From: Progne subis subis
Taxonomy: Eukaryota; Chordata; Aves; Passeriformes; Hirundinidae
Assembly (NCBI GenBank): GCA_022316685.1
Contig: JAKJHU010000305.1
Coordinates: 177,303-241,302 of the forward strand
Length of the DNA stretch: 64,000 bases
Direction of reading: 5' to 3'
In this document: positions 1 through 64,000 of the stretch, in pieces
How positions within the stretch are numbered: position 1 is the stretch's first letter
Layout: each line of letters opens with the position of its first letter
Translations under genes and position numbers: made by a program
The notes under the pieces: generated by a model
The model's database searches: none
What the model saw: the letters and a program-made list of their open reading frames with translations, nothing else
What the model was told of the DNA's origin: nothing

Positions 1-352
1 GTCACTTGGTCTCTCAGGAGATGGGCTGGGGGCTGCAGAGGTGGCTGTGGAGCATTGCCTTTGGTGTGCCAGGGATTGGCAGACACTGCTGGGCTGGGAT
101 AGAGGCTCTGGGGGGATTGGGGTTACAGGGCAGGGCAGTGCTGGGGTTTCAGGGCAGGGCAAGGCTGGAGCTGCCCCTTCCTCCCCCACACACAAAATGT
201 TTCCAGCCAACAATCTCCTCCAGTCTCTCACAACAGGCAATGCTGGAGGAGGAATCCCAGTTGTGGCCATGGGCACCTGGACAAGAAGGACAGTTCTTTT
301 CCATAGGGAGGTGTAATGATTTTAGTTAAAACAGGGCAGAAACACTAATTAA

Positions 353-1927
353 TGTAGTGACTACACATTCATGAAATTTTGTTTGCTAAATTTAGTGTCG
401 TGATCTTAGTGTTTACTCTCTTTATGTGGGAGAGGATCAGAAGAAACAAAGCAGGCTCAAGCTTAAAAAACAAAGTTTTATAAACACACATTAAAAAAAT
501 GGAAAAGATAAGAAAAGAAAAGATGGGAAAAAAAATAACAAAAAACCCCAAAATGCAACTTCAAAACACTCCTCCCTTCCCTTACAAACTGTTAACTTTC
601 TTACAAACAACATAGACACAACCTGTGATTTTCAATCAGTTTCACCATTTAAACATAATCTTTCATCACTTTGGGAGAGGAGTCTCTCTAGAGTCTTATG
701 GACACATTCGCCACAAGACAAAAACTGTCCTGGGGCTCTCAATGTCACAAATCTTCAACTGCTTGGAATTTTTGCTGATTGTGCTGTTCCACCCATTAGC
801 AGCCTTTCCCCTGGCTACTCATGGGCATCTCAGTGTATCTGGGGTACTGTTTAAGAAAGCTTCTTCTAGTATAAAACAAGGATTCTCTTCTAGCTCTAAA
901 ATTGTCTCTATCTCAAAAGAAATAGAGACCTCCTTTTAACCCAGGAGCTGAGAGCTTCAAATCACTTTCTCTCTAAAATCATCTTGGTCTCAAAGGCTGA
1001 GACCTCCTTTTACCCCAGGAGTGAGGGGCTTTAAGATTCCCACTAAAATCTCAATCATATCAATCCCCAACTTTGACTAGAGCTAGCATTCCTCCAAACA
1101 ACGTTAAGATGTTACAAGAAACAGTCCATTTCTTCATAGTTTACAGCAGAAAAGTTAGGTTAAAAATGTCCATGTCCTCAATCCCTCTTCTAATAATCTT
1201 TATCAGTTCTTTCACTCCTGCTCCACTGACTTCATGTGGTGTCTTTCCTACGTCCACTCTGTCTCTTTCTTTTCTCTCAGGGAAGGGTCAGGCCTTGGAA
1301 GCTCCATGTTGCCATGACAGGGTGAACTCTGCCCAGGCCTGCAGTGGCCATGTGATTTCTGCTCCAGGCAGCAGTCTCTCCATTTCAGATCGGCCTGGTT
1401 TCCTCCCTCCACTCTTTCTTCTCCGTCTGGAAGACACCGGAGGAGGGGAGCGGGAGGAGAGCTCTGCCCACCCCTCGGTGACAATCGGGGCAGCCTCGGC
1501 CAAACCGGGCCCAGAGTTGTTATCAGGGGAGATCCCTCCCTGCTCCGGGGTCTTTGGGGAGGTTTTTTCAAAGTGGTTGATGTTAAGCTGCAACCTCTCC
1601 TCCCCCCGGGGAGCCAATGGAGTCCGGCTCGGCCTCGGGCGAGCTTCCCCCCGAAGGGGGAGGTGGGGTGTGGGGAGCAGTAGGACCCACTCGATGTTAC
1701 CTGTTCAGCTGAGCAGGAGGAAAAGGGCCTGACCTGAACAAACCCAGGATTTATATGGGTACTGCCCAAAGTCGCATTCAACATTCTCCATGGTCAAAGC
1801 AGATGCCAATATTTCAAACCAGCTTCTGATAGGTCCTTGTCCTTTCTAAAACTCTTTCTGGGGTCCTGACAGGGTAATACTTCACATTCCTCCCTAACTA
1901 AAAACCAAACTGTGCTAACCCATGACA
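353..1927 (-). mobile_element. Solo LTR, ~1.58 kb, no internal region
   Basis: Read on the minus strand the segment begins TGTCATGGG and ends CACTACA, the TG...CA ends of an LTR. A TATA-like CATATAAATC lies about 150 bases inside the 5' end. The second half is AT-rich, with a late AATAAA-like stretch. No gag or pol homology is present, so I read it as a solo LTR of unusual length. The open frames inside it (for example 1073-1732) lack protein-family features. I see no target-site duplication. An inverted copy of nearly the same length is at 19075-20651. Confidence 0.6.
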
Positions 1928-2394
1928 GTGACCTTTAGGCTTTGCAGGGCTCAGGCACAGCGGCTGGAACAGAGTCAGGGCTGAGGTCACACTCTGTGGG
2001 CTGGGGCAGAGCCCATCCAGAAATGACCAGAGATGGGCTCAAATACAATGATGGGACCATGGCCAGACCCTCATGTTCTTCAGTCCCACCTCACATCATT
2101 GCCAGGGGCAGAGAAAGGGACAGGTGACTTCTCAGCGTGGGTCACAGGAAACATGGGTCACCAGAGCCCTTCCCAAAGTGGCAATGGCCCATTAACAGAA
2201 GATATCTCCCTGGAGAGAGGATGAGTCATGGAAGAGATAAAGAACACTGCCCGATTTGGTTTTACACAGCTGGCCCATTAAGAGAAGATCTCCCTCAGAG
2301 ATATGAGGGATGGGTCATGGAAGAGATAAACAACCTGCCCCAGCTGGTGTTCACAGATGGTAATAGAATACATTTTTTTGGTTACATCATGCAT
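1928..2394. repeat. Dispersed non-coding repeat
   Basis: Pieces of this stretch recur around the window. The first ~110 bases (starting GTGACCTTTAGGC) recur at 11552-11650 and, inverted, in the right arm near 18970-19074. The GCCAGGGGCAGAGAAAGGG part recurs at 13955-14095, downstream of the zinc-finger gene. The part from about 2181 (GGCAATGGCCCATTA) recurs at 16430-16660. No coding potential is seen. It may be an old LTR or a gene-family flank that was copied with segmental duplications. Confidence 0.55.
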
Positions 2395-2714
2395 TGTAAG
2401 ACAGGGCTTGAGGCTCCTTCCCCAGGAGACCTCAGGAATTCCACAAGGCTACTGAGATAACAACAGGAGTACAAATAAGAACCAAGAGCCTGAGAAACTG
2501 TTTACAAACAATGCAAAACTTAGAGGACACACAGCACGATGATTGATGCTTGACCAATGAGGAGTCCTGAAGGATGTGTGCCAGCCTCGTGAACAAGTGG
2601 CTTAGCCAATTGAGAGGCACCTGTACGTGTGGACAGTAGTGCTAGAATCTATAACTGGAGTTTAACGTAAACAATAAACGGCTTCTGCTAAAATTATATT
2701 GATTCTGCTATTCA
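2395..2714 (+). mobile_element. Candidate solo LTR, 320 bp
   Basis: This 320-base block begins TGTAAGACAGGG and ends GCTATTCA, with an AATAAA signal near the 3' end (CAATAAACGG). The size, late polyadenylation signal and TG...CA ends resemble small alpharetrovirus-like LTRs. The inverted copy at 18289-18608 is also 320 bases. No matching target duplication is visible, so the call rests on the ends and the signal only. Confidence 0.45.
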
Positions 2715-2861
2715 GTTGCCCAGTGTTTCCCCTGCACTGGAGAGGCTCTGCAGGACTGACAGGATGGGCTTTGGGGCTGTGAGGGGAAGCTGAGGGACCT
2801 GGGCTGCTGGACCTTCTGAAGAGGAGGCCCAGGGCTCATCCTCCAAGTGCTGCAAGGGTGG

Positions 2862-3452
2862 TTTCAGAGAATCCCAGAATCAGCCAGATCAGACATCATC
2901 AAGTCCAACCTGTGCCCTGACACTGCCTTGACTCCCTTGAGACTCCTTTTCTCCAGGATAAACAACCAACAGGTTGGGGACAGAGTGGCTGGACAGCACC
3001 CAGGGAGAAAGGGACCTGGGGGGATTGATGGACAGCAGGCTGGACATGAGCCCAGGTGTGCCCAGGTGGCCAAGAAGGCCAATGGCACCTGGCCTGGATC
3101 AGGAACAGGGTGGCCAGCAGGATCAGGAATGGTGTGGCCAGCAGGAGCAGGGCAGTGATTCTTCCCCTGTGCTCGGCACTGGTTGGGCAGCACCTCAAGT
3201 GCTGTGTCCAGTTCTGGGCCCTCAGTTTAGGAAGGACATGGAGGGGCTGGAGTGTGTCTAGAGAAGAGCAACAAGGCTGGTGAGGGGACTGGAACACAAG
3301 TCCTGTGAGGAGCGGCTGAGGGAGCTGGGATTGTTGATCCTGGAGAAGAGGGGGCTTGAGGGAGACAAGGCAGTGTCAGGGCACAGGTTGGACTTGACGA
3401 TCTCCAAGGTGTTCTCCAACCTGGCTGTTTCTGTGATTCTCTGAAACCACCC
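2862..3452. mobile_element. CR1 LINE 3' fragments, head to head
   Basis: About 2862-2960 is the reverse complement of a CR1 3' end (AGAGAATCCCAGAATC, then AAGTCCAACCTGTGCCC). From about 2965 to 3452 the plus strand reads as CR1 open-frame-2 tail and 3' UTR, ending GTGATTCTCTGA, the typical bird CR1 terminal repeat. Both are 5' truncated and non-coding. The same pair occurs inverted at 17570-18165. Confidence 0.7.
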
Positions 3453-5002
3453 TTGCAGCAGTTGCAGGATGAGCCCTGGGCCTCCTCTCCAGAAGGTGCA
3501 GCAGCCCAGGTCCCTCAGCTTCTCCTCACAGCCCCAAAGCCCATCCTGTCAGTCCTGCAGAGCCTCTGCAGCTCCTCCTCCTTGCCCAGAACAGGGAGCC
3601 CCACAGCCAGACACAGCAGCCCAGATGTGCCCCCCTGGCCTGTGGTGCCTCTGGCAAGGGAGCAGCACGAGGCACTGCAGGAGGCTGCAGACAATTCCTG
3701 AAGCACTTGAAGGATGATCTTGCTCCCCAGGGGATGTTCCCATGGTGCCAACTCAGGAACTGAAACGGGGAGTGGGGCCAGAGAGGAATGGGCAAGCAGG
3801 GATGGGCTGTTTGCAGGGGAGGGAACAGGGACGGGCAAAATTAAGAAATTTGTACCAGGAAGGGGAAAGAAAGCCAAAGTGAGGCAAAGGAAATGCTGAG
3901 GGCAGTTTGGGGGTGGCTGCCAGGCAGCCCTGGCTCTGAGCAACAACATCTGCAGTGGCACAGGAAACTCACATCTCATGGGAACAAACTTTCTGGATGA
4001 CTTCAGAGGCCACCACAAACCTGAGTGGTTTCCCCGCTGTCCCCCAGCCCTTCCTGGCCCCAGGGGCTGATGGCACTTGTGCTCCCTCAGGTTCATCTCC
4101 CCAACACCATGGGGGTGCTCACGCCTGCTCTGGGCAGTGCAAACAGGGGCTCCTGAGCCAGTGCTGCTGTGTCTGTGCCTGCAAGGATGCAGCACCTGTG
4201 TGAGCTGGGGGAGAGGCCAGGGCTGCAGAGGGGGGATGTTGTTGGCAGGTGCATGAGGACGCTGTGGGATGCTGCCCTGGGGTGTCCAGTGCAGTGGGGA
4301 TGGATCAGCCCCTGCTCTGCTGCTCCTTCCCATCTCTCCCAGGCACCTAGCAGAGCCCCAGCCATGCTGTTTGCCCCCAGCCTGCCCACGGCCACCCTGG
4401 GGCTGCTCACGGGGCTTTTCTCTGCTGAGCATTGGCCAGGGCGTGTTCTGGAGAGAGCCTGAGCAAGGAGCCTGGAGCCCCCAGGCCCTGCCCTGAGGCG
4501 TCAGCGCTGCCCCAGCAGTGCCCATGGCCTGTCCCTGCTGCAGCCCCGGCACTGCCACCCCCAGCACTGTGCCCGGCCCCGAGAGCACTCAGGCCCTACA
4601 GCAACACCAGGGCCAGGAGGGCAGCGGGGCAGGGGCACGGGAGCAGCACTGGCAACACCAAGTGCTGCTGCTCCTGGGCACAGCTGCTGTGCCAGCACTG
4701 ATCTGCCCCAGCTCTGCACACAGACATTGCTGCTGCAGCTGCAGAGAAGGGAACAAAAGGGGGATCTCTGCAGAAAACTTGGCTGGGAGATCCTTGAGAT
4801 CCTTTAAAGCCACCAAGAGTGCAGCCGTTCATTGACACAGTCTGTGGCCACAGGGAATGTGGAGAGAAATGGCACAGACAAGGACATTTCTTTGTGGATA
4901 TAAAAAAAGTAAAACAAATATCTAGGTCCTTCAAAATGAAGCCAACCAGAAGTATCAAAGATTACTTTTATTAGAAGTGATTATCAGAAATTGGCCAGCA
5001 GT

Positions 5003-5938
5003 TTAGTTTTCCTGAAACCATCCAGTCATCAGTCTCCACACTGCAGCCCTGAGCTCCTGGTTCCTCAGGCTGTAGATGAGGGGGTTCAGGCCTGGAGGCA
5101 CCACTGAGTACAGAACTGACAAGGCCAGATCCAGGGATGGGGAGGAGATGGAGGGGGGCTTCAGGTAGGCAAATATGGAAGTGCTGAGGAACAGGGAGAC
5201 CACAGCCAGGTGAGGGAGGCAGGTGGAAATGGCTTTGTTCCGTCCCTGCTCAGAGGGGATCCTCAGCACAGCCCTGAAAATCTGCACATAGGAGAAAACA
5301 ATGAACACAAAACAACCGAGCCCTAAACAGACACTAACTGCAATGAGCCCAAGTTTCCTGAGGTAGGATTTGGAACAGGAGAGCTTGAGGATCTGTGGCA
5401 TTTCACAGAAGAACTGGCCCAGGGCATTGCCATGGCACAGGGGCAGGGAAAATATATTGGCTGTGTGCAGCAGTGAATAGAGAAAGGCACTGGCCCAGGC
5501 AGCTGCTGCCATGTGGGCACAAGCTCTGCTGCCCAGGAGGGTCCCGTAGTGCAGGGGTTTGCAGATGGACACATAGCGGTCGTAGCACATGATGGTCAGG
5601 AGGGCAAGCTCTGATCCAAGAAAGAAGATAAGTAGAAAAACTTGGGCAGCACATCCCGTGTAGGAGATGGTCCTGGTGTCCCAGAGGGAATTGTGCATGG
5701 CTTTGGGGACAGTGGTGAGGATGGAGCCCAGGTCGGTGAGGGCCAGGTTGAGCAGGAAGAAGAACATGGGCGTGTGCAGGAGGTGGCCGCAGGCTACGGC
5801 GCTGATGATGAGGCCGTTGGCCAGGAGGGCAGCCAGGGAGATGCCCAGGAAGAGGCAGAAGTGCAGGAGCTGCAGCTGCCGCGTGTCTGCCAATGCCAGC
5901 AGGAGGAAGTGGCTGATGGAGCTGCTGCTGTTGGACAT
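5003..5938 (-). CDS. Olfactory receptor, OR14-like (intact)
   Basis: This intact single-exon frame of 311 codons has the usual length of an odorant receptor, a seven-helix G-protein-coupled receptor of the olfactory neuron cilium membrane. Visible family marks are an N-glycosylation site at Asn3, HTPMFFFLLN near residues 55-64 (TM2), the conserved Cys96 before TM3, MCYDRYVSICKPLHY at 117-131 at the end of TM3, STCLPHL near 238-244 (TM6 entry), and [13 protein letters not shown] near 281-293 (TM7). The start is the first ATG before the N-terminal glycosylation site. Such receptors form the large gamma-c expansion in birds, whose members resemble OR14 genes. I cannot name the ortholog. The second copy at 28243-29176 is broken, so this may be the only functional copy here. 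Confidence 0.93.
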   Translation of the reverse strand: MSNSSSSISHFLLLALADTRQLQLLHFCLFLGISLAALLANGLIISAVACGHLLHTPMFFFLLNLALTDLGSILTTVPKAMHNSLWDTRTISYTGCAAQVFLLIFFLGSELALLTIMCYDRYVSICKPLHYGTLLGSRACAHMAAAAWASAFLYSLLHTANIFSLPLCHGNALGQFFCEMPQILKLSCSKSYLRKLGLIAVSVCLGLGCFVFIVFSYVQIFRAVLRIPSEQGRNKAISTCLPHLAVVSLFLSTSIFAYLKPPSISSPSLDLALSVLYSVVPPGLNPLIYSLRNQELRAAVWRLMTGWFQEN

Positions 5939-8230
5939 TTCCTGTGCCTGCCCATGGGAACCTGTTCATGGATAAAGGACAGTGACACATCAGCAGAGGC
6001 TGCTTTGAGCCAAACCTGGGCCATTCCCTGCAGACTGTCCCACTGTGATTCTCCCACCCTTGTTCCTGCTCTGGAAAAACCTTCACCCAGGTCCCTGCCT
6101 GAGCTCCAGTTGTGCTGTCTGAGTGTGGCAGGAGCAGCCAGGCCTGTGCCGTGGGGGCTCTCCAGGAGCCATCCCTGCCCTGCTGCCCTGGATGTGTGGC
6201 CATGTGGCAGAGGGACAATGCTGGATCTTCAGGATTTGTCAGTGGAATCACTCCTAATGCAAGCAGGCTCGGTAGCATCTGCACTTCAACTTCTAAAGGG
6301 CATAGGGAGCAGGAAGCAATTTTAGCCATTATTTTCCTGCACACACATCATTCCTGTTTTTCTGGTGTCAGAAATCCCCACTATTTCTGCTGCACTGAGA
6401 TTTTACCACTGAGAGATGTGAGAGGCAAAGGATTCCCTGTGGCTCAGGGAAGGTGAGGATCTGGATGGGCTTGTTCCCAACTGCCCTGGGTTTGCACCTT
6501 TGGCTGCAATCAGAGCACAATCACACTCCTGTGTCACCCTGGGATAAACCAGACCCTGCCCAGAGCAGAGGGATCCCTGAATGTCTCTGCCTCTCCAAAG
6601 GTCTCTGGGCAAGGGCTCAGCACCCTCTTCTGCCAAGGACACTCACGGCTCCCTTGGCAAACCCAACAGCATTTCCTCAGCTCTGGCATCTCTGCACTTC
6701 CCCATGGGACATTCAGGGAACTCCCAGAGGCTGTGGCACAGATTTGCAGCCAGGAGGGCAGCTCAGAGCTTGGAAGGACACAGCAAGGAGATCCCCAGGT
6801 GTGCCCATGATGGGATCTCAGGGAGGGGGCTCAGCTCATTCCCCTTTCCCATGGATGCTTTGCCCACAGCCCCACAGGTGACAGGCAAGCTTGGACATCC
6901 ATTCCCATGGACACAGCTGCCTGGCAGTAATCCCAAGGGCAGTGCCTGACTCAGCTGCTGCAAATGCCAGAGCCTCCCTGAGAGCACCAGGTGACAGTGA
7001 CAAGATCAGGGGAGGGCAGAAAGAAGAGAAGATGTTGTGGTGCTGTGCCTGGGAGGGCAGGGCACAGACAGCCGGGCACTCAGGACAGTGTTCCCATAGC
7101 CAGCTGTGCACGGCACATCCCACACACCAACAGTGCCCTCCTGCCCCCAGCACTGCTCTGTTCAGCCCCCTCTCCTTCCCTGAGCATCTCCCTGTGCCTG
7201 GACATTTCCCTGCTGAGAGGAGCCTTGTCCCTGCCAGGGCTCACAGAGCCCATCCCACCCTCTGTGCCCTGGGCCCGGCCCTACAGAAACCTGCCTGTCT
7301 GCAGGGCCCTGCCTGGGGCAGGCTCTGTCTGCAGGGGGCAAGGGCAGCTCAGGAGAGCCCTGCTGGGCCCTGCAAAGGTGATGCTGGAGCTGTCCAGGGC
7401 TGAGGAGTGGCTGAAGGCCCTTTAGGAGCCTCCCAGCAGAGACTGACCACCCAAAATTACAGATCTGGAGTCTCTGTAAATGCTGAAACATGACTTTGAT
7501 GATCCCATGTGTCCCTTTCAACTCAGAATGTTCTGTGATTCTGTGATTTCAATTCCTATTTTGCTTCTCTCATCCTCCTGTTGCCTGTAAACAAAAGAGA
7601 AAAAAACTGCCTTGTAACATCATTAGGACAGAAAAGTAAAAACCAGACCTTAATTGAAGCTTCCAGGTGTCCCAGTGAGGATGAGGCACACCCAGGATCT
7701 GATTTTAAAATGTATTAATGTTGATTAATTAGGATATTTTCCAGGGACATCCAATATGAGGTTCAGTTGCCCTGGTTACACATCCCTGGGTAAACACGTT
7801 GGAGGAGGACCATTTCTTCCAAAGAAGTCTTCAAAGGTCTTCTTTGCCTCACTTTTTTTTTTTTTTTTTTTTTTTTTTAATGACTGCTCACACTCTGGTT
7901 AAAAACCAAAATGTACTTCTTGCAGGTTTTCTTCCTGATAGTAAAACTATACAGTATTTCTGGAATGTATTTAGAAGGTCTGCTTATTGTTCTAAAATCT
8001 AAGAGAAAGAGAGTAATGCACTAGAGTTAATCAAGGATAACACTGATATAAATATGTAATAGTAGTTGAATAGAGTTAATTAAGGATTCTAGATTTATAA
8101 CAATATAATAGTAGTTAACAGAGCTATGCATATATGAAAAATGTATAAAAAGCAAAATTCTTTTTATCACCACCTGAGCCTTCCCACCCTGCTCCAAGCA
8201 GGAAATTGAAAACACTCTCAGGAAAGCTCC
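5939..8230. other. No gene; A-copy-specific DNA
   Basis: No protein family or RNA gene is recognised in this ~2.3 kb. A CR1 3' remnant on the plus strand lies at about 7440-7550, ending TTCTGTGATTCTGTGATT. A run of about 26 T's sits at 7853-7878. An AT-rich patch at 7980-8160 contains short near-repeats of AGAGTTAATCAAGGAT. The open frames here are in GC-rich sequence and lack family features. Confidence 0.6.
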
Positions 8231-8959
8231 TGATCTTTACAGCAATCCCAGGCTTACCTTCTTTTGGGAAGTATCCTCTGGAGCTGTGCCCAGGCTGGTC
8301 TGGAGCTGGGAGCAGCCCTGCCACACACAGCACCTCTCAGCAGCAGCACCTGCCCTGCTCAGGGCGGCTCCTTCCCCCCACAGCTTCTCCCCAGTGCTGG
8401 CAGCAGCTCCCAGGGCTGGCTGAGAGCTGTCCCTGGCAGGCAGCAGAGTCCCTGGCCCAGCACAGCGCCCTGGGCTGCAGGACCCTGCTCTGCAGGACAG
8501 CCCTGGGCACCCCTGGCTGCTCTCCACAAGAGAGAATCAGAGAATGTACTCACAGAGTCTGTAGGCATTGGGATGTTGCAGCTTCAGGAGATCCCTGCAG
8601 GAGCTGCAGCTGCCTTGTCCTGCAGCCAGAGGTTCCTGTGTCAAGGGCTGGGAGTGATTCTCCTCCAGTCACTTCTCAGCTCCTTCCCAGCCCTGAGTGA
8701 TTGAAGCTCTCTGTGCCTGTGTGCTGTGCCCGGGGTGGCTGCAGGCAGTGCCCCAGCCCTGCTGGGCTGGGAGAAGAGTTGCTCATCAAGAGAGAGGTGT
8801 TTTTGAAGCTCTTCTTGGCTGCCAGGAGCTGCTTCTCTGCCAGGAGCCCGGCCCAGCTCAGCAGCACAGACACAGCACAAGGACTTTAATGACCCTCTCG
8901 GGCTTTGTGCTCAGGCCCTGAACATCAGTCCCTGAGAGAGAGCTGAAGAAACCTCTCAA

Positions 8960-10090
8960 GAACTCCAAGTCAGAATCCAACTCCAAAGTTTCTTGAAGTT
9001 TTAATGAGTCCCACTGTGGGACAGGACAGAGAAAGTGTCCCCAGGCCCCAGGCAGAGCAGAGAACTGGAGGCAGTGATGACAGCTGGGGACAAAGAGAAG
9101 CCAAGTCCTGGTGTCCTGGGGCACAGCAGCCTCTGTGCCACCAAGGGCTGTGAGGAGACACCTTGTCCTGAGGCCCTGGGGCCTCCTGGCACAGCCCCAG
9201 CAAGGCTGGGCACTGTCAGCCCCTTGTGCTGCCCTCAGCATCCCCCTCACATGCCAGTGGCCTCAAGGATGTGCTGGAAGGAGTCCCTGGGGAGCCTTGG
9301 TCAGCAATGGCCCTGGGGGGCTCCTGAATGCTGCCAGGGACTGCAGGTTCTTCAAAGGACTTTGGGTTTTGCTTTTTCATTGCAGTCTGTGAGAGGTTTG
9401 TGCAATCATGGCCTGCAACTATTTGCTCTAATTAGTCCCTTGAGAGACTTTGTCAGGAACAACACTCAGTGGGGCTCATTAATGCTTCAAGGTACTTCAG
9501 TTATTTTAAGGTACTTGGTGTTTCCCTTTAAAAATTGTCACTATGAGAAAAATTGGGTAATCATGTCCTTAGTTATCTACCTTAATTAGTCCCTTGGGAT
9601 TCTTAGTCAGTAACAATAATCATTAATACTTCAGAATACTCAAGGTTTATTAAGGAACTTCTTTTTGACACTGAGTCTGAGAGGTTTGTGCAGTCATGTC
9701 CTCCAATTATCTGCTTTAATTAGTCCCTAGAGATTCTTAGTCAGTAACCACACTCAGTGGGGCTCATTAATACTTTGAGACACTCAAGGTGTTTAAGGTA
9801 CTTTGGATTTTCCTTCCCACACTGAGCCTCTGAGAGGTTTTTGTGCAATCCTGGCCTCCAGTTCTCTCTTACAAGGACACCATGAGGAGCCTGTGTTTGG
9901 GGATGGACCTCAGTGGGACCCATTGATGCATCGAGACGCTTTGGGTTTTCCTTCTGACTTTGACTCCTGGAAAGGTTTGTGCAATCTCCTCTCAGGCCCT
10001 GAGGTTCCAGAGCTCAACATCAAATTCCCCACAGGGCTCATTAGGAGAAAGCAAGTTCTTGGATGTGCCTTGAGTTCCCGCTGGTCTGCT
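8960..10090. repeat. Degenerate tandem repeat, ~130-170 bp period
   Basis: Phrases such as GAGAGGTTTGTGCAATCATGG, TTAATTAGTCCCT, CTTAGTCAGTAAC and CAGTGGGGCTCATTAAT return about five times, with starts near 9388, 9559, 9686, 9830 and 9970. Units differ by many substitutions and indels. No coding signal is present. The first unit (8960-9090) has a counterpart in copy B at about 30400-30540, where the array does not continue. Confidence 0.6.
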
Positions 10091-11235
10091 GCAGTTCATT
10101 AGGAAGTTTTTTTCCTAGAGTTATGGAGAAATATTTCAAATAGCTTCTGTTAAACCCATGTTCCTATTTTCAAGGGTGTATTTTTCCTCTTTAGAGCAGA
10201 GGTGATTACAGCATTCAGTGACTGATATTGACCCAGAGTCTCTCCTCAGGAGGTCTGGCCTGCTCAGAGAAGCTGTGCCTTGAGGTCTGATGCAGTGTGG
10301 ACATCCTTGCTGCACATCCCCCAACCCCATCCTGCATCTCCTCACTCACCTGGGACCTGCTTTGCTCAGAGAACTGGCTGCACTCAGACAAAGAGGAGCT
10401 TTCTTCCTTTTTTAGCAATCTAAAACTCCGAAGTGTCAGGCAATCTCATCAAGTGTGTGCCAAGCCCAAGGTGCCACCAAGGAGGTTCCCCTTCCCCAAG
10501 GCAGAACCATGCAAGGAATGTTTTAGACACTCAGAAAGTTCTCCAATAAACACAAATCCAGAGGTGGCTGAAGGCAGAATTAGACCAACTCCTGAAGGAC
10601 AGACAAGCTTTGAACTCCTTGCAGCTCAACGCTCCAGGTGGGTTGTTGGGAGGTGTGTGAGTGAGACAAGAGTGAGATGAAAGGGAAATGCGGAGAGCCC
10701 TGGAAGTGCTTGTGCAGACAGGCTAGTGGGGAAGGGCCCTGCAGCCCTGCCCTGGGCCAGGAGTGAGGGTGGATCATCATCCCAACCTGCCCTGGGCCAT
10801 GGCAAGGGGCTGTGGCCATGGACACTGCACTGACCCCACTGCACCAGCCCCCTGCTCAGGATTGGTGTCACTGCCCAGAGCCAGAGGGGATCCCTTGCTG
10901 GGGGCTTGTGCCACGGCCACCTGCCCTGTGCCGCGCTGGCTGCTCAGGTGCCGCAGAACCAGCAGCAAATGCCACTGCCAGGGCCAAAGGCCAGCTCAGG
11001 CAGACAGAAAGGGGCAGTGCTGGGCACTGCTTCCATGGCAGCCCTCCCTGGACACCACACCTGGGTCACCTGTCATGGAATTGCCATGGAAACCCAGCTG
11101 ACTGGAAATGCACTGGTGGACAAAGGTTTTAGTGGGGCCTGTCACAAAGGGTGGTGGTTTTAAACTAAAGGAAGGGAGGTTCAGATAAGGGGAGATAAGG
11201 AGGAAAGTTTTGAAGATGAGGTTGGTGATGCATCA
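10091..11235. other. No gene seen
   Basis: The stretch is moderately GC-rich and I recognise no exon, repeat family or RNA gene. A near-match to an RFX X-box (TTGCCATGGAAAC) lies at about 11080-11092. It resembles the motif repeated in the minisatellite at 12710-13160. Confidence 0.5.
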
Positions 11236-11410
11236 GGACAGGTTCCCATGGAGGTGGTCAATGCCCCATCCCTGGAAATATTCAAGTCCAGCTGGGACAG
11301 GGCTCTGAACAATCTGATCTGGTGAAAGATGTCCCTGCTCATGGCAGGGGTTGGGATGAGATGAGCACTGCAGAGCTCTTCCCATCCAAATCATTCCAGG
11401 ATTACATGGG
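11236..11410 (+). mobile_element. CR1 LINE 3' fragment
   Basis: The phrases GAGGTGGTCAATGCCCCATC, CCCTGGAAATATTCAAG and TGATCTGGTGAAAGATGTCC are characteristic of a bird CR1 3' untranslated region. The fragment is short and non-coding. Confidence 0.7.
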
Positions 11411-12384
11411 GGGAAGGGGCTGCTCACTGGACTCCAGCCACTGCCTTGACTCCTCCTTGTCTCTGCTGGAGCCCACATGCAGCAGCCAAAGCCAGCCCCT
11501 TCTCTGGCCTTTCCCTGCTCTGCCCCAGGGGCTGACAGAGCCAGGCTGGCACAGGTGACCTTTAGGCTTTGCAGGGCTCAGGCACAGCGGCTGCGACAGA
11601 GTCAGGGCTGAGGTCACACTCTGTGGGCTGGGGCAGAGCCCAGCCAGAAATGAGCCCTGGAGCAGCAGCTCTGCAGTGGTGGCCACCAGGCCGCCTTGCC
11701 AAGGGAGGCTTCTGGCCATGGCCTGGAAGCAGCTGCTGCTGCCAAGGTGCCTTTGGTGCCTCAGGCTCTCCCTGGCACAGCTCCCAGCACGGCACTCTGC
11801 ACTTGTGCCCGAGGCCTTCACTCTCTTGGGGCTGGCCTGGGGCTTTTCCTGCAGCGGGATCTGCCCTGGTCCTGGCACAGGAAAGGCAGTTCCTGCTGGA
11901 GCAGGAGGCTCTGCCTGGAATGGGCTCAAACAACACCAGGAAGGCCCTGTTATTTCAAAATTGCTTTCTAGAGCACAATATTTTATTACTGTTATAGCTC
12001 CTATATTGTGGAGTAAATAAGTCTTATTTATATTTTCCTTGTGGTGTAAATAAATCTTTCTGTCTAATCCTAATCAGAATCAATCATAGCTGTATCTACA
12101 TAAGTAAATCTGGTATTCTATCATTAATCCTGTGGGACAAATTACATTTTGCTTCAGATACACCTGTCCAATCTTATACACGTAAACCATTGACTAAGTC
12201 CAGGGCTAGGATTTAATCCAGCTGCTCTGAGTCTCCTCTCTTAGATGGAATTTTAAAAGTCTAGGCATCCTGGAGGAGTTTGGGGATCCATGGTGGCTGT
12301 TGGGTGTCATTTCTCCACCGCATGACTCAGCAGGAGTTTCTCCAATGACGAAATAAAGCTTTTGCCTGAAGCCCCCACTCTGCC
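11411..12384. other. No gene; one dispersed-repeat copy
   Basis: Bases 11552-11650 match 1928-2030, but without the adjacent long LTR. The remainder, including the AT-rich part at 11960-12260, shows nothing I can identify. Confidence 0.5.
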
Positions 12385-12709
12385 CATGGCAGGAACCCCT
12401 GTGAGTGTCTGGGACATCCCGGCTCTTTGGCAGCCTGGGGACTCCTGGGATGTCACCATGGAGCCCCCGTGAGTGCCTGTGACAGATCAGTGCCTTTGCA
12501 GCCCAAGGTGCCCTGGGATGTCAGCATGGAATGGCTGTGACTGCCTCTGACCACAGGGCTCTTGAGCATCCCCAGAAACCCCTGGGAGGTCTCCATGGAG
12601 CCCCTGTCTCTGCCTGTGACATTCCAGCTCTGGAACAGCCTGGAGACTCTTGGAAATTCCCCATGGAGCCCCTCTGAGGGCCTGTGACAGCTCGGTTCCT
12701 TAGCAGGCA
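12385..12709. repeat. Minisatellite, ~68 bp period, 5 units
   Basis: Units begin ATGGAGCCCC or a close variant at 12385, 12458, 12526, 12595 and 12663, so spacings are 73, 68, 69 and 68. Each contains a phrase like GTGCCTGTGACA and ends near TGGGATGTCACC. Units are quite diverged. The array runs straight into the 41-bp minisatellite. Confidence 0.75.
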
Positions 12710-13160
12710 ACCATCACCATCCCCTGTTGCTATGGTCAGTTTCCATGGCAACCATCAACAGCCCCTGTTGCTAGGGTCAGTTTCCATGGCAGCCATCACC
12801 AGCCCCTGTTGCTATGGTCAGTTTCCATGGCAACCATCACCAGCCCCTGTTGCTATGGTCAGTTTCCATGGCAACCATCACCAGCCCCTGTTGCTAGGGT
12901 CAGTTTCCATGGCAGCCATCACCAGCCCCTGTTGCTGTGGTCAGTTTCCATGGCTACCATCACCATCCCCTGTTGCTATGGTCAGTTTCCATGACAACCA
13001 TCACCAGCCCCTGTTGCTAGGGTCAGTTTCCATGACAACCATCACCAGCCCCTGTTGCTAGGGTCAGTTTCCATGGGAACCATCACCAGCCCCTGTTGCT
13101 ATGGTCAGTTTCCATGACAACCATCACCAGCCCCTGTTGCTCGGGTCGGTCCCTTGGCAG
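12710..13160. repeat. 41-bp minisatellite of RFX X-box-like motifs, 11 units
   Basis: Eleven units of exactly 41 bp fill 12710-13160. Each contains GTTGCTATGG or GTTGCTAGGG, then TCAG, then TTTCCATGGCA or a variant. Across unit borders this creates GTTTCCATGGCAAC in three junctions, and GACAAC instead of GGCAAC in three more. One half (GGCAAC) fits the RFX X-box half-site RGYAAC; the other differs by one base. Each such unit can also fold into a 10-bp stem (GTTGCTATGG with CCATGGCAAC) around a 7-base loop. The long open frames across the array follow from the repeat having no stops, not from a gene. Confidence 0.9.
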
Positions 13161-13264
13161 CTCCATGCAGATCCCATGCCAGGGGTGGTTCCATGGACAC
13201 CAGCTCAGGCCTGGAGCCAGAGCCCATTGCCATGGCAACCATTTGCGGTCCCATTCCCAGGGCC

Positions 13265-13570
13265 ATGGGATCCCAGAAGCACGGAATTGGCTGAGTTGGG
13301 AGGGAGCCATCAGGATCCTCGAGTCCAGCTCCTGGCCCTGCACAGGACACCCCAACAATCCCAGCCTGCACCTGGCAGCGGTGTCCAAACGCTGCTGCAG
13401 CTCCCAGAGCCCTGGAGCTGTGACCCTTCCCTGGGAGCCTGTTCAGTGCCCCAGCAGCTTCTGGGGGAAAAACCTTTTCCTGACATCCAACCTAAACCTG
13501 CCCCGACTCAGCTCCAGCCCTTCCCTCCAGTGCTGTCCCTGGGCACCAGAGTGAAGAGGTTCCCACAGCC
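13265..13570 (-). mobile_element. CR1 LINE 3' fragment (old subfamily)
   Basis: The plus strand reads like an inverted CR1 3' end: GGGAGCCATCAGGATCCTCG, CTGGCCCTGCACAGGACACC, then CTTTTCCTGACATCCAACC. It is non-coding. Related pieces occur at 42590-42700 and, inverted, at 62580-62660. Confidence 0.65.
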
Positions 13571-14042
13571 CCCAGCCAGGGACCCGCTCCCAAGGCTGCT
13601 GCCAGGGCAACCAGGGCTGGGACCAGCTGGGATGCTCGGTTTCCATGGGCTGGGATTTAGGAATGGGTTTCCCAAATTTTATGCTCCCACTAAAACCGAG
13701 CTGCCCCTCACTGGCTTCCAGCCTCCCATGGAAAATACAAAAGACAAAGATTCCGGAGTGGGATAAGGACAATTTACTGGTAATAGCAACAAAATAAGGA
13801 AAAACTAGGAACAGAAGGGATAAGAGAAATGATATACAGGGACAACTACAAAAACACAGAATTGCTATTCCCAGCCACATATTTCCTCCTACTGGGAAAG
13901 GATACCTTTGTCCTAGGGGAAGAGAGAGAGTCCCTTTCCTGCCCCTGGCAATGACCTGAGATGGGACCAAATACAATGTCGGGACCACGGCCAGGACCAC
14001 CTCACATCATTGCCAGGGGCAGAGAAAGGGACAGGTGACTCC
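13571..14042. other. 3' flank of the zinc-finger gene
   Basis: No gene is seen. Bases ~13955-14042, continuing into the zinc-finger 3' end, match the dispersed repeat at 2027-2180 (TCATTGCCAGGGGCAGAG and flanks). This links that repeat to duplicated zinc-finger 3' flanks. Confidence 0.5.
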
Positions 14043-15326
14043 TCAGCTTGGGTCACGGGAAATGTGAGTCACAAGGACTCTTCCCAAAGTGTGTCCTCTG
14101 ATGAGGGATGAAGTTGGAGACTCACACAAAACACTGCCTGCACTCGGGGTACACGCCAGGGTTTCCCTTACTGGTGACTCTGTTGGTGTCGGCTCAGGTG
14201 AGACCTCCGGGTGAAGCTCTTCCCACACTGGGGACACTCGTAGGGCCTCTCTCCCAGTGTGGATGCGCTGGTGGGTGATGAGGTGGGAGTTTTGCTTGAA
14301 GCCCTTCCTGCAGTCGGGGCAGCGGAAGGGCCTCTCATCTGTGTGAATCCGCTGGTGCACGAGGAGATCTGAGCTGGTCTGAAACCTCTTCCCACACTCA
14401 GGACACTCATAGGGCCTCTCCCCGGTGTGGATCATTTGGTGGATGATCAGCTGGGACCTACAGTTGAAGCCCTTCCCACATTCCCCACACTTGTATGGCC
14501 TTTCCTCAGCGTGGATGTTTTGGTGGCGGATCAAGTGGGAGCGCTGCCTGAAACTCTTCCCACACTGCTCACACTCATAGGGCCGTTCCCTGGTGTGGAT
14601 CCTCTGGTGGGAGATCAGGTTGGACCTGTGGGTGAAGCTCATCCCACATTGCCCACACTCGTAGGGCCTCTCCCCAGTGTGGATGCGCCGGTGGGTGATG
14701 AGGTGGGAGTTTTGCTTGAAGCCCTTCCTGTAGTCGGGGCAGCGGAAGGGTCTCTCCTCTGTGTGAATCCGCTGGTGCTTGAGGAGATTGGAGCTTCTCT
14801 GAAACCTCTTCTGACACTTGGGACACTCGTAGGGTCTCTCCCCACTGGGGATGATCTGGTGCTGGACAGGGGTGTTGCTCTGGCTGAAGCTCTGTCCACC
14901 TTCCTGGCACAGGGTGGGTCTTTCCTCCTGAGAGCACCCTGGGATGGGTTTGGAGTCCTTCCTCCTGTCGGATCTCCGTCGCTTTTTCTCCCTTTTGGAT
15001 TCCTGTACCATGGGGCCACTCAAAACTGCCTCTTCCACGAGGTTCTGCTGCAGAGATTTGTCCTTCCTGGTCTCCATCCTCAGCTCCTTGTCTGGGGGAA
15101 GGAGAAGGACAGGATGGGATTTGCCTCCATGCCACAGGGAAGGGGAAGGAGATTCTCCCAACACATCCCCGGCAGGACGGCGTTGGCAGCAGGGTTGTCC
15201 TGCAGCTGGGGGCCATGCTGGGCTGGGAGATGGAGCAGGAGAGAGGGGGAAAGGGGCACTGACTTCCTCCTCACCTTCCTGGCTGTCCCGGGGCATCTTC
15301 CTCTTCCTCACAGCCTCCTCCTCCAT
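14043..15326 (-). CDS. C2H2 zinc-finger protein, two exons, frameshift in last finger
   Basis: This is a probable DNA-binding transcription regulator of the nucleus. Exon 1 is 15326-15275 (17 codons, rich in Glu, Arg and Lys). A GT-AG intron at 15274-15092 follows, with donor AAG/GTGAGG and an acceptor after a pyrimidine tract. Exon 2 starts at 15091 and joins in phase. It has a basic segment, then seven C2H2 fingers of 28 residues with ERPYEC-type linkers. Finger 2 has lost its second cysteine (CPDY). The frame then shifts by +1 near 14250: an eighth finger and its stop at 14168 lie in the next frame, while the read frame runs on to 14043 with unrelated residues. The family is numerous in passerines. 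Whether the shift is real, polymorphic or a sequencing error is open. Confidence 0.78.
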
Positions 15327-15904
15327 CCAGCCAAGGTTTGGGAATGGGAAATCCTGGTTTGGTCAAAAACAAGGGATGAGTTTGTTGAGTTTGAATGTCC
15401 CTCTGCTCAAGTCCATCTCTACAAGTCACCAGACATCTGGAGTCTCTAATAGCCTATCAAACACCAAGATCAGCCCTGAAAATTCCTTTGTGGAGCTCCC
15501 TGTCTCTGGTCTCCCTGCCCTCCCCAGGCTGATGAGAATCCCAGGAATCTGAAAAGCTCCCCCCTTTTCCATTTTATATTTAGGAATGCTTGGGATTTTG
15601 GGGTCCCAGGGTCCCTTCTCCTCTAATTCTCTGCTTTGGGGTGCAGGGGCTCCAAGGAGTCCCCCCTGCCCCTCTCCAAGCTGTTGAGGGTCCTGCAAAT
15701 TGCGGCGTTCCCCCACTCTGGGCTCCAGGGGGACACAAGGCTCTGCTCCTCCAGGCTGCCTCTGCCAGCAGCCACCACTGGGACCCCCCAATGTCACCCC
15801 AAGGGCCATTTTCCACCCAGCTTTGGAGTTCTTACTTTTCTAAACATGCCCAACCAAAAAAACCCAACCCAAGGACACCCCCAGGATATCTGAGCCAAGC
15901 TCCC
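15327..15904. other. Upstream region of the zinc-finger gene
   Basis: No coding exon or known repeat is recognised. The gene's 5' untranslated exon and promoter are expected here by position. I see no decisive TATA box; GC content is moderate. Confidence 0.35.
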
Positions 15905-16446
15905 TGTCTTGGGCTGGTAAGACAGGGATCTGCTACGGAATGTAGGAGCCTCCCTTGAAATGGAAAATACAAACTCCCTCTCTTTGAATTATAATTTTGA
16001 AATTAATGGGCTTTCAAGCAAGGATATGGCAATAGGAATATCAGTTCTTCAGTAGGAAAATTAAACTAAAAGTGCAGTAGTAAAAAAAGACACCACCAAA
16101 AAATCCCCAAAACATAAGTCTCAGAATCCAACCTGACACCCGGGTAGTCAGAGTGCTGCTTGCAGTTCAATCAAATTGTGCCTGCAGTCCTCCTGGTGTG
16201 ACAGAAGTGGTTTTGTTGAAGCAATGATCTTGTAGAAGGGTGTAGTTTTCCTCTGAAGGTCCAATGGTGGTTTAGTCGGGTCTGGTCTTCCTCTGGGTAT
16301 CCAGTGCAAACGGGCTGCTCTTGGTGATTTAAATCTCAGCTTATATCCAGGTGAGAATGCTTGGCTCCTCCCTCTGGGTGGAGCATCTCACAATGGGATG
16401 TTGTAATTTTATCAGTCGTGCAGTGAGAGGCAATGGCCCATTACCA
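15905..16446 (-). mobile_element. Solo LTR, ERVL-like
   Basis: On the minus strand the segment runs from TGGTAATGGGCC to CCCAAGACA, with the downstream order typical of passerine ERVL LTRs. These are a TTGTGAGATG-like early part, GGAGGAGCCAAGCATTC, a TATATAAG-like element (GATATAAGCTGAG), then GTGTCAGGTTGGATTCTGA, and a T-rich then AAATTATAATT end. It has no internal region. Exact ends are uncertain by a few bases. Confidence 0.6.
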
Positions 16447-16690
16447 GAAGATATCTCCCTGGAGGGAGGATGGGTCATGGAAGAGATCAAGAACACTGCC
16501 CCATTTGATGTTTACACAGCTGTGCCATTAAGAGAAGATCCCCCTCAGAGATATGAGGAATGAATGGGTCATGGAAGAGATAAACAACCTGCCGACCTGG
16601 TTTTAGAAGATGGTAATAGAATACATTTTTTTGGTTACATCTTGCATTGCAAGACAGGGCTTGAGGCTCCTTGCCCAGGCTCTCTCCAGA
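16430..16690. other. Fold-back junction of the inverted repeat
   Basis: Bases ~16430-16665 are a plus-orientation copy of 2181-2420 of the left arm, up to GGGCTTGAGGCTCC. The sequence then continues as the reverse complement of ~4480 downward (TCTCTCCAGAGCACGCCC). The switch falls within AGGCTCCTTGCCCAGG, a string similar in both partners. Sequence identity at the switch suggests a template-switch or microhomology-mediated inversion. Confidence 0.65.
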
Positions 16691-17569
16691 GCACGCCCAG
16701 GCCAATGCTCAGCAGAGAAAAGCCCCGTGAGCAGCCCCAGGGTGGCCGTGGGCAGGCTGGGGGCAAACAGCATGGCTGGGGCTCTGCAAGGTCCCTGGGG
16801 GAGATGGGAAGGAGCAGCAGAGCAGGGGCTGATTCATCCCCACTGCTCTGGACACCCCAGGGCAGCGTCCCAGAGCATCCTCATGCACCTGCCAACAACA
16901 TCCCCCCTCTGCAGCCCTGGCCTCTCCCCCAGCTCACACAGGCGCCGCATCCTTGCAGGTACAGACACGGCAGCACTGGCTCAGGAGCCCCTGTTTGCAC
17001 TGCCCAGAGCAGGTGTGAGCACCCCCATGGTGTTGGTGTGGGGAGATGAACCTGAGGGAGCACAAATGCCATCAGCCCCTGGGGCCAGGAAGGGCTGGGG
17101 GACAGCAGGGAAATCACTCAGGTTTGTGGTGGCCTCTGAAGTCATCCAGAAAGTTTATTCCCATGAGCTGTGAGTTTCCTGTGCCACTGCAGACGTTGTT
17201 GCTCAGAGCTAGGGCTGTCTGGCAGCCACCCCCAAACTGCCCTTAGCATTTCCTTTGCCTCACCTTGGCTTTCTTTCCCCTTCCTGGTTAAAATTTCTTA
17301 ATTTTGCCCCTCCCTCTTCCCTCCCCTGCAAACAGCCCATACCTGGTTGCCCATTCCTTTCTGTCCCCATTCCCTGTTTCAGTTCCTGAGTTGGCACCAT
17401 GGGAATGTCCGCTGGGGAGCAGGATCATCCTCCAAGTGCTTCAGGAATTGTCTGCATGCTCCTGCAGGACTGATATAATGGGTTTTGGTGCTGTGAGTAG
17501 AAGCTGAGGGACCTGGGCTGCTGGACCTTCTGAAGAGAAGGTCCAAGGCTTATCTTGCAACTGCTGCAA

Positions 17570-18165
17570 GGGTGGTTTCAGAGAATCACAGAATCAGCCA
17601 GGTTGGAAAAGACCTTGGACATCATCAAGTCCAACCTGTGCCCTGACACTGCCTTGTCTCCCCTGAGCCTCCTCTTCTCCAGGATGAACAACCCCAGCTC
17701 CCTCAGCCTCTCCTCACAGGACTTGTGTTCCAGACCCCTCACCAGCCTTCTTGCCCTTCTCTGGACACATTCCAGCTCTTCCACTTCCTTCCTAATTTAG
17801 GAGGCCCAGAACTGGACACAGCACTCGAGGTGCTGCCCAATGAATGCTGAGCATAGGTGAAGAATCGCTGCCTCGGTACTGATGGCCACATTGTCCCTGA
17901 TCCAGGCCAGGAGCCATTGGCCGTCTTGGCCATGTGGGCACACTGCTGGCTCTTGTCCAGCCTGCTATCCATCTGTCCCTGCATTTCCCTTTCTGCCTGG
18001 CTGCTGTCCAGCCACTCTATCTCCAGCCTGTCAGTTGTTTATCCTGGAGAAAAGGACTCTCAAGGGAGACAAGGTAGTGTCAGGACACAGCTTGAACATG
18101 ATGATGCCCAAGGTCTTTTCCAGCCTTGCTGATTCTGTGATTCTCTGAAACCACCCTTGCAGCAG
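17570..18165. mobile_element. CR1 LINE 3' fragments, head to head
   Basis: About 17570-18050 is CR1 in minus orientation (AATCACAGAATCAGCCAGG at its end). About 18055-18165 is a plus CR1 3' end finishing TTCTGTGATTCTCTGA. This mirrors 2862-3452 in the other arm. Confidence 0.7.
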
Positions 18166-18288
18166 TTGCAGGATGAGCCCTGGGCGTCCTCTCCAGAAGG
18201 TCCAGCAGCCCAGGTGCCTCAGCTTCTCCTCACAGCCCCAAAGCCCATCCTGTCAGTCCTCTCCAGTGCAGGGGAAACCTTGGACAAC

Positions 18289-18608
18289 TGAATAGCAGAA
18301 TCAATATCATTTTAGCAGTAACCGTTTATTGTTTACGTTAAATTCCAGTTATGGATTCTAGCACTACTGTCCACACGAACAGGTGTCTCTCAGTTGGCTA
18401 AGCCACTTGTTCACAAGGCAGGCACACATCCTTCAGGACTCCTCATTGGTCAAGCATCCAACATCGTGTTGTGTGTCCTCTAAGTTTTGCATTGTTTGTA
18501 AACAGTTTCTCAGGCTCCTGGTTCTTATTTTTAGCCCTGTTGTTATCTCAGTAGCCTTGAGGAAATCCTGAGAGCTCCTGGGCAAGGAGCCTCAAGCCCT
18601 GTCTTGCA
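18289..18608 (-). mobile_element. Candidate solo LTR, 320 bp (inverted copy)
   Basis: This is the mirror copy of 2395-2714 with the same length and ends. The polyadenylation signal appears on the minus strand as AATAAACGG. Confidence 0.45.
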
Positions 18609-19074
18609 ATACAAGATTTATCCAAAAAGATGTATTCTATTACCATCTGTGAACACCAGCTTGGGCAGGTTGTTTATCTCTTCCATGACCCATTCCTCAT
18701 ATCTCTGAGGGGGATCTTCACTTAATGGCCCAGCTGTGTAAAACCAAATCGGGCAGTGTTCTTTATCTCTTCCATGACTCATCCTCCCTCCAGGGAGATA
18801 TCTTCTGTTAATGGGCCATTGCCACTTTGGGAAGGGCTCTGGTGACCCAGGTTCCTGTGACCCACGCTGAGAAGTCACCTGTCCCTTTCTCTGCCCCTGG
18901 CAATGATGTGAGGTGGGGCTGAAGAACATGAGGGTCTGGCCATGGTCCCATCATTGTATTTCAGCCCATCTCAGGTCATTTCTGGCTGGGCTCTGCCCCA
19001 GCCCGCAGAGTGTGACCTCAGCCCTGACTCTGTCACAGCCGCTGTGCCTGAGCCCTGCAAAGCCTAAAGGTCAC

Positions 19075-20651
19075 TGTCATGCGTTCGCACACTTTGGTTT
19101 TTAGTTAGGGAGGAATGTGAAGTATTACCCTGTCAGGACCCCAGAAAGAGTTTTAGAAAGGACAAGGACCTATCAGAAGCTGGTTTGAGATACTGGCACC
19201 TGCTTTGGCCACTGAGAATGTTGAATGCGACTTTGGGCAGTACCCATATAAATCCTGGGTTTGTTCAGGTCAGGCCCTTTTCCTCCTGCTCAGCTGAACA
19301 GGTAACATCCAGTGGGTCCTACTGCTCCCCACACCCCACCTCCCCCTTCGGGGGGAAGCTCGCCCGAGGCCCAGCCGGACTCCATCGGCTCCCCGGGGGG
19401 AGGAGAGGTTGCAGCTTAACATCAACCACTTTGAAAAAACCTCCCCAGAGACCCCAGAGCAGGGAGGGATCTCCCCTGATAACAACTCTGGGCCCGGTTT
19501 GGCCGAGGCTGCCCCGATTGTCACCGAGGGGTGGGCAGAGCTCTCCTTCCACTCCCCTCCTCCGGTGTCTTCCAGACGGAGAAGAAAGAGTGGAGGGAGG
19601 AAACCAGGCTGATCTGAAATGGAGAGACTGCTGCCTAGAGTAGAAATCACATGGCCACTGCAGGCCTGGGCAGAGTTAACCCTGTCCTGGCAACATGGAG
19701 CTTCCAAGGCCTGACCCTTCCCTGAGAGAGAAAAGAAAGAGACAGAGTGGACGTAGAAAAGACGTCGCATGAAGTCAGTGGAGCAGGAGTGAAAGAACTG
19801 ATAAAGATTATTAGAAGAGGGATTGAGGATGTGGACATTTTTAACCAAGCTTTCCTGGTGTAAACGATGGAGAAATGGACTGTTTCTTGTAACGTCCTAA
19901 TGTTGTTTGGAGGAATGCTAATTCTAGTCAAAGTTGGGGATTGATATGATTGAGATTTAAGTGAGAATCTTAAAGCCCCTCACTCCTGGGGTAAAAGGAG
20001 GTCTCAGCCTTTGAGACCAAGATGATTTTAGAGAGAAAGTGATTTGAAGCCCTCGGCTCTTGGGGTAAAAGGAGGTCTTCATTTCTTTTGAGATAAAGAC
20101 ACTTTTAGAGATAGCAGAGAATCCTTGTTTTATACTAGAAGAAGCTTTCTTAAACAGTACCCCAGATACACTGAGAGGCCCATGAGTAGCCAGGGGAAAG
20201 GCTGCTAATGGGTGGAACAGCACAATCTGCAAAAACTCCAAGCAGTTGTAAATTTGTGACATTGAGAGCCCCAGGACTGTTTTTGTCTTGTGGCGAATGT
20301 GTCCATAAGACTCTAGAGAGACTCCTCTCCCAAAGTGGTGAAAGATTATGTTTAAATGGTGAAACTGATTGAAAATCACAGGTTGTGTCAATGTTGTTTG
20401 TAAGAAAGTTAACAGTTTGTAAGGGAAGGGAAGAGTGTTTTGAAGTTGCATTTTGGTTTTTTTTGAGTGAGGTTTTTTTTCCATCTGTTCTTAACTTTTC
20501 CATTCTTCTAGTGTGTGTTAATAAAACTGTTTACTTTTTAAGCTTGAGCCTGCTTTGTTTCTTCTGATCCTCTCCCACAAAAAGAGAGTAAACACTAAGA
20601 CCACTACACTAAATTTACCAAATAAAATTCAACAAATGTGTAGTCACTACA
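19075..20651 (+). mobile_element. Solo LTR, ~1.58 kb (inverted copy)
   Basis: This is the mirror of 353-1927, beginning TGTCATGCG and ending CACTACA, 1577 bases. CATATAAATCCTGGG near 19250 is the likely TATA region, and GTTAATAAAACTG near 20516-20528 is a likely polyadenylation signal. It carries no viral genes. The flanks match those of the other copy because the whole arm was duplicated. Confidence 0.6.
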
Positions 20652-21001
20652 TTAATTAGTGTTTCTGCCCTGTTTTAACTAAAATCATTACACCTTCCTA
20701 TGGAAAAGAACTTTCCTTCTTGTCTAGGTGCCCATGGCCACAATTGGTGTTCCACCTCCAGCATTGCCTGTTGCGAGAGACTGGAGGAGATTGTTGGCTG
20801 GAAACATTTTGTGTGTGAGGGAGGAAGGGGCAGCTCCAGCCTTGCCCTGCCCTGAAACCCCAGCACTGCCCTGCCCTGTAACCCCAATCCCCCAGAGCCT
20901 CTATCCCAGCCCAGCAGTGAATGCCAATCCCTGGCACACCAAAGGCAATGCTCCACAGCCACCTCTGCAGCCCCCAGCCCATCTCCTGAGAGACCAAGTG
21001 A

Positions 21002-24000
21002 CCCAAAGTCCCTCCTGGGGGAAGGGCCCAGGAAGACCATGGGGTATTCAAGGCTGACCACAAGGCAAGCACACAACTTGACCCCACCTCCTCTTGGAAT
21101 TTCTATCTGAACACAACTGGAATCCAGGAGTTGGTAGCTGTATGGGTGCTTCTCTATATCTTATTTGTCTTTCTCTCTTTCTGTGTTGTCATTCTTCAAA
21201 TTCCCTCCTCTTGCTAATTTGGAGTAACTTAAAATTGAACAGGCTTAGAGTTTGCAAAGTTGAATGTGACAAGTTAATGCTTTCAGAAGTGTTTCTTGTT
21301 GATTGAATATTGTATTAAACCTTTTGCCAAAATTTCTCTGATTTTCTAAAGTTGCCAGTAAAGTCTGTTTTGTTGTTTTGAGCTCCTGAAAATCTCTTGT
21401 TTCTATTTCTCCAGTGCATCCAACTCAGAGTACTCAAACAATTGTAATTCCTTTTAATGTTTAAGTAAGAGAGTTTTTTGGGGGATGGGGGTCAGGTCTT
21501 GTGTGTCCTGCTTGGCACAGCCCAGGCAGGGCTTTCACAGCCACATTGCACACTCCATTTCCCACCTGCACCTGCTGGTGCCCCTGAGCTCTGCTTGCCC
21601 AGCCCCAGGGACGCTCTCCTTGTCTGCCCATTCCCCCACGGTCTCTGGGCAGGGATGGCCTCAGTGGGGGCTGCTGACAGCCTCAGACACTTGGAGGCTG
21701 CTGCTGGATTTGACTTCTCCAGAGGCTTGTTCAGCCTTCAGCTGTTCAGTGTCCCAGGGCTCATTAACATTCAGAATCCCTTAACAGCCAAGCCTCTGGG
21801 AATAATTTGATTCAGGTTTTCAAATTTTGTGGTTAATGAACCGATTTCTGAAGTGTATTAAAAGTGAATATATATTTACAAAAGGCAGTGAGAAAAGATT
21901 TTTTTATGTCCGGTTCAGGTTTTGTTTCTGTTAATGCCTTGATATGGGCAATCTCCAGTTGACACTGCATCCAAGTATATTCTAATCCAGTTTGAATAGA
22001 TACAAAAATCAAGACCCTTTATGTCTGACAATCAATCAGACTCTGTCCTTAACTCCCACCTCCCCATTTCCCCCATCCAGGCCCTGGGACTCCGAGCAGC
22101 CTTGCGCAAATCTGAGCTCCCTCCACCCCAGGCTGGACCTGCAGGTTTCAGCTCCTGGGCTCCAACTCCCACCTGCTTTCCTTGGAGAAGGAGCTGCCCA
22201 AGACACAGAGGGATGTTCATTTATTGTCAGCCAACAAACCCAAGGGAAGGCATAGCTCCATCAAATGCAAAAGTCATTCTTCTCCCTGGCTCTGCCCTGC
22301 ACCTGATCCCCACAGCCTGTCCTGTTTCCTTCATCCCTCCACTGCCAGGGACTTTCTGGGACAAGGGAGCTCTGCTCTGGCTATGGAGGGAGGTGCAAGT
22401 GCAGCTACTGGAGTGGGAACCACAACTCATCAGGTTTGTGTCCTTTGAGGGACAAGGAACTGGTGACACTTGGAGGCACTGAAAGGTTTCTCTATATGGC
22501 CAACATAAAAATTTGAAGAATATAATTTAATAAACATGGAAACACATCTCTAAGCTCCTTGTGACATCCCAGCACCATCTGACCTATCCACCATCCACAA
22601 GGGATTCCCATACACAAAGAATTTTCAACCAAGACATGAGAAGAGGTGATATATAAGATAAAAATAGAACTAAGATGATGACAGAGGTGTTACAAAAACT
22701 TGTGAAAGACTGGGCAATTTCCTGAAGCTCCAAGCATGAAGTCAGTCAAGGGAGACACATTGCACTGAGAAGAGAACAGCTGCAAGAGGAAATCTGAGAG
22801 CAAAAGGAAGGACATAGATCCAGCTGCTCTACATGAAGAGATGTCCTTAGACATGGCCATTCAAACAAGGGAGCTGGAAACACCTGAAGCAAGAGGGTCA
22901 TGAAATATCAGACTGAATGTTGGTGGCAAGGATAGAAGGGAAGATCAGTGTTTCTTCTCCTGCCCTCTGTAGAAGAATCCAGTAGATCCAGGAAATCCTT
23001 GTTCCTGGTGGGAAAAGTTTGCCACTTTTTGAAAGTACTCAAATGACCTGGATAATAAAAATCTGCTGGTATACTATGAAATTAAGAGTAATTAAAATCT
23101 GTGCCCCGTTCCAGGCAGACATCAGTTGTGTACCCATGTGCAGGCAGTGCCTCTTGTGCCCTGAGGTGCTGAGCTGGGATTGGCATCTCTCAGAGAGGAG
23201 CTGAGGGAGAGCAGAGCACCTTGCAAGCTGCAGGTCCCTGACAAGCCCCAGAGGGCTCCTGTCCCATAAACATCTGCTCTGCTCCAGGCTGGAACCGGGA
23301 CCAGCATTGTGCTGGGATCATCAGAGAACTGAGGTGTGTGCTGGAATTCAATCCCCTCCCCATCCCACAGCAGCCCTGCATTTCCCTTCTCCAGCCTTGG
23401 TCTCCAGCACAGCCATGGAGGCTCTTTGGGCTCTGGACTTTTCCTGCAGCCACCAAGGGCAGCTGAGCTCTGCCTTTGGCACAGTCAGCCCTGCCCAGCC
23501 CAGGCAATGCCCAGCAATTCCTTGTGTGTGCCTGGCCCTGCTGTCAGCCCCGGCAGCGGCTGCGTGGCCCCTTTGTGCCGCGCTGGCCCAGCCATGGTGC
23601 CACAGCCCCTGTGCAGGCGCAGGGCAGGACAGGAGCATTGCGGGTGGGAACGGCCCCTGTGCCGTGGTGCCCACAGCAGCCTTGGGGCTCTGTGCCCCAT
23701 GGCCTCCCTGCTGGGCAGCCTCTGCCAGCTCCTGCACAGCCCGTGGCACCTGTGGGGCTGCACAGACAGCCCTGCCCCGGGCTCTGCCGGGCTCTGGGCC
23801 AGCAGAGAGGCCGGGCAGGGCTGGCCATGGCCGGGAACAGGCCCTGAGCCCCGCAGGAGGATGGAGCTGGGCCACAGCCAAACTGCCCCGCAAACCTGGG
23901 CTGAGCAGCCAGGGCTGGCAATGGCTGGGGACAGAGGCTGGCGCTGACAAATGTCCTGGGCCGTGTTCCTGCTCTGTCCATGCCACCAAGGGCACAGAGC

Positions 24001-25004
24001 AGCCTCCTCTCTGGGCCACTTGCCTGTTTTCAATGCCTTCCACAGGCGCTGGCCCTGCCCCACAAGGCCTGGGCTGAGTCCTGCCCCTGCACGCTCACAC
24101 AGGCTGAGATGGACACTGATGGTTTCTGTGGCAGGCTCTCTCAGCCCAGCCCAGCTCCCTCCAAGCTCTGCCAGCTGCCCTGAGCTCTCGGCAGCACCAA
24201 GGGCCTCTCCCCAGCACAGCCCAGCCGGCTCTGGCCCCACAGCTCTGCTCAGGGCAGGCTGCTCTGGGCAGGGGCCCCACGGCCTCAGCCCCTCGGAAGG
24301 GCACAGCAGCAGCTGCAGCTCAGACAGGACTCAGCCCCAGCCATGGGCAAGGTGCTGGGCCAAGGGAAAAGGAGGCTCCCTGTGTGCCCTGCTCCCCTGT
24401 CCCTGAGGTGCTGAGAGCTCTGCAGCCCCTGCTGCCATCCCATCTGCCCAGGCCAGCACAACAGCCCTGGCCTTGGGGCCCTCAAGAGCTGCTCCTGCTC
24501 CAGGCCCAGGGCCCATCCCAAAGCTGGGGCAGCCAGAAAGCTGTGCCCATTTCTGTTCATTCCTGCTCTGATGAGGATGGATCCTCAGCCCCTTGGAGGT
24601 TGCTGGTGAGTTTTACTACTCCAGAGTCCTCTTTCTTGAGGTCTTCAGTTCAGGAATTCTGTGGTAAAGGTTCAAAAACACTTATTCAAAACTCTGAACA
24701 AGAAAAGCCCCTGGGAATTATTTCAGTTCTCAATTCTTCTGTGGTCAATTAGACAAATTCCAGAAGTTTATTCAAAGGGAATATACTATATTGAAAACAA
24801 TTCAGAGAGAACTGTTTTTTCCTGTTTTCTTTTCCTTTTTATCTATTGATATCAGCAATGTTCAACTGATATTGACGTCCAGCACCTTCTTCTGCAGTCT
24901 GAATAGATGTAAAAATCAAGACCCTTCATGGCTGACAATCAGTCAGACTTTGTCCCCAACCCCTCCCCACCAATTCTCTCATCCAACCCTTGGCACTCCT
25001 ATGC
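21002..25004. other. No gene seen; contains a ~2.9 kb spaced duplication
   Basis: The block at about 21715-22070 resembles 24610-24975 in direct orientation. Shared landmarks are AATAGATRYAAAAATCAAGACCCTT and GACAATCARTCAGACTYTGTCC, with Y and R marking variant bases. Between them, 23350-24560 is GC-rich and has long open frames on both strands, but none shows a protein family. The AT-rich stretch 22480-23120 is unassigned. Confidence 0.5.
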
Positions 25005-25006
25005 AT

Positions 25007-25580
25007 CAGGAATGGTGCTGCCATCAGGAGCAGGGCAGTGATTCTTTCCCTGTGCTCAGCTCTGGTTGGGCAGCACCTCAAATATTGTGTCTAGTTCTGA
25101 ACCCCCCAGTTTAGGAAGGACATGGACTGGTGGGAGCGTGTCCAGAGAAGGGCAACAAAGCTGGTGAGTGGTCTCTAACAGAAGTCCTGTGAGGAGCAGC
25201 TGAGGGAGCTGGGGTTGTTTATCCTGGAGAAGAGGAGGCTCAGGGAGGCTTCATCACTCTCTACAACTCCCTGAAAGGAGGGTGCAGCTAGATGGGGGTC
25301 GGGCTCTTCTCCCAGGAAACAGTGACAGGACAAGAGGACACAGCCTTAAACTGCAACAGGGGATGTTTAAGCTGAGCGTTAGGAAATATTCTTCCCAAAA
25401 TGGTGACTGGGCATTGGAATGGGCTGCCTAGGGAGGTGGGTGGGTCATTGTCCTTGGCAGTGTTTCAGGAATGACTGGATGTGGCACTCAGTGCCGTGGT
25501 CTGCCTAACAAGGTGGTGTTGGGTCACAGGTTGGACTTGATGCTCTCCAAGGTCTTTTCCAGCCTGCTTGATTCTCTGAT
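25007..25580 (+). mobile_element. CR1 LINE 3' fragment
   Basis: A long CR1 tail is present: GTGAGGAGCAGCTGAGGGAG, CTCTCTACAACTCCCTGAAAG, CAGTGACAGGACAAGAGGAC, CATTGGAATGGGCTGCC, and finally GGTCTTTTCCAGCCTGCTTG. It is 5' truncated and non-coding. Confidence 0.85.
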
Positions 25581-26031
25581 GATGGTGACACTGCAGGGCC
25601 CTGGGGAAGCAAGGGGCCATTGTGACACTGAGGGACCTGCTGGCACTAAGAGGACCAGAGTGACACTGTGCATGATATGTCACCATAGAGCCAAGGGGCC
25701 ATTGTGACACTGTGGGGCTAAATGCAAGCAAGGAACCCATGGTGACAGTCTGGGGCCTGGTGGAACCACAGAAGGCCACTGTGACACTGTGGAACCAAGG
25801 AGATTATTGCTGCGCTGCCAGACCTCATGGAACAAAGGATCCATTGTGACACTCCAGGGTCTTGGGGGCCCAAGGCACCATTGTGACACTGTGGGGCCCG
25901 AGGATCCAAGGGACTTTGTGACACCAAGGGGTCCCACGGAACCAAAGGCACACTATGACACTGGGAAGACTCATGGAATCATGGAGACCATTGTGACAGT
26001 CTAGGGACACAAGGAACCGTGGTGACACTAA
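25575..26031. repeat. Degenerate minisatellite, ~38 bp period, ~12 units
   Basis: The phrase CCATTGTGACACTGTGGGG, with variants, returns at roughly 38-base spacing. GTGACAC-type cores lie near 25583, 25620, 25658, 25704, 25742, 25780, 25845, 25884, 25918, 25955, 25994 and 26021. It sits exactly between two CR1 fragments. It is not coding. Confidence 0.75.
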
Positions 26032-26640
26032 GTTGGCTGGAAGTGTTGATCTGCTGGAGGGTAGGAGAGCTGTGCACAGGGCCCTGGACAGGCTGGATCC
26101 AGGAAGCCAAATCCAACAATGTGAGGTTTAACAAGTCCAGATATTGAGTCCTGCACTTTGGCCACAACAACCCCTGAAGTGGTGCAGGCTGGGGACAGAG
26201 TGGCTGGACAGCAGCCAGGCAGAAAGGGACTTGCATGGACTGATGGACAGCAGGCTGGACATGAGCCAGCAGTGTGCCCAGGTGGCCAAGAAGGCCAATG
26301 GCTCCTGGCCTGGATCAGGGACAGTGTGGGCAGCAGGAGCAGGGCAGTGATTCTTCCCCTGTGCTCGGCACTGGTTGGGCAGCACATCGAGTGCTGTGTC
26401 CAGTTCTGGGCCCCCCAATTAAGAAAGGACATGGAGGGGCTGGAGCGTGTCCTGAGAAGAACAACAATGTTTGTGAGGGGACTGGAACACAAGTCCTGTG
26501 AGGAGAACCTGAGGATGCTGGGGTTGTTTATCCTGAAGAAGAGGCTCAAGGGAGGCATGGCAGTGTCAGGGCAGAGGTTGGACTTGATGATCTCCAAGGT
26601 GTTCTCCAACCTTGCTGATTCTGTGATTCTCTGAAAACAC
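26032..26640 (+). mobile_element. CR1 LINE 3' fragment
   Basis: CR1 coding-end and 3' UTR sequence is recognisable: CCAAATCCAACAATGTGAGG, TGGCCACAACAACCCC, GTGGCCAAGAAGGCCAATGG, TCTGGGCCCCCCAATTAAG, and the terminal TTCTGTGATTCTCTGA. Its second half corresponds to 2972-3450, the start of copy A. Confidence 0.8.
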
Positions 26641-29600
26641 CCTTGCAGCAGTTGCAGGATGAGCCCTGGGCCTCCTCTCCAGAAGCTCCAGCATCCCAGG
26701 TGCCTCAGCTTCTCCTCACAGCCCCAAATCCCATCCTGCCAGTCCTGCAGAGCCTCTGCAGCTCCTCCTCCTTGCCCAGAACTGGGAGCCCCAGAGCCAG
26801 ACACAGCAGCCCAGATGTGCCCCCCTGGCCTGTGGTGCCTCTGGCAAGGGAGCAGCACGAGGCACTGCAGGAGCATGCAGACAATTCCTGAAGCACATGG
26901 AGGATGATCCTGCTCCCCAAAGGACATTCCCATGGTGCCAGCTCAGGACCTGAAATGAGTAATGGGGCCAGAGAGGAAAGAGCAACCAGAGATGGGCTGT
27001 TTGAAGGAGAGGGAAGAGGAGTGGACAATAGGAAGAAATTTGTAACAGGATGGGGAAAGAAAGCCAACATGATGCAAAGGAAAGGCTCAGGGCAGTTTGG
27101 GACTGGCTGCCAGGCAGCCCCGGCTCTGAGCAACAACATCTGCAGAAGCACAGGAAACTCACAGCTCATGGGAACAAACTTTCTGGATGACTTCAGAGGC
27201 CACCACAAAGCTGAGTGGTTTCCCTGCTGTCCCCCAGCCCTTCCTGGCCCCAGGAGCTGATGGCATTTGTGCTCCCTCAGGTTCATCTCCCCACACCAAC
27301 ACCACGGGGGTGCTGATGCCTGCTCTGGGCAGTGCACACAGGGGCTCCTGAGCCAGTGCTGCCGTGCCTGTGCCTGCAAGGATGCGGCGCCTGTGTGAGC
27401 TGGGGGAGAGGCCAGGGCTGCAGAGGGGGGATGTTGTTGGCAGGTGCATGAGGACGCTCTGGGACTGCTGCCCTGGGGTGTCCAGCGCAGTGGGGATGGA
27501 TCAGCCCCTGCTCTGCTGCTCCTTCCCGTCTCCCCAGGGACCTTGCAGAGCCCCAGCCATGCTGTTTGCCCCCATCTTGCCCATGGCCACCCTGGGGCTG
27601 CTCACGGGGCTTTTCTCTGCTGAGCATTGGCCTGGGCGTGTTCTGGAGAGAGCCTGGGCAAGGAGCCTGGAGCCCCCAGGCCCTGCCCTGAGGCGTCAGC
27701 GCTGCCCCAGCAGTGCCCATGGCCTGTCCCTGCTGCAGCCCCGGCACTGCCACCCCCAGCACTGTGCCCGGCCCCGAGAGCACTCAGGCCCTACAGCAAC
27801 AGCAGGGCCAGGAGGGCAGCGGGGCAGGGGCACGGGAGCAGCACTGGCAACACCAAGTGCTGCTGCTCCTGGGCACAGCTGCTGTGCCAGCACTGATCTG
27901 CCCCCAGCTCTGCACACAGACATTGCTGCTGCAGCTGCAGAGAAGGGAACAAAAGGGGAATCTCTGCAGAAAACTTTGCTAAGGGGAGATCCTCTTTTTC
28001 CTGTAAAGGTAACAGGAGTGCAGGCCCTCGTCAGCACAGTCTGTGGCCACAGGGAAGTTGGAGAGAAACAAAATGAGAAATGGCAAAAGCAATGAGATTT
28101 TTTTGGGCAATTTAAAAATATATAATAGAGAGGGAAAAAAAAAAAAAGAAAAAAAACAAAAACAAAAACAAAAACAAAGAAGAAACATGAAGTATTAAAA
28201 ATGACTTTTATTACAAGTGATTTGCAGAAACTGGCCAGCAGTTCAATGTTCCTGAAACCATCCAGTCATCAGCCTCTGCACTGCAGCCTTGAGCTCCTGG
28301 TTCCTCAGGCTGTAGATGAGGGGGTTCAGGGCTGGAGGCACCACTGAGTACAGAACTGACAGGGCCAGATCCAGGGATGGGGAGGAGATAGAGGGGGGCT
28401 TCAGGTAGGCAAAAAAGCCAGTGCTGAGGAACAGGGAGACCACAGCCAGGTGAGGGAGGCAGGTGGAAAAGGCTTTGTGCCGTCCCTGCTCAGAGGGGAT
28501 CCTCAGCACAGCCCTGAAGATCTGCACATAGGAGAAAACAATGAACAGAAAACAACCGAGTCCTAAACAGCACTAATTGCAATGAGCCCAAGTTCCCTGA
28601 GATACGGATTTGGAGCAGGAGAGCTTGAGGATCTCTGGGATTTCACAGAAGAACTGGCCCAGGGCATTGCCATGGCACAGGGGCAGGGAAAATGTATTGG
28701 CCGTGTGCAGCAGTGAATAGAGAAAGGCACTGGCCCAGGCAGCTGCTGCCATGTGGGCACAAGCTCTGCTGCCCAGGAGGGTCCCATAGTGCAGGGGTTT
28801 GCAGATGGACACGTAGCGGTCATAGCACATGATGGTCAGGAGGACTAAGATCTTCTGTCATAAAGAAGGAAAAGAAAAAGAGCTGTGCAGCACATCCTGT
28901 GTAGGAGATGGTCCTGGTGTCCCAGAGGGAATTGTGCATGGCTTTGGGGACAGTGGTGAGGATGGAGCCCAGGTCGGTGAGGGCCAGGTTGAGCAGGAAG
29001 AAGAACATGGGCGTGTGCAGGAGGTGGCCGCAGGCTACGGCGCTGATGATGAGGCCGTTGGCCAGGAGGGCAGCCAGGGAGATGCCCAGGAAGAGGCAGA
29101 AGTGCAGGAGCTGCAGCTGCCGCGTGTCTGCCAATGCCAGCAGGAGGAAGTGGCTGATGGAGCTGCTGTTGGACATTTGCTGAGAATGGACATGGAGATC
29201 TGAAAAAAAGGAATCATGGAATAGTTTCAGTTCTGGAGAGGCACTTTCAATATCCCAGCACAGCTTGGTGACACTTTCCCCCCACTGCCTGCCCAGGGCT
29301 CTGCTGCCTGGAGCTGTCCCTGCCTGCAGCTGCTTCCCTGTGCCCAGGGCTGGGCCCTGCCAGTGCTGCCAGAGCCCAGCCCAGCTCTGGGGGCTCAGCT
29401 CTGCCCTGCAGAGCCCTCCCAGCTCAGGCACTGCCCAGGGGCAGCTCTGGCTCTGCAGGCTCTGATGGCAACCTCAGAGCAACCCTGAGGAGGCTGGAAA
29501 AGTGACACTGGTGCTGCCTGCAAGGGACCCTCTGCTGTTTTCTGTCACTGCCTGGTTTATTAAGATCTGAGAGAAAATTGTTTTATTTTTCTCACCTGAA

Positions 29601-30540
29601 CTGAGAGATGAATATCTATGTGCAATTTCCCCTCCAGGCAACACAGAGCAGTAGATTAAAAAAAGCAGGATTTTTAATTTCATGTAGCCCCTGTCTGTCT
29701 GTGCTCCCTGCATAATCTACTTGGAAATGTTCTGGAGTTTAATGTCATGCTGGAAGCAGTCCTGAACACTGCAGCATCCTCACCACACAAGGAGAACACT
29801 TCCACTCCTTACAGCTGTCTCCTTCCACCCAGATCTTGTCCCCCAGTGCTTGGCAGCAGCTCCCAGGGCTGGCTGAAGAGCTGTCCCTGGCAGGCAGCAG
29901 AGTCCCTGGCCCAGCACAGCGCCCTGGGCTGCAGGACCCTGCTCTGCAGGACAGCCCTGGGCACCCCTGGCTGCTCTGCACAAGAGATAATCAGAGAATG
30001 TACTCACAGAGTCTGTAGGCATTGGGATGTTGCAGCTTTAGGAGATCCCTGCAGGAGCTGCAGCTGCCTTGTCCTGCAGCCAGAGGTTCCTGTGTCAAGG
30101 GCTGGGAGTGATTCTCCCGCAGTCATTTCTCAGCTCCTTCTCAGCCCTGAGTGATTGAAGCTCTCTGTGCCTGTGTGCTGTGCCCGGGGTGGCTGCAGGC
30201 AGTGCCCCAGCCCTGCTGGGCTGGGAGAAGAGTTGCTCATCAAGAGCAATGTGCTTTTAAGCTCCTCTTGGTTGCCAGGAGCTTCCTCTGTGCCAGGAGC
30301 CCAGCCCAGCTCAGCAGCACAGACACAGCACAAGGACTTTAATGACCTCTTGGGGCTTTGGTGCTGTTTACATCAGACTCAGTCCCTCAGAGGGTGCTCA
30401 AAAAACTTCTCAAGAACTCACAGTCAGATTCAAAGACCAAAGTTTCTTCAACTTTTAATGGGTCCCACTGAGGGACACAACTCATAGGAAAGTGTCCCCA
30501 GGTTCTAGTTAAGCAGAACACTGCAAGCACTGTGGACTGG
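26641..30540. repeat. Segmental duplication, copy B (direct)
   Basis: Copy B is collinear with copy A: 26641 with 3451, 28255 with 5015, 29830 with about 8380. Copy B lacks the 2.3 kb that separates the receptor from the distal part in A. It has 29180-29760 instead, which has no recognised content. A (CAAAAA)n-like A-rich tract lies at 28137-28180. Confidence 0.8.
28243..29176 (-). pseudogene. Olfactory receptor pseudogene (copy of 5003-5938)
   Basis: The start (MSNSSSISHFLL) and most of the receptor are recognisable and closely match the intact gene, but the frame is broken. Relative to copy A there is a +1 change in the region after the TM3 DRY motif, at about 28838-28890, where the local sequence is also scrambled. 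There is a +1 insertion near 28607 and a -1 deletion near 28570. The pieces therefore lie in separate frames (28820-29176, 28573-28830, 28243-28527). TM7 and the C-terminal [13 protein letters not shown] motif survive. The long upstream extension of the first piece to 29431 is not part of a receptor. Confidence 0.88.
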
Positions 30541-31294
30541 TGAGGACAAACAAGGAAAAGGTGTCTTTGGTGCTGAGCAAACCTGGATGTGTTTCAGGAA
30601 TGCAAAGGGCCAATGCCTGAGCTCCAGCCTCTGGCAAGGCAGATCCTGTCCCTCCCTCCTTGCTCAGGGCTCTTCCTGGGCACTGGGATGTGGGGATGTG
30701 CAATGCCAAGGGCAGAACATGGGGCGGCCCCTGCCAGGCTGCTGAGCAGGGACAAGGAGGCAATGAGGCCCCAGGGCTGCAAGGGTCACTTGTCCCCTCC
30801 TGGCCTCAGGCCAGGGCCAGCAGCCATGGCCAAAATGCTGCAGGAGTTGGCTCTGTCAGGGCCTTTCAGCTGCTGCCCACCCTGTGCCCTCTCCAGCCCA
30901 GGCTGTCCTACGGTGTCCATGCCCTGTGCCTCTGTCCCTGCAGGCTGTCATCATCCCCCGGCTGCCCCACCTCGCTGGCCCCTTCCTTGCTGACAGCTCT
31001 GCGTCCTGCCTGCCTCTGCCTGGGCACACAGAGCCTTGGGCTGCTCCAGACTCCTTCTGGGGGATGTGTTGTACCACAGCCCTGCCCTGGGAGGGAAATT
31101 CCTTTCTCCTGGTGTCCAGTCTGGACTTCTCCAGCTGCCCTCTGCATAATTTTTTTATTTCTCTCTCTCTTTTCTGCCGTGTCAAAATGATCACCCATCT
31201 CTGAAATCACCCTTCAAGCACTCCCAGGGCTCTCGTCCCCTGTCCTCAGTCTCCACTCCACTGAGCACAGAGCTCCTTTGTCCCTATACAGTGG
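30541..31294. other. No gene seen
   Basis: This is moderately GC-rich sequence after the end of copy B. I see no family motif, splice structure or repeat. Confidence 0.5.
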
Positions 31295-32110
31295 TCAAGG
31301 GCCTGAGGCCATGGGCACCTGGAAAAGAAGGACGGTTTCTTTCTATAGGAAGGAAACCACAGAACCTCATTGTTTTGAAGGCAGATGAGAGGCACTCACT
31401 AGAGGCCAAGGCAAGCCAGACCTTTGCCTTGCAGCTTTTTTTCTGAGAGCAACCCTTGGATATATGAGGAGTTTGGAGGTAGATTTCCATTTGAACCATG
31501 GGTGCCTGTGCCAGAGTGACAATTCTCCACAAGAAGGAAAGAGCCAAGCCCCAGTGTTTCAAAGACTGATTAGAGGTGGCCTCAAAGAGGCCGAGACCAG
31601 CTAGACCTTTTTTTCCTTGCTGCTTTTTTCTGGTAGCAATCCTTGGATAGACGGAATTTGGGAGGCCCAATCTCAATTTTGTCCATGGGTGTCTGGACAA
31701 GAAGGACAGTTCTTTTCCATAGGAAGAACCCCTAGTGTTTCAAAGGCAGATGAGAGTTGGCCCTCAGGAAGCCAGGGGAACCTAGACACTCCTGGCAGCT
31801 TTTTTTCTGGAAGCTATCCTTTGATATGTGCAATTTTGGAGGCAGAGTCCCAATTTATGCCATGGACACCCGGATTTGAAAGATGTTTTTTTCCATGGCA
31901 AGAAAACCATGGTCCCCCAGTGTTTTGAAGGCAGGTGAGAGGTGGCCCTCAAGAGGCCAAGACCATCCAGAGCTGTCTGTTCTGGCAGGTTTCATCCGGG
32001 AACAAACCTTGGATATATTAAAATATAGAGATAGAATCCCAATTTTGGCCATGGCCCCCTGCAGGAGAAGGACAGTCCTTTTGCACAGGAAGGAAAGCAC
32101 AGAACTCCAG
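31295..32110. repeat. Tandem repeat, ~186 bp period, ~4.3 units
   Basis: Units contain CCATGGGCACCTGGACAAGA, AGTTCTTTTCCATAGGAAG, GTGTTTCAAAGGCAGATGAG and GCAGCTTTTTTTCTGG. CCATGG-anchored starts are at 31309, 31497, 31683, 31860 and 32049, so spacings are 188, 186, 177 and 189. The array is cut by the 5' LTR of ERV-A and does not resume after its 3' LTR. A single unit fragment lies near 240-315 and, inverted, near 20690-20760. Confidence 0.8.
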
Positions 32111-32498
32111 TGTCACCCCGGTTTTTCTGAGTTTTTTAAAGCCTTTGATTGTTCCTAAGATGGAGTCAGACTTTTTAGCTACTGTACAATATTAGGAGCA
32201 GTTTCTACCTTTTCTCACACATGTAGCATAAACAAATCCTTTGTTTTTCATTCTCTGTCCTTTGTTTGCATATTTCTAACCTGAAAACAATTGTAACTGA
32301 CAGTTGGTCTGGCCATTTGGCTGGAAGGTGAAAACTCCAGAAGCCAATCCACAGCCAGACCACAAATGTATAAAAAGTAAGAAATAAACAGGCAGAGGGG
32401 CTCTCGGCCTTGGCTCAGCCTTGGGCTCTCTCGAAGGAACGTCTCTGCTCTGCGAAATCTCTTGTCTCCGTGTGATTGCTTTGCGTGTCCCGATCACA
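32111..32498 (+). repeat. ERV-A 5' LTR
   Basis: The LTR is 388 bases from TGTCACCCCGG to CCCGATCACA. It has a TATA-like GTATAAAAAG and AATAAA (GAAATAAACAGG) near 32367-32392. It is the same length as the 3' LTR and differs at scattered sites. Confidence 0.85.
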
Positions 32499-32500
32499 AG

Positions 32501-32518
32501 TGGTGACCCTTCAATGTG
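32501..32518 (+). other. ERV-A primer-binding site (tRNA-Trp-like)
   Basis: TGGTGACCC begins two bases after the LTR. The nine bases match the complement of the tRNA-Trp 3' end, the primer of avian alpharetroviruses. The following bases have diverged, so the assignment is tentative. Confidence 0.4.
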
Positions 32519-32748
32519 TGGGAGAAACAGTCTGGTGAGGTTTTCCTTCCCCTCTTTCCCTGTTGTGTGCCTACCACGCAGGACGCTCTGGTATTGGAGC
32601 TTTGGGGGGACCTCTTGGAGCAGAAACACGCTGAGGTCTCCCGGGAGGGGCTTCACGTCTGTTCACGTGGGGCAGACAGAGTGGGTTCTTTCCCACGCCA
32701 AATGCTGTGTTCAATTGGCAGGTGTGGTTCCTCCTGGGGGAACGTCTG

Positions 32749-35178
32749 ATGGACGCCCTTGAAATAGAATATGATGAGGAGGTTGCACACTTGTTGCTGC
32801 AGTAGAAGTTATTTGAGAGGGCTGTGTGGAGGACGACCCCCCCCAGCTCGCAGACCTTGCGGGCTGCCACCCCCGTTTCGAAGCTGGACGGGGGGCTGGA
32901 GGGGGGGGGTCATTATATCAGACCCAGAAGTATTTCTGAGCCCAAGCTTCAGCTCCTTTGTGAGATGGACTCAACCCCTCCCTCTCCAGTCTCTGCACGG
33001 GGTGGTTTTTCCCCTTCGGGCTCCGGCGCTGATCTCCGAGGGTGGGGGGGCGCGTCTCGACCCCATCGCTGCTGCTCGGGCAGCAGGGGGGCGGGACCCC
33101 ACCGAGCCTGGGGCTGGTCCCACCTGTCCCCGTGCTGCAGAGCCGCCTTTTCTGGCATTGGTGGAGGGGGACGGCCCGGGGGTGCGGCCCCCACTGTCAT
33201 TTGACCAGGATTCGGTCACTGTGTAGTGTCCATGCTGCCGCACGACCATCACTTATCCGATGGAGTCGGGTGGAGCGGAACACCCCGCTCTGCCCCCCGG
33301 GCCGGGGCTGGAGCCGAAGGGGGTGCGTTGGCCGCTTCTGTCCACACGCCGCCTGCTGAGGGGGTGCAGGGCGGGGACGCTGCCGCAGGCAAGGTCCTGG
33401 TCAGTCCTTCGATGGACGCCGCCCCTATGGCAGGCTGACAGCTCTGCCCTGCTCGGGGGTGGCGGTGCCTGCAGGCCTCCGACCCCCGCAGGGACTCTTC
33501 TTGGGGGGGTCCCAGACACTCCGCTCCTTGTGCCAGCCCAGTGGGCTATGGATAGGGGCAGTGCTCGGGCGGGGAAAGACTCTGGTTAGCTCTGTTGGGC
33601 TGCCGGCGGGGGACGGCGCAACCCCAGCAGTGGCGGAGGTGCGGTCGCAGTCTCCACCTGAATGCAGCCCAAGCTCCCCAGCTACGCCAGGATGTGTGCC
33701 TGCCACGGAGCCATCTGACCGGTCTCTGGCAGCCGGTCTTTGACAAGAGCAAAGGGTCCCGCGCTGTTGGCTCTTCGTCCACAGCCTAGACACTCCCCTC
33801 TGTCAGGTACGCCCAAAAGACTGCGGGCGGTTCTGGGGGGAAGTGAAAGCTAAGGTTGAAGGACTGAGTGATGGTGCTGATGCTGTTTCTGGATCTGCGG
33901 TGTCTGGTGTTCAGTCTGTCCCCAGTCAAGTGCCTGCCTCTGACCCTGTGGGGCCCACAGGGCAGGATATGGCAGGTACTGCTGCTTCATCTGAGGGTCT
34001 TCAGGCCTTCCCTGTCCTTCAGGGTGCTACTCATAGCACCTATCAACCCTTGGTTTGGCAGCCTTGACAGAACTGCATGATGCAGTCAGAAAGTATGGTC
34101 TGGGCTCAGCCAAGGTGATGCAGGTTCTCCGTTATTTTAATGCCAGTCTTTTGACGCCCTTTGACATTCAGAGCTTGGATCGAGCCTTTTCCCACCGGTT
34201 GAATATGACTTCTTTGAGCATAAATGGACTCAGTTGGCAGTCAGAGCAGTGGAACGGAATAGGGACACAGGATCCAGGTGATCCTAGGCGTATGGTTAAT
34301 ACCGATATGCTAATTGGGAACAGGCAATTATACCAGGGCTGAAGGGCAGGCTGGTATGAGCCCTTGTTCCAGGAGCAGTGCCAGCAGACAGGCATGGCAG
34401 CCTGGTTCAGACCTTACAGCTGGCTACTCCACAGCAGCCCTTTACAACGATCATCCAGGGAGTTGATGAGCCTTCCTGTGCTTTGCAGGACGGCTGACTG
34501 CTGCGGTTGAGAAGCAGGTGAGTGATCCTGCAGCAAGGAAGCTCATGCTTCATCCCTTGCTCGAAGCAACTGCAATACTGTTTGCAAGAGGATAATTGAG
34601 ACGCTTCCTGGGGAACCATCATGTCGGAGATGGTTGGGGCCTGTGCAAAGGTATCCCCTTCCAGCCAACAGATGTTGCCGTAGCTACTGCTGTACAGCCA
34701 GCTGTGACTACGGTTGTCCAACCGACAGTGGCTACGGCGGTCCAACAAGCCGTGCCTACAGCTGTGCAGTGAGCTGTGGCTATGGTTGTCCAACCGACGG
34801 TGTCTACAGCGGTCCAGCCGGCCGTGCCTGCGGCCGTGCAACCGGCCGTGCTGCTGCTGTGCAGCCTGCTTGGGTCATTCCCCAGGGGGTGCAACAGCAG
34901 CAGTGAGGTGCTCGGACCATGAAGAACAGGGCAGAAAGGCACAGAAGCCTGCGTCTCTCTTGTTTCATTGTGCACGATGTGGAAGGCCGAATCACGCTGC
35001 AAATGCGTGTAAGGCGACAGTGCATGTGAATGGTCAGACCGTTGGTCAGTTCGGGAAACGCGACGCAGAGCGCGAAGGCGAGACGCGTGCCGACACAAAT
35101 GTCTCTGCCTCAGCCCCAACCAATGGAGATCTGCTCAGCAGGCCTTGCAGCCAGCACCCGCAGTTCAGCAGGTGTTGA
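32749..35178 (+). pseudogene. ERV-A gag remnant
   Basis: The likely start is the ATG at 32749. The frame meets a stop after 18 codons, and downstream matrix and proline-rich parts (to ~33830) are scattered over frames. A capsid N-domain-like segment is readable at 34055-34342 (a KYGLGSAKVMQVLRYF motif). A linker of eight 24-bp units follows at 34680-34871. A nucleocapsid zinc knuckle C-x2-C-x4-H-x4-C is intact at 34969-35010 (CARCGRPNHAANAC). Gag would form the virion shell. This copy cannot, given the stops and shifts. Confidence 0.7.
34680..34871 (+). repeat. 24-bp tandem repeat inside gag, 8 units
   Basis: Eight 24-base units each begin GTG or GTA and encode variants of an eight-residue Val-x-Thr-x-Val-Gln-Pro-x pattern in the capsid-nucleocapsid linker. 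One unit carries an in-frame TGA. Confidence 0.85.
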
Positions 35179-35860
35179 TGTCTGCATAGCCAAGTCTGTT
35201 GTGATTGATTCGGACAAAATACACAAGGTTCCTCTGGATGCCTTTGGTCCCTTGGTGATGCATGAGTGCCTTCCTGATGGGGAGGTCCAGTGCCACCATT
35301 CAGGGTATCATGGTGCACCTGGGACTGATTGATGTGGATTTTTCAGGACAGATTCCATGCTATGGTCTCCACAACCACCTCCCCTCTGACTATCCCAAAA
35401 GACACACAAATTGCTCAGCTTGTTCCTTTTAAGTCTTCTGGTTCCAGAACCGAGGACCAGTCGCGAGGAGACAGCAGCTTTGGCTCTACTGGGCCACCTC
35501 AAGTGCGCTGAACTGCTGTCCTGACCAAAGACTGTCCTGAGATGCTGTGTACCGTGTCCATGGCTGGTGCCACACTGTCAGAGATTCACCTTTGTGGCCT
35601 CCTAAATATGGGGGCTGACGTGAGCATTCTCTCCCTGGTTGCTTGGCCCTCGCAGTGGCCTTTGAGCCTGGCAAAGACATCGATCTCGGGCTTAGGTGGA
35701 ACAAAGCAATGCTACATGAGCCAGAATCCCATGGCCATCACAAACCCGGAGGGACAGACAGCCATAAATTGGCCTCATGTTACTGAGATTGCTCAGAACC
35801 TCTGGGGGAGGGATGTTTTGGCCGCATGGGATGTGCAATTTGGAATGGATTTTGATTGGG
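35179..35860 (+). pseudogene. ERV-A dUTPase-protease remnant
   Basis: Pieces of a dUTPase C-terminal part are readable (IPKDTQIAQLVPF near 35394-35430), followed by the FGSTG segment that precedes the aspartic protease in betaretroviruses. The protease active-site triplet is AAT-ATG-GGG at 35605-35613 (Asn-Met-Gly) where the family has Asp-Thr-Gly, so catalysis is lost. The C-terminal NLWGRDVL motif is present. Frames shift between the two domains. Confidence 0.65.
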
Positions 35861-38562
35861 CCACTGTGATGAAGGGCGCAGAGTGTCCCACGCCTCCTTT
35901 ACGGTGGCTAGTGGACAGACACATCTGGGAGAACCAGTGGCCCCTCCCTCATGACAAGCTAGTCGCCCGTCGTGAATTCGTACAGGAGCAGTTGGACCAG
36001 TGGCATTCGGAACCATCTACCAGTCCCTGGAACACTCCTGTCTTTTGTATCAAAAAGAAGTCTGGGAAATGGAGGTTGCTACAAGACCTCTGAAAAATCA
36101 ATGCCGTGATGGAAGGCATGGGAATATTGCAGGCTGGTATGCCATCGATTACCATGGTTCCTGCGGACTGGCCGGTCCTTATTGTGGATCTGAAGGATTG
36201 TTTTTTTACGATCCCTCTGCATCCCGATGACAGACCAAATTTGTCTTCACAGTACCAACAATAAATAATGTCGAGCCCGCACAGCGGTATCAATGGAAAG
36301 TCTTGCGTCAGGGCATGCGAAATTCCCCAGTGTTATGCCAATGGTATGTAGCCCGTGCCTTGTCTGGAGTTCGCAAGCAGTTTCCTGATTCTCACGTCTA
36401 TCATTATATGGATGACATTTTGGTGGCTGCGCCCACCCAGGATGAGCTGCTGAGGATACAGCCTCAGTTGTTGAATGCTCTGCATTCACATGGACTGCAG
36501 GTGCTCCAGAAAAGGTACAACAACCACCTCCCTGGAAATATTTGGGGGTCAAAATTCTGGAACGGACAATCCGTCACCAGGAGGTGCAATGTGTGCGATC
36601 GGTGAAGACACTGAATGATGCTCAGAAGCTGGTAGGTGTTATCACTTGGTTACGTCCTTACCTGGGACTGACCACCGCACAACTGTCGCCCTTGTTTGAA
36701 TTGTTGAAAGGGGACACTGATTTAAAGTCACCTCGTGAATTAACCCCTGAGGCACGAAAAGTGCTGGAGGAGGTTCAGCAAGCTGTTTCGGCTTGCCAGG
36801 TGTACCGCATTGAACCTTCCATTGATGTCACTGTGTTCATTACCACTCCTGCTTTACATCCTACAGGTATCATCGGCCAATGGAATGATGATTGGACTGA
36901 TCTCTGCATGTCTTGGAATGGGTCTTCCTGCCTCATCAGCCGCATAAGATGGCGACGGCGCTGTTTGAATTGATTGCACGCTTGATAATCAAGTGCCTGC
37001 AACGCTGTTTGCAATTGATTGCGTGCAGATCCTCAAAGATCATACTCCCGGTTCAGAGGGAGGAATTTGATTGGAGCTATGCAAACAATGTTTTGCTGCA
37101 AAGTGCACTCAAGGGTTTTTCAGGGCAGATCACTTACCATCTGCCTAGCCACAAGTTATTGCAAGTGGCCAAAAATACTCAATTTTCTCTATGACCCAAA
37201 AATAGCCAAGAGCCAGTGCAGGGACCCACCGTCTTCACTGACAGTTCGAGAAAAACATGAAAAGCCATTGTTACCTGGCAGGATGGATCTGAGTGGCAGG
37301 TTTTGGAAAGCCATGAGGATGGGTCAGCCCAACTGGTTGAACTAAAGGCTGCTGTCATGGCATTTGAGAAATTTTCCCAGAACCTTTCAATTTGATCACA
37401 GACTCCGCCTATGTTGCCGACATCGCACAGCAATTGGGTTGTTCAGTGTTGAAGGAGGTCAGTAACCCTGCCTTGTTTAATTTACTGAAGACCCTGTGGT
37501 GTGCAATTCAGGCCAGAGTTCATCCATATTATGTTCTGCATGTACAGAGTCACACTAATTTGCCAGGATTTGTAGCGGAAGGTAACGCAAGGGCTGACAA
37601 GTTGGCTAACCCAGCGTGGGTAGCCCCTCAGCCTGATGTGCTCGCGCAGGCCAAGGCATCGCTTGGGTTTTTCCACCAAAACGCGCATACACTGCAGAAG
37701 CAGTTCCAACTGACGGCCACTGAGGCCAATGAAAATTGTCGAGTCGTGTGACGACTGTCACGCCCTTGGTGCGCCATTGCCGGCAGGGGTTAACCCCAGA
37801 GGCCTTCAAGCCTTGGAGCTTTGGCAGACCGATGTCACCCAGGTTGCCGAGTTTGACTGGCTCAAGTATGTGCATGTCACGGTGGACACGTTCTCCTCTG
37901 CGATGTGGGCTTCTGCTCACACAGGAGAGAAAGCCCGAGATGTCATGCCCACTGGAGGCAGGCCTTTGCTGTTCTTGGCATACCTTCTTGCTGTGAAAAC
38001 CAACAATGGTCCTGCTTATGCCTCGCAGCAGGTACGGCAGTTCCTACAGTCATGGGGTGTGTCACATAACTTTGGCATCCCTCATTCTCTGACGGACAGG
38101 CAATTGTAGAACGCAATCATGGTACGCTCAAACGTGTTCTTCAAAACAAAAACAAGGAATGCAGGGTGAAACCCCGCACAGTCAGTTAGCAAAGGCTTTG
38201 TACACCATCAATCACCTTATGGTGCCGCAGAACTCAAATGATCCTGTCATTTTGAACCATCATCTCTCGTTGCAGGCTTCAGACGATGAGCAACCGCCTC
38301 GAGCGAAGGTACGGTCCGAAATTTAGTCACCAAGCAATGGGAAAGACCCTATGACCTAATCGCTATGGGGCGTGGATATGCGTGTGTGTCCACGGACACT
38401 GGGACACGCTGGCTGCCGTCAAAGTGTGTCCGTCCTGACCTGCGACCACAGAGGCAGAATTCAGCTGACGGGCAAGGTGGAAGCCGTGATCAACTTGAAA
38501 GTCACCAAGTGGATGAATCCTCGAGTGATCACTCTGATGATTCCTCCACAGACAGTGATTGA
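35861..38562 (+). pseudogene. ERV-A pol remnant: RT, RNase H, integrase
   Basis: Reverse transcriptase fingers are readable to a stop at 36091. The YMDD catalytic box is intact at 36405-36416. RNase H keeps the ITDSAYV motif and its histidine-loop region (37392-37660). Integrase has the HHCC zinc domain in two frames, the first catalytic Asp at 37831, an Asn in place of the second Asp at 38002-38004, and the Glu region (IVERN) near 38106 in another frame. The C-terminal GRGYACVSTDTG motif follows. The final frame ends at 38562 in an acidic Ser/Asp tail. Multiple stops and shifts make it dead. Confidence 0.8.
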
Positions 38563-38627
38563 ATTTGTATATATTCCCTTTGTATATTTGGTCATTTTTC
38601 TTTTTCTGTTTTCTTTTTTCGTAAAGT

Positions 38628-38640
38628 TAAAAGGGTGAGA
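38628..38640 (+). other. ERV-A polypurine tract
   Basis: AAAAGGGTGAGA lies immediately before the 3' LTR, where plus-strand priming would occur. Confidence 0.7.
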
Positions 38641-39028
38641 TGTTACCCTGGTTTTTCTGAGTATTTAAAGCCTTTTGAATTTTCATAAAATGGAGTCAGA
38701 TCTTTTAGGTATGGTGCAATATTAGAAGAAGTTCTACCTTTTTCCCACATATGTAGCATAAACAAATCCTTTGTTTTTCATTCTCTGTCCTTTGTTTGCA
38801 TATTTCTAACCTGAAAACAGTTGTAACTGACAGTTGGTCTGGCCACTTGGCTGAAAGATGAAAAACCCCAGAAGCCAATCTTGGGCCAGACCCACAAATG
38901 TATAAAAATAAGAAATAAACAAAGAGGCTCTCTCTCCGCCCTGACTCAGCTTTGAGCTGGAACGGAGGAACCTCTGCCCTGGAAAACCTCTCTCTCTCCG
39001 TGTGACTGCTTTGCATGTCTCAGTGACA
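38641..39028 (+). repeat. ERV-A 3' LTR
   Basis: The LTR is 388 bases from TGTTACCCTGG to TCTCAGTGACA and matches the 5' LTR throughout. The differences (for example CCGGTTTT against CTGGTTTT and a cluster around the TATA region) indicate an old insertion. Confidence 0.85.
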
Positions 39029-41950
39029 CCCCAGTAGCCCTTCTCTGTTTGTGAACAGCAGGAGACAGAATTTTCTTCGGAGCAGGGTGAGAAGGAAACC
39101 TCCCCAAAGTGCAGCTTGGAAGGTTCAGCCCGGAGATGAGGAGACAGCAAAGTGCCTGCCAGGGTAGGATTTTGGTGCACGAGGTGTCCCAGTGTGAGCC
39201 TGGGCCAAGCCCTGGCTGCGTGTGCCAGGAGCCGGACAGCGCTGGGTGCAGGGAGCCCAGGGAGGGCACAGAAATGCTGGGCTGAGGAATGCTGGGGGGG
39301 ACAGCGAGAGGGGCGTGTGCAGCCGGCCAGGGCACAGGAGCAGCACGCACAGGGGCACAGCCTGCAGGACAGATGGCCAAGGGGCTGGGCAGGGCTGGCA
39401 GGGCCACAGGCACCCAGGCCTTTGTCCCCTGGGCTCTGGCAGTGCCTCTGGAGGCCCGCACAAGGAACTTTCCTTTCAGGGGCTGCACTTTGGTCCTCCC
39501 TGGTCCCTCCCTGAGGAGGCTGGCAGGGGTTGCAGTTTGATGACATTTGTCCTTGCTGCCCCTCCCATCCCACTGCCCCACAAACAGCCCTGAGGTACCC
39601 GTGAGGGACAGACACTGCTGTGCCAGGGCTGGGCTCAGGGCTTGGCCTTTCTGCTTCCTCCAGCCAAGCCAGGCCTTGCTCAGCCCTGCAGTTCCTGCTG
39701 CTGTGCCCCAAGCTCCCTCGGCTGGTGCTGGAAAGGGACTTGAGATATCTCGATCTTCTTGGGCAGTGTAAACAGCAAACTACTCAGGAGGGTGGAGAAC
39801 AAACTTTAAATTTTAAAACTTGAGAGAATGAGGTACTTGGAATCTTAAAGCAACATGGAATTACAGTAAATCATTTCACAAACACTGACTGAATAACTCT
39901 AACCTCTCCAAGTTGTCCAGATATCAAGAGGAAGTCAGGAGAAGAGAGGAGAGGGAGATCCACAGTCGCCCTTGGATCCAGCACCATCTCAGATGCTGTG
40001 AGCTCCGGGACCATGGGACGTGTCAGTGTCACAGCCGTGTCACAGCCTTTACCTGCTCTGGTCCCTCTCACAGGTGGGGTTTTTGGGGTGCCAGGGCCTT
40101 GGCAGCCACTTTGGGGCAGTGACCGCCCCACTGTGCATCCTGTGCTCCCTGGGCAGCCGCACCCAGCCCCGGCACAGAGCTCCGTCAGCCCCTGCCGCCC
40201 CCTCCCCAGGGCCCCCGGGGACCCCCGCAGCCGGGGCTGGCTCTGAGCGAGGCAGCCCCCGAGCCCGGCTGCGTGGCCAGGGGGGCACGGGGAGCCCGGG
40301 GCCTCTATGCCAACGCTTCCCCCGCTCTCCCTCAGCCTTTGCCCGGCCTGGCCCGGCCCCCCGAGCCCCGCCAGGCCCCGCACGGCCACGGCCGGCCCGG
40401 GCCGCTCCCCTCGGAGCCCGGCCACACGGAGCCGCCTGCGCTGGGGGCCCACGGGCCGCCGAGCGCTCCCCGGGCCGCCCGGGGCCTCGGCCCCGAGCAC
40501 AGAGCTCTGCCCAGGGGGCTCCCAGCCCAAGGCGGTGGCTCCCGGCTCCCACAGCCCGCCCGGGGCCGCCCCGCCCGTGCCGGGGCTGTGCCAGCGCTCC
40601 CTGCACCCGCGGGGCTTCAAACACATGGGGGCATGGCACAGATAAAACATTCCCCCTATCCTCCCCAAAAAAACACTAAAATCTCAACCAGCCATCACAC
40701 CCCCCCACAAAAAAAAAAAAAAAAAAAATTCCAAAACACAAAGCCATAACCCAACCACTTCCACCCTGTCCTCCTGCACCTTCCCAGGGACCACAACCCC
40801 GTGGGAATGCCCCCGGATCAGGACAAAAAGCTGCTCCCCTGGAGGCACTTGGAACACCCACCTGCGGCCCGGCCCTGGCACACGGCTCCCGGCAGCTGCC
40901 CCGCTGGCGCAGGCAGGGCTTTGGAGCAGGGAGGCTCTGCGGGACCCGCCGGGCTCTTCCCCCTCCCAGTCCGTGCCCGCCCCGGGGCTGACCTTCAGCC
41001 CGGGCTCTCTCGCTGTGCCCGGCCCCTGCACAGTCCCTGCTCTCAGTTCCTTGGCCCCCTGGGCTCTCCCCTGGGGCTCGGAGAACACCCGGCAATGGAA
41101 CCTTGCCATGAAAAGGAACCATTTTAGTGCTCCCTAGCCAGGCCAGAACTGAAACTTTGCTCCTTTTGCCTCTCTGCAGAGACTGCCGGGGTATTTTTTG
41201 CACAGAGCTCCAGCCCCAGTGTTTGCTGAAGGCTCTCTCTGCAAATGTCACACTGCCAGGACCCTGTCCTTGCTGTCACCTGCTGTGGCTGGGCATGAAC
41301 AGAGCTCCTGCACTTGCGTTTCCAGCTGCTGTGCAACCAAAGCTGAGGCATCTGGAGCTGCCTGAATGCAACAACAGGAATATGAGCCTCTCTCGAAGGG
41401 GAAATCTCCCCCCTCCTGTGCCAGCCCGTGCCAATGCTGCCATTCTCTGCTGCTGCTGGGGCACTTGGGGCTCTGGCTGAGCAGGAAAGGTGACCCTGAG
41501 CCAGGAGCTTTCCTTGGCTGCAGCAAAGCCTTGGCACGCAAAGACCTTCCTGGTGCTATGCCCTGGGCCAGGAGGGATTGTGCCACCAGAGCTGAGCCTA
41601 AATTTCTTCTTGCAAGCAGCTTTAGGACACAGAACATGGAGAAGGCAGAGCTGCCTCTCAGTTTTCTGCAGTCCTCCAGAAGGATCCTGTGTGTGGAGCA
41701 GCCTGGGAATAGGGTTTATGTGTGGGGGGAGGAGAATTCAGAGCCCTTTCTCCCCTGTGGGCTGAGGGTCTGCATTTCCGATGGCCCTGCAACTGCCAAA
41801 GCAGCCTTTTCACTCAACTAAGAACAGTTCTGCTGAAATCCTGTCCTAAACCTGCTTTTACTGCAAATGTGCCCAATGAATCCTCGTTTTTTTGCAGCCA
41901 CAGGTCTTTCGTACCTGCTGGTGTGAGAACTGAGGGATGGAACAGCTCTG
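39029..41950. other. No gene seen; CpG-rich core 40100-41090
   Basis: The core is very GC-rich with many CpG dinucleotides and could be a CpG island or an isolated GC-rich repeat. A run of about 20 A's follows CCCCCCAC at 40707-40729. Open frames of 219-265 codons on both strands here reflect base composition; none shows domains. The rest of the interval shows nothing recognisable. Confidence 0.5.
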
Positions 41951-41959
41951 CTTGGGGGA

Positions 41960-42230
41960 AGTTCTTTTTCTTGATTTTTTTTTTGTCTTTCTTTTTTGCG
42001 TGTTTTTTTGTGTGGGTCTAGTTCTTTGTTTTGGTGGGTTGTGTTTTATTTGTTTTTGGTGGGGAGTTTTCTGTGCTTTTTAATAGGGGGTAGGGATTTT
42101 TCTGTTTTGCCTTGGAGGTGTTTTTGCAGGTTTTTTGGGGTTTGGGCAGGGGTTTTTTTTTTGGTTTTTTGGGGTTTTTTGTTTGTTTGTTTGTTTGTTT
42201 TCTTTTTTTTTTTTTCCCCCTTTTTTTAAT
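41960..42230. repeat. T/G-rich simple sequence
   Basis: Long T runs are broken by G's (GTTTTTTTG, GGGTTTTTTGG, a GTTT repeat at 42179-42200). It is low complexity and non-coding. Confidence 0.85.
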
Positions 42231-42239
42231 TAACTCCGC

Positions 42240-42960
42240 CTTGCAGCTCTGGGCAGAGCTCTGTAACTCTATGTGACACTTGCCTGTGGCACTGGTGGTG
42301 GCCAGGGGGACCTTCCCCGAGCTGTGTGCACAGCAATGCACATCAGCCCAGGCCGGGGGTGCTCAGTGCCCGCTCAGTTTTTGCTGTCTGGCTGTGGCTC
42401 GGGACGCTTCCCTTGGAGCGTCTCCAGGCAGGGAACGTTGGAGCTGTCCCCACCGTGGTGTCACAGAGAGGGGAACGCTGGGGCTGTGCCGCTCCTGCCC
42501 CGGCCCCAAGAGCTCTGCCAGCGCCTGGAGGAGACACAAAGGCTGAGCCCAAGGGTGAGAACTGCAGAAGGGGCTGAGCTGGGAGGGAGGCAGCGGGATC
42601 ATGGAGTCCAGGCCCTGGCCCTGCACAGACAGCCCAACAGTGGCAGCCTGGGCATTCCCGGGAGCGGTGTCCAAAGGCTCCTGGAGCTGTGGCAGCCTCG
42701 CAGCTGTGACCATTGCAGTGGCCACAGAGCTCTGGGGAAAGGTCCCGGCCCTGGCTTGGGGCTGGGCCAGAGCCCAGGGAGCAAATCAACTTGCAGCTGC
42801 TGCCCCAGAGCAGGGAAGAGCAGGAATTGCTGGCTGGGAGAGACTCTTGCCAAGGGCCTGCAGCGCCAGGACACAGGCAATGGCTGGACGCTGCTTGGGG
42901 CCAGGGTGAGCTGGGATGTGGGGATGGACTTGTTCCCTGGGAGGGCGGTGGGGCCCTGGC
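42240..42960. repeat. Repeat block also present at the right window edge
   Basis: Bases 42240-42422 recur in direct orientation at ~63815-64000. Bases ~42362-42955 recur inverted at ~62270-62885. Part (42590-42700) resembles an old CR1 3' end. Open frames across the block do not keep their frame between copies. Confidence 0.75.
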
Positions 42961-43040
42961 ACAGAGTGGGAGGAAAAGCTGCGGCTGCCCTGGAATGGCT
43001 GGAAGTGTGCAAGGGCTGGTTGGAGGGGACTTCCTGCCCA

Positions 43041-43156
43041 GATGGGATGGGATGGGACGGGATGGGATGGGATGGGATGGGATGGGATGGGATGGGATGG
43101 GATGGGATGGGATGGGATGGGATGGGATGGGATGGGATGGGATGGGATGGGATGGG
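43041..43156 (+). repeat. (GGGAT)n pentanucleotide repeat, 23 units
   Basis: There are 116 bases of GATGG repeats with a single interruption (GGGAC). The plus strand has runs of three G's separated by AT, a classical G-quadruplex-forming pattern. Confidence 0.97.
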
Positions 43157-43189
43157 TCTCTACATAATTACTGCAGTATAAACATAAAG

Positions 43190-44096
43190 ACACCTCTCAA
43201 TAAGAAGAAAACAATAAAATTAAATGAATAAATAGAAATACAGTATCAATAAATATAATTTAATATGAAAAATTAATAATAATGGGAAATAAATTATTAA
43301 AGAAATAATATTTGATCTTTTAGTTTGAAAAATATTTCCCTGCCTTTGAGGCTCCTACAACAATATTATATTATCATAATGAATATATTAGAAATACAAT
43401 TATTAATGTAATATAAAAATTAAGATTCCTATAAATAAGAAAAAAATAAAATTAAATTAATAAATAGAAACATAGTATCAATAAATATAACTTGGTAAAA
43501 ATACTTAAAAATAATGATAAATTAATTAATAATGAAATTATATTTGACCTTTTAATTTGAAAAAATTAACCCTCCTATTGAGGTTATAATCGTAATAATA
43601 ATAGTAATATTATTGTTATAATTAATAATAATAATAATGAATTATTAATTATTAGTGTATTATAATTAATATAAGCATTATAATTAATATGATATTATAT
43701 ACTATTATATGCTATGATAAAATATAATATAATATACAAATAAAAAATAAAACAATAAAGTAAAATTAATAAAGATAAATATTTGAACAATACCTATATT
43801 ATAATGAAAATGAGGAAGTATAATATTAAATAATTGAATAAATTAATAAATAATATCTGATCTTTTAATTTAAAAAGTATTTCCCTGCCTTTGAGGCTCA
43901 TATAACATTATATTATTATTATTATTATTATTACTACTATTATTATTATCATTATTATCATCATCATTATCATTATTATCATTAGCAATATAATAAAAAT
44001 ATAATAAAAAATGTCGTATAATAATGAAGAAACAAATAAATAAGAAAAATGAAGGTGATTTTTGAAAGGAAGAAAAACAAAATGAAAACAAAACCA
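43190..44096. other. AT-rich low-complexity DNA
   Basis: Almost pure A/T with many AATAAT and ATTATT strings, including an ATT-type microsatellite at 43911-43986. No gene. The last ~45 bases (AAGGTGATTTTTGAAAGG...) resemble the leader next to the ERV-B 5' LTR (49150-49168). Confidence 0.85.
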
Positions 44097-44419
44097 CGGG
44101 GAACAGCCAGAGTCAAAGCATCTTCTTCACAGAAGAGGTGGTGAATGCTCCGTTTATTGAGGGTACACAGGGTTCTTTTATACATATATCATTCTTGTGC
44201 ACAAGCTGTTCACACAGCATTTTGCTACTCTCTATTGGCTAGTGTTATCTGCATAAGCATTCCTTTGCAGTTACCTCTTTACACTTTGTTGAGGGAAAAA
44301 GCTGGTTCTCAGGCTCACTGTCCTGGTTCTCCATCCATCGTCCTTGACAGTGCTAAAACAACAGAACTCTCCCAGCATTGTCAGGCCTCTCTGTGTCTGT
44401 CTCCAAAAATCCTGCTACA
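44097..44419 (-). repeat. ERV-B 3' LTR
   Basis: On the minus strand it begins TGTAGCAGGATTTTTGG. It contains CAATAAACGG as a polyadenylation signal and ends CTGTTCCCCG, where the other copy ends in CA. It is collinear with 49169-49536, with a ~45 base deletion. Confidence 0.85.
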
Positions 44420-44440
44420 ATTCCCCTTTTTTCTTTTGCA
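44420..44440 (-). other. ERV-B polypurine tract
   Basis: On the minus strand AAAAGAAAAAAGGGGAAT lies directly before the 3' LTR. Confidence 0.75.
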
Positions 44441-44448
44441 CAAGCTAA

Positions 44449-45438
44449 GCATTAGTTATTGTCTTACACAGCATATTCTTAATACATGACATTACACAAC
44501 TTAGTACTAATAATCTTACCACTACAAGTAATAATATAACAAACACTTGTTTAATGACACACTTCAGCTATTTTGTAATCCTAAGGCTACTTAACTAATC
44601 TCTAAGTACATTATCACTTTCTTTTCAATCATGTCATTTGTTTTTCATTAATTGCAATTTTTGTGAATAGATCCAGAATGGTCAGACAGGTTCATGCAAC
44701 ACATTCCTTCAAACTCTTCACACCCATGGTTATGTACTAAAACAAAACCAATCGCAGCACGGTTTTGTAAAACAGCATGATTAACACTGGTAACATCCAC
44801 AGATAGCTCATCTAAAATTTGACTAGTTAAATTCAAATCTGATTTGGTCCAGCATGCCATCTGCTTCAATGTGGTCATTGCTCTGGCGCTGTTGCTCCTG
44901 GTATAAACATGGATGTTAACACTGTCCCAGCTTGGGACCAGATTTTAGGATATTTTATGTCTGTACAGTCCAACTCATGTATAGCATGTTTTCTCTGAGT
45001 GACTTTTGCTAAAGTCATCAATGCAAGTTATGTTAGGGTGAAACAGGGCAAGCTTCCCTAAATAGCATAGGGCCTCCATTGTGGGCTGGCTGGGAACTCC
45101 AGTCCAAGCGCGGTCCCCACATATCAAAAATGTTCCTGATGGAAGGCATCACACTGGTTTGCCACAGTAAAATTCAGCATTGTCTCATTTTTCACATAAC
45201 CTTTAAAACTGTGAGGGCTCCAAAGGGGTGTTCCTATCAAACAAGTTCTGAATGGGTCTTGGGGATTGGCCAGGCTAAGGCAAATAGAATCGTGTCCAGT
45301 CACATTGGCAAATGTCACCCATACATTAGTTCTCATAGAAAATGAATGAGCTAGTTGAGAAGATCTTGCAACACTTGTTGACACCATGAGCAAAAGGCAC
45401 ACAACACGCAAGAACATCTTACCATGTGGAACTGCCAC
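44449..45438 (-). pseudogene. ERV-B env remnant
   Basis: The first part (45438-45124) has a start, a hydrophobic signal segment (LRVVCLLLMVSTSVA) and the beginning of a surface subunit with NVT and NET/NFT glycosylation sites, then a stop. Most of the surface subunit and the cleavage and fusion region are absent. From about 44878 the transmembrane subunit ectodomain is readable. It includes the LQNRAAI segment of the immunosuppressive region and a CX6CC motif (CEEFEGMCC), both arranged as in alpharetroviral env. A hydrophobic anchor-like stretch follows in another frame at ~44460-44560. The frame is broken and no functional envelope is encoded. Confidence 0.8.
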
Positions 45439-45881
45439 ATCTCTCTCTTAATGGCCCATGCTGTCTGCGCAAATCTCCAATCTGCTACTCCACCAAAATC
45501 ATCAGGAACAGGGTTAGGTATTCCCAACACTACCTGTGCCGCTTGATAAAAGGCACCAAGGGTACCACTATAGCAATGGTCACACAAACCACCCTCACAC
45601 CAAAGCTTTGGTGTCTCTCTCCCAAATTGTGCACCACAAACTCCGCAGCTCACTTCTATAACTATTACTCTCTGACACTGAGGACACTCTTTTTCTTGCC
45701 ACTCATGCAAGCCCTGGGAAAGTTCCAATGATCCCAAGGGGCCTTGGTGACCAATAATGCACGCTACAACCCAGTCTGGGTCAGGAGGGCGTTGTTCACC
45801 AGCGGCCTCAACCACCAGCTGTCTCAGCAAGGACTTGATGATCCTTCTTCCTTCTTTTCCTTCCTTGCCGGCCGAGTCCAT
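45351..45881 (-). CDS. Unrecognised cysteine-rich ORF overlapping env start
   Basis: This is an uninterrupted 176-codon frame in an otherwise decayed provirus. The N-terminus (residues 1-35) is charged, with a basic, possibly helical segment. The middle has cysteines at 66, 69, 79, 82, 95, 100 and 103, that is CPQC, CGVC and C-x4-C-x2-C, which look like a zinc-binding fold. The C-terminus (residues 134-147) is CSCVLCAFCSWC-like. The last 29 codons overlap the env start in another frame. Its place between the pol end and env is that of retroviral accessory genes. I do not recognise a family. Alternatives are a displaced pol or env exon read out of frame, or chance survival. The start ATG at 45881 is inferred. 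Confidence 0.5.
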   Translation of the reverse strand: MDSAGKEGKEGRRIIKSLLRQLVVEAAGEQRPPDPDWVVACIIGHQGPLGSLELSQGLHEWQEKECPQCQRVIVIEVSCGVCGAQFGRETPKLWCEGGLCDHCYSGTLGAFYQAAQVVLGIPNPVPDDFGGVADWRFAQTAWAIKREMWQFHMVRCSCVLCAFCSWCQQVLQDLLN

Positions 45882-46627
45882 TTACTCGGTTCCCATTGTG
45901 GTCCAGATGCAAAGCTCAAAGGCTTGGGTGCAGCTGTTGTCAAATTCACCTCAGAGGTGCCCTGATCGCTGACCAGCAGGTTTCAGAGTGACAGATTCCA
46001 GGGCCCTTGGAGATCTGTCAGTCTGGGATGAATTTGAGATCAGCTGCTCTGCCCAGAAGTGTTCTTCTTATCTTCTCCGGAACTGACCATCGGGCTTTTT
46101 ATCTTCAGAGGGCTTGTGGTGTTCACTGCATGCAGAAGGCTTACTGTGACCCTGTTCAGCATGAAACCACTTTGTCAGCAATGCATGAGTAAAAACCACC
46201 CCATCTTGGATCTTACTTGGCAGCTGCTGCAGCCACACAACTTAGTAAGGATATCTCTGGGTTTTCACCAGCTTAAGTCTTTAGTAAATAAATTCCAAGT
46301 GGACACTAAACAAGTATTTCACTAAGAGATGATGAAATGTTAAAATTAAAAGCAAGTCAGATTGCAGCTGTAATTATACTACATTAGAAACTCCAGTTGG
46401 TGGGGATCCATTCACTATATAGAGAGAAATTAGTAATCAAGGTAAGATTAGTAATCAAGGACAGAACATTTGTTTCCTGCATGCTTTTCCAGGCTTGGAA
46501 CCAACAGAGTTGACTACATGGAGAGTTGACTAGGGTGAACTTGGAACTCACTCTCTCTGGCAGGAGACTAGTTAAGAAGTGTTACTGATAACAAAGAAGA
46601 AAAATTATACAACATTGATTATTACAA

Positions 46628-46660
<33 letters not shown>

Positions 46661-46783
46661 TACTACTACTATTATTATTATTACTTTGTTCTCATCTGCT
46701 TTTAACATTTGTCTCTTACAAGTCCTCATCCATTCCTGTAGAAACCTAACCCTTTTTCCATTCCCCTGTGGCAGCTCCCATCC
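45882..46783 (-). other. ERV-B stretch between CEPT1 and the cysteine-rich ORF
   Basis: No clear gene. It may hold CEPT1 3' untranslated sequence next to the stop, and possibly an integrase tail nearer the ORF (a readable WLQQLPSKIQDGVVFTHALL frame around 46080-46240). A (TAA)n tract at 46630-46684, read on the minus strand about 100 bases after the CEPT1 stop, could be a decayed poly(A) tail or an independent microsatellite. Confidence 0.4.
46630..46684. repeat. ATT/ACT trinucleotide microsatellite
   Basis: TTATTATTATT interrupted by TACTACTACTAC over 55 bases. Confidence 0.95.
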
Positions 46784-47775
46784 CTAGTGATGGTTCGAGG
46801 GCATGGGGCAGCCCTTGATGCAGAACACGTGGATGTGCAGGTGGGCAGCAATTCTGGCTGCACACGCTGACACAGTATCGGAGCAGGTCAATCAGGGACA
46901 GGATCAGGGCAATCCAGAGGACAATATACTCATCAATAAAGCTGTTAAAATGCTTGGTCAAGGAACAGCAATGCTGGGCCTATGAATGCTGTGTCATATA
47001 GATGCATTTCACTCTTGGTCACTGTGGGCAACCACCAGTTGATTTGTGATCTTGGCAGACCCAAAGCCAAAAGTCAGGATGTAGAGGCAGAGGTGCCTCT
47101 CAAAGAGCTGCACAGCAGATTTCTTGTAGATCATTGCAGCCGAGGCAATCACGGAGCCAATATGGAGAAAAGGTGAGAGGACACTTGTTCCTGCTGAAGT
47201 GGATCCATTTTTGCCAACTTCAGTTTGTACCGGAGAATATGGTTCCTGCCACAGTACAAGGAGCTGGGGGTATTTTTACCTGAATGTTCAGTCTTAGAAT
47301 CAGAGATTGCTAAAAAGGTGGTTCTCCAATCACTGCCAGTAAATGCATGATTATTGTGAAGACTTGTACCTTAGTCACATCAATCATGCCGAAGTGCAGA
47401 GTTCTTGAGATGTACATCTGTCACTGTGTGCAGTAAAACATGAATGTCACAGCAAAACAACAGAAGAACATCCAGTCAGGGTTGTTGTCCAGCTGCACAA
47501 CCATACAAGTTCCCAAAACCACAAAGACTGTGGACAATGAATCACAGCTATGATCAAAAAGCTCTGTTAACAGAGTGCTGCTATTTGTCCTTCTTGCTTG
47601 TTTTCCATCTGTAGCATTGAGGGACTGGAATGCCACAGGCACAAGCAATGAATGTCCCGGAAGGCGTCTGCCTTTGAAGATGTTGAGCAGTAACATACTA
47701 ATAACAGAGTTGTAAATATATTTATTAACAGTCAGATGATGATGATCAGACTGGGGGAAGTCCAGGCTGGAGAAT
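46784..47775 (-). pseudogene. CEPT1: CEPT1 retro-copy (codons ~85 to stop) inside ERV-B
   Basis: CEPT1 is the ER/nuclear-membrane enzyme that makes phosphatidylcholine and phosphatidylethanolamine from CDP-choline or CDP-ethanolamine and diacylglycerol. Here ~990 bases carry its C-terminal three quarters with no introns. Recognisable parts are [73 protein letters not shown] and a terminal SNHH plus stop (TAG at 46784-46786). Residue choices ([10 protein letters not shown]) favour CEPT1 over CHPT1. The CDP-alcohol phosphotransferase motif keeps DG, AR and the last two Asp, but its central Gly is Thr. Frameshifts and stops interrupt it. The first ~84 codons are absent, replaced by viral gag in the same orientation. 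Confidence 0.85.
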
Positions 47776-49150
47776 GGATATCTTCAGTATGAATCCAATC
47801 TAACATTGTTCGAGCACTTTTCAGATTTCAAGCTGTGCTCTTTTACTGTGGTTTTTTTTTTGCTTGTTGCAAGATTTTCTATTCATGCTGCTCACACACA
47901 GGATTGCCATCTCTGAACATGACAGGACATGCTACAGGACATGCCATGTGTCCTGCGGGTTCCCACTGTCCTTCTAGTATAGCATCACCTATAATTTTGG
48001 ACCATCGAGTCACAGGGGGGGCAGGCAAAAGTGTTGCCTGGGAACTGCTTTCTGCAGTTTGTTCTAGAAGTTGTTGCATTGGAGTTAACTGGGAGCTGAA
48101 TGATGTTGGCTCCTCCTGATTTTTAGCATTTATTGTAGATAATTCTTGGGCTTTTTCCAGTACCAGCTTAGTTGCTGCTTGCCCTCACTCATCCAGGCAT
48201 TGCATCACTGCCTGAATTTGCTCAGTCAGTTCTTTTAAACCAATCGTGGGTTCTGCTGTGGGTTCTGCTATGGGTTCTGCTCCACCACTGGGTCCTCCTC
48301 TAATTCGTCCGGCAGTGGAATATTGTCGGGAGAAGGTGGTCGACAGCAGGGGTCACGGGTTCCCCTCTCTTGGTCGACCGGTGTCTCTTTGGGCACAGCC
48401 GGGTAGGGGGGGCACTCGGTGCATGTGTTGTGGGAGCAGCGGCACTGGGAGCGGTGGTGGCCCCCACCCCGGCCCATGGTGGCAGTGGCGGTGGCGGCAG
48501 GGGCGGTGTGAACTCCCGGGGGTCACTTTCTCCTCATCCTCCCTTGTTGCTGCGGGGTGGAGAGGGTGGCGGGCACCATGGAGCCGCTGCCACGGAGGGA
48601 CGGGGGCAGTGCGTGGGCCGGGAGCAGCGAGCGGGGCATCGGCCAGTGACGGTGCCGGGGCGCTGGAGGCGGCGGGAGGGCATGGCAGGGGCCCCACGGC
48701 ACTTTCCCGACTTTGCAGTGCCGCGGAGTTGTTAAATGTCCATTTCCCTGCGCCCAGTTAATCAGCTTTTGCAGTACTTTTTCTGCTACTGCTTTTCCTC
48801 TCTCAGAGTATAATAATAAGCAACTTCAATGTGGCAGCAAATTCGCACTCCATGCTTGCCTCATCAATGGGGCAGGGAAGGGAGTACTCAGAGCCTTCCA
48901 CCTGTTTTCAAGAAAACTGCCCCTGTTCCCCTTATCAGCTCAGCCTCGCACTCTTTGCAAGGACGGCGAGCTTCTACCTCAATGCTGATGCATCTCTTGG
49001 CAGATCAGCGTCTGACTTCTATTTTCTGGAGGGTCTCACCTCAGTGCAGCTGCATCTGTCAGCAATCCAGCATCTATCTACTCAGCATCCCACTGCTAAT
49101 TTCTCCTCCAGGTCATCATCCCAAGGTCTGATGTTCAGTGCCAATTAAAG
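47776..49150 (-). pseudogene. ERV-B gag remnant
   Basis: From right to left: a poorly readable matrix part (a RGKAVAEKVLQKLINWAQG segment at ~48740-48800), a GC- and proline-rich linker (48250-48700), and the beginning of the capsid (RWSKIIGDAILEGQWEPAG, then a frame break). The last gag-like residues ([12 protein letters not shown]) lie at ~47777-47812, where the CEPT1 sequence starts. The capsid rest, nucleocapsid and protease are missing. This order is typical of avian class II gag. Confidence 0.7.
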
Positions 49151-49168
49151 GTGATTTTGAAAAAAACA

Positions 49169-49536
49169 TGGGGAACAGCCAGAGTCAAACATCTTCTTCA
49201 CAGAAGTAGTGGTGAATGTTCATTTTATTGAGGGTACAAAGGGTTCTTTTATAAATACATCATTCTAGTGCATAAGCTGTTCACACGGCATTTTACTACA
49301 TGTCATTGGCTATCTCCTCCTGTCCACGAGCTCCAGGCAGCTATACTATTGGCTAGTGTTATCTGCATAAGCATTCCTTTGCAGTTACCTGTTTACACTT
49401 TGTTGAGAGGCCATCAGCTTGTTCCCAGGCTCTTTGTCCTGGTTCTCAGGCTCAACATCCTTGACAGTGCTGAAACAACAGAACTTTCCAAGCACTGGAA
49501 GGCCTCTCTGCGTCTGTCTCCAAAAATCCTGCTACA
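49169..49536 (-). repeat. ERV-B 5' LTR
   Basis: On the minus strand it runs from TGTAGCAGGATTTTTGG to GGCTGTTCCCCA. It has CAATAAAATG near its 3' third. The adjacent leader has TTGGCACTGAAC about 23 bases inside, possibly a degenerated lysine-type primer site. Confidence 0.85.
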
Positions 49537-50407
49537 GTCAAGGAACAAACAATCGTGCTTCAGCTGATTGTCATCAAAAACAATCCCAAGACGCTCCATG
49601 AACTGCAACAGCTCTGTGGTTCCATTAATTGGGTTCGACCCCTTCTTGGAATTTCCCCAGAAGACCTCGCTCCACTTTTTAACCTTCTGTGAGGGAGCTG
49701 CGAACTCAGTTCTCCTAGGAGCTTGACCCCTGAGGCAAGAAAGGCAATTACCTGCATCCAAGAGGTTCTGTCAGCCTGACAGGCCCACAGGTATGATCCA
49801 CCTTTGCCGTTTCTGCTTGCAGCGTTAAGTAGAGTCCCACATTGGAGTGGACTGATTTTTCAATGGGACCCAGGACTTAAAAGACCAGTTGGTCATCCTC
49901 AAATAGGTTTTCCTTCAAGCACAACCAACTAAAAGAGTAACCACACCGCAAGGAACCATGGCAGCAGTCATCTGTAAGGGCAGGGCTCGCTTCCGCTCTC
50001 TTGTGGGGTGTGACTTTGCATGCATCTACATGCCATTGGCAACTACCGAGGAGCTAGAGTTTCTGCTCCAAAATAATGACAACCTTCAGTTCGCCCTAGA
50101 TATCTATCCAGGAAAAATTTCCATCCATATCCTGGCCACAAATTATTTAAAGCAGAACTTCATTTGGTTCCCAAATTCATTCAAGGTAAAACTCCTCTCG
50201 AAGCTGGGACAGTCTTTACAGACGGCTCAGAGTCTTCTCATAAGTCAGTCATGACTTGGAAAGACACTAGGACACAGAAGTGGGAGTCTGACGTCCGAGT
50301 AGTGGAAGGATCTCCACAAATTGCTGAGATGGCAGCTGTCGTCAGGGCATTAGAGAAGTTCAAAGACCAACCGTTTAACCTAATCACAGATTCAGCATAT
50401 GTAGCTG
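49537..50407 (+). pseudogene. ERV-C: pol fragment (RT connection and RNase H)
   Basis: The plus strand encodes retroviral pol. There is a connection-domain segment (CGSINWVRPLLGISPEDLAPLF near 49605-49670), then stops and shifts, then a cleaner RNase H N-terminal part in 50164-50404. That part shows the catalytic Asp (VFTDGS), Glu (EMAAVVRALEKF) and Asp (ITDSAYVA). The fragment abuts the ERV-B LTR on the left and the ERV-D LTR on the right without a gap, so both ends were removed. It is a class II-type pol in opposite orientation to its neighbours. Confidence 0.75.
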
Positions 50408-51067
50408 TGTCCTGGTTTGGAGACAAATTTGGGGGAAAACCCCTGTATAGGATCCCTCCGGGAAGCAAACCCAAGTGGCCCCTCCCTCCAACCAGTCCGA
50501 AAAAAAAACCTTTGTGGAGAAAAGTGGAAAAAACTATTTTACTAAACAAATAAAGTGCATACAAGTATAAAGAATGAATAATATGAAACAATAAAACCTC
50601 TCGTTCTGGAGTGAGATGGCCAATTGAGAAAGTTCTTGCCGTGGGTGGAGCTCGGCTCTCTCTCAGTCTCTCCTCAGTCCCAGTCCCTCCGGCGCTGCTG
50701 GAAAATTCCGAGGTCCAGGCCCCAGTGGGCCGCAGGTGCAGCCCCCAGTGCTCCCCTGGGTTTTCAGTCCAGAGCAGGTTTAAACAGTTCCAAGAAAAAA
50801 GAAAGAAAAAAAACAGTCCAGGGAACTTCTCTGCCCTAGCTAGCTGAAACTAACTAAAAGCAAAAAGATCTCTGTCCTGCAGTGCTCTCCAAAGCCTCCG
50901 CCGAACACCGTCCGGAGAAGAATGTGGAGGAGTCGGGCAGTTTTCTCAAAACAAACTCCGCGCTTCTCCTTGCTCGTAGAACCAGTCTTAAAGGCACAGG
51001 ACTCAATATGCAGCACAAACAGAACAGACGATTGGGGATACAAGCATCATAAAGTTACCCTAGGACA
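50408..51067 (-). repeat. ERV-D 3' LTR
   Basis: 660 bases, closely matching 56385-57051. It includes an A-rich segment and a C/T-rich segment with CTCTCTCTCAGTCTCTCC. Confidence 0.9.
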
Positions 51068-51085
51068 TTCCACCCCTTATCCCCA
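51068..51085 (-). other. ERV-D polypurine tract
   Basis: On the minus strand GGGGATAAGGGGTGGAA runs directly into the 3' LTR. Confidence 0.85.
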
Positions 51086-51138
51086 TATTGTCAATTTACT
51101 AAAACTTATATATACTCTAGCTCTACACACACATACAT

Positions 51139-54100
51139 CTATATAAAAACAATATGCAATATACAGCTACATACAGTGGCAGTACCATTCAGCACACAAC
51201 GATAATTACACACGGTTCTCACCCAACAATCAGATCTCCCTGGGGTACACATCGTGTGGTTCCATCTTTCTGCATTACCCACCATGTGCAGCCTGGTCCC
51301 TGAGCAAAGACAATCCCACGGATGGGATCCTCTGTACTTGAAGCAGGATTGATCCAAACTGTCTTCCCTAACAAACCTCTTACATGTACTACTGGGACTT
51401 TCTCTCCATCTACTGTATGTAGGGGCTCAGATTGGGCAGGGCCTGCTCGGTTGGTGGAACCTTGGGTGTTAACTAACCAGGTGGCCTTTGCTAGATGCTA
51501 CTCCCATCCTCTTTTGAATCATCCTCTACCTAGTGCTTTAGGGTGGTTTTTAGCAGTCTATCGTATCTTTCTACTTTTCCCTGAAGCTGATGCATGAGAG
51601 GGGATATGGTACACCCACTCAATGCCATGTTCCCTAGCCCAGTTGTTGATGAGGCTGTTCTTGAAATGAGTTCTATTGTCTGACTCAATCTTCTTAGGGG
51701 TACCTATGCTTCTAAAGAACTTGCTTTTCAAGGCCTAGAATGGTGTTACGGGCTGTAGCATGGGGCACAGGGTAGGTCTCCAGCCATCCAGTTGTGGCTT
51801 CCACCATGGTCAGCACGTAGCGCTTGCCTTGGCGGGTTTGGGGAAGGGTGATGTAGTCAATCTGCCAGGCTTCCCCGTACTTATACTTGGACCATCGCCC
51901 GCCATACCATAGGGGCTTCACCCACTTGGCCTGCTTGATGGCACAGTCATGGATAACCTGAGAAATACTGTCCATGGTTAGATCCACCCCTCGGTCTCGT
52001 GCCCACTTATAGGTGGCATCTCTGCCCTGATGACCTGAGGCATCATGGGCCCGTCGAGCTAGGAACAGTTCTCCCTTGTGTTGCTAATCTAAGTCTATCT
52101 TTGACATGTCTGTCTTTGCAGCTTGATCTACCTGCTCGTTGTTTCGGTGCTCTTCATTAGCCCGACTCTTGGGGACATGGGCATCTACATGACGGACTTT
52201 GACAGGTAGCTTTCTCTACCCGAGTGGCAATGACCTTCCACTCATCTGCAGCTCAGATTGGCTTTTCTCTGTGCTGCTAATTGGCCTTTTTCTACTTCTC
52301 CAGCCATCCCCACAGAGCATTGGCTACTATTCACGAATCAGTGTAGAGGTAGAGCTTTGGCCACTTTCTCTCTTTCAGCAATGTCCAGGGCCAGTTGAAC
52401 AGCTTTGAGTTCAGCAAGTTGGCTTGACCCACCTTCTCCTTCAGTGGCTTGTGCAACCTGTTGTGTGGGGCTCCATACAGCTGCTTTTCACTTTCGTTTC
52501 ATCCTCAATGATGCGGCAGGAACCGTCAGTGAAAAGAGCGTAGCAAGTTTCTTCTGCTGGCAGTTGGTTGTATGGTGGAGCTTTTGTAGCACGTGTTACT
52601 TGTTCTTGCTCTTCTTCATCTATGAGACTAAAGTTTTCACTTTCTGGCTAGTTTGTAATTATTTCTAAAATCTCAGGGCAATTTGGGTTTCTAATGCGGG
52701 TGCGCTGAGTGATGAGGGCAATCCATTTGCTCCATGTGGCATTGGTGGCATGGTGGGTAGAGGGAACTTCCGCTTTGAACATCCATCCCAGCACTGGTAG
52801 TCGAGGTGCCGGCAGGAATTGTGTTTCAGTGCCTACTACTTCTGAGGCGGTTTGAACTCCTTCATAGGCGGCCAAGATTTCCTTCTCTGTTGGAGTGTAG
52901 TTGGCTTCAGACCCTCCATAGCTTCGGCTCCAGAATCCCAGTGGTCGGCTCCGAGTCTCCCCAGGCACTTCTGCCAAAGGCTTCCAGGACAGGCCATTGT
53001 TCCCGGCTGCTGAGTAGAGCACATTCTTCACATCTTGGTCCCATCCTGACTGGGCCAAGGGCTACTGCATGAGCGATCTCCTGCTTGATCTGGGACAAAG
53101 GCTTGTTGCTGTTTCAGGGCCCCAGTGGAAATCGTTCTTCTTGCGGGTAACATGGGTAGAGAGGGCTTCACAATCTGGCTGTACTTCAGGAATGTGCATC
53201 TTCCTAGAAACCTTATGGCGCCTAGGAAAGCTTGTGTTTCCCTTTTGTTGGTTGGTGGACACATTGCTGTGATCTTGTTGATGACTTCAGTGGGAATCTG
53301 ACGCCTTCCATCATTGCCACTTTACTTCCTAGAAACTGGATCTCTCGAGCAGGTCCCTTAACTTTGCCTCTTCTTGATAGCAAAGTCAGCTTTCAGGAGA
53401 ATCTGGATGATCTTTCTCTCTTTCTCAAACACTTCTATTGCTGTGTTTCCCCACACAATGATGTCATCAATGTACTGTAGATGTTCTGGAGCTTACTCTT
53501 TTCTAGTGCAGCCTTGATCAGTCCATGGCAGATGGTGGGGCTGTGTTTCTACTCTTGGGGCAGTCGGTTCTAGGTGTACTGCACGCCCTTTCCAGGTGAA
53601 AGCAAACTGAGGCCTGCATTCTGCGGCCAGAGGAATGGAGAAAAATGCGTTAGCAATGTCAATAGTGGCATACCATTTTGCTGCCTTGGACTCCAGCTCG
53701 TACTGGAGTTCCAGCATGTCTGGCACAGCAGCGCTCAATGGTGGAGTCACTTCGTTCAAGGCTCGGTAGTCCACAGTCAATCTCCATTCTCCATCAGACT
53801 TGCGCACAGGCCAGATGGGGCTATTGAAGGGTGAGTGGGTTTTGCTGACCACCCCTTGGGTCTCCAGATCACGGATCATCTTGTGGATGGGAATCACAGC
53901 ATCTCAAGTTGTTCTGTATTGTCGGCGATGCACTGTTGAAGTGGCAATTGGCACTTGTTGCTCTTCCACCTTCAGAAGACCTACAGCAGATGGGTTCTCT
54001 GATAATCCAGGCAAGGTATTCAACTGCTTAACATCCCCTGTCTCTACAGCTGCTATCTCGAATGCCCACCTAAATCCCTTCGGGTCTTTGAAATACCCAT

Positions 54101-54310
54101 TTCGGAGGAAGTCTATGCCCAAAATGCATGGAGCCTCTGGGCCAGTTACAATAGGGTGTCTCTTCCGCTTATTTCCAGTCAGGCTCACATCAGCTTCCAC
54201 CAAAGTAAAATCTTGTGAACTCCTTGTCTCTCCAGCAATGGAAACAGATTCTTCCCCACATGTCTTGATGGGAGTAATGTGCACTGTGCATCAGTGTCAA
54301 CTAAGGCCTC
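51139..54310 (-). pseudogene. ERV-D pro-pol remnant
   Basis: Order on the minus strand: protease with VDTDAQCTLL (Asp-Thr-Asp at 54290-54298) and the ILGIDFL motif, reverse transcriptase (53900-53060) with the YIDD box at ~53460-53475, then connection and RNase H in broken frames. Integrase follows (51987-51600) with its first catalytic Asp in WQIDYITL; at the second site the SDN-Gly is SDN-Arg. The C-terminal domain ends near 51160. A small in-frame deletion removes one zinc-binding cysteine before the integrase core. Stops and indels occur throughout. Confidence 0.8.
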
Positions 54311-55914
54311 ATATTTTTGTGGTTCTGATGTGCCAGGCCAACGAATCCACACAGTCCAAAAAACACGGTTTTCCCTAGCCTCTACCTGGCTAGAAGCAGG
54401 GCCCCTCTAAGCCTGATTATCCCTATTTCCCTGGGTAACCGGAGCTGCTTCCTTCTTGCTAGAACTGCCTCTCACAGTCTTGCCATCCAACAATTCATGC
54501 AGCCGTTGTGTCATAGCATCAGTAGATTCTCCATCCCATCTTTTCATGTTTTCTCCACAATCACGCAGGAAGGACCACAGCTTAGCCCGTGGATGCCTTT
54601 TCCCTCTCTATCTAGGGAACGTTTGCATGTGGTGCCAGAGCCCCTAACTTGTACTGCAGAGATCTGGAGAATGTTCTCCTTGAGTTCTTTGAGATCCTCC
54701 TCCATCTTGTCTGCTAATCCCCACACCTGTGTTTCCAAAGCTGCGATTCTTGCATGTGTTGGACCATGCACGGCATCTGCATATGTTCAGAGCTTCTTCG
54801 CCATATCAAGCACAGTCTCCTCTGTCTCATCCCGCTTCATTATTGCTAAAGCAGAGGAGTATTCTTGTGGCCCAAGTCGTACAAGTTTTCGCCACATTAC
54901 AGGTGTACATGGTACCAAGTCGGGGTTCCTAGTGTTTAGGTCATCTGAGAAGACAATCTCCGCCACTGCCATTTCTCTCAAGCGCTGAATCCCTTGTTCA
55001 ATGGTTTTCCACTGAGTTTGCTGCAGATAGAGATCGTCGGCACACAGATATCTTTGTGCCACACTTCCCAGGACCCGTTCCCAGAGACTGCAAGGACTAG
55101 CCTCCCTCATATTTCTTGGTCAATAACTGGATCATGTGATAGGGATCCAAGATGTCTCGCTTTAGTGCTATCCAGAATTGTAGCCTCGCCTGCAGCATCC
55201 CAAAGACGGACTAACCAACTAATTATAGATTCATCATGTCGTCGAGTATAATCCTTTCTTAGGCCACGAAGGTCCTTCAGGGAAAAGGACTCAATAGTAT
55301 CTCCTGATCTTGTAGCAGTTGGTCAGGCTCCTGATCTTGTAGCAGTTGGTTGGGCTCTTGATGTTGCAGCAGCTGGTTGGGCTCCTGATCTTGTAGCAGC
55401 TGGTTGGGCTTCTGATCGTGTGCTAGTTGGTTGGACTCCCGATCTTGTACCAGTTGGTTGGGCTTCTGATTCTGTATCAGTTGCTTCAGCTTCTGATTGT
55501 GTGTCAGTTGGTTTGACTCCTGACTGGGTGTCAGGAGGCACTGAGGATCTTTTACTTGAATCATCATCTACTGGTTGATCGGTTTTGTCCTGTGTGCTTT
55601 TTTTCCTTCTTTACTGCAGCAACTGCCGGTGTCTTAGCTTTACTGTCTGGTTTAGCTGCAGCCTGAATAGCTGTGGGGTTGGCTGCAGCCTGAGTGACTG
55701 ATTTATCTCCCTGCTCCCTTGCCTCTATCTGCTGCCCTACAGTGTTTAGCAGTGTGTGACTCATTCTAGAAAAGCTATAAACTATATAGAGGAAAGTCAC
55801 CAGGTGAAATACCAGGGAGGTGGGGTCTTTAACATTCAGGAGACTGAACATTCTCCAAAAGTGATGTAACTGACTTAAAAGAGAAGAAGGAAAAAAGAGG
55901 CTGAAGAGCCTCAT
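54311..55914 (-). pseudogene. ERV-D gag remnant
   Basis: A likely N-terminal part (from about MSHTLLNTVGQQIEAREQG, ~55767) is Ala- and Lys-rich. A Gln/Asn/Leu repeat region (55303-55545) follows, then a capsid-like segment at 54787-55110 (WRKLVRLGPQEYSSALAIM) and a coiled-coil-like part at 54544-54771. I see no zinc knuckle. Frames are interrupted several times. Confidence 0.55.
55303..55518 (-). repeat. 27-bp tandem repeat inside gag, 8 units
   Basis: On the plus strand units read CCTGATCTTGTAGCAGTTGG + TTGGGCT with variants, starting every 27 bases from 55303. On the minus strand they encode a nine-residue pattern, Asn-Gln-Leu-Leu-Gln-Asp-Gln-Glu-Pro. A partial ninth unit follows. Confidence 0.9.
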
Positions 55915-56356
55915 CTCCTACTCCTCCTCTAACAAACTGGGCGCAGTTATTGATAAATCTTTAAAACATGCTGCTGGAACTAGGACGCAGGGTAGGACGA
56001 AAAAACCATAAACTGAACATACCCAGAACAAACTCTAGTATCTTTACAAGCTTCTTGTAAACTATAATCACTGAACCTAGCAAAATAACTATTCTAATTT
56101 GTGCATATCTAGTGTAAAAGCTGTATGTTAAGGACAATATTGGAGCTATTTCTGGATAGGAAAACAAACTTAGGGACTAGAAAGGTATTAAGACTTCAAA
56201 AAAGCTTAGGGAACAGAAATGCAGAAAAGACTCTATTCTAAGAGACGTTAAGACTTTAAGAAGCAACATGGCCACTGTCTGTTTAATCCCTACCCAAAGG
56301 ACAACAAAAAAAATGCAGTTAATAGTAATTAATACAAGTTTTTTCTACTCTGTTTT

Positions 56357-56374
56357 GCCCCACGTTGGGCGCCA
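56357..56374 (-). other. ERV-D primer-binding site, tRNA-Lys(1,2)
   Basis: On the minus strand TGGCGCCCAACGTGGGGC is an exact 18-base match to the well-known lysine-1,2 primer site. It lies 10 bases inside the 5' LTR. This primer is used by foamy viruses, to which ERVL elements are related. Confidence 0.9.
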
Positions 56375-56384
56375 ATTAAGTGTA

Positions 56385-57051
56385 TGTCCTGGTTTGGAAA
56401 CAAATTTGGGGGAAAACCCCTGTATAGGATCCCTCTAGGAAGTCAAACCCAAGTGGCCCCTCCCTCTAACCAGTCTGGAAAAAAAAAAAAACCTTTGTGG
56501 AGAAAAGTGGAAAAAACTATTTTACTAAACAAATAAAGTGCATACAAGTATAAAGAATGAATAATATGAAACAATAAAACTTCTCGTTCTGGAGTGAGAT
56601 GGCAAATTGAGAAAGTCCTTGCCGTGGGTGGAGCTCGGCTCTCTCTCAGTCTCTCCTCAGTCCCAGTCCCTCCGGCGCTGCTGGAAAATGCCGAGCTCCA
56701 GGCCCCGGTGGGCCGCAGGTGCAGCCCCCAGGGCTCCCCTGGGTTTTCAGTCCAGAGCAGGTTTAAACAGTTCTAAGAAAAAAAGGAAGAAAAAAAAACC
56801 AGTCCAGGGAACTTCTCTGCCCTAGCTAGCTGAAATTAACTAAAAGCAAAAAGATCTCTGTCCTGCAGTGTCTCCAAACCTCCGCCGAACACCGTCCGGA
56901 GAAGAATGTGGAGGAGTCAGGCAGTTTTCTCAAAACAAACTCCGCGCTTCTCCTTGCTCGTAGAACCAGTCTTAAAGGCACAGGACTCAATATACAGCAC
57001 AAACAGAACAGACGATTGGGGATACAAGCATCATAAAGTTACCCTAGGACA
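56385..57051 (-). repeat. ERV-D 5' LTR
   Basis: 667 bases. Its outer end (57051) abuts class I gag sequence. Confidence 0.9.
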
Positions 57052-58140
57052 CCCTATATTCTGCCTCTTGGGCACTGCTTCCCAGATTCCTCGGATAATC
57101 ATCCACCAGAGATCACTCATATTCTGCCTGTGTCTTTCATTCTGATTATTCCAGCCTGGATCTTGCATAGGCCATTTCTGATTCCCCTGGTCTGGCCCCT
57201 GACATTCTCTATCCCAAACCCTTATCCCTGAATGTCTAATCTTTTCTCTTTCTTCCATGATAAACAAGATTCCTAAGATAGACTGCAGTTCCACCCAGGT
57301 GTATATATTTTGCCCCAAGAACTGATCTAATCTCTCTGTCACTCCAAGAGGATCCTCTAGCAGCCTGCCCAGCTCCTTCTTAAACTCCCTGACATCCCCT
57401 GTGTTCAGGGGAACACTCACATCACCAACAGGTCTCTGTTCTGGGTTTGCCATTGGAACTTTTCTAAGTGGGTATAGTCCATCTTCCATTTTTGCTTCCC
57501 CATCCCCATCATCACTTCTCCCCGTCCCCACACCTCTAGTTCTATGTGCTACTGGCTCCTCCTGAATAGGGGGTGTGTTTGCATTTACAGGAGGACCCTT
57601 GGGGGCTTGGGGTTGAACGGGCTGATTAGGTTGCCTATAAGGGGCTGGGAGGTGATCTAACGGATCCTAGGGCTCGTGTCTGTCTTTTTTGGCTGCTTGC
57701 CCTCTAATTTGTAAAGGATAGATTGGAAAATCCTTGATTCCTTGCCTTCGAGTGACAAATTGACCTTTTTCCATGGGAAGCCACAGGCCAGCATATTCGC
57801 TTTCTTCCTGATTGAAAGGTTTGTTTGAATTCACATACAAATTCAAAACCTGGCAAATCCAACCTTCAAAGGATCTGCACTTTGGCCAATATAAATTATC
57901 TTTCTGGATCATTTCCTTTGTCCATTCAAACATACAATAATTAATCATTTTCTGCTTACTTTTTCCTCTTCAGGATTCCCATGCATCCCAGTATCGTAAC
58001 ATCATCCCCAGTGGACTGTCCTGAGGGATGCTCCCCTTCTGAGAACCCCCCTCACAGTTCCCAGGTATACCAGGCTCTTGTCAATTTCCTTCATAATTCA
58101 CAGCCCCTGGTTCTAAGGAGTTAATTTTCCTTGGACTCAT
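57052..58140 (-). pseudogene. ERV-E: class I (gamma-like) gag remnant
   Basis: The minus strand reads as a gammaretrovirus-type gag. The matrix has SPLGMMLRYW and WTKEMIQKDNLYWPK (57667-58010). The capsid has EFKKELGRLLEDPLGVTERLDQF and FLGQNIYTWVELQSILGILF-like text at 57130-57430. The likely start ATG is 58138-58140; a stop follows after 19 codons. The gene is cut at 57052 by the ERV-D LTR, so the rest of gag, pol and env are missing. Confidence 0.75.
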
Positions 58141-59338
58141 TTTTGGTGGCAACAAATCAAGAAACTGACGGTACCAGGAGAATCTTGGTCTCCCTCACTC
58201 ACTTCATGGTTCAATCCTCTCACTTATTATTCTGTTGCACTATCTTGTCTTTACCAAGAGTTTACCTCATGCCTAATTCAATCTTTCTCCCAATCTGTCT
58301 TCCCTGACTATATCCTTCTAGCCACTTCCCCTTGCAATCTCTCTTAGTCTCTTATACTAAAGTTACCAACTATTTTCTTATCAAAGAAAATTGAACTTGA
58401 CTCAATTGCTCCCCTCCTTATTCACCTCGCCCAGTGATCAGATCGCTCCCTTCTCCTCGAGGACCTTCCCCTGGGTTCTTGGGCTGGGACCCTCCCTGCC
58501 AGTCCCTCCCAGGGATCCTCACTCCTTCTCTCTTTTCACTTCCCTCCTTTCCCAGCTGGTCTCCTCACAGAGAGCTGAAAACGCGGTACTGGGAGGTTTG
58601 CACTTGCTTCTGGGGTCTGGGCTACCAGCCCCCATTTTAGATATTCTGCACACACACAAATATACAGCTGCCTGCCTGCTCAACCCCGTGATACTTACAC
58701 AGTCCATTTTCCCACACAGTTCTTGTGCACAAGATGTTTTACAGGCACCTTTACCTTTAGCCATCACTCCAATGGGAGCTTTTATGAATGCCTCCTTTTG
58801 CTAGCTTCTTTTTCTTATGCATTATCGTAATTGGAACTCCTTCTCCAAGGGAGTCTGGTCTAAGCTCGGGACCACCTTAAAAGAGCTGGTGGGGAGCTCT
58901 GTAGTGGTGTGGGATTTGGTTTTGGTTTTATTGTATGTGCTATTAATTTATGGTTCGTTCTATGTACCCCGGTTTGTTCCCCCTAATGATCTTTCCCTGC
59001 TCTTCTCCCCTCCAACCGTTATATGTCAATCCCCCTCTCCCCCCTCCTCTGGGGTCTGCCTGTCATCTTGGGGCCTTCCCCTGGAGCTAGAAAGTTCTTC
59101 CAAGGGCATCGAGTGATAGGTCAGAACCAGAGGGGTCCCTCCTCATCATTCGTGTATGGTTTATGAAAATACCATTCATGCGTGTGACCCCTCCCCAGTG
59201 ATCTCTGATTTGCTCACCCACTGCCTCTTCTCCTGGTTCCACCCCCAGATAATAGCTGCTGGCAAGCAGCCTGGGGGTCTCTGCCTAGGCAGTTACCTGG
59301 AGGTCAGGAGGTCCCACGCCGGGGCTCCAATTAAATCT
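58141..59338 (-). other. ERV-E leader
   Basis: This is non-coding sequence between the presumed LTR and gag on the minus strand. A candidate primer site (TTGGAGCCCCGGCGTGGGA) lies at ~59314-59332, a few bases inside the LTR. I could not assign it to a tRNA with confidence. Confidence 0.4.
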
Positions 59339-59539
59339 TGTGACCCGTTCAGCAGAGTCCGCATTTCTATCTCCACCGTCGTTGCCCTGCACCACCTGTG
59401 CCTGCTGCCAAGGTCGTGTGGGATGCAAGGCCCCACAGGATCGGGTTAGCTGGCACGGCCAGCTGTCCGTACCTTTCCACACCACGGTGCCTGAGCTAGC
59501 CCGGGCGAGCGTGGAGACCACGCTTAAGGAACCGCAACA
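59339..59539 (-). repeat. ERV-E 5' LTR (short, possibly truncated)
   Basis: On the minus strand it runs from TGTTGCGGTTCC to AACGGGTCACA. At 201 bases it is short for a class I LTR, so the outer end may be missing. It joins the satellite at 59540. Confidence 0.4.
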
Positions 59540-59544
59540 TCCTT

Positions 59545-62205
59545 CTTTTATTTTCATTTCTTGATGGATTGCAGCATTTGAATTGGTGTACATTTGGCGA
59601 GTGTTGGTCCTTTTCAGTGCCTTTCATTTCAGCTCAGTCCATTTGGTCACAATCACTCCGGTTCCAAATTTTTCCTTTTTGCATTTATTCGCATTGTTTC
59701 ACACCATATCTCCTTACCTGAGCGTTTGTTAAATTTTTTCAGTTGCTTGCTCTGCACTTCCTATCATCCTGTTCACTTTTTGTTTTTCACGTGCTTTCAA
59801 CATTTTCCTATTTTCATTTTAAGCTTGCATTTCTTTAATTTCTTTACCTCTCCTTCTTCTGTTTCATTTTCTTGCCTGATTGCAGCATTTGAATTGGCGT
59901 ATGTTTGGCAAGTGCTGGTCCTTTTCAGTGCCCTCATTTCAGCTCAGTCCATTTGGTCTCAATCACACTGATTCCAAATTATCTTGGTTGTTTTCATTTG
60001 CATTGTTTCTCATCATATCTCCTTTCCTGAGCGTTTGTTAGACTTTGTTCCCTGTTTTCAAGATTTCAATGACAATTAAACGGACAAGCTTCACTCCCTT
60101 TCCCTGCACTTCTTGTCATCCCATTCACTTTTTGCTTTTCATGTTCTTTCAAGTTTTTTCATTTTAAGCTTGCATTTCTTCAATTTCTTTTCCTCTCCTT
60201 CTTTTATTTACATTTGGTACCAGGTGTCAACAGTTGAATTGGATTTTTTTGACAAATGTTGGTCCTTTTCAGTGCCCCTCATTCCATCTCAGTCCATTTG
60301 GTCACAATCACTCCTGTTCCAAATTATTTTGGTTGTTTTCATTCGCACTGTTTCGCATCATATCTCCTTTCCTCATCATTTGTTAGACTTTGTTCTCTGT
60401 ATTCAAGATTTCATTCTTCTTTCCTGAAAGGTAGACCTTGCTTTGGGAAAGGGAATGAAATCTTGCGATGTCAATGAAGATTAATTGGGCAAGCTTCCGT
60501 CCCTTTCCCTGCACATCTTGTCTTCCCATTCACTTTTTGCTTTTCACGGGCTTTCAAATTTTCCCTTTTTCATTTTAAGCTTGCATTTCTTCAATTTCAT
60601 TTTCTCTCCATCCTTCCTTTATTTCCACTTCTCACCTGGTTGCAGCTTTTGAATTGGAGTACTTTTGGCAAGTGTTGGTCCTTTTCAGTGCCCTTCATTT
60701 CATCTCAGTCCATATGGTCTAAATCACTCCCATTCCCAGTTTTCTCCTTTTTTTTTTTTTTTTTTTTTAAATTTACACTGTTTCCAGTCATATTTCTATT
60801 CCTGAGTGATTGCTCAACTTGTTCTCTGTTTTCAAAATTTCAATGAGTGTTACTTGGGAAGCTTTTGTCCTTTTCCTTGCACTTCTTGTCATCCCATTGG
60901 ATTTTGGCTTCACATGTGCTTTCAAAAAAATTTTTTTTTTTCATGTTAACCTTGCATTTCTTCAATTTCTAATCTTCTCTTTCCATTATTTCAATTTCTT
61001 GCCTGATGTCAGAATATGATTTGGAGTAACATTGACAAGTGTTGGTCCTTTTCAGTGCCCCTCATTTTATCTCAGTCAATTTGGTCACAATCTCTCCGAT
61101 CCCAGATTTTCTCGTTAGTTTTCATTTGCAGTTTCATTATATATCATTTCCTGAGATGTTGTTTGACTTTGTTCTCTGTATTAAAGATTTCATTCCCTTT
61201 CATGAAGGGACGACTTTCCTCTCGGATACCGAATGAAATCTTGCCATTTCAATGAAGATTAATTGGGCAAGCTTCCGTCCCTTTCCCTGCACTTCTTGTC
61301 ATCCCACCCACTTTTTACTTTTCACGTTCTGTGTGAATTTTCCCTTTTTCCTTTTAAGCTTGCTTTTTTATAATTTTCTTTTCTTCCTTTCTTTTATTTA
61401 CCTTTCTTGCCTGATTTCAGCATTTGAATTGGAGTACTTTTGACAAGTGTTGGTTTTTCTCAGTGCCTCTCATTTAATCTCAGACTTATTCGGTTTCAAT
61501 TAGTTCCAGTTCCAAATTTTCCCATAGGTTTTCATTCGCACTTCTTTGCAGCATATCTCATTTCTGAGCATTTATTAGACGCTGTTCCCTGTTTTACAAG
61601 ATTTCAATGAAGATTAATTGGGCAAGCTTCTCTTCCTTTCCCTGTACTTCTTGTCATCCCATTCACTTTTTCTTTTTACATGCTTTCAAAATATTCCCTT
61701 TTTCAATTTAAGTTTGAATATCTTCTATATGTTTTCCTCTCCTTCCTTTTTTTCCATTTCTTGACGGATTGCAGCATTTGATTTGGTGTACATTTGTCAA
61801 GTGTTGGTCCTTTTCACTGCCCCTCATTTCATCTCAGTCCATGTGGCCTCACTCATTTTGGTTCCAAATTTCGTCAGTTTTCATTCACACTGTTTCTTAT
61901 CATATCTCCTTTCCTTTCCTATTTTAAATATTCCAGAGAAAATACTTCCTTTCAGGAAAGGAAATATAAACTTGCAATTTCAATGAAGATTAATTGGGCA
62001 AGCTTCCTATCCCTCTCCCTGCACTTCTTGTCAGCCCATTAACTTTTTGATTTTCACATGCTTTCAAATTTTTCGATTTTTCAATTTAAGCTTGCATTTC
62101 TTCAAGATCTTTTCCCCTCCTTTATTTCCATTTCTAGCCTGATTACAGCGTTTGAATTGGAGAAATATTGGCAAGTGTTGGTCCATTTCAAAGCCTGTCA
62201 TTTTA
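59545..62205. repeat. Long-period satellite, 8 diverged units of ~310-415 bp
   Basis: The anchor GCATTTGAATTGG, or a variant, occurs at about 59573, 59885, 60231, 60648, 61010, 61420, 61773 and 62146. It is followed each time by GTGTTGGTCCTTTTCAGTGCC, CATTTCATCTCAGTCC, and further on AAGCTTGCATTTCTTCAATT. The sequence is T-rich on the plus strand. Units vary in length by internal deletions. The small open frames repeat with the units and are not genes. Confidence 0.9.
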
Positions 62206-62269
62206 TCATCCCTACCTCTCCCAACTATCACAAAACCCCTCACACTGCAATCCTCACTTTACACTACAC

Positions 62270-62885
62270 CTTGCTATGCCCCACCGCCCTCCCAGGGAAC
62301 AAGTCCATCCCCACATCCCAGCTCACCCTGGCCCCAAGCAGTGTCCAGCCATGGCCTGTGTCCTGGCGCTGCAGGCCCTTGGCAAGAGTCTCTCCCAGGC
62401 AGCAATTCCTGCTCTTCCCTGCTCTGGGGCAGCAGCTGCAAGTTGATTTGCTCCCTGGGCTCTGGCCCAGCCCCAAGCCAGGGCCGGGACCTTTCCCCAG
62501 AGCTCTGTGGCCACTGCAATGCTCACAGCTTTGAGGCTGCTGCAGCTCCAGGAGTCTTTGGACACCGCTCCCGGGGATGCCCAGGCTGCCACTCTTGGGC
62601 TGTCTGTGCAGGGCAGGGGCCTGCACTCCATGATCCTGCTGCTTCCCTCCCAGCTCAGCCTTAGTGTCTCCTCCAGGTGCTGCCAGAGCTCTTGGGACCA
62701 GGTCAGGAGGTGCATAGCCCCAACATTCCCCTCTCTGGGACATCACTGTGCTGGCAGCTCCAAGTTTTCCCTCTCTGTGGCACCATGGCTGGGGGCAGCT
62801 CTAACATTCCATGTATTGGAGATGCTCCAAGGGAAGCATCCAGAGCCACACACAGTCATCAAACTGACCAGCCACTGAGCACCTC
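62270..62885. repeat. Inverted copy of 42362-42955
   Basis: This reads as the reverse complement of the block near 42360-42955, from CTCCCAGGGAACAAGTCC to CACTGAGCACC, with many point differences and no coding constraint. Confidence 0.75.
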
Positions 62886-63189
62886 CAACTTGATGTAAGA
62901 GTTGGTCTGAAGTTCCCCTCATTTGCCTCATGATCATCACAAGGACCCTGAGGACCCCACTGCAGTTCTGGCCTGCTCAAGGTGGATGCTTGCCAATCGT
63001 CTGCAGGTGCATTTTCCTGTGTCACCACGCCACGGTACACTGGCTTTGAGCAGTGTAATGGCAGTTTCTGTACCTGAAGATTGCACTTGCTGCATGGTCC
63101 CTGCTTCATGACAATAGCCTATGAATTTCCCCACCTCTCGGCTAAGTGGACTTTCTGGGGTAACTTTGGTGGTCCCCCACAGAAAATCC
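62886..63189. other. No feature identified
   Basis: This is unique-looking sequence between two repeats. A minus-strand open frame (62937-63209) has no recognisable domain. Confidence 0.4.
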
Positions 63190-63760
63190 CTCATCTGCTT
63201 CACAACCACCGTGACAGATGGAGATCAAAGCCCCCTCTCAAGGACTGAGACATGAGACCCCTACAACCCCAATATGGGGGACTGGGGCTGACTCAACCAA
63301 AGCGAGATGTTTGCCTGCACGTGTGGTCGTTGGACCAAGAAGGCAATGGCTCTCGCTTACTGCTGAGAACATGGACTAACTGTTCCTGCTCGGTGGCTTC
63401 AATAGACTTATTTGCATTACTTGTTCCCCCCGCAATGGAGGACTACAATAAAAACCCCTGAGTAAACCAGAGATTTTGAGAGAGACTCTCCCCAACATGA
63501 AAGGCACACTCATCAACAGGAACACCAGGATTTCATCTCCACGTTTGGTAGCTATATCCCATTTTCCTCTCTCTCTTTTTCTATCTCTTTCTCTCACTCC
63601 TAATCCCTCTATCACATTGCTATGGGCAATCAATAAAAACTGCATTTGTTTTGATTCATACTGAAATCCCCTCTGTGCTTGGTTTTACATTCTGAGATCA
63701 GTAAACAAACCATTACGACCCCTGATTGTATGAACAGATTGTAATAAGTGGCAGCAGGAT
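63190..63760 (+). mobile_element. Possible solo LTR
   Basis: The segment contains AATAAAAACC near 63448 and CAATAAAAACTGC near 63630, and a C/T-rich block, as in LTR R/U5 regions. Its ends are not clear and there is no target duplication, so this is a suggestion only. Confidence 0.3.
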
Positions 63761-63814
63761 CATGGAGTGCAGGCTCCTGTTGGGTTCTTTTGTTTGTGTT
63801 CTTTTTTGAACTTT

Positions 63815-64000
63815 TCCTGTTGGCTCTGGGCAAAGCTCTGTAGGTCTATGTGCCACTTGCCTGTGGCACTGTGGAGGTGGCCAGGGGGACCTTCCCGAGC
63901 TGTGTGCACAGCAATGCACATCAGCCCAGGCCGGGGGTGCTCAGTGCCCGCTCAGTTTTGCTGTCTGGCTGTGGCTCTGGACGCTTCCCTTGGAGCGTCT
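63815..64000. repeat. Direct copy of 42240-42422, continues past the window
   Basis: From GGCTCTGGGCAAAGCTCTG to the last base, the sequence matches 42245-42422 with few differences. Confidence 0.85.

Follow-up and report, generated by a model that had tools for sequence, protein, structure and literature searches.

On the minus strand of the window, which is the whole 64,000-nucleotide stretch analysed from Progne subis subis, an old and decayed LTR-flanked retroviral element extends from 49536 to 44046. Its order is LTR, gag to mid-capsid, an intron-less copy of CEPT1, a stretch of ~0.9 kb, a cysteine-rich ORF, env remnants and LTR (Table 1), with the LTRs, gag, CEPT1 and env in one orientation. 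The same layout had been read from the letters of the sequence in an earlier note and is borne out by the LTR alignment, tblastn searches and the TM match; the span proposed there, 44097..49536, is right at the 49536 end, whereas at the other end the 3' LTR extends to about 44046 (by eye).

Table 1 Features of the retroviral element, by position in the window.
Feature	Position	Strand	Basis
5' LTR	49141..49536	minus	LTR pair alignment; 3' border approximate, by eye
gag: matrix-side region, linker, about first 40 positions of capsid N-terminal domain	47768..48688	minus	tblastn with swallow gag models
gag-CEPT1 joint (gag SP joined to CEPT1 AW), in frame	47766..47776	minus	P0006 alignment, CEPT1 alignment, P0008
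Intron-less CEPT1 copy, human residues 80-416 and stop codon	46784..47770	minus	tblastn with human and bird CEPT1
Stretch between CEPT1 stop and cysteine-rich ORF	45882..46783	minus	no match to fetched proteins or, above cut-off, to Pfam
Cysteine-rich ORF, 176 aa, open, overlaps env start	45351..45881	minus	87% identity to swallow P0001
env SU start remnant	45124..45447	minus	ORF; 34-aa match to P0005, 45327-45226, 44% identity, E 1e-5
env TM remnant, CX6CC type (motif by eye)	44648..44944	minus	match to 5h9c and 4jpr (ASLV TM)
Purine-rich tract before 3' LTR	about 44420-44437	minus	seen directly
3' LTR	44046..44419	minus	LTR alignment; 3' border approximate, by eye

Both LTRs begin with TGTAGCAGG, as seen directly. 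Pairwise alignment of 49168-49536 with 44098-44419 gave 37 substitutions over 321 sites (K2P 0.126), which at the avian rate that we assume would correspond very roughly to 25 million years, a date that is not relied on. Directly after the 5' LTR is a stretch that, read by eye, we take to be PBS-like. A target-site duplication was not evident by eye at the LTR flanks, and no pol was recognised inside the element by Pfam searches of the ORFs or by blastx against the fetched proteins.

The gag part is broken by stops and frame changes; its name "matrix" comes from the earlier note and was assigned by no tool, and the gag piece had no PDB match at E<=1. In a gene model of the barn swallow, Hirundo rustica (P0006), the same gag runs on into a full capsid domain, without CEPT1, and covers positions 2-127 of the 128 of the Gag_p24 profile, while a second swallow model, P0008, covers only 2-40 (score 20.7, below the cut-off of 24). 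The alignment of P0006 to the window ends at 47768 and that of CEPT1 starts at 47770, both in one frame, in agreement with the proposal that CEPT1 begins where gag homology stops (~47775). P0008 runs straight across this joint, as the window does, and the gag-CEPT1 junction that was to be sought in another passerine is thereby seen in a barn swallow gene model. The two parents have one proline in common at the joint, the only similarity claimed there. The parental capsid tail (P0006 residues 195-294) had its best match in the window elsewhere, at E 0.18, and within 45882-46783 only one 11-residue match on the plus strand (E 6.9). The CEPT1 part before the joint likewise gave a best E of 0.038, elsewhere in the window, and one match of E 0.32 that falls inside gag (48747-48649).

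Human CEPT1 matched the window at 47770-46787 on the minus strand over residues 80-416 (E 6e-88), with the stop codon next; residues 28-407 of the query agree with the solved chain 8gyw_B. Of the extent first suggested, from about codon 85 to the stop, the stop stands and the start is moved to residue 80 by alignment. One piece of the copy matches Pfam CDP-OH_P_transf (6e-07), and the copy carries several frame changes and internal stops. It is uninterrupted over three exon borders (after CDSLST, before IDVTE and before IPILN), inferred from differences among bird isoforms, as expected of the intron-less copy with fused borders that had been predicted. The element has the properties looked for in a retrovirus with a host cargo: LTRs at both ends, and a CEPT1 that lies in viral orientation, derives from mRNA, is 5'-truncated and is joined to gag, with viral genes lost.

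The stretch that follows contains a TTA/TAA tandem array at 46630-46683. The eight ORFs in or overlapping 45882-46783 had no Pfam match above the curated cut-off, the ORF over the repeat array having five weak matches below it (E 0.02-0.085), and blastx of the stretch against the fetched proteins gave nothing. It is possibly CEPT1 3' UTR followed by viral leader, with the 3' joint between CEPT1 and virus somewhere inside. The cysteine-rich ORF aligns over 45354-45881 with the swallow model P0001 (87% identical), whose locus tag, DUI87_27320, adjoins that of the gag model P0007 (DUI87_27321) on an equal-sized contig. The ORF had one sub-cut-off Pfam match and weak PDB matches (E 0.19 and above), and AlphaFold2 models of two cysteine-rich ORF sequences were unusable (mean pLDDT 34.9). 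The env TM remnant matched ASLV TM (5h9c and 4jpr) at E 3e-18; this, together with a class II capsid in P0006, whose matches are weak (retroviral p27 1p7n, 1.7e-6; ERVK, 6.6e-5; Rous sarcoma virus p27 2x8q, 9.7e-5), assigns the element to an alpharetrovirus-related class II virus. In IMG/VR scans with P0001 and the env TM piece, none of the pattern matches (15 and 12, respectively) was confirmed.

In the H. rustica assembly nine gene models have CEPT1 of this type; they are spread over seven contigs (told apart by size), and five of the nine also contain the gag of the window element. All evidence from other loci consists of protein gene models of this one assembly; of the five that combine gag with CEPT1, four do so through predicted splicing, and a direct reading of the joint comes from P0008 alone. 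P0008 has the window's I-to-T change just past the joint, then a frame change into the same 15-residue tail, and none of 100 shuffled P0008 tails matched the window at E<=1e-3. P0002 has the window order, with gag at 48639-47894, CEPT1 at 47218-47024 and, after these, 19 residues of the env TM region at 44888-44832 (E 3e-5). At other loci the chimera is thus seen directly in the joint of P0008 and the order of P0002, and in the remaining seven protein models through ITNQ or shared sequence. Part of the 5' LTR lies upstream of CEPT1 in P0091 (29 aa, E 4e-12), the only swallow copy with a visible LTR; differing insertion sites were seen for none of these protein models.

The ITNQ motif is present in the window and in all eight swallow copies that cover the site, against ITNK in all 110 other proteins that fit the motif pattern. 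The pattern was unmatched in 12 of the 130 fetched proteins, two of them CEPT1-family matches (P0125 and P0129), and the comparison rests on the best 120 of 337 matches in the CEPT1 protein search. In a CEPT1 tree of 65-66 residues the window grouped with seven swallow copies in a single clade, apart from the 17 host sequences (support 0.879); P0011, missed by the cutting pattern, and P0008, which is without that region, were left out. In the gag tree, made from a cropped alignment freed of misaligned spliced tails (51-58 residues), the CEPT1-free P0006, which has a longer linker, groups with short-linker copies (support 0.845), two of which carry CEPT1 (P0008 and P0011), so that recombination with a helper, or several events, has to be reckoned with. 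A TGG-to-TAG stop common to P0018 and P0091 was dropped as a candidate, since both models are read in a different frame and leave the matter undecided.

About 45 codons into CEPT1, and before its catalytic motif, the window and P0008 undergo the same frame change; in both the frame ends 15 residues past it, at a visible stop codon in the window and at the same residue, the end of the model, in P0008; these are the two copies that cover the site. An internal frame-changing loss is common to the window, P0091 and P0107, with P0091 aligning gap-free across it and P0107 having the identical string there. An open reading frame through the CEPT1 functional domain was not found, and what we take to be the catalytic motif glycine is T in the window copy. 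From the frame change common to the window and P0008, the ancestor of the seen copies probably made a truncated Gag to which a short membrane segment of CEPT1 was attached. It could hardly have made the enzyme from that fusion frame, and the suggestion of a phospholipid-synthesis enzyme once carried in fusion with gag finds no support, because the common frame change precedes the catalytic motif. P0008 is an open 274-residue gene model in the barn swallow; that the joint is a selected and still expressed protein, a truncated Gag with one CEPT1 membrane helix aiding the spread of the defective virus or now interfering with related viruses in swallows, is highly improbable.

The layout in the window, the joint in P0008 and the derived changes shared with further swallow models most likely go back to one event in which an alpharetrovirus-related virus captured the CEPT1 mRNA of a bird, and to later multiplication of the product. 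Spliced CEPT1 mRNA would have been picked up by a class II bird retrovirus of this kind, and a reverse transcriptase template switch in the capsid part of gag would have created the in-frame joint, with loss of the remaining gag and of pol. The resulting virus, presumably defective and helper-dependent, may then have been copied to many loci. CEPT1 would have been mostly passenger sequence, because its frame appears already lost in the ancestor of the seen copies. The same joint and later changes at other swallow loci support the view of the earlier note that the host piece moved as part of a virus. Such a capture fits the retrocopying by LTR elements, with template switches at microsimilarities, that has been reported for chicken too (PMC5408686). 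The retrocopies of Tan and coworkers, as presented there, are similarly mRNA copies inside an LTR element with a proposed switch at short similarity; the CEPT1 element differs from them in having chimera relatives at several loci with later changes in common.

If the virus had captured the transcript of an already broken CEPT1 pseudogene, and not the mRNA of the working gene, this would account for the post-joint frame change in both covering copies and for the internal loss in each of the three reading across it; an intact captured version was not seen among the copies. However, these changes may just as well have arisen while the virus itself was being copied, and the diagnostic substitution occurs in no non-ERV protein fetched (best 120 of 337 matches), so that a pseudogene source is considered unlikely. 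Spread by segmental or tandem duplication of a single chimeric locus, in place of viral replication, appears distinctly unlikely. Two swallow pairs do have nearby locus tags on equal-sized contigs (DUI87_19121/19140 and 03431/03471), the order in P0091 is integrase, this LTR, CEPT1, as in the window, and three of the 12 models tested (P0005, P0014 and P0091) hold pieces of a neighbouring retrovirus-like element (window 57.4-51.3 kb), which could mean shared flanks. Against duplication, the swallow models are spread over seven contigs, CEPT1 is carried by two gag linker types, and P0002 and P0008 are without a match to the neighbouring element at E<=1e-4. The place of that element also differs: in P0005 and P0014 it comes after gag or CEPT1, in P0091 and the window before, although a tandem array could still yield both orders.

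A processed CEPT1 pseudogene made by a LINE (CR1-type) and inserted into the gag of one provirus, which then multiplied with it, is a further alternative. Truncation at the 5' end, as seen here, is also typical of LINE retrocopies, and the TAA array, from about 100 bases past the CEPT1 stop, might be what is left of a tail. Gag sequence next to the joint and the post-CEPT1 stretch have 14 9-mers in common with <=1 mismatch (3.1 expected from simple shuffles) and two 14-mers with <=2 mismatches (0.08 expected); the joint itself falls within one 9-base near-match, at 46567. These short repeats, however, are scattered and overlapping and their counts therefore inflated; only two of the 14 9-mers reach the joint, where the proline is common to gag and CEPT1, and none abuts the TAA array. 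Moreover, gag was not seen resuming after CEPT1 and no pol was recognised, neither of which is explained by a simple insertion, and a LINE origin is very unlikely.

Avian transducing retroviruses carry gag-host gene fusions with pol lost, and the known cargos of tumour viruses are growth-control genes. The CEPT1 element is like them in its LTR, its truncated gag in frame with a 5'-truncated spliced host gene, its lack of recognisable pol, its env remnant and its related TM. The comparison with their layout in the earlier note holds, with the joint at 47768/47770, the capsid cut at about profile position 40 and no pol recognised. It is unlike them in that its cargo is neither a growth-control gene nor intact and the only known form of the virus is an endogenous fossil. 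Tumour viruses, found via disease, mainly show disease-causing cargos, so fossils such as the CEPT1 element sample the rest; here a clear fossil case of bird host-gene capture has a phospholipid-synthesis enzyme as cargo. That the copies have the loss of the CEPT1 frame in common suggests that a captured gene need not be useful to be amplified.

Captured host genes are also carried by the crocodilian endogenous retroviruses CrocERV29 (KIT-ligand) and CrocERV31 (nectin3) (PMC4299795). In both lineages a single host mRNA was captured and is present in several of the viral copies, as here, and in CrocERV31 a viral gene is replaced too, whereas the nine KIT-ligand copies of CrocERV29 are open and under purifying selection by the paper's test. 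The CEPT1 element differs from both, as described there, in that its cargo is a lipid enzyme, is fused to gag and is disrupted in every copy seen. Among the matches listed, no CEPT1 capture was found in titles or abstracts of the open-access literature. CEPT1 and an endogenous retrovirus are mentioned together in open-access literature that, by title, concerns the placenta and the marsupial uterus.

The gag alignment with P0006, a barn swallow (Hirundo rustica) gene model without CEPT1 that was treated as the parental gag, ends at 47768 of the window and CEPT1 starts at 47770, with one reading frame for both. This bears out the earlier note, in which CEPT1 was said to begin where gag homology ends. 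P0006 covers positions 2-127 of the 128 in the Gag_p24 profile, a complete capsid N-terminal domain. In P0008, a swallow model that reads straight across the gag-CEPT1 joint, only positions 2-40 of the profile are matched (score 20.7, below the curated cut-off of 24) and CEPT1 follows thereafter. The remainder of the parental capsid (P0006 residues 195-294) was not found in the window, where matches were at chance level (best E 0.18).

The CEPT1 copy (47770-46787) corresponds to human CEPT1 from residue 80 to the last residue, followed by the stop codon (E 6e-88); it thus reaches the stop as previously proposed, with a start at residue 80 and not at about codon 85. The copy is disrupted by frame changes and stops. 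It crosses without interruption three exon borders implied by differences between bird isoforms, so it derives from spliced RNA, in agreement with its earlier description as intron-less. The two LTRs differ by 37 substitutions over 321 aligned sites in a pairwise alignment (K2P 0.126), and no target-site duplication was evident at the LTR flanks within the window. The cysteine-rich ORF contains the motifs CPQC, CGVC and CDHC and is 87% identical to the swallow model P0001; no known family was found for it. When 45001-46600 was shuffled 300 times, an ORF of at least its length turned up in 4 cases.

Features of the element and of the surrounding window
Feature	Position	Strand	Remarks
LTR-flanked element	49536-44046	-	two LTRs around gag, CEPT1, cysteine-rich ORF and env remnants
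Cysteine-rich ORF, 176 aa	45351-45881	-	intact; overlaps env start; rest of element broken
Further retrovirus-like element (RT thumb, RNase H)	49474-50553	+	near 5' LTR border
Second retrovirus-like element	51285-57666	-	gag p30-like, RT, integrase
Direct repeat, ~669 bases	50408-51067 and 56385-57051		95.8% identity
Olfactory receptor-like ORFs (two)	5003-5965 and 28820-29473	-	by eye
C2H2 zinc-finger-like ORF	14043-15362	-	by eye
Large segmental repeat, inverted	1-3560 with 17462-21002		~92% identity
Large segmental repeat, direct	2970-5957 with 26185-29195		~90% identity

The env TM remnant matches the TM of avian sarcoma/leukosis virus (E 3e-18), and the P0006 capsid has weak matches to a retroviral p27 and to the capsids of ERVK and Rous sarcoma virus (E 1.7e-6 to 9.7e-5), which places the virus close to the group to which the classic avian transducing viruses belong.

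Thirteen relatives of the gag were found from 61 candidates, every one in the barn swallow, and the evidence from other loci consists of gene models (proteins) of one assembly of that species. Five of the thirteen run on into CEPT1 (P0002, P0004, P0008, P0011 and P0014), one (P0006) proceeds as a normal capsid, and seven stop or splice elsewhere ahead of the joint. The CEPT1 part of P0004 was used as a query and the best 120 of 337 hits were examined; among these were at least four further swallow models related to the CEPT1 copy of the window (P0018, P0020, P0091 and P0107) and none of this type from other species, a result that has little bearing on spread among birds as annotation often omits repeats. 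The ITNQ form of the CEPT1 motif, present in the window, was found in 8 of 130 fetched proteins, all of them swallow models of the element type, while 110 carry ITNK and 12 did not match the motif pattern; P0008 is without that part of CEPT1. No related DNA was found in IMG/VR.

The earlier note had proposed a search for the same gag-CEPT1 junction elsewhere, and among the swallow protein models P0008 has the joint of the window, followed as there by the I-to-T change and by a frame change that leads to an identical tail. An internal loss, equivalent to human residues 265-273, is aligned across without gaps between P0091 and the window, and the string at this site is identical in P0107. The order gag, CEPT1, env TM of the window recurs in P0002 (env of 19 residues, E 3e-5), and in P0091 the LTR of the element lies upstream of CEPT1. 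The gag linker is of two types, one seven residues shorter, and CEPT1 is present with both. In a tree of cropped gag sequences, the copies with the shorter linker group together (support 0.980), and the CEPT1-free P0006 is the neighbour of this clade (support 0.845). The capture therefore either predates the split between the linker types or was followed by recombination with a helper.

The best supported origin is a template switch between viral RNA and CEPT1 mRNA as they were reverse-transcribed, which would have yielded a gag-CEPT1 chimera whose later copying would have been driven by a helper. PMC5408686 describes LTR-mediated retrocopying at microsimilarities, reported also for chicken, and the crocodilian ERVs of PMC4299795 offer a likeness, with host-gene captures present in multiple copies. 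Short repeats shared between the sequence on the gag flank of the joint and that past CEPT1 are more numerous than in simple shuffles, so that insertion of CEPT1 by a LINE, with later loss of the target-site duplication, keeps some standing as an unlikely origin. For the spread of the copies, segmental duplication is an unlikely route, kept in consideration because pieces of the neighbouring element at 51285-57666 are present in 3 of 12 swallow models and two pairs of models sit near each other. That no duplication was evident at the LTR flanks also counts against the best supported reading. The CEPT1 enzyme was probably not itself the cause of the spread, because the shared frame change sits ahead of the catalytic motif.

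The second retrovirus-like element, at 51285-57666, has swallow relatives that share a gene model with the gag or CEPT1 of the present element (P0005, P0014 and P0091). The direct repeat of ~669 bases is possibly a young LTR pair. With the RT of P0014 as the sole probe, the upstream half of the plus-strand element was not identified beside the 3' LTR. Both olfactory receptor-like ORFs lie on the minus strand of the window, and the tail of the swallow model P0012 matches its zinc-finger region.
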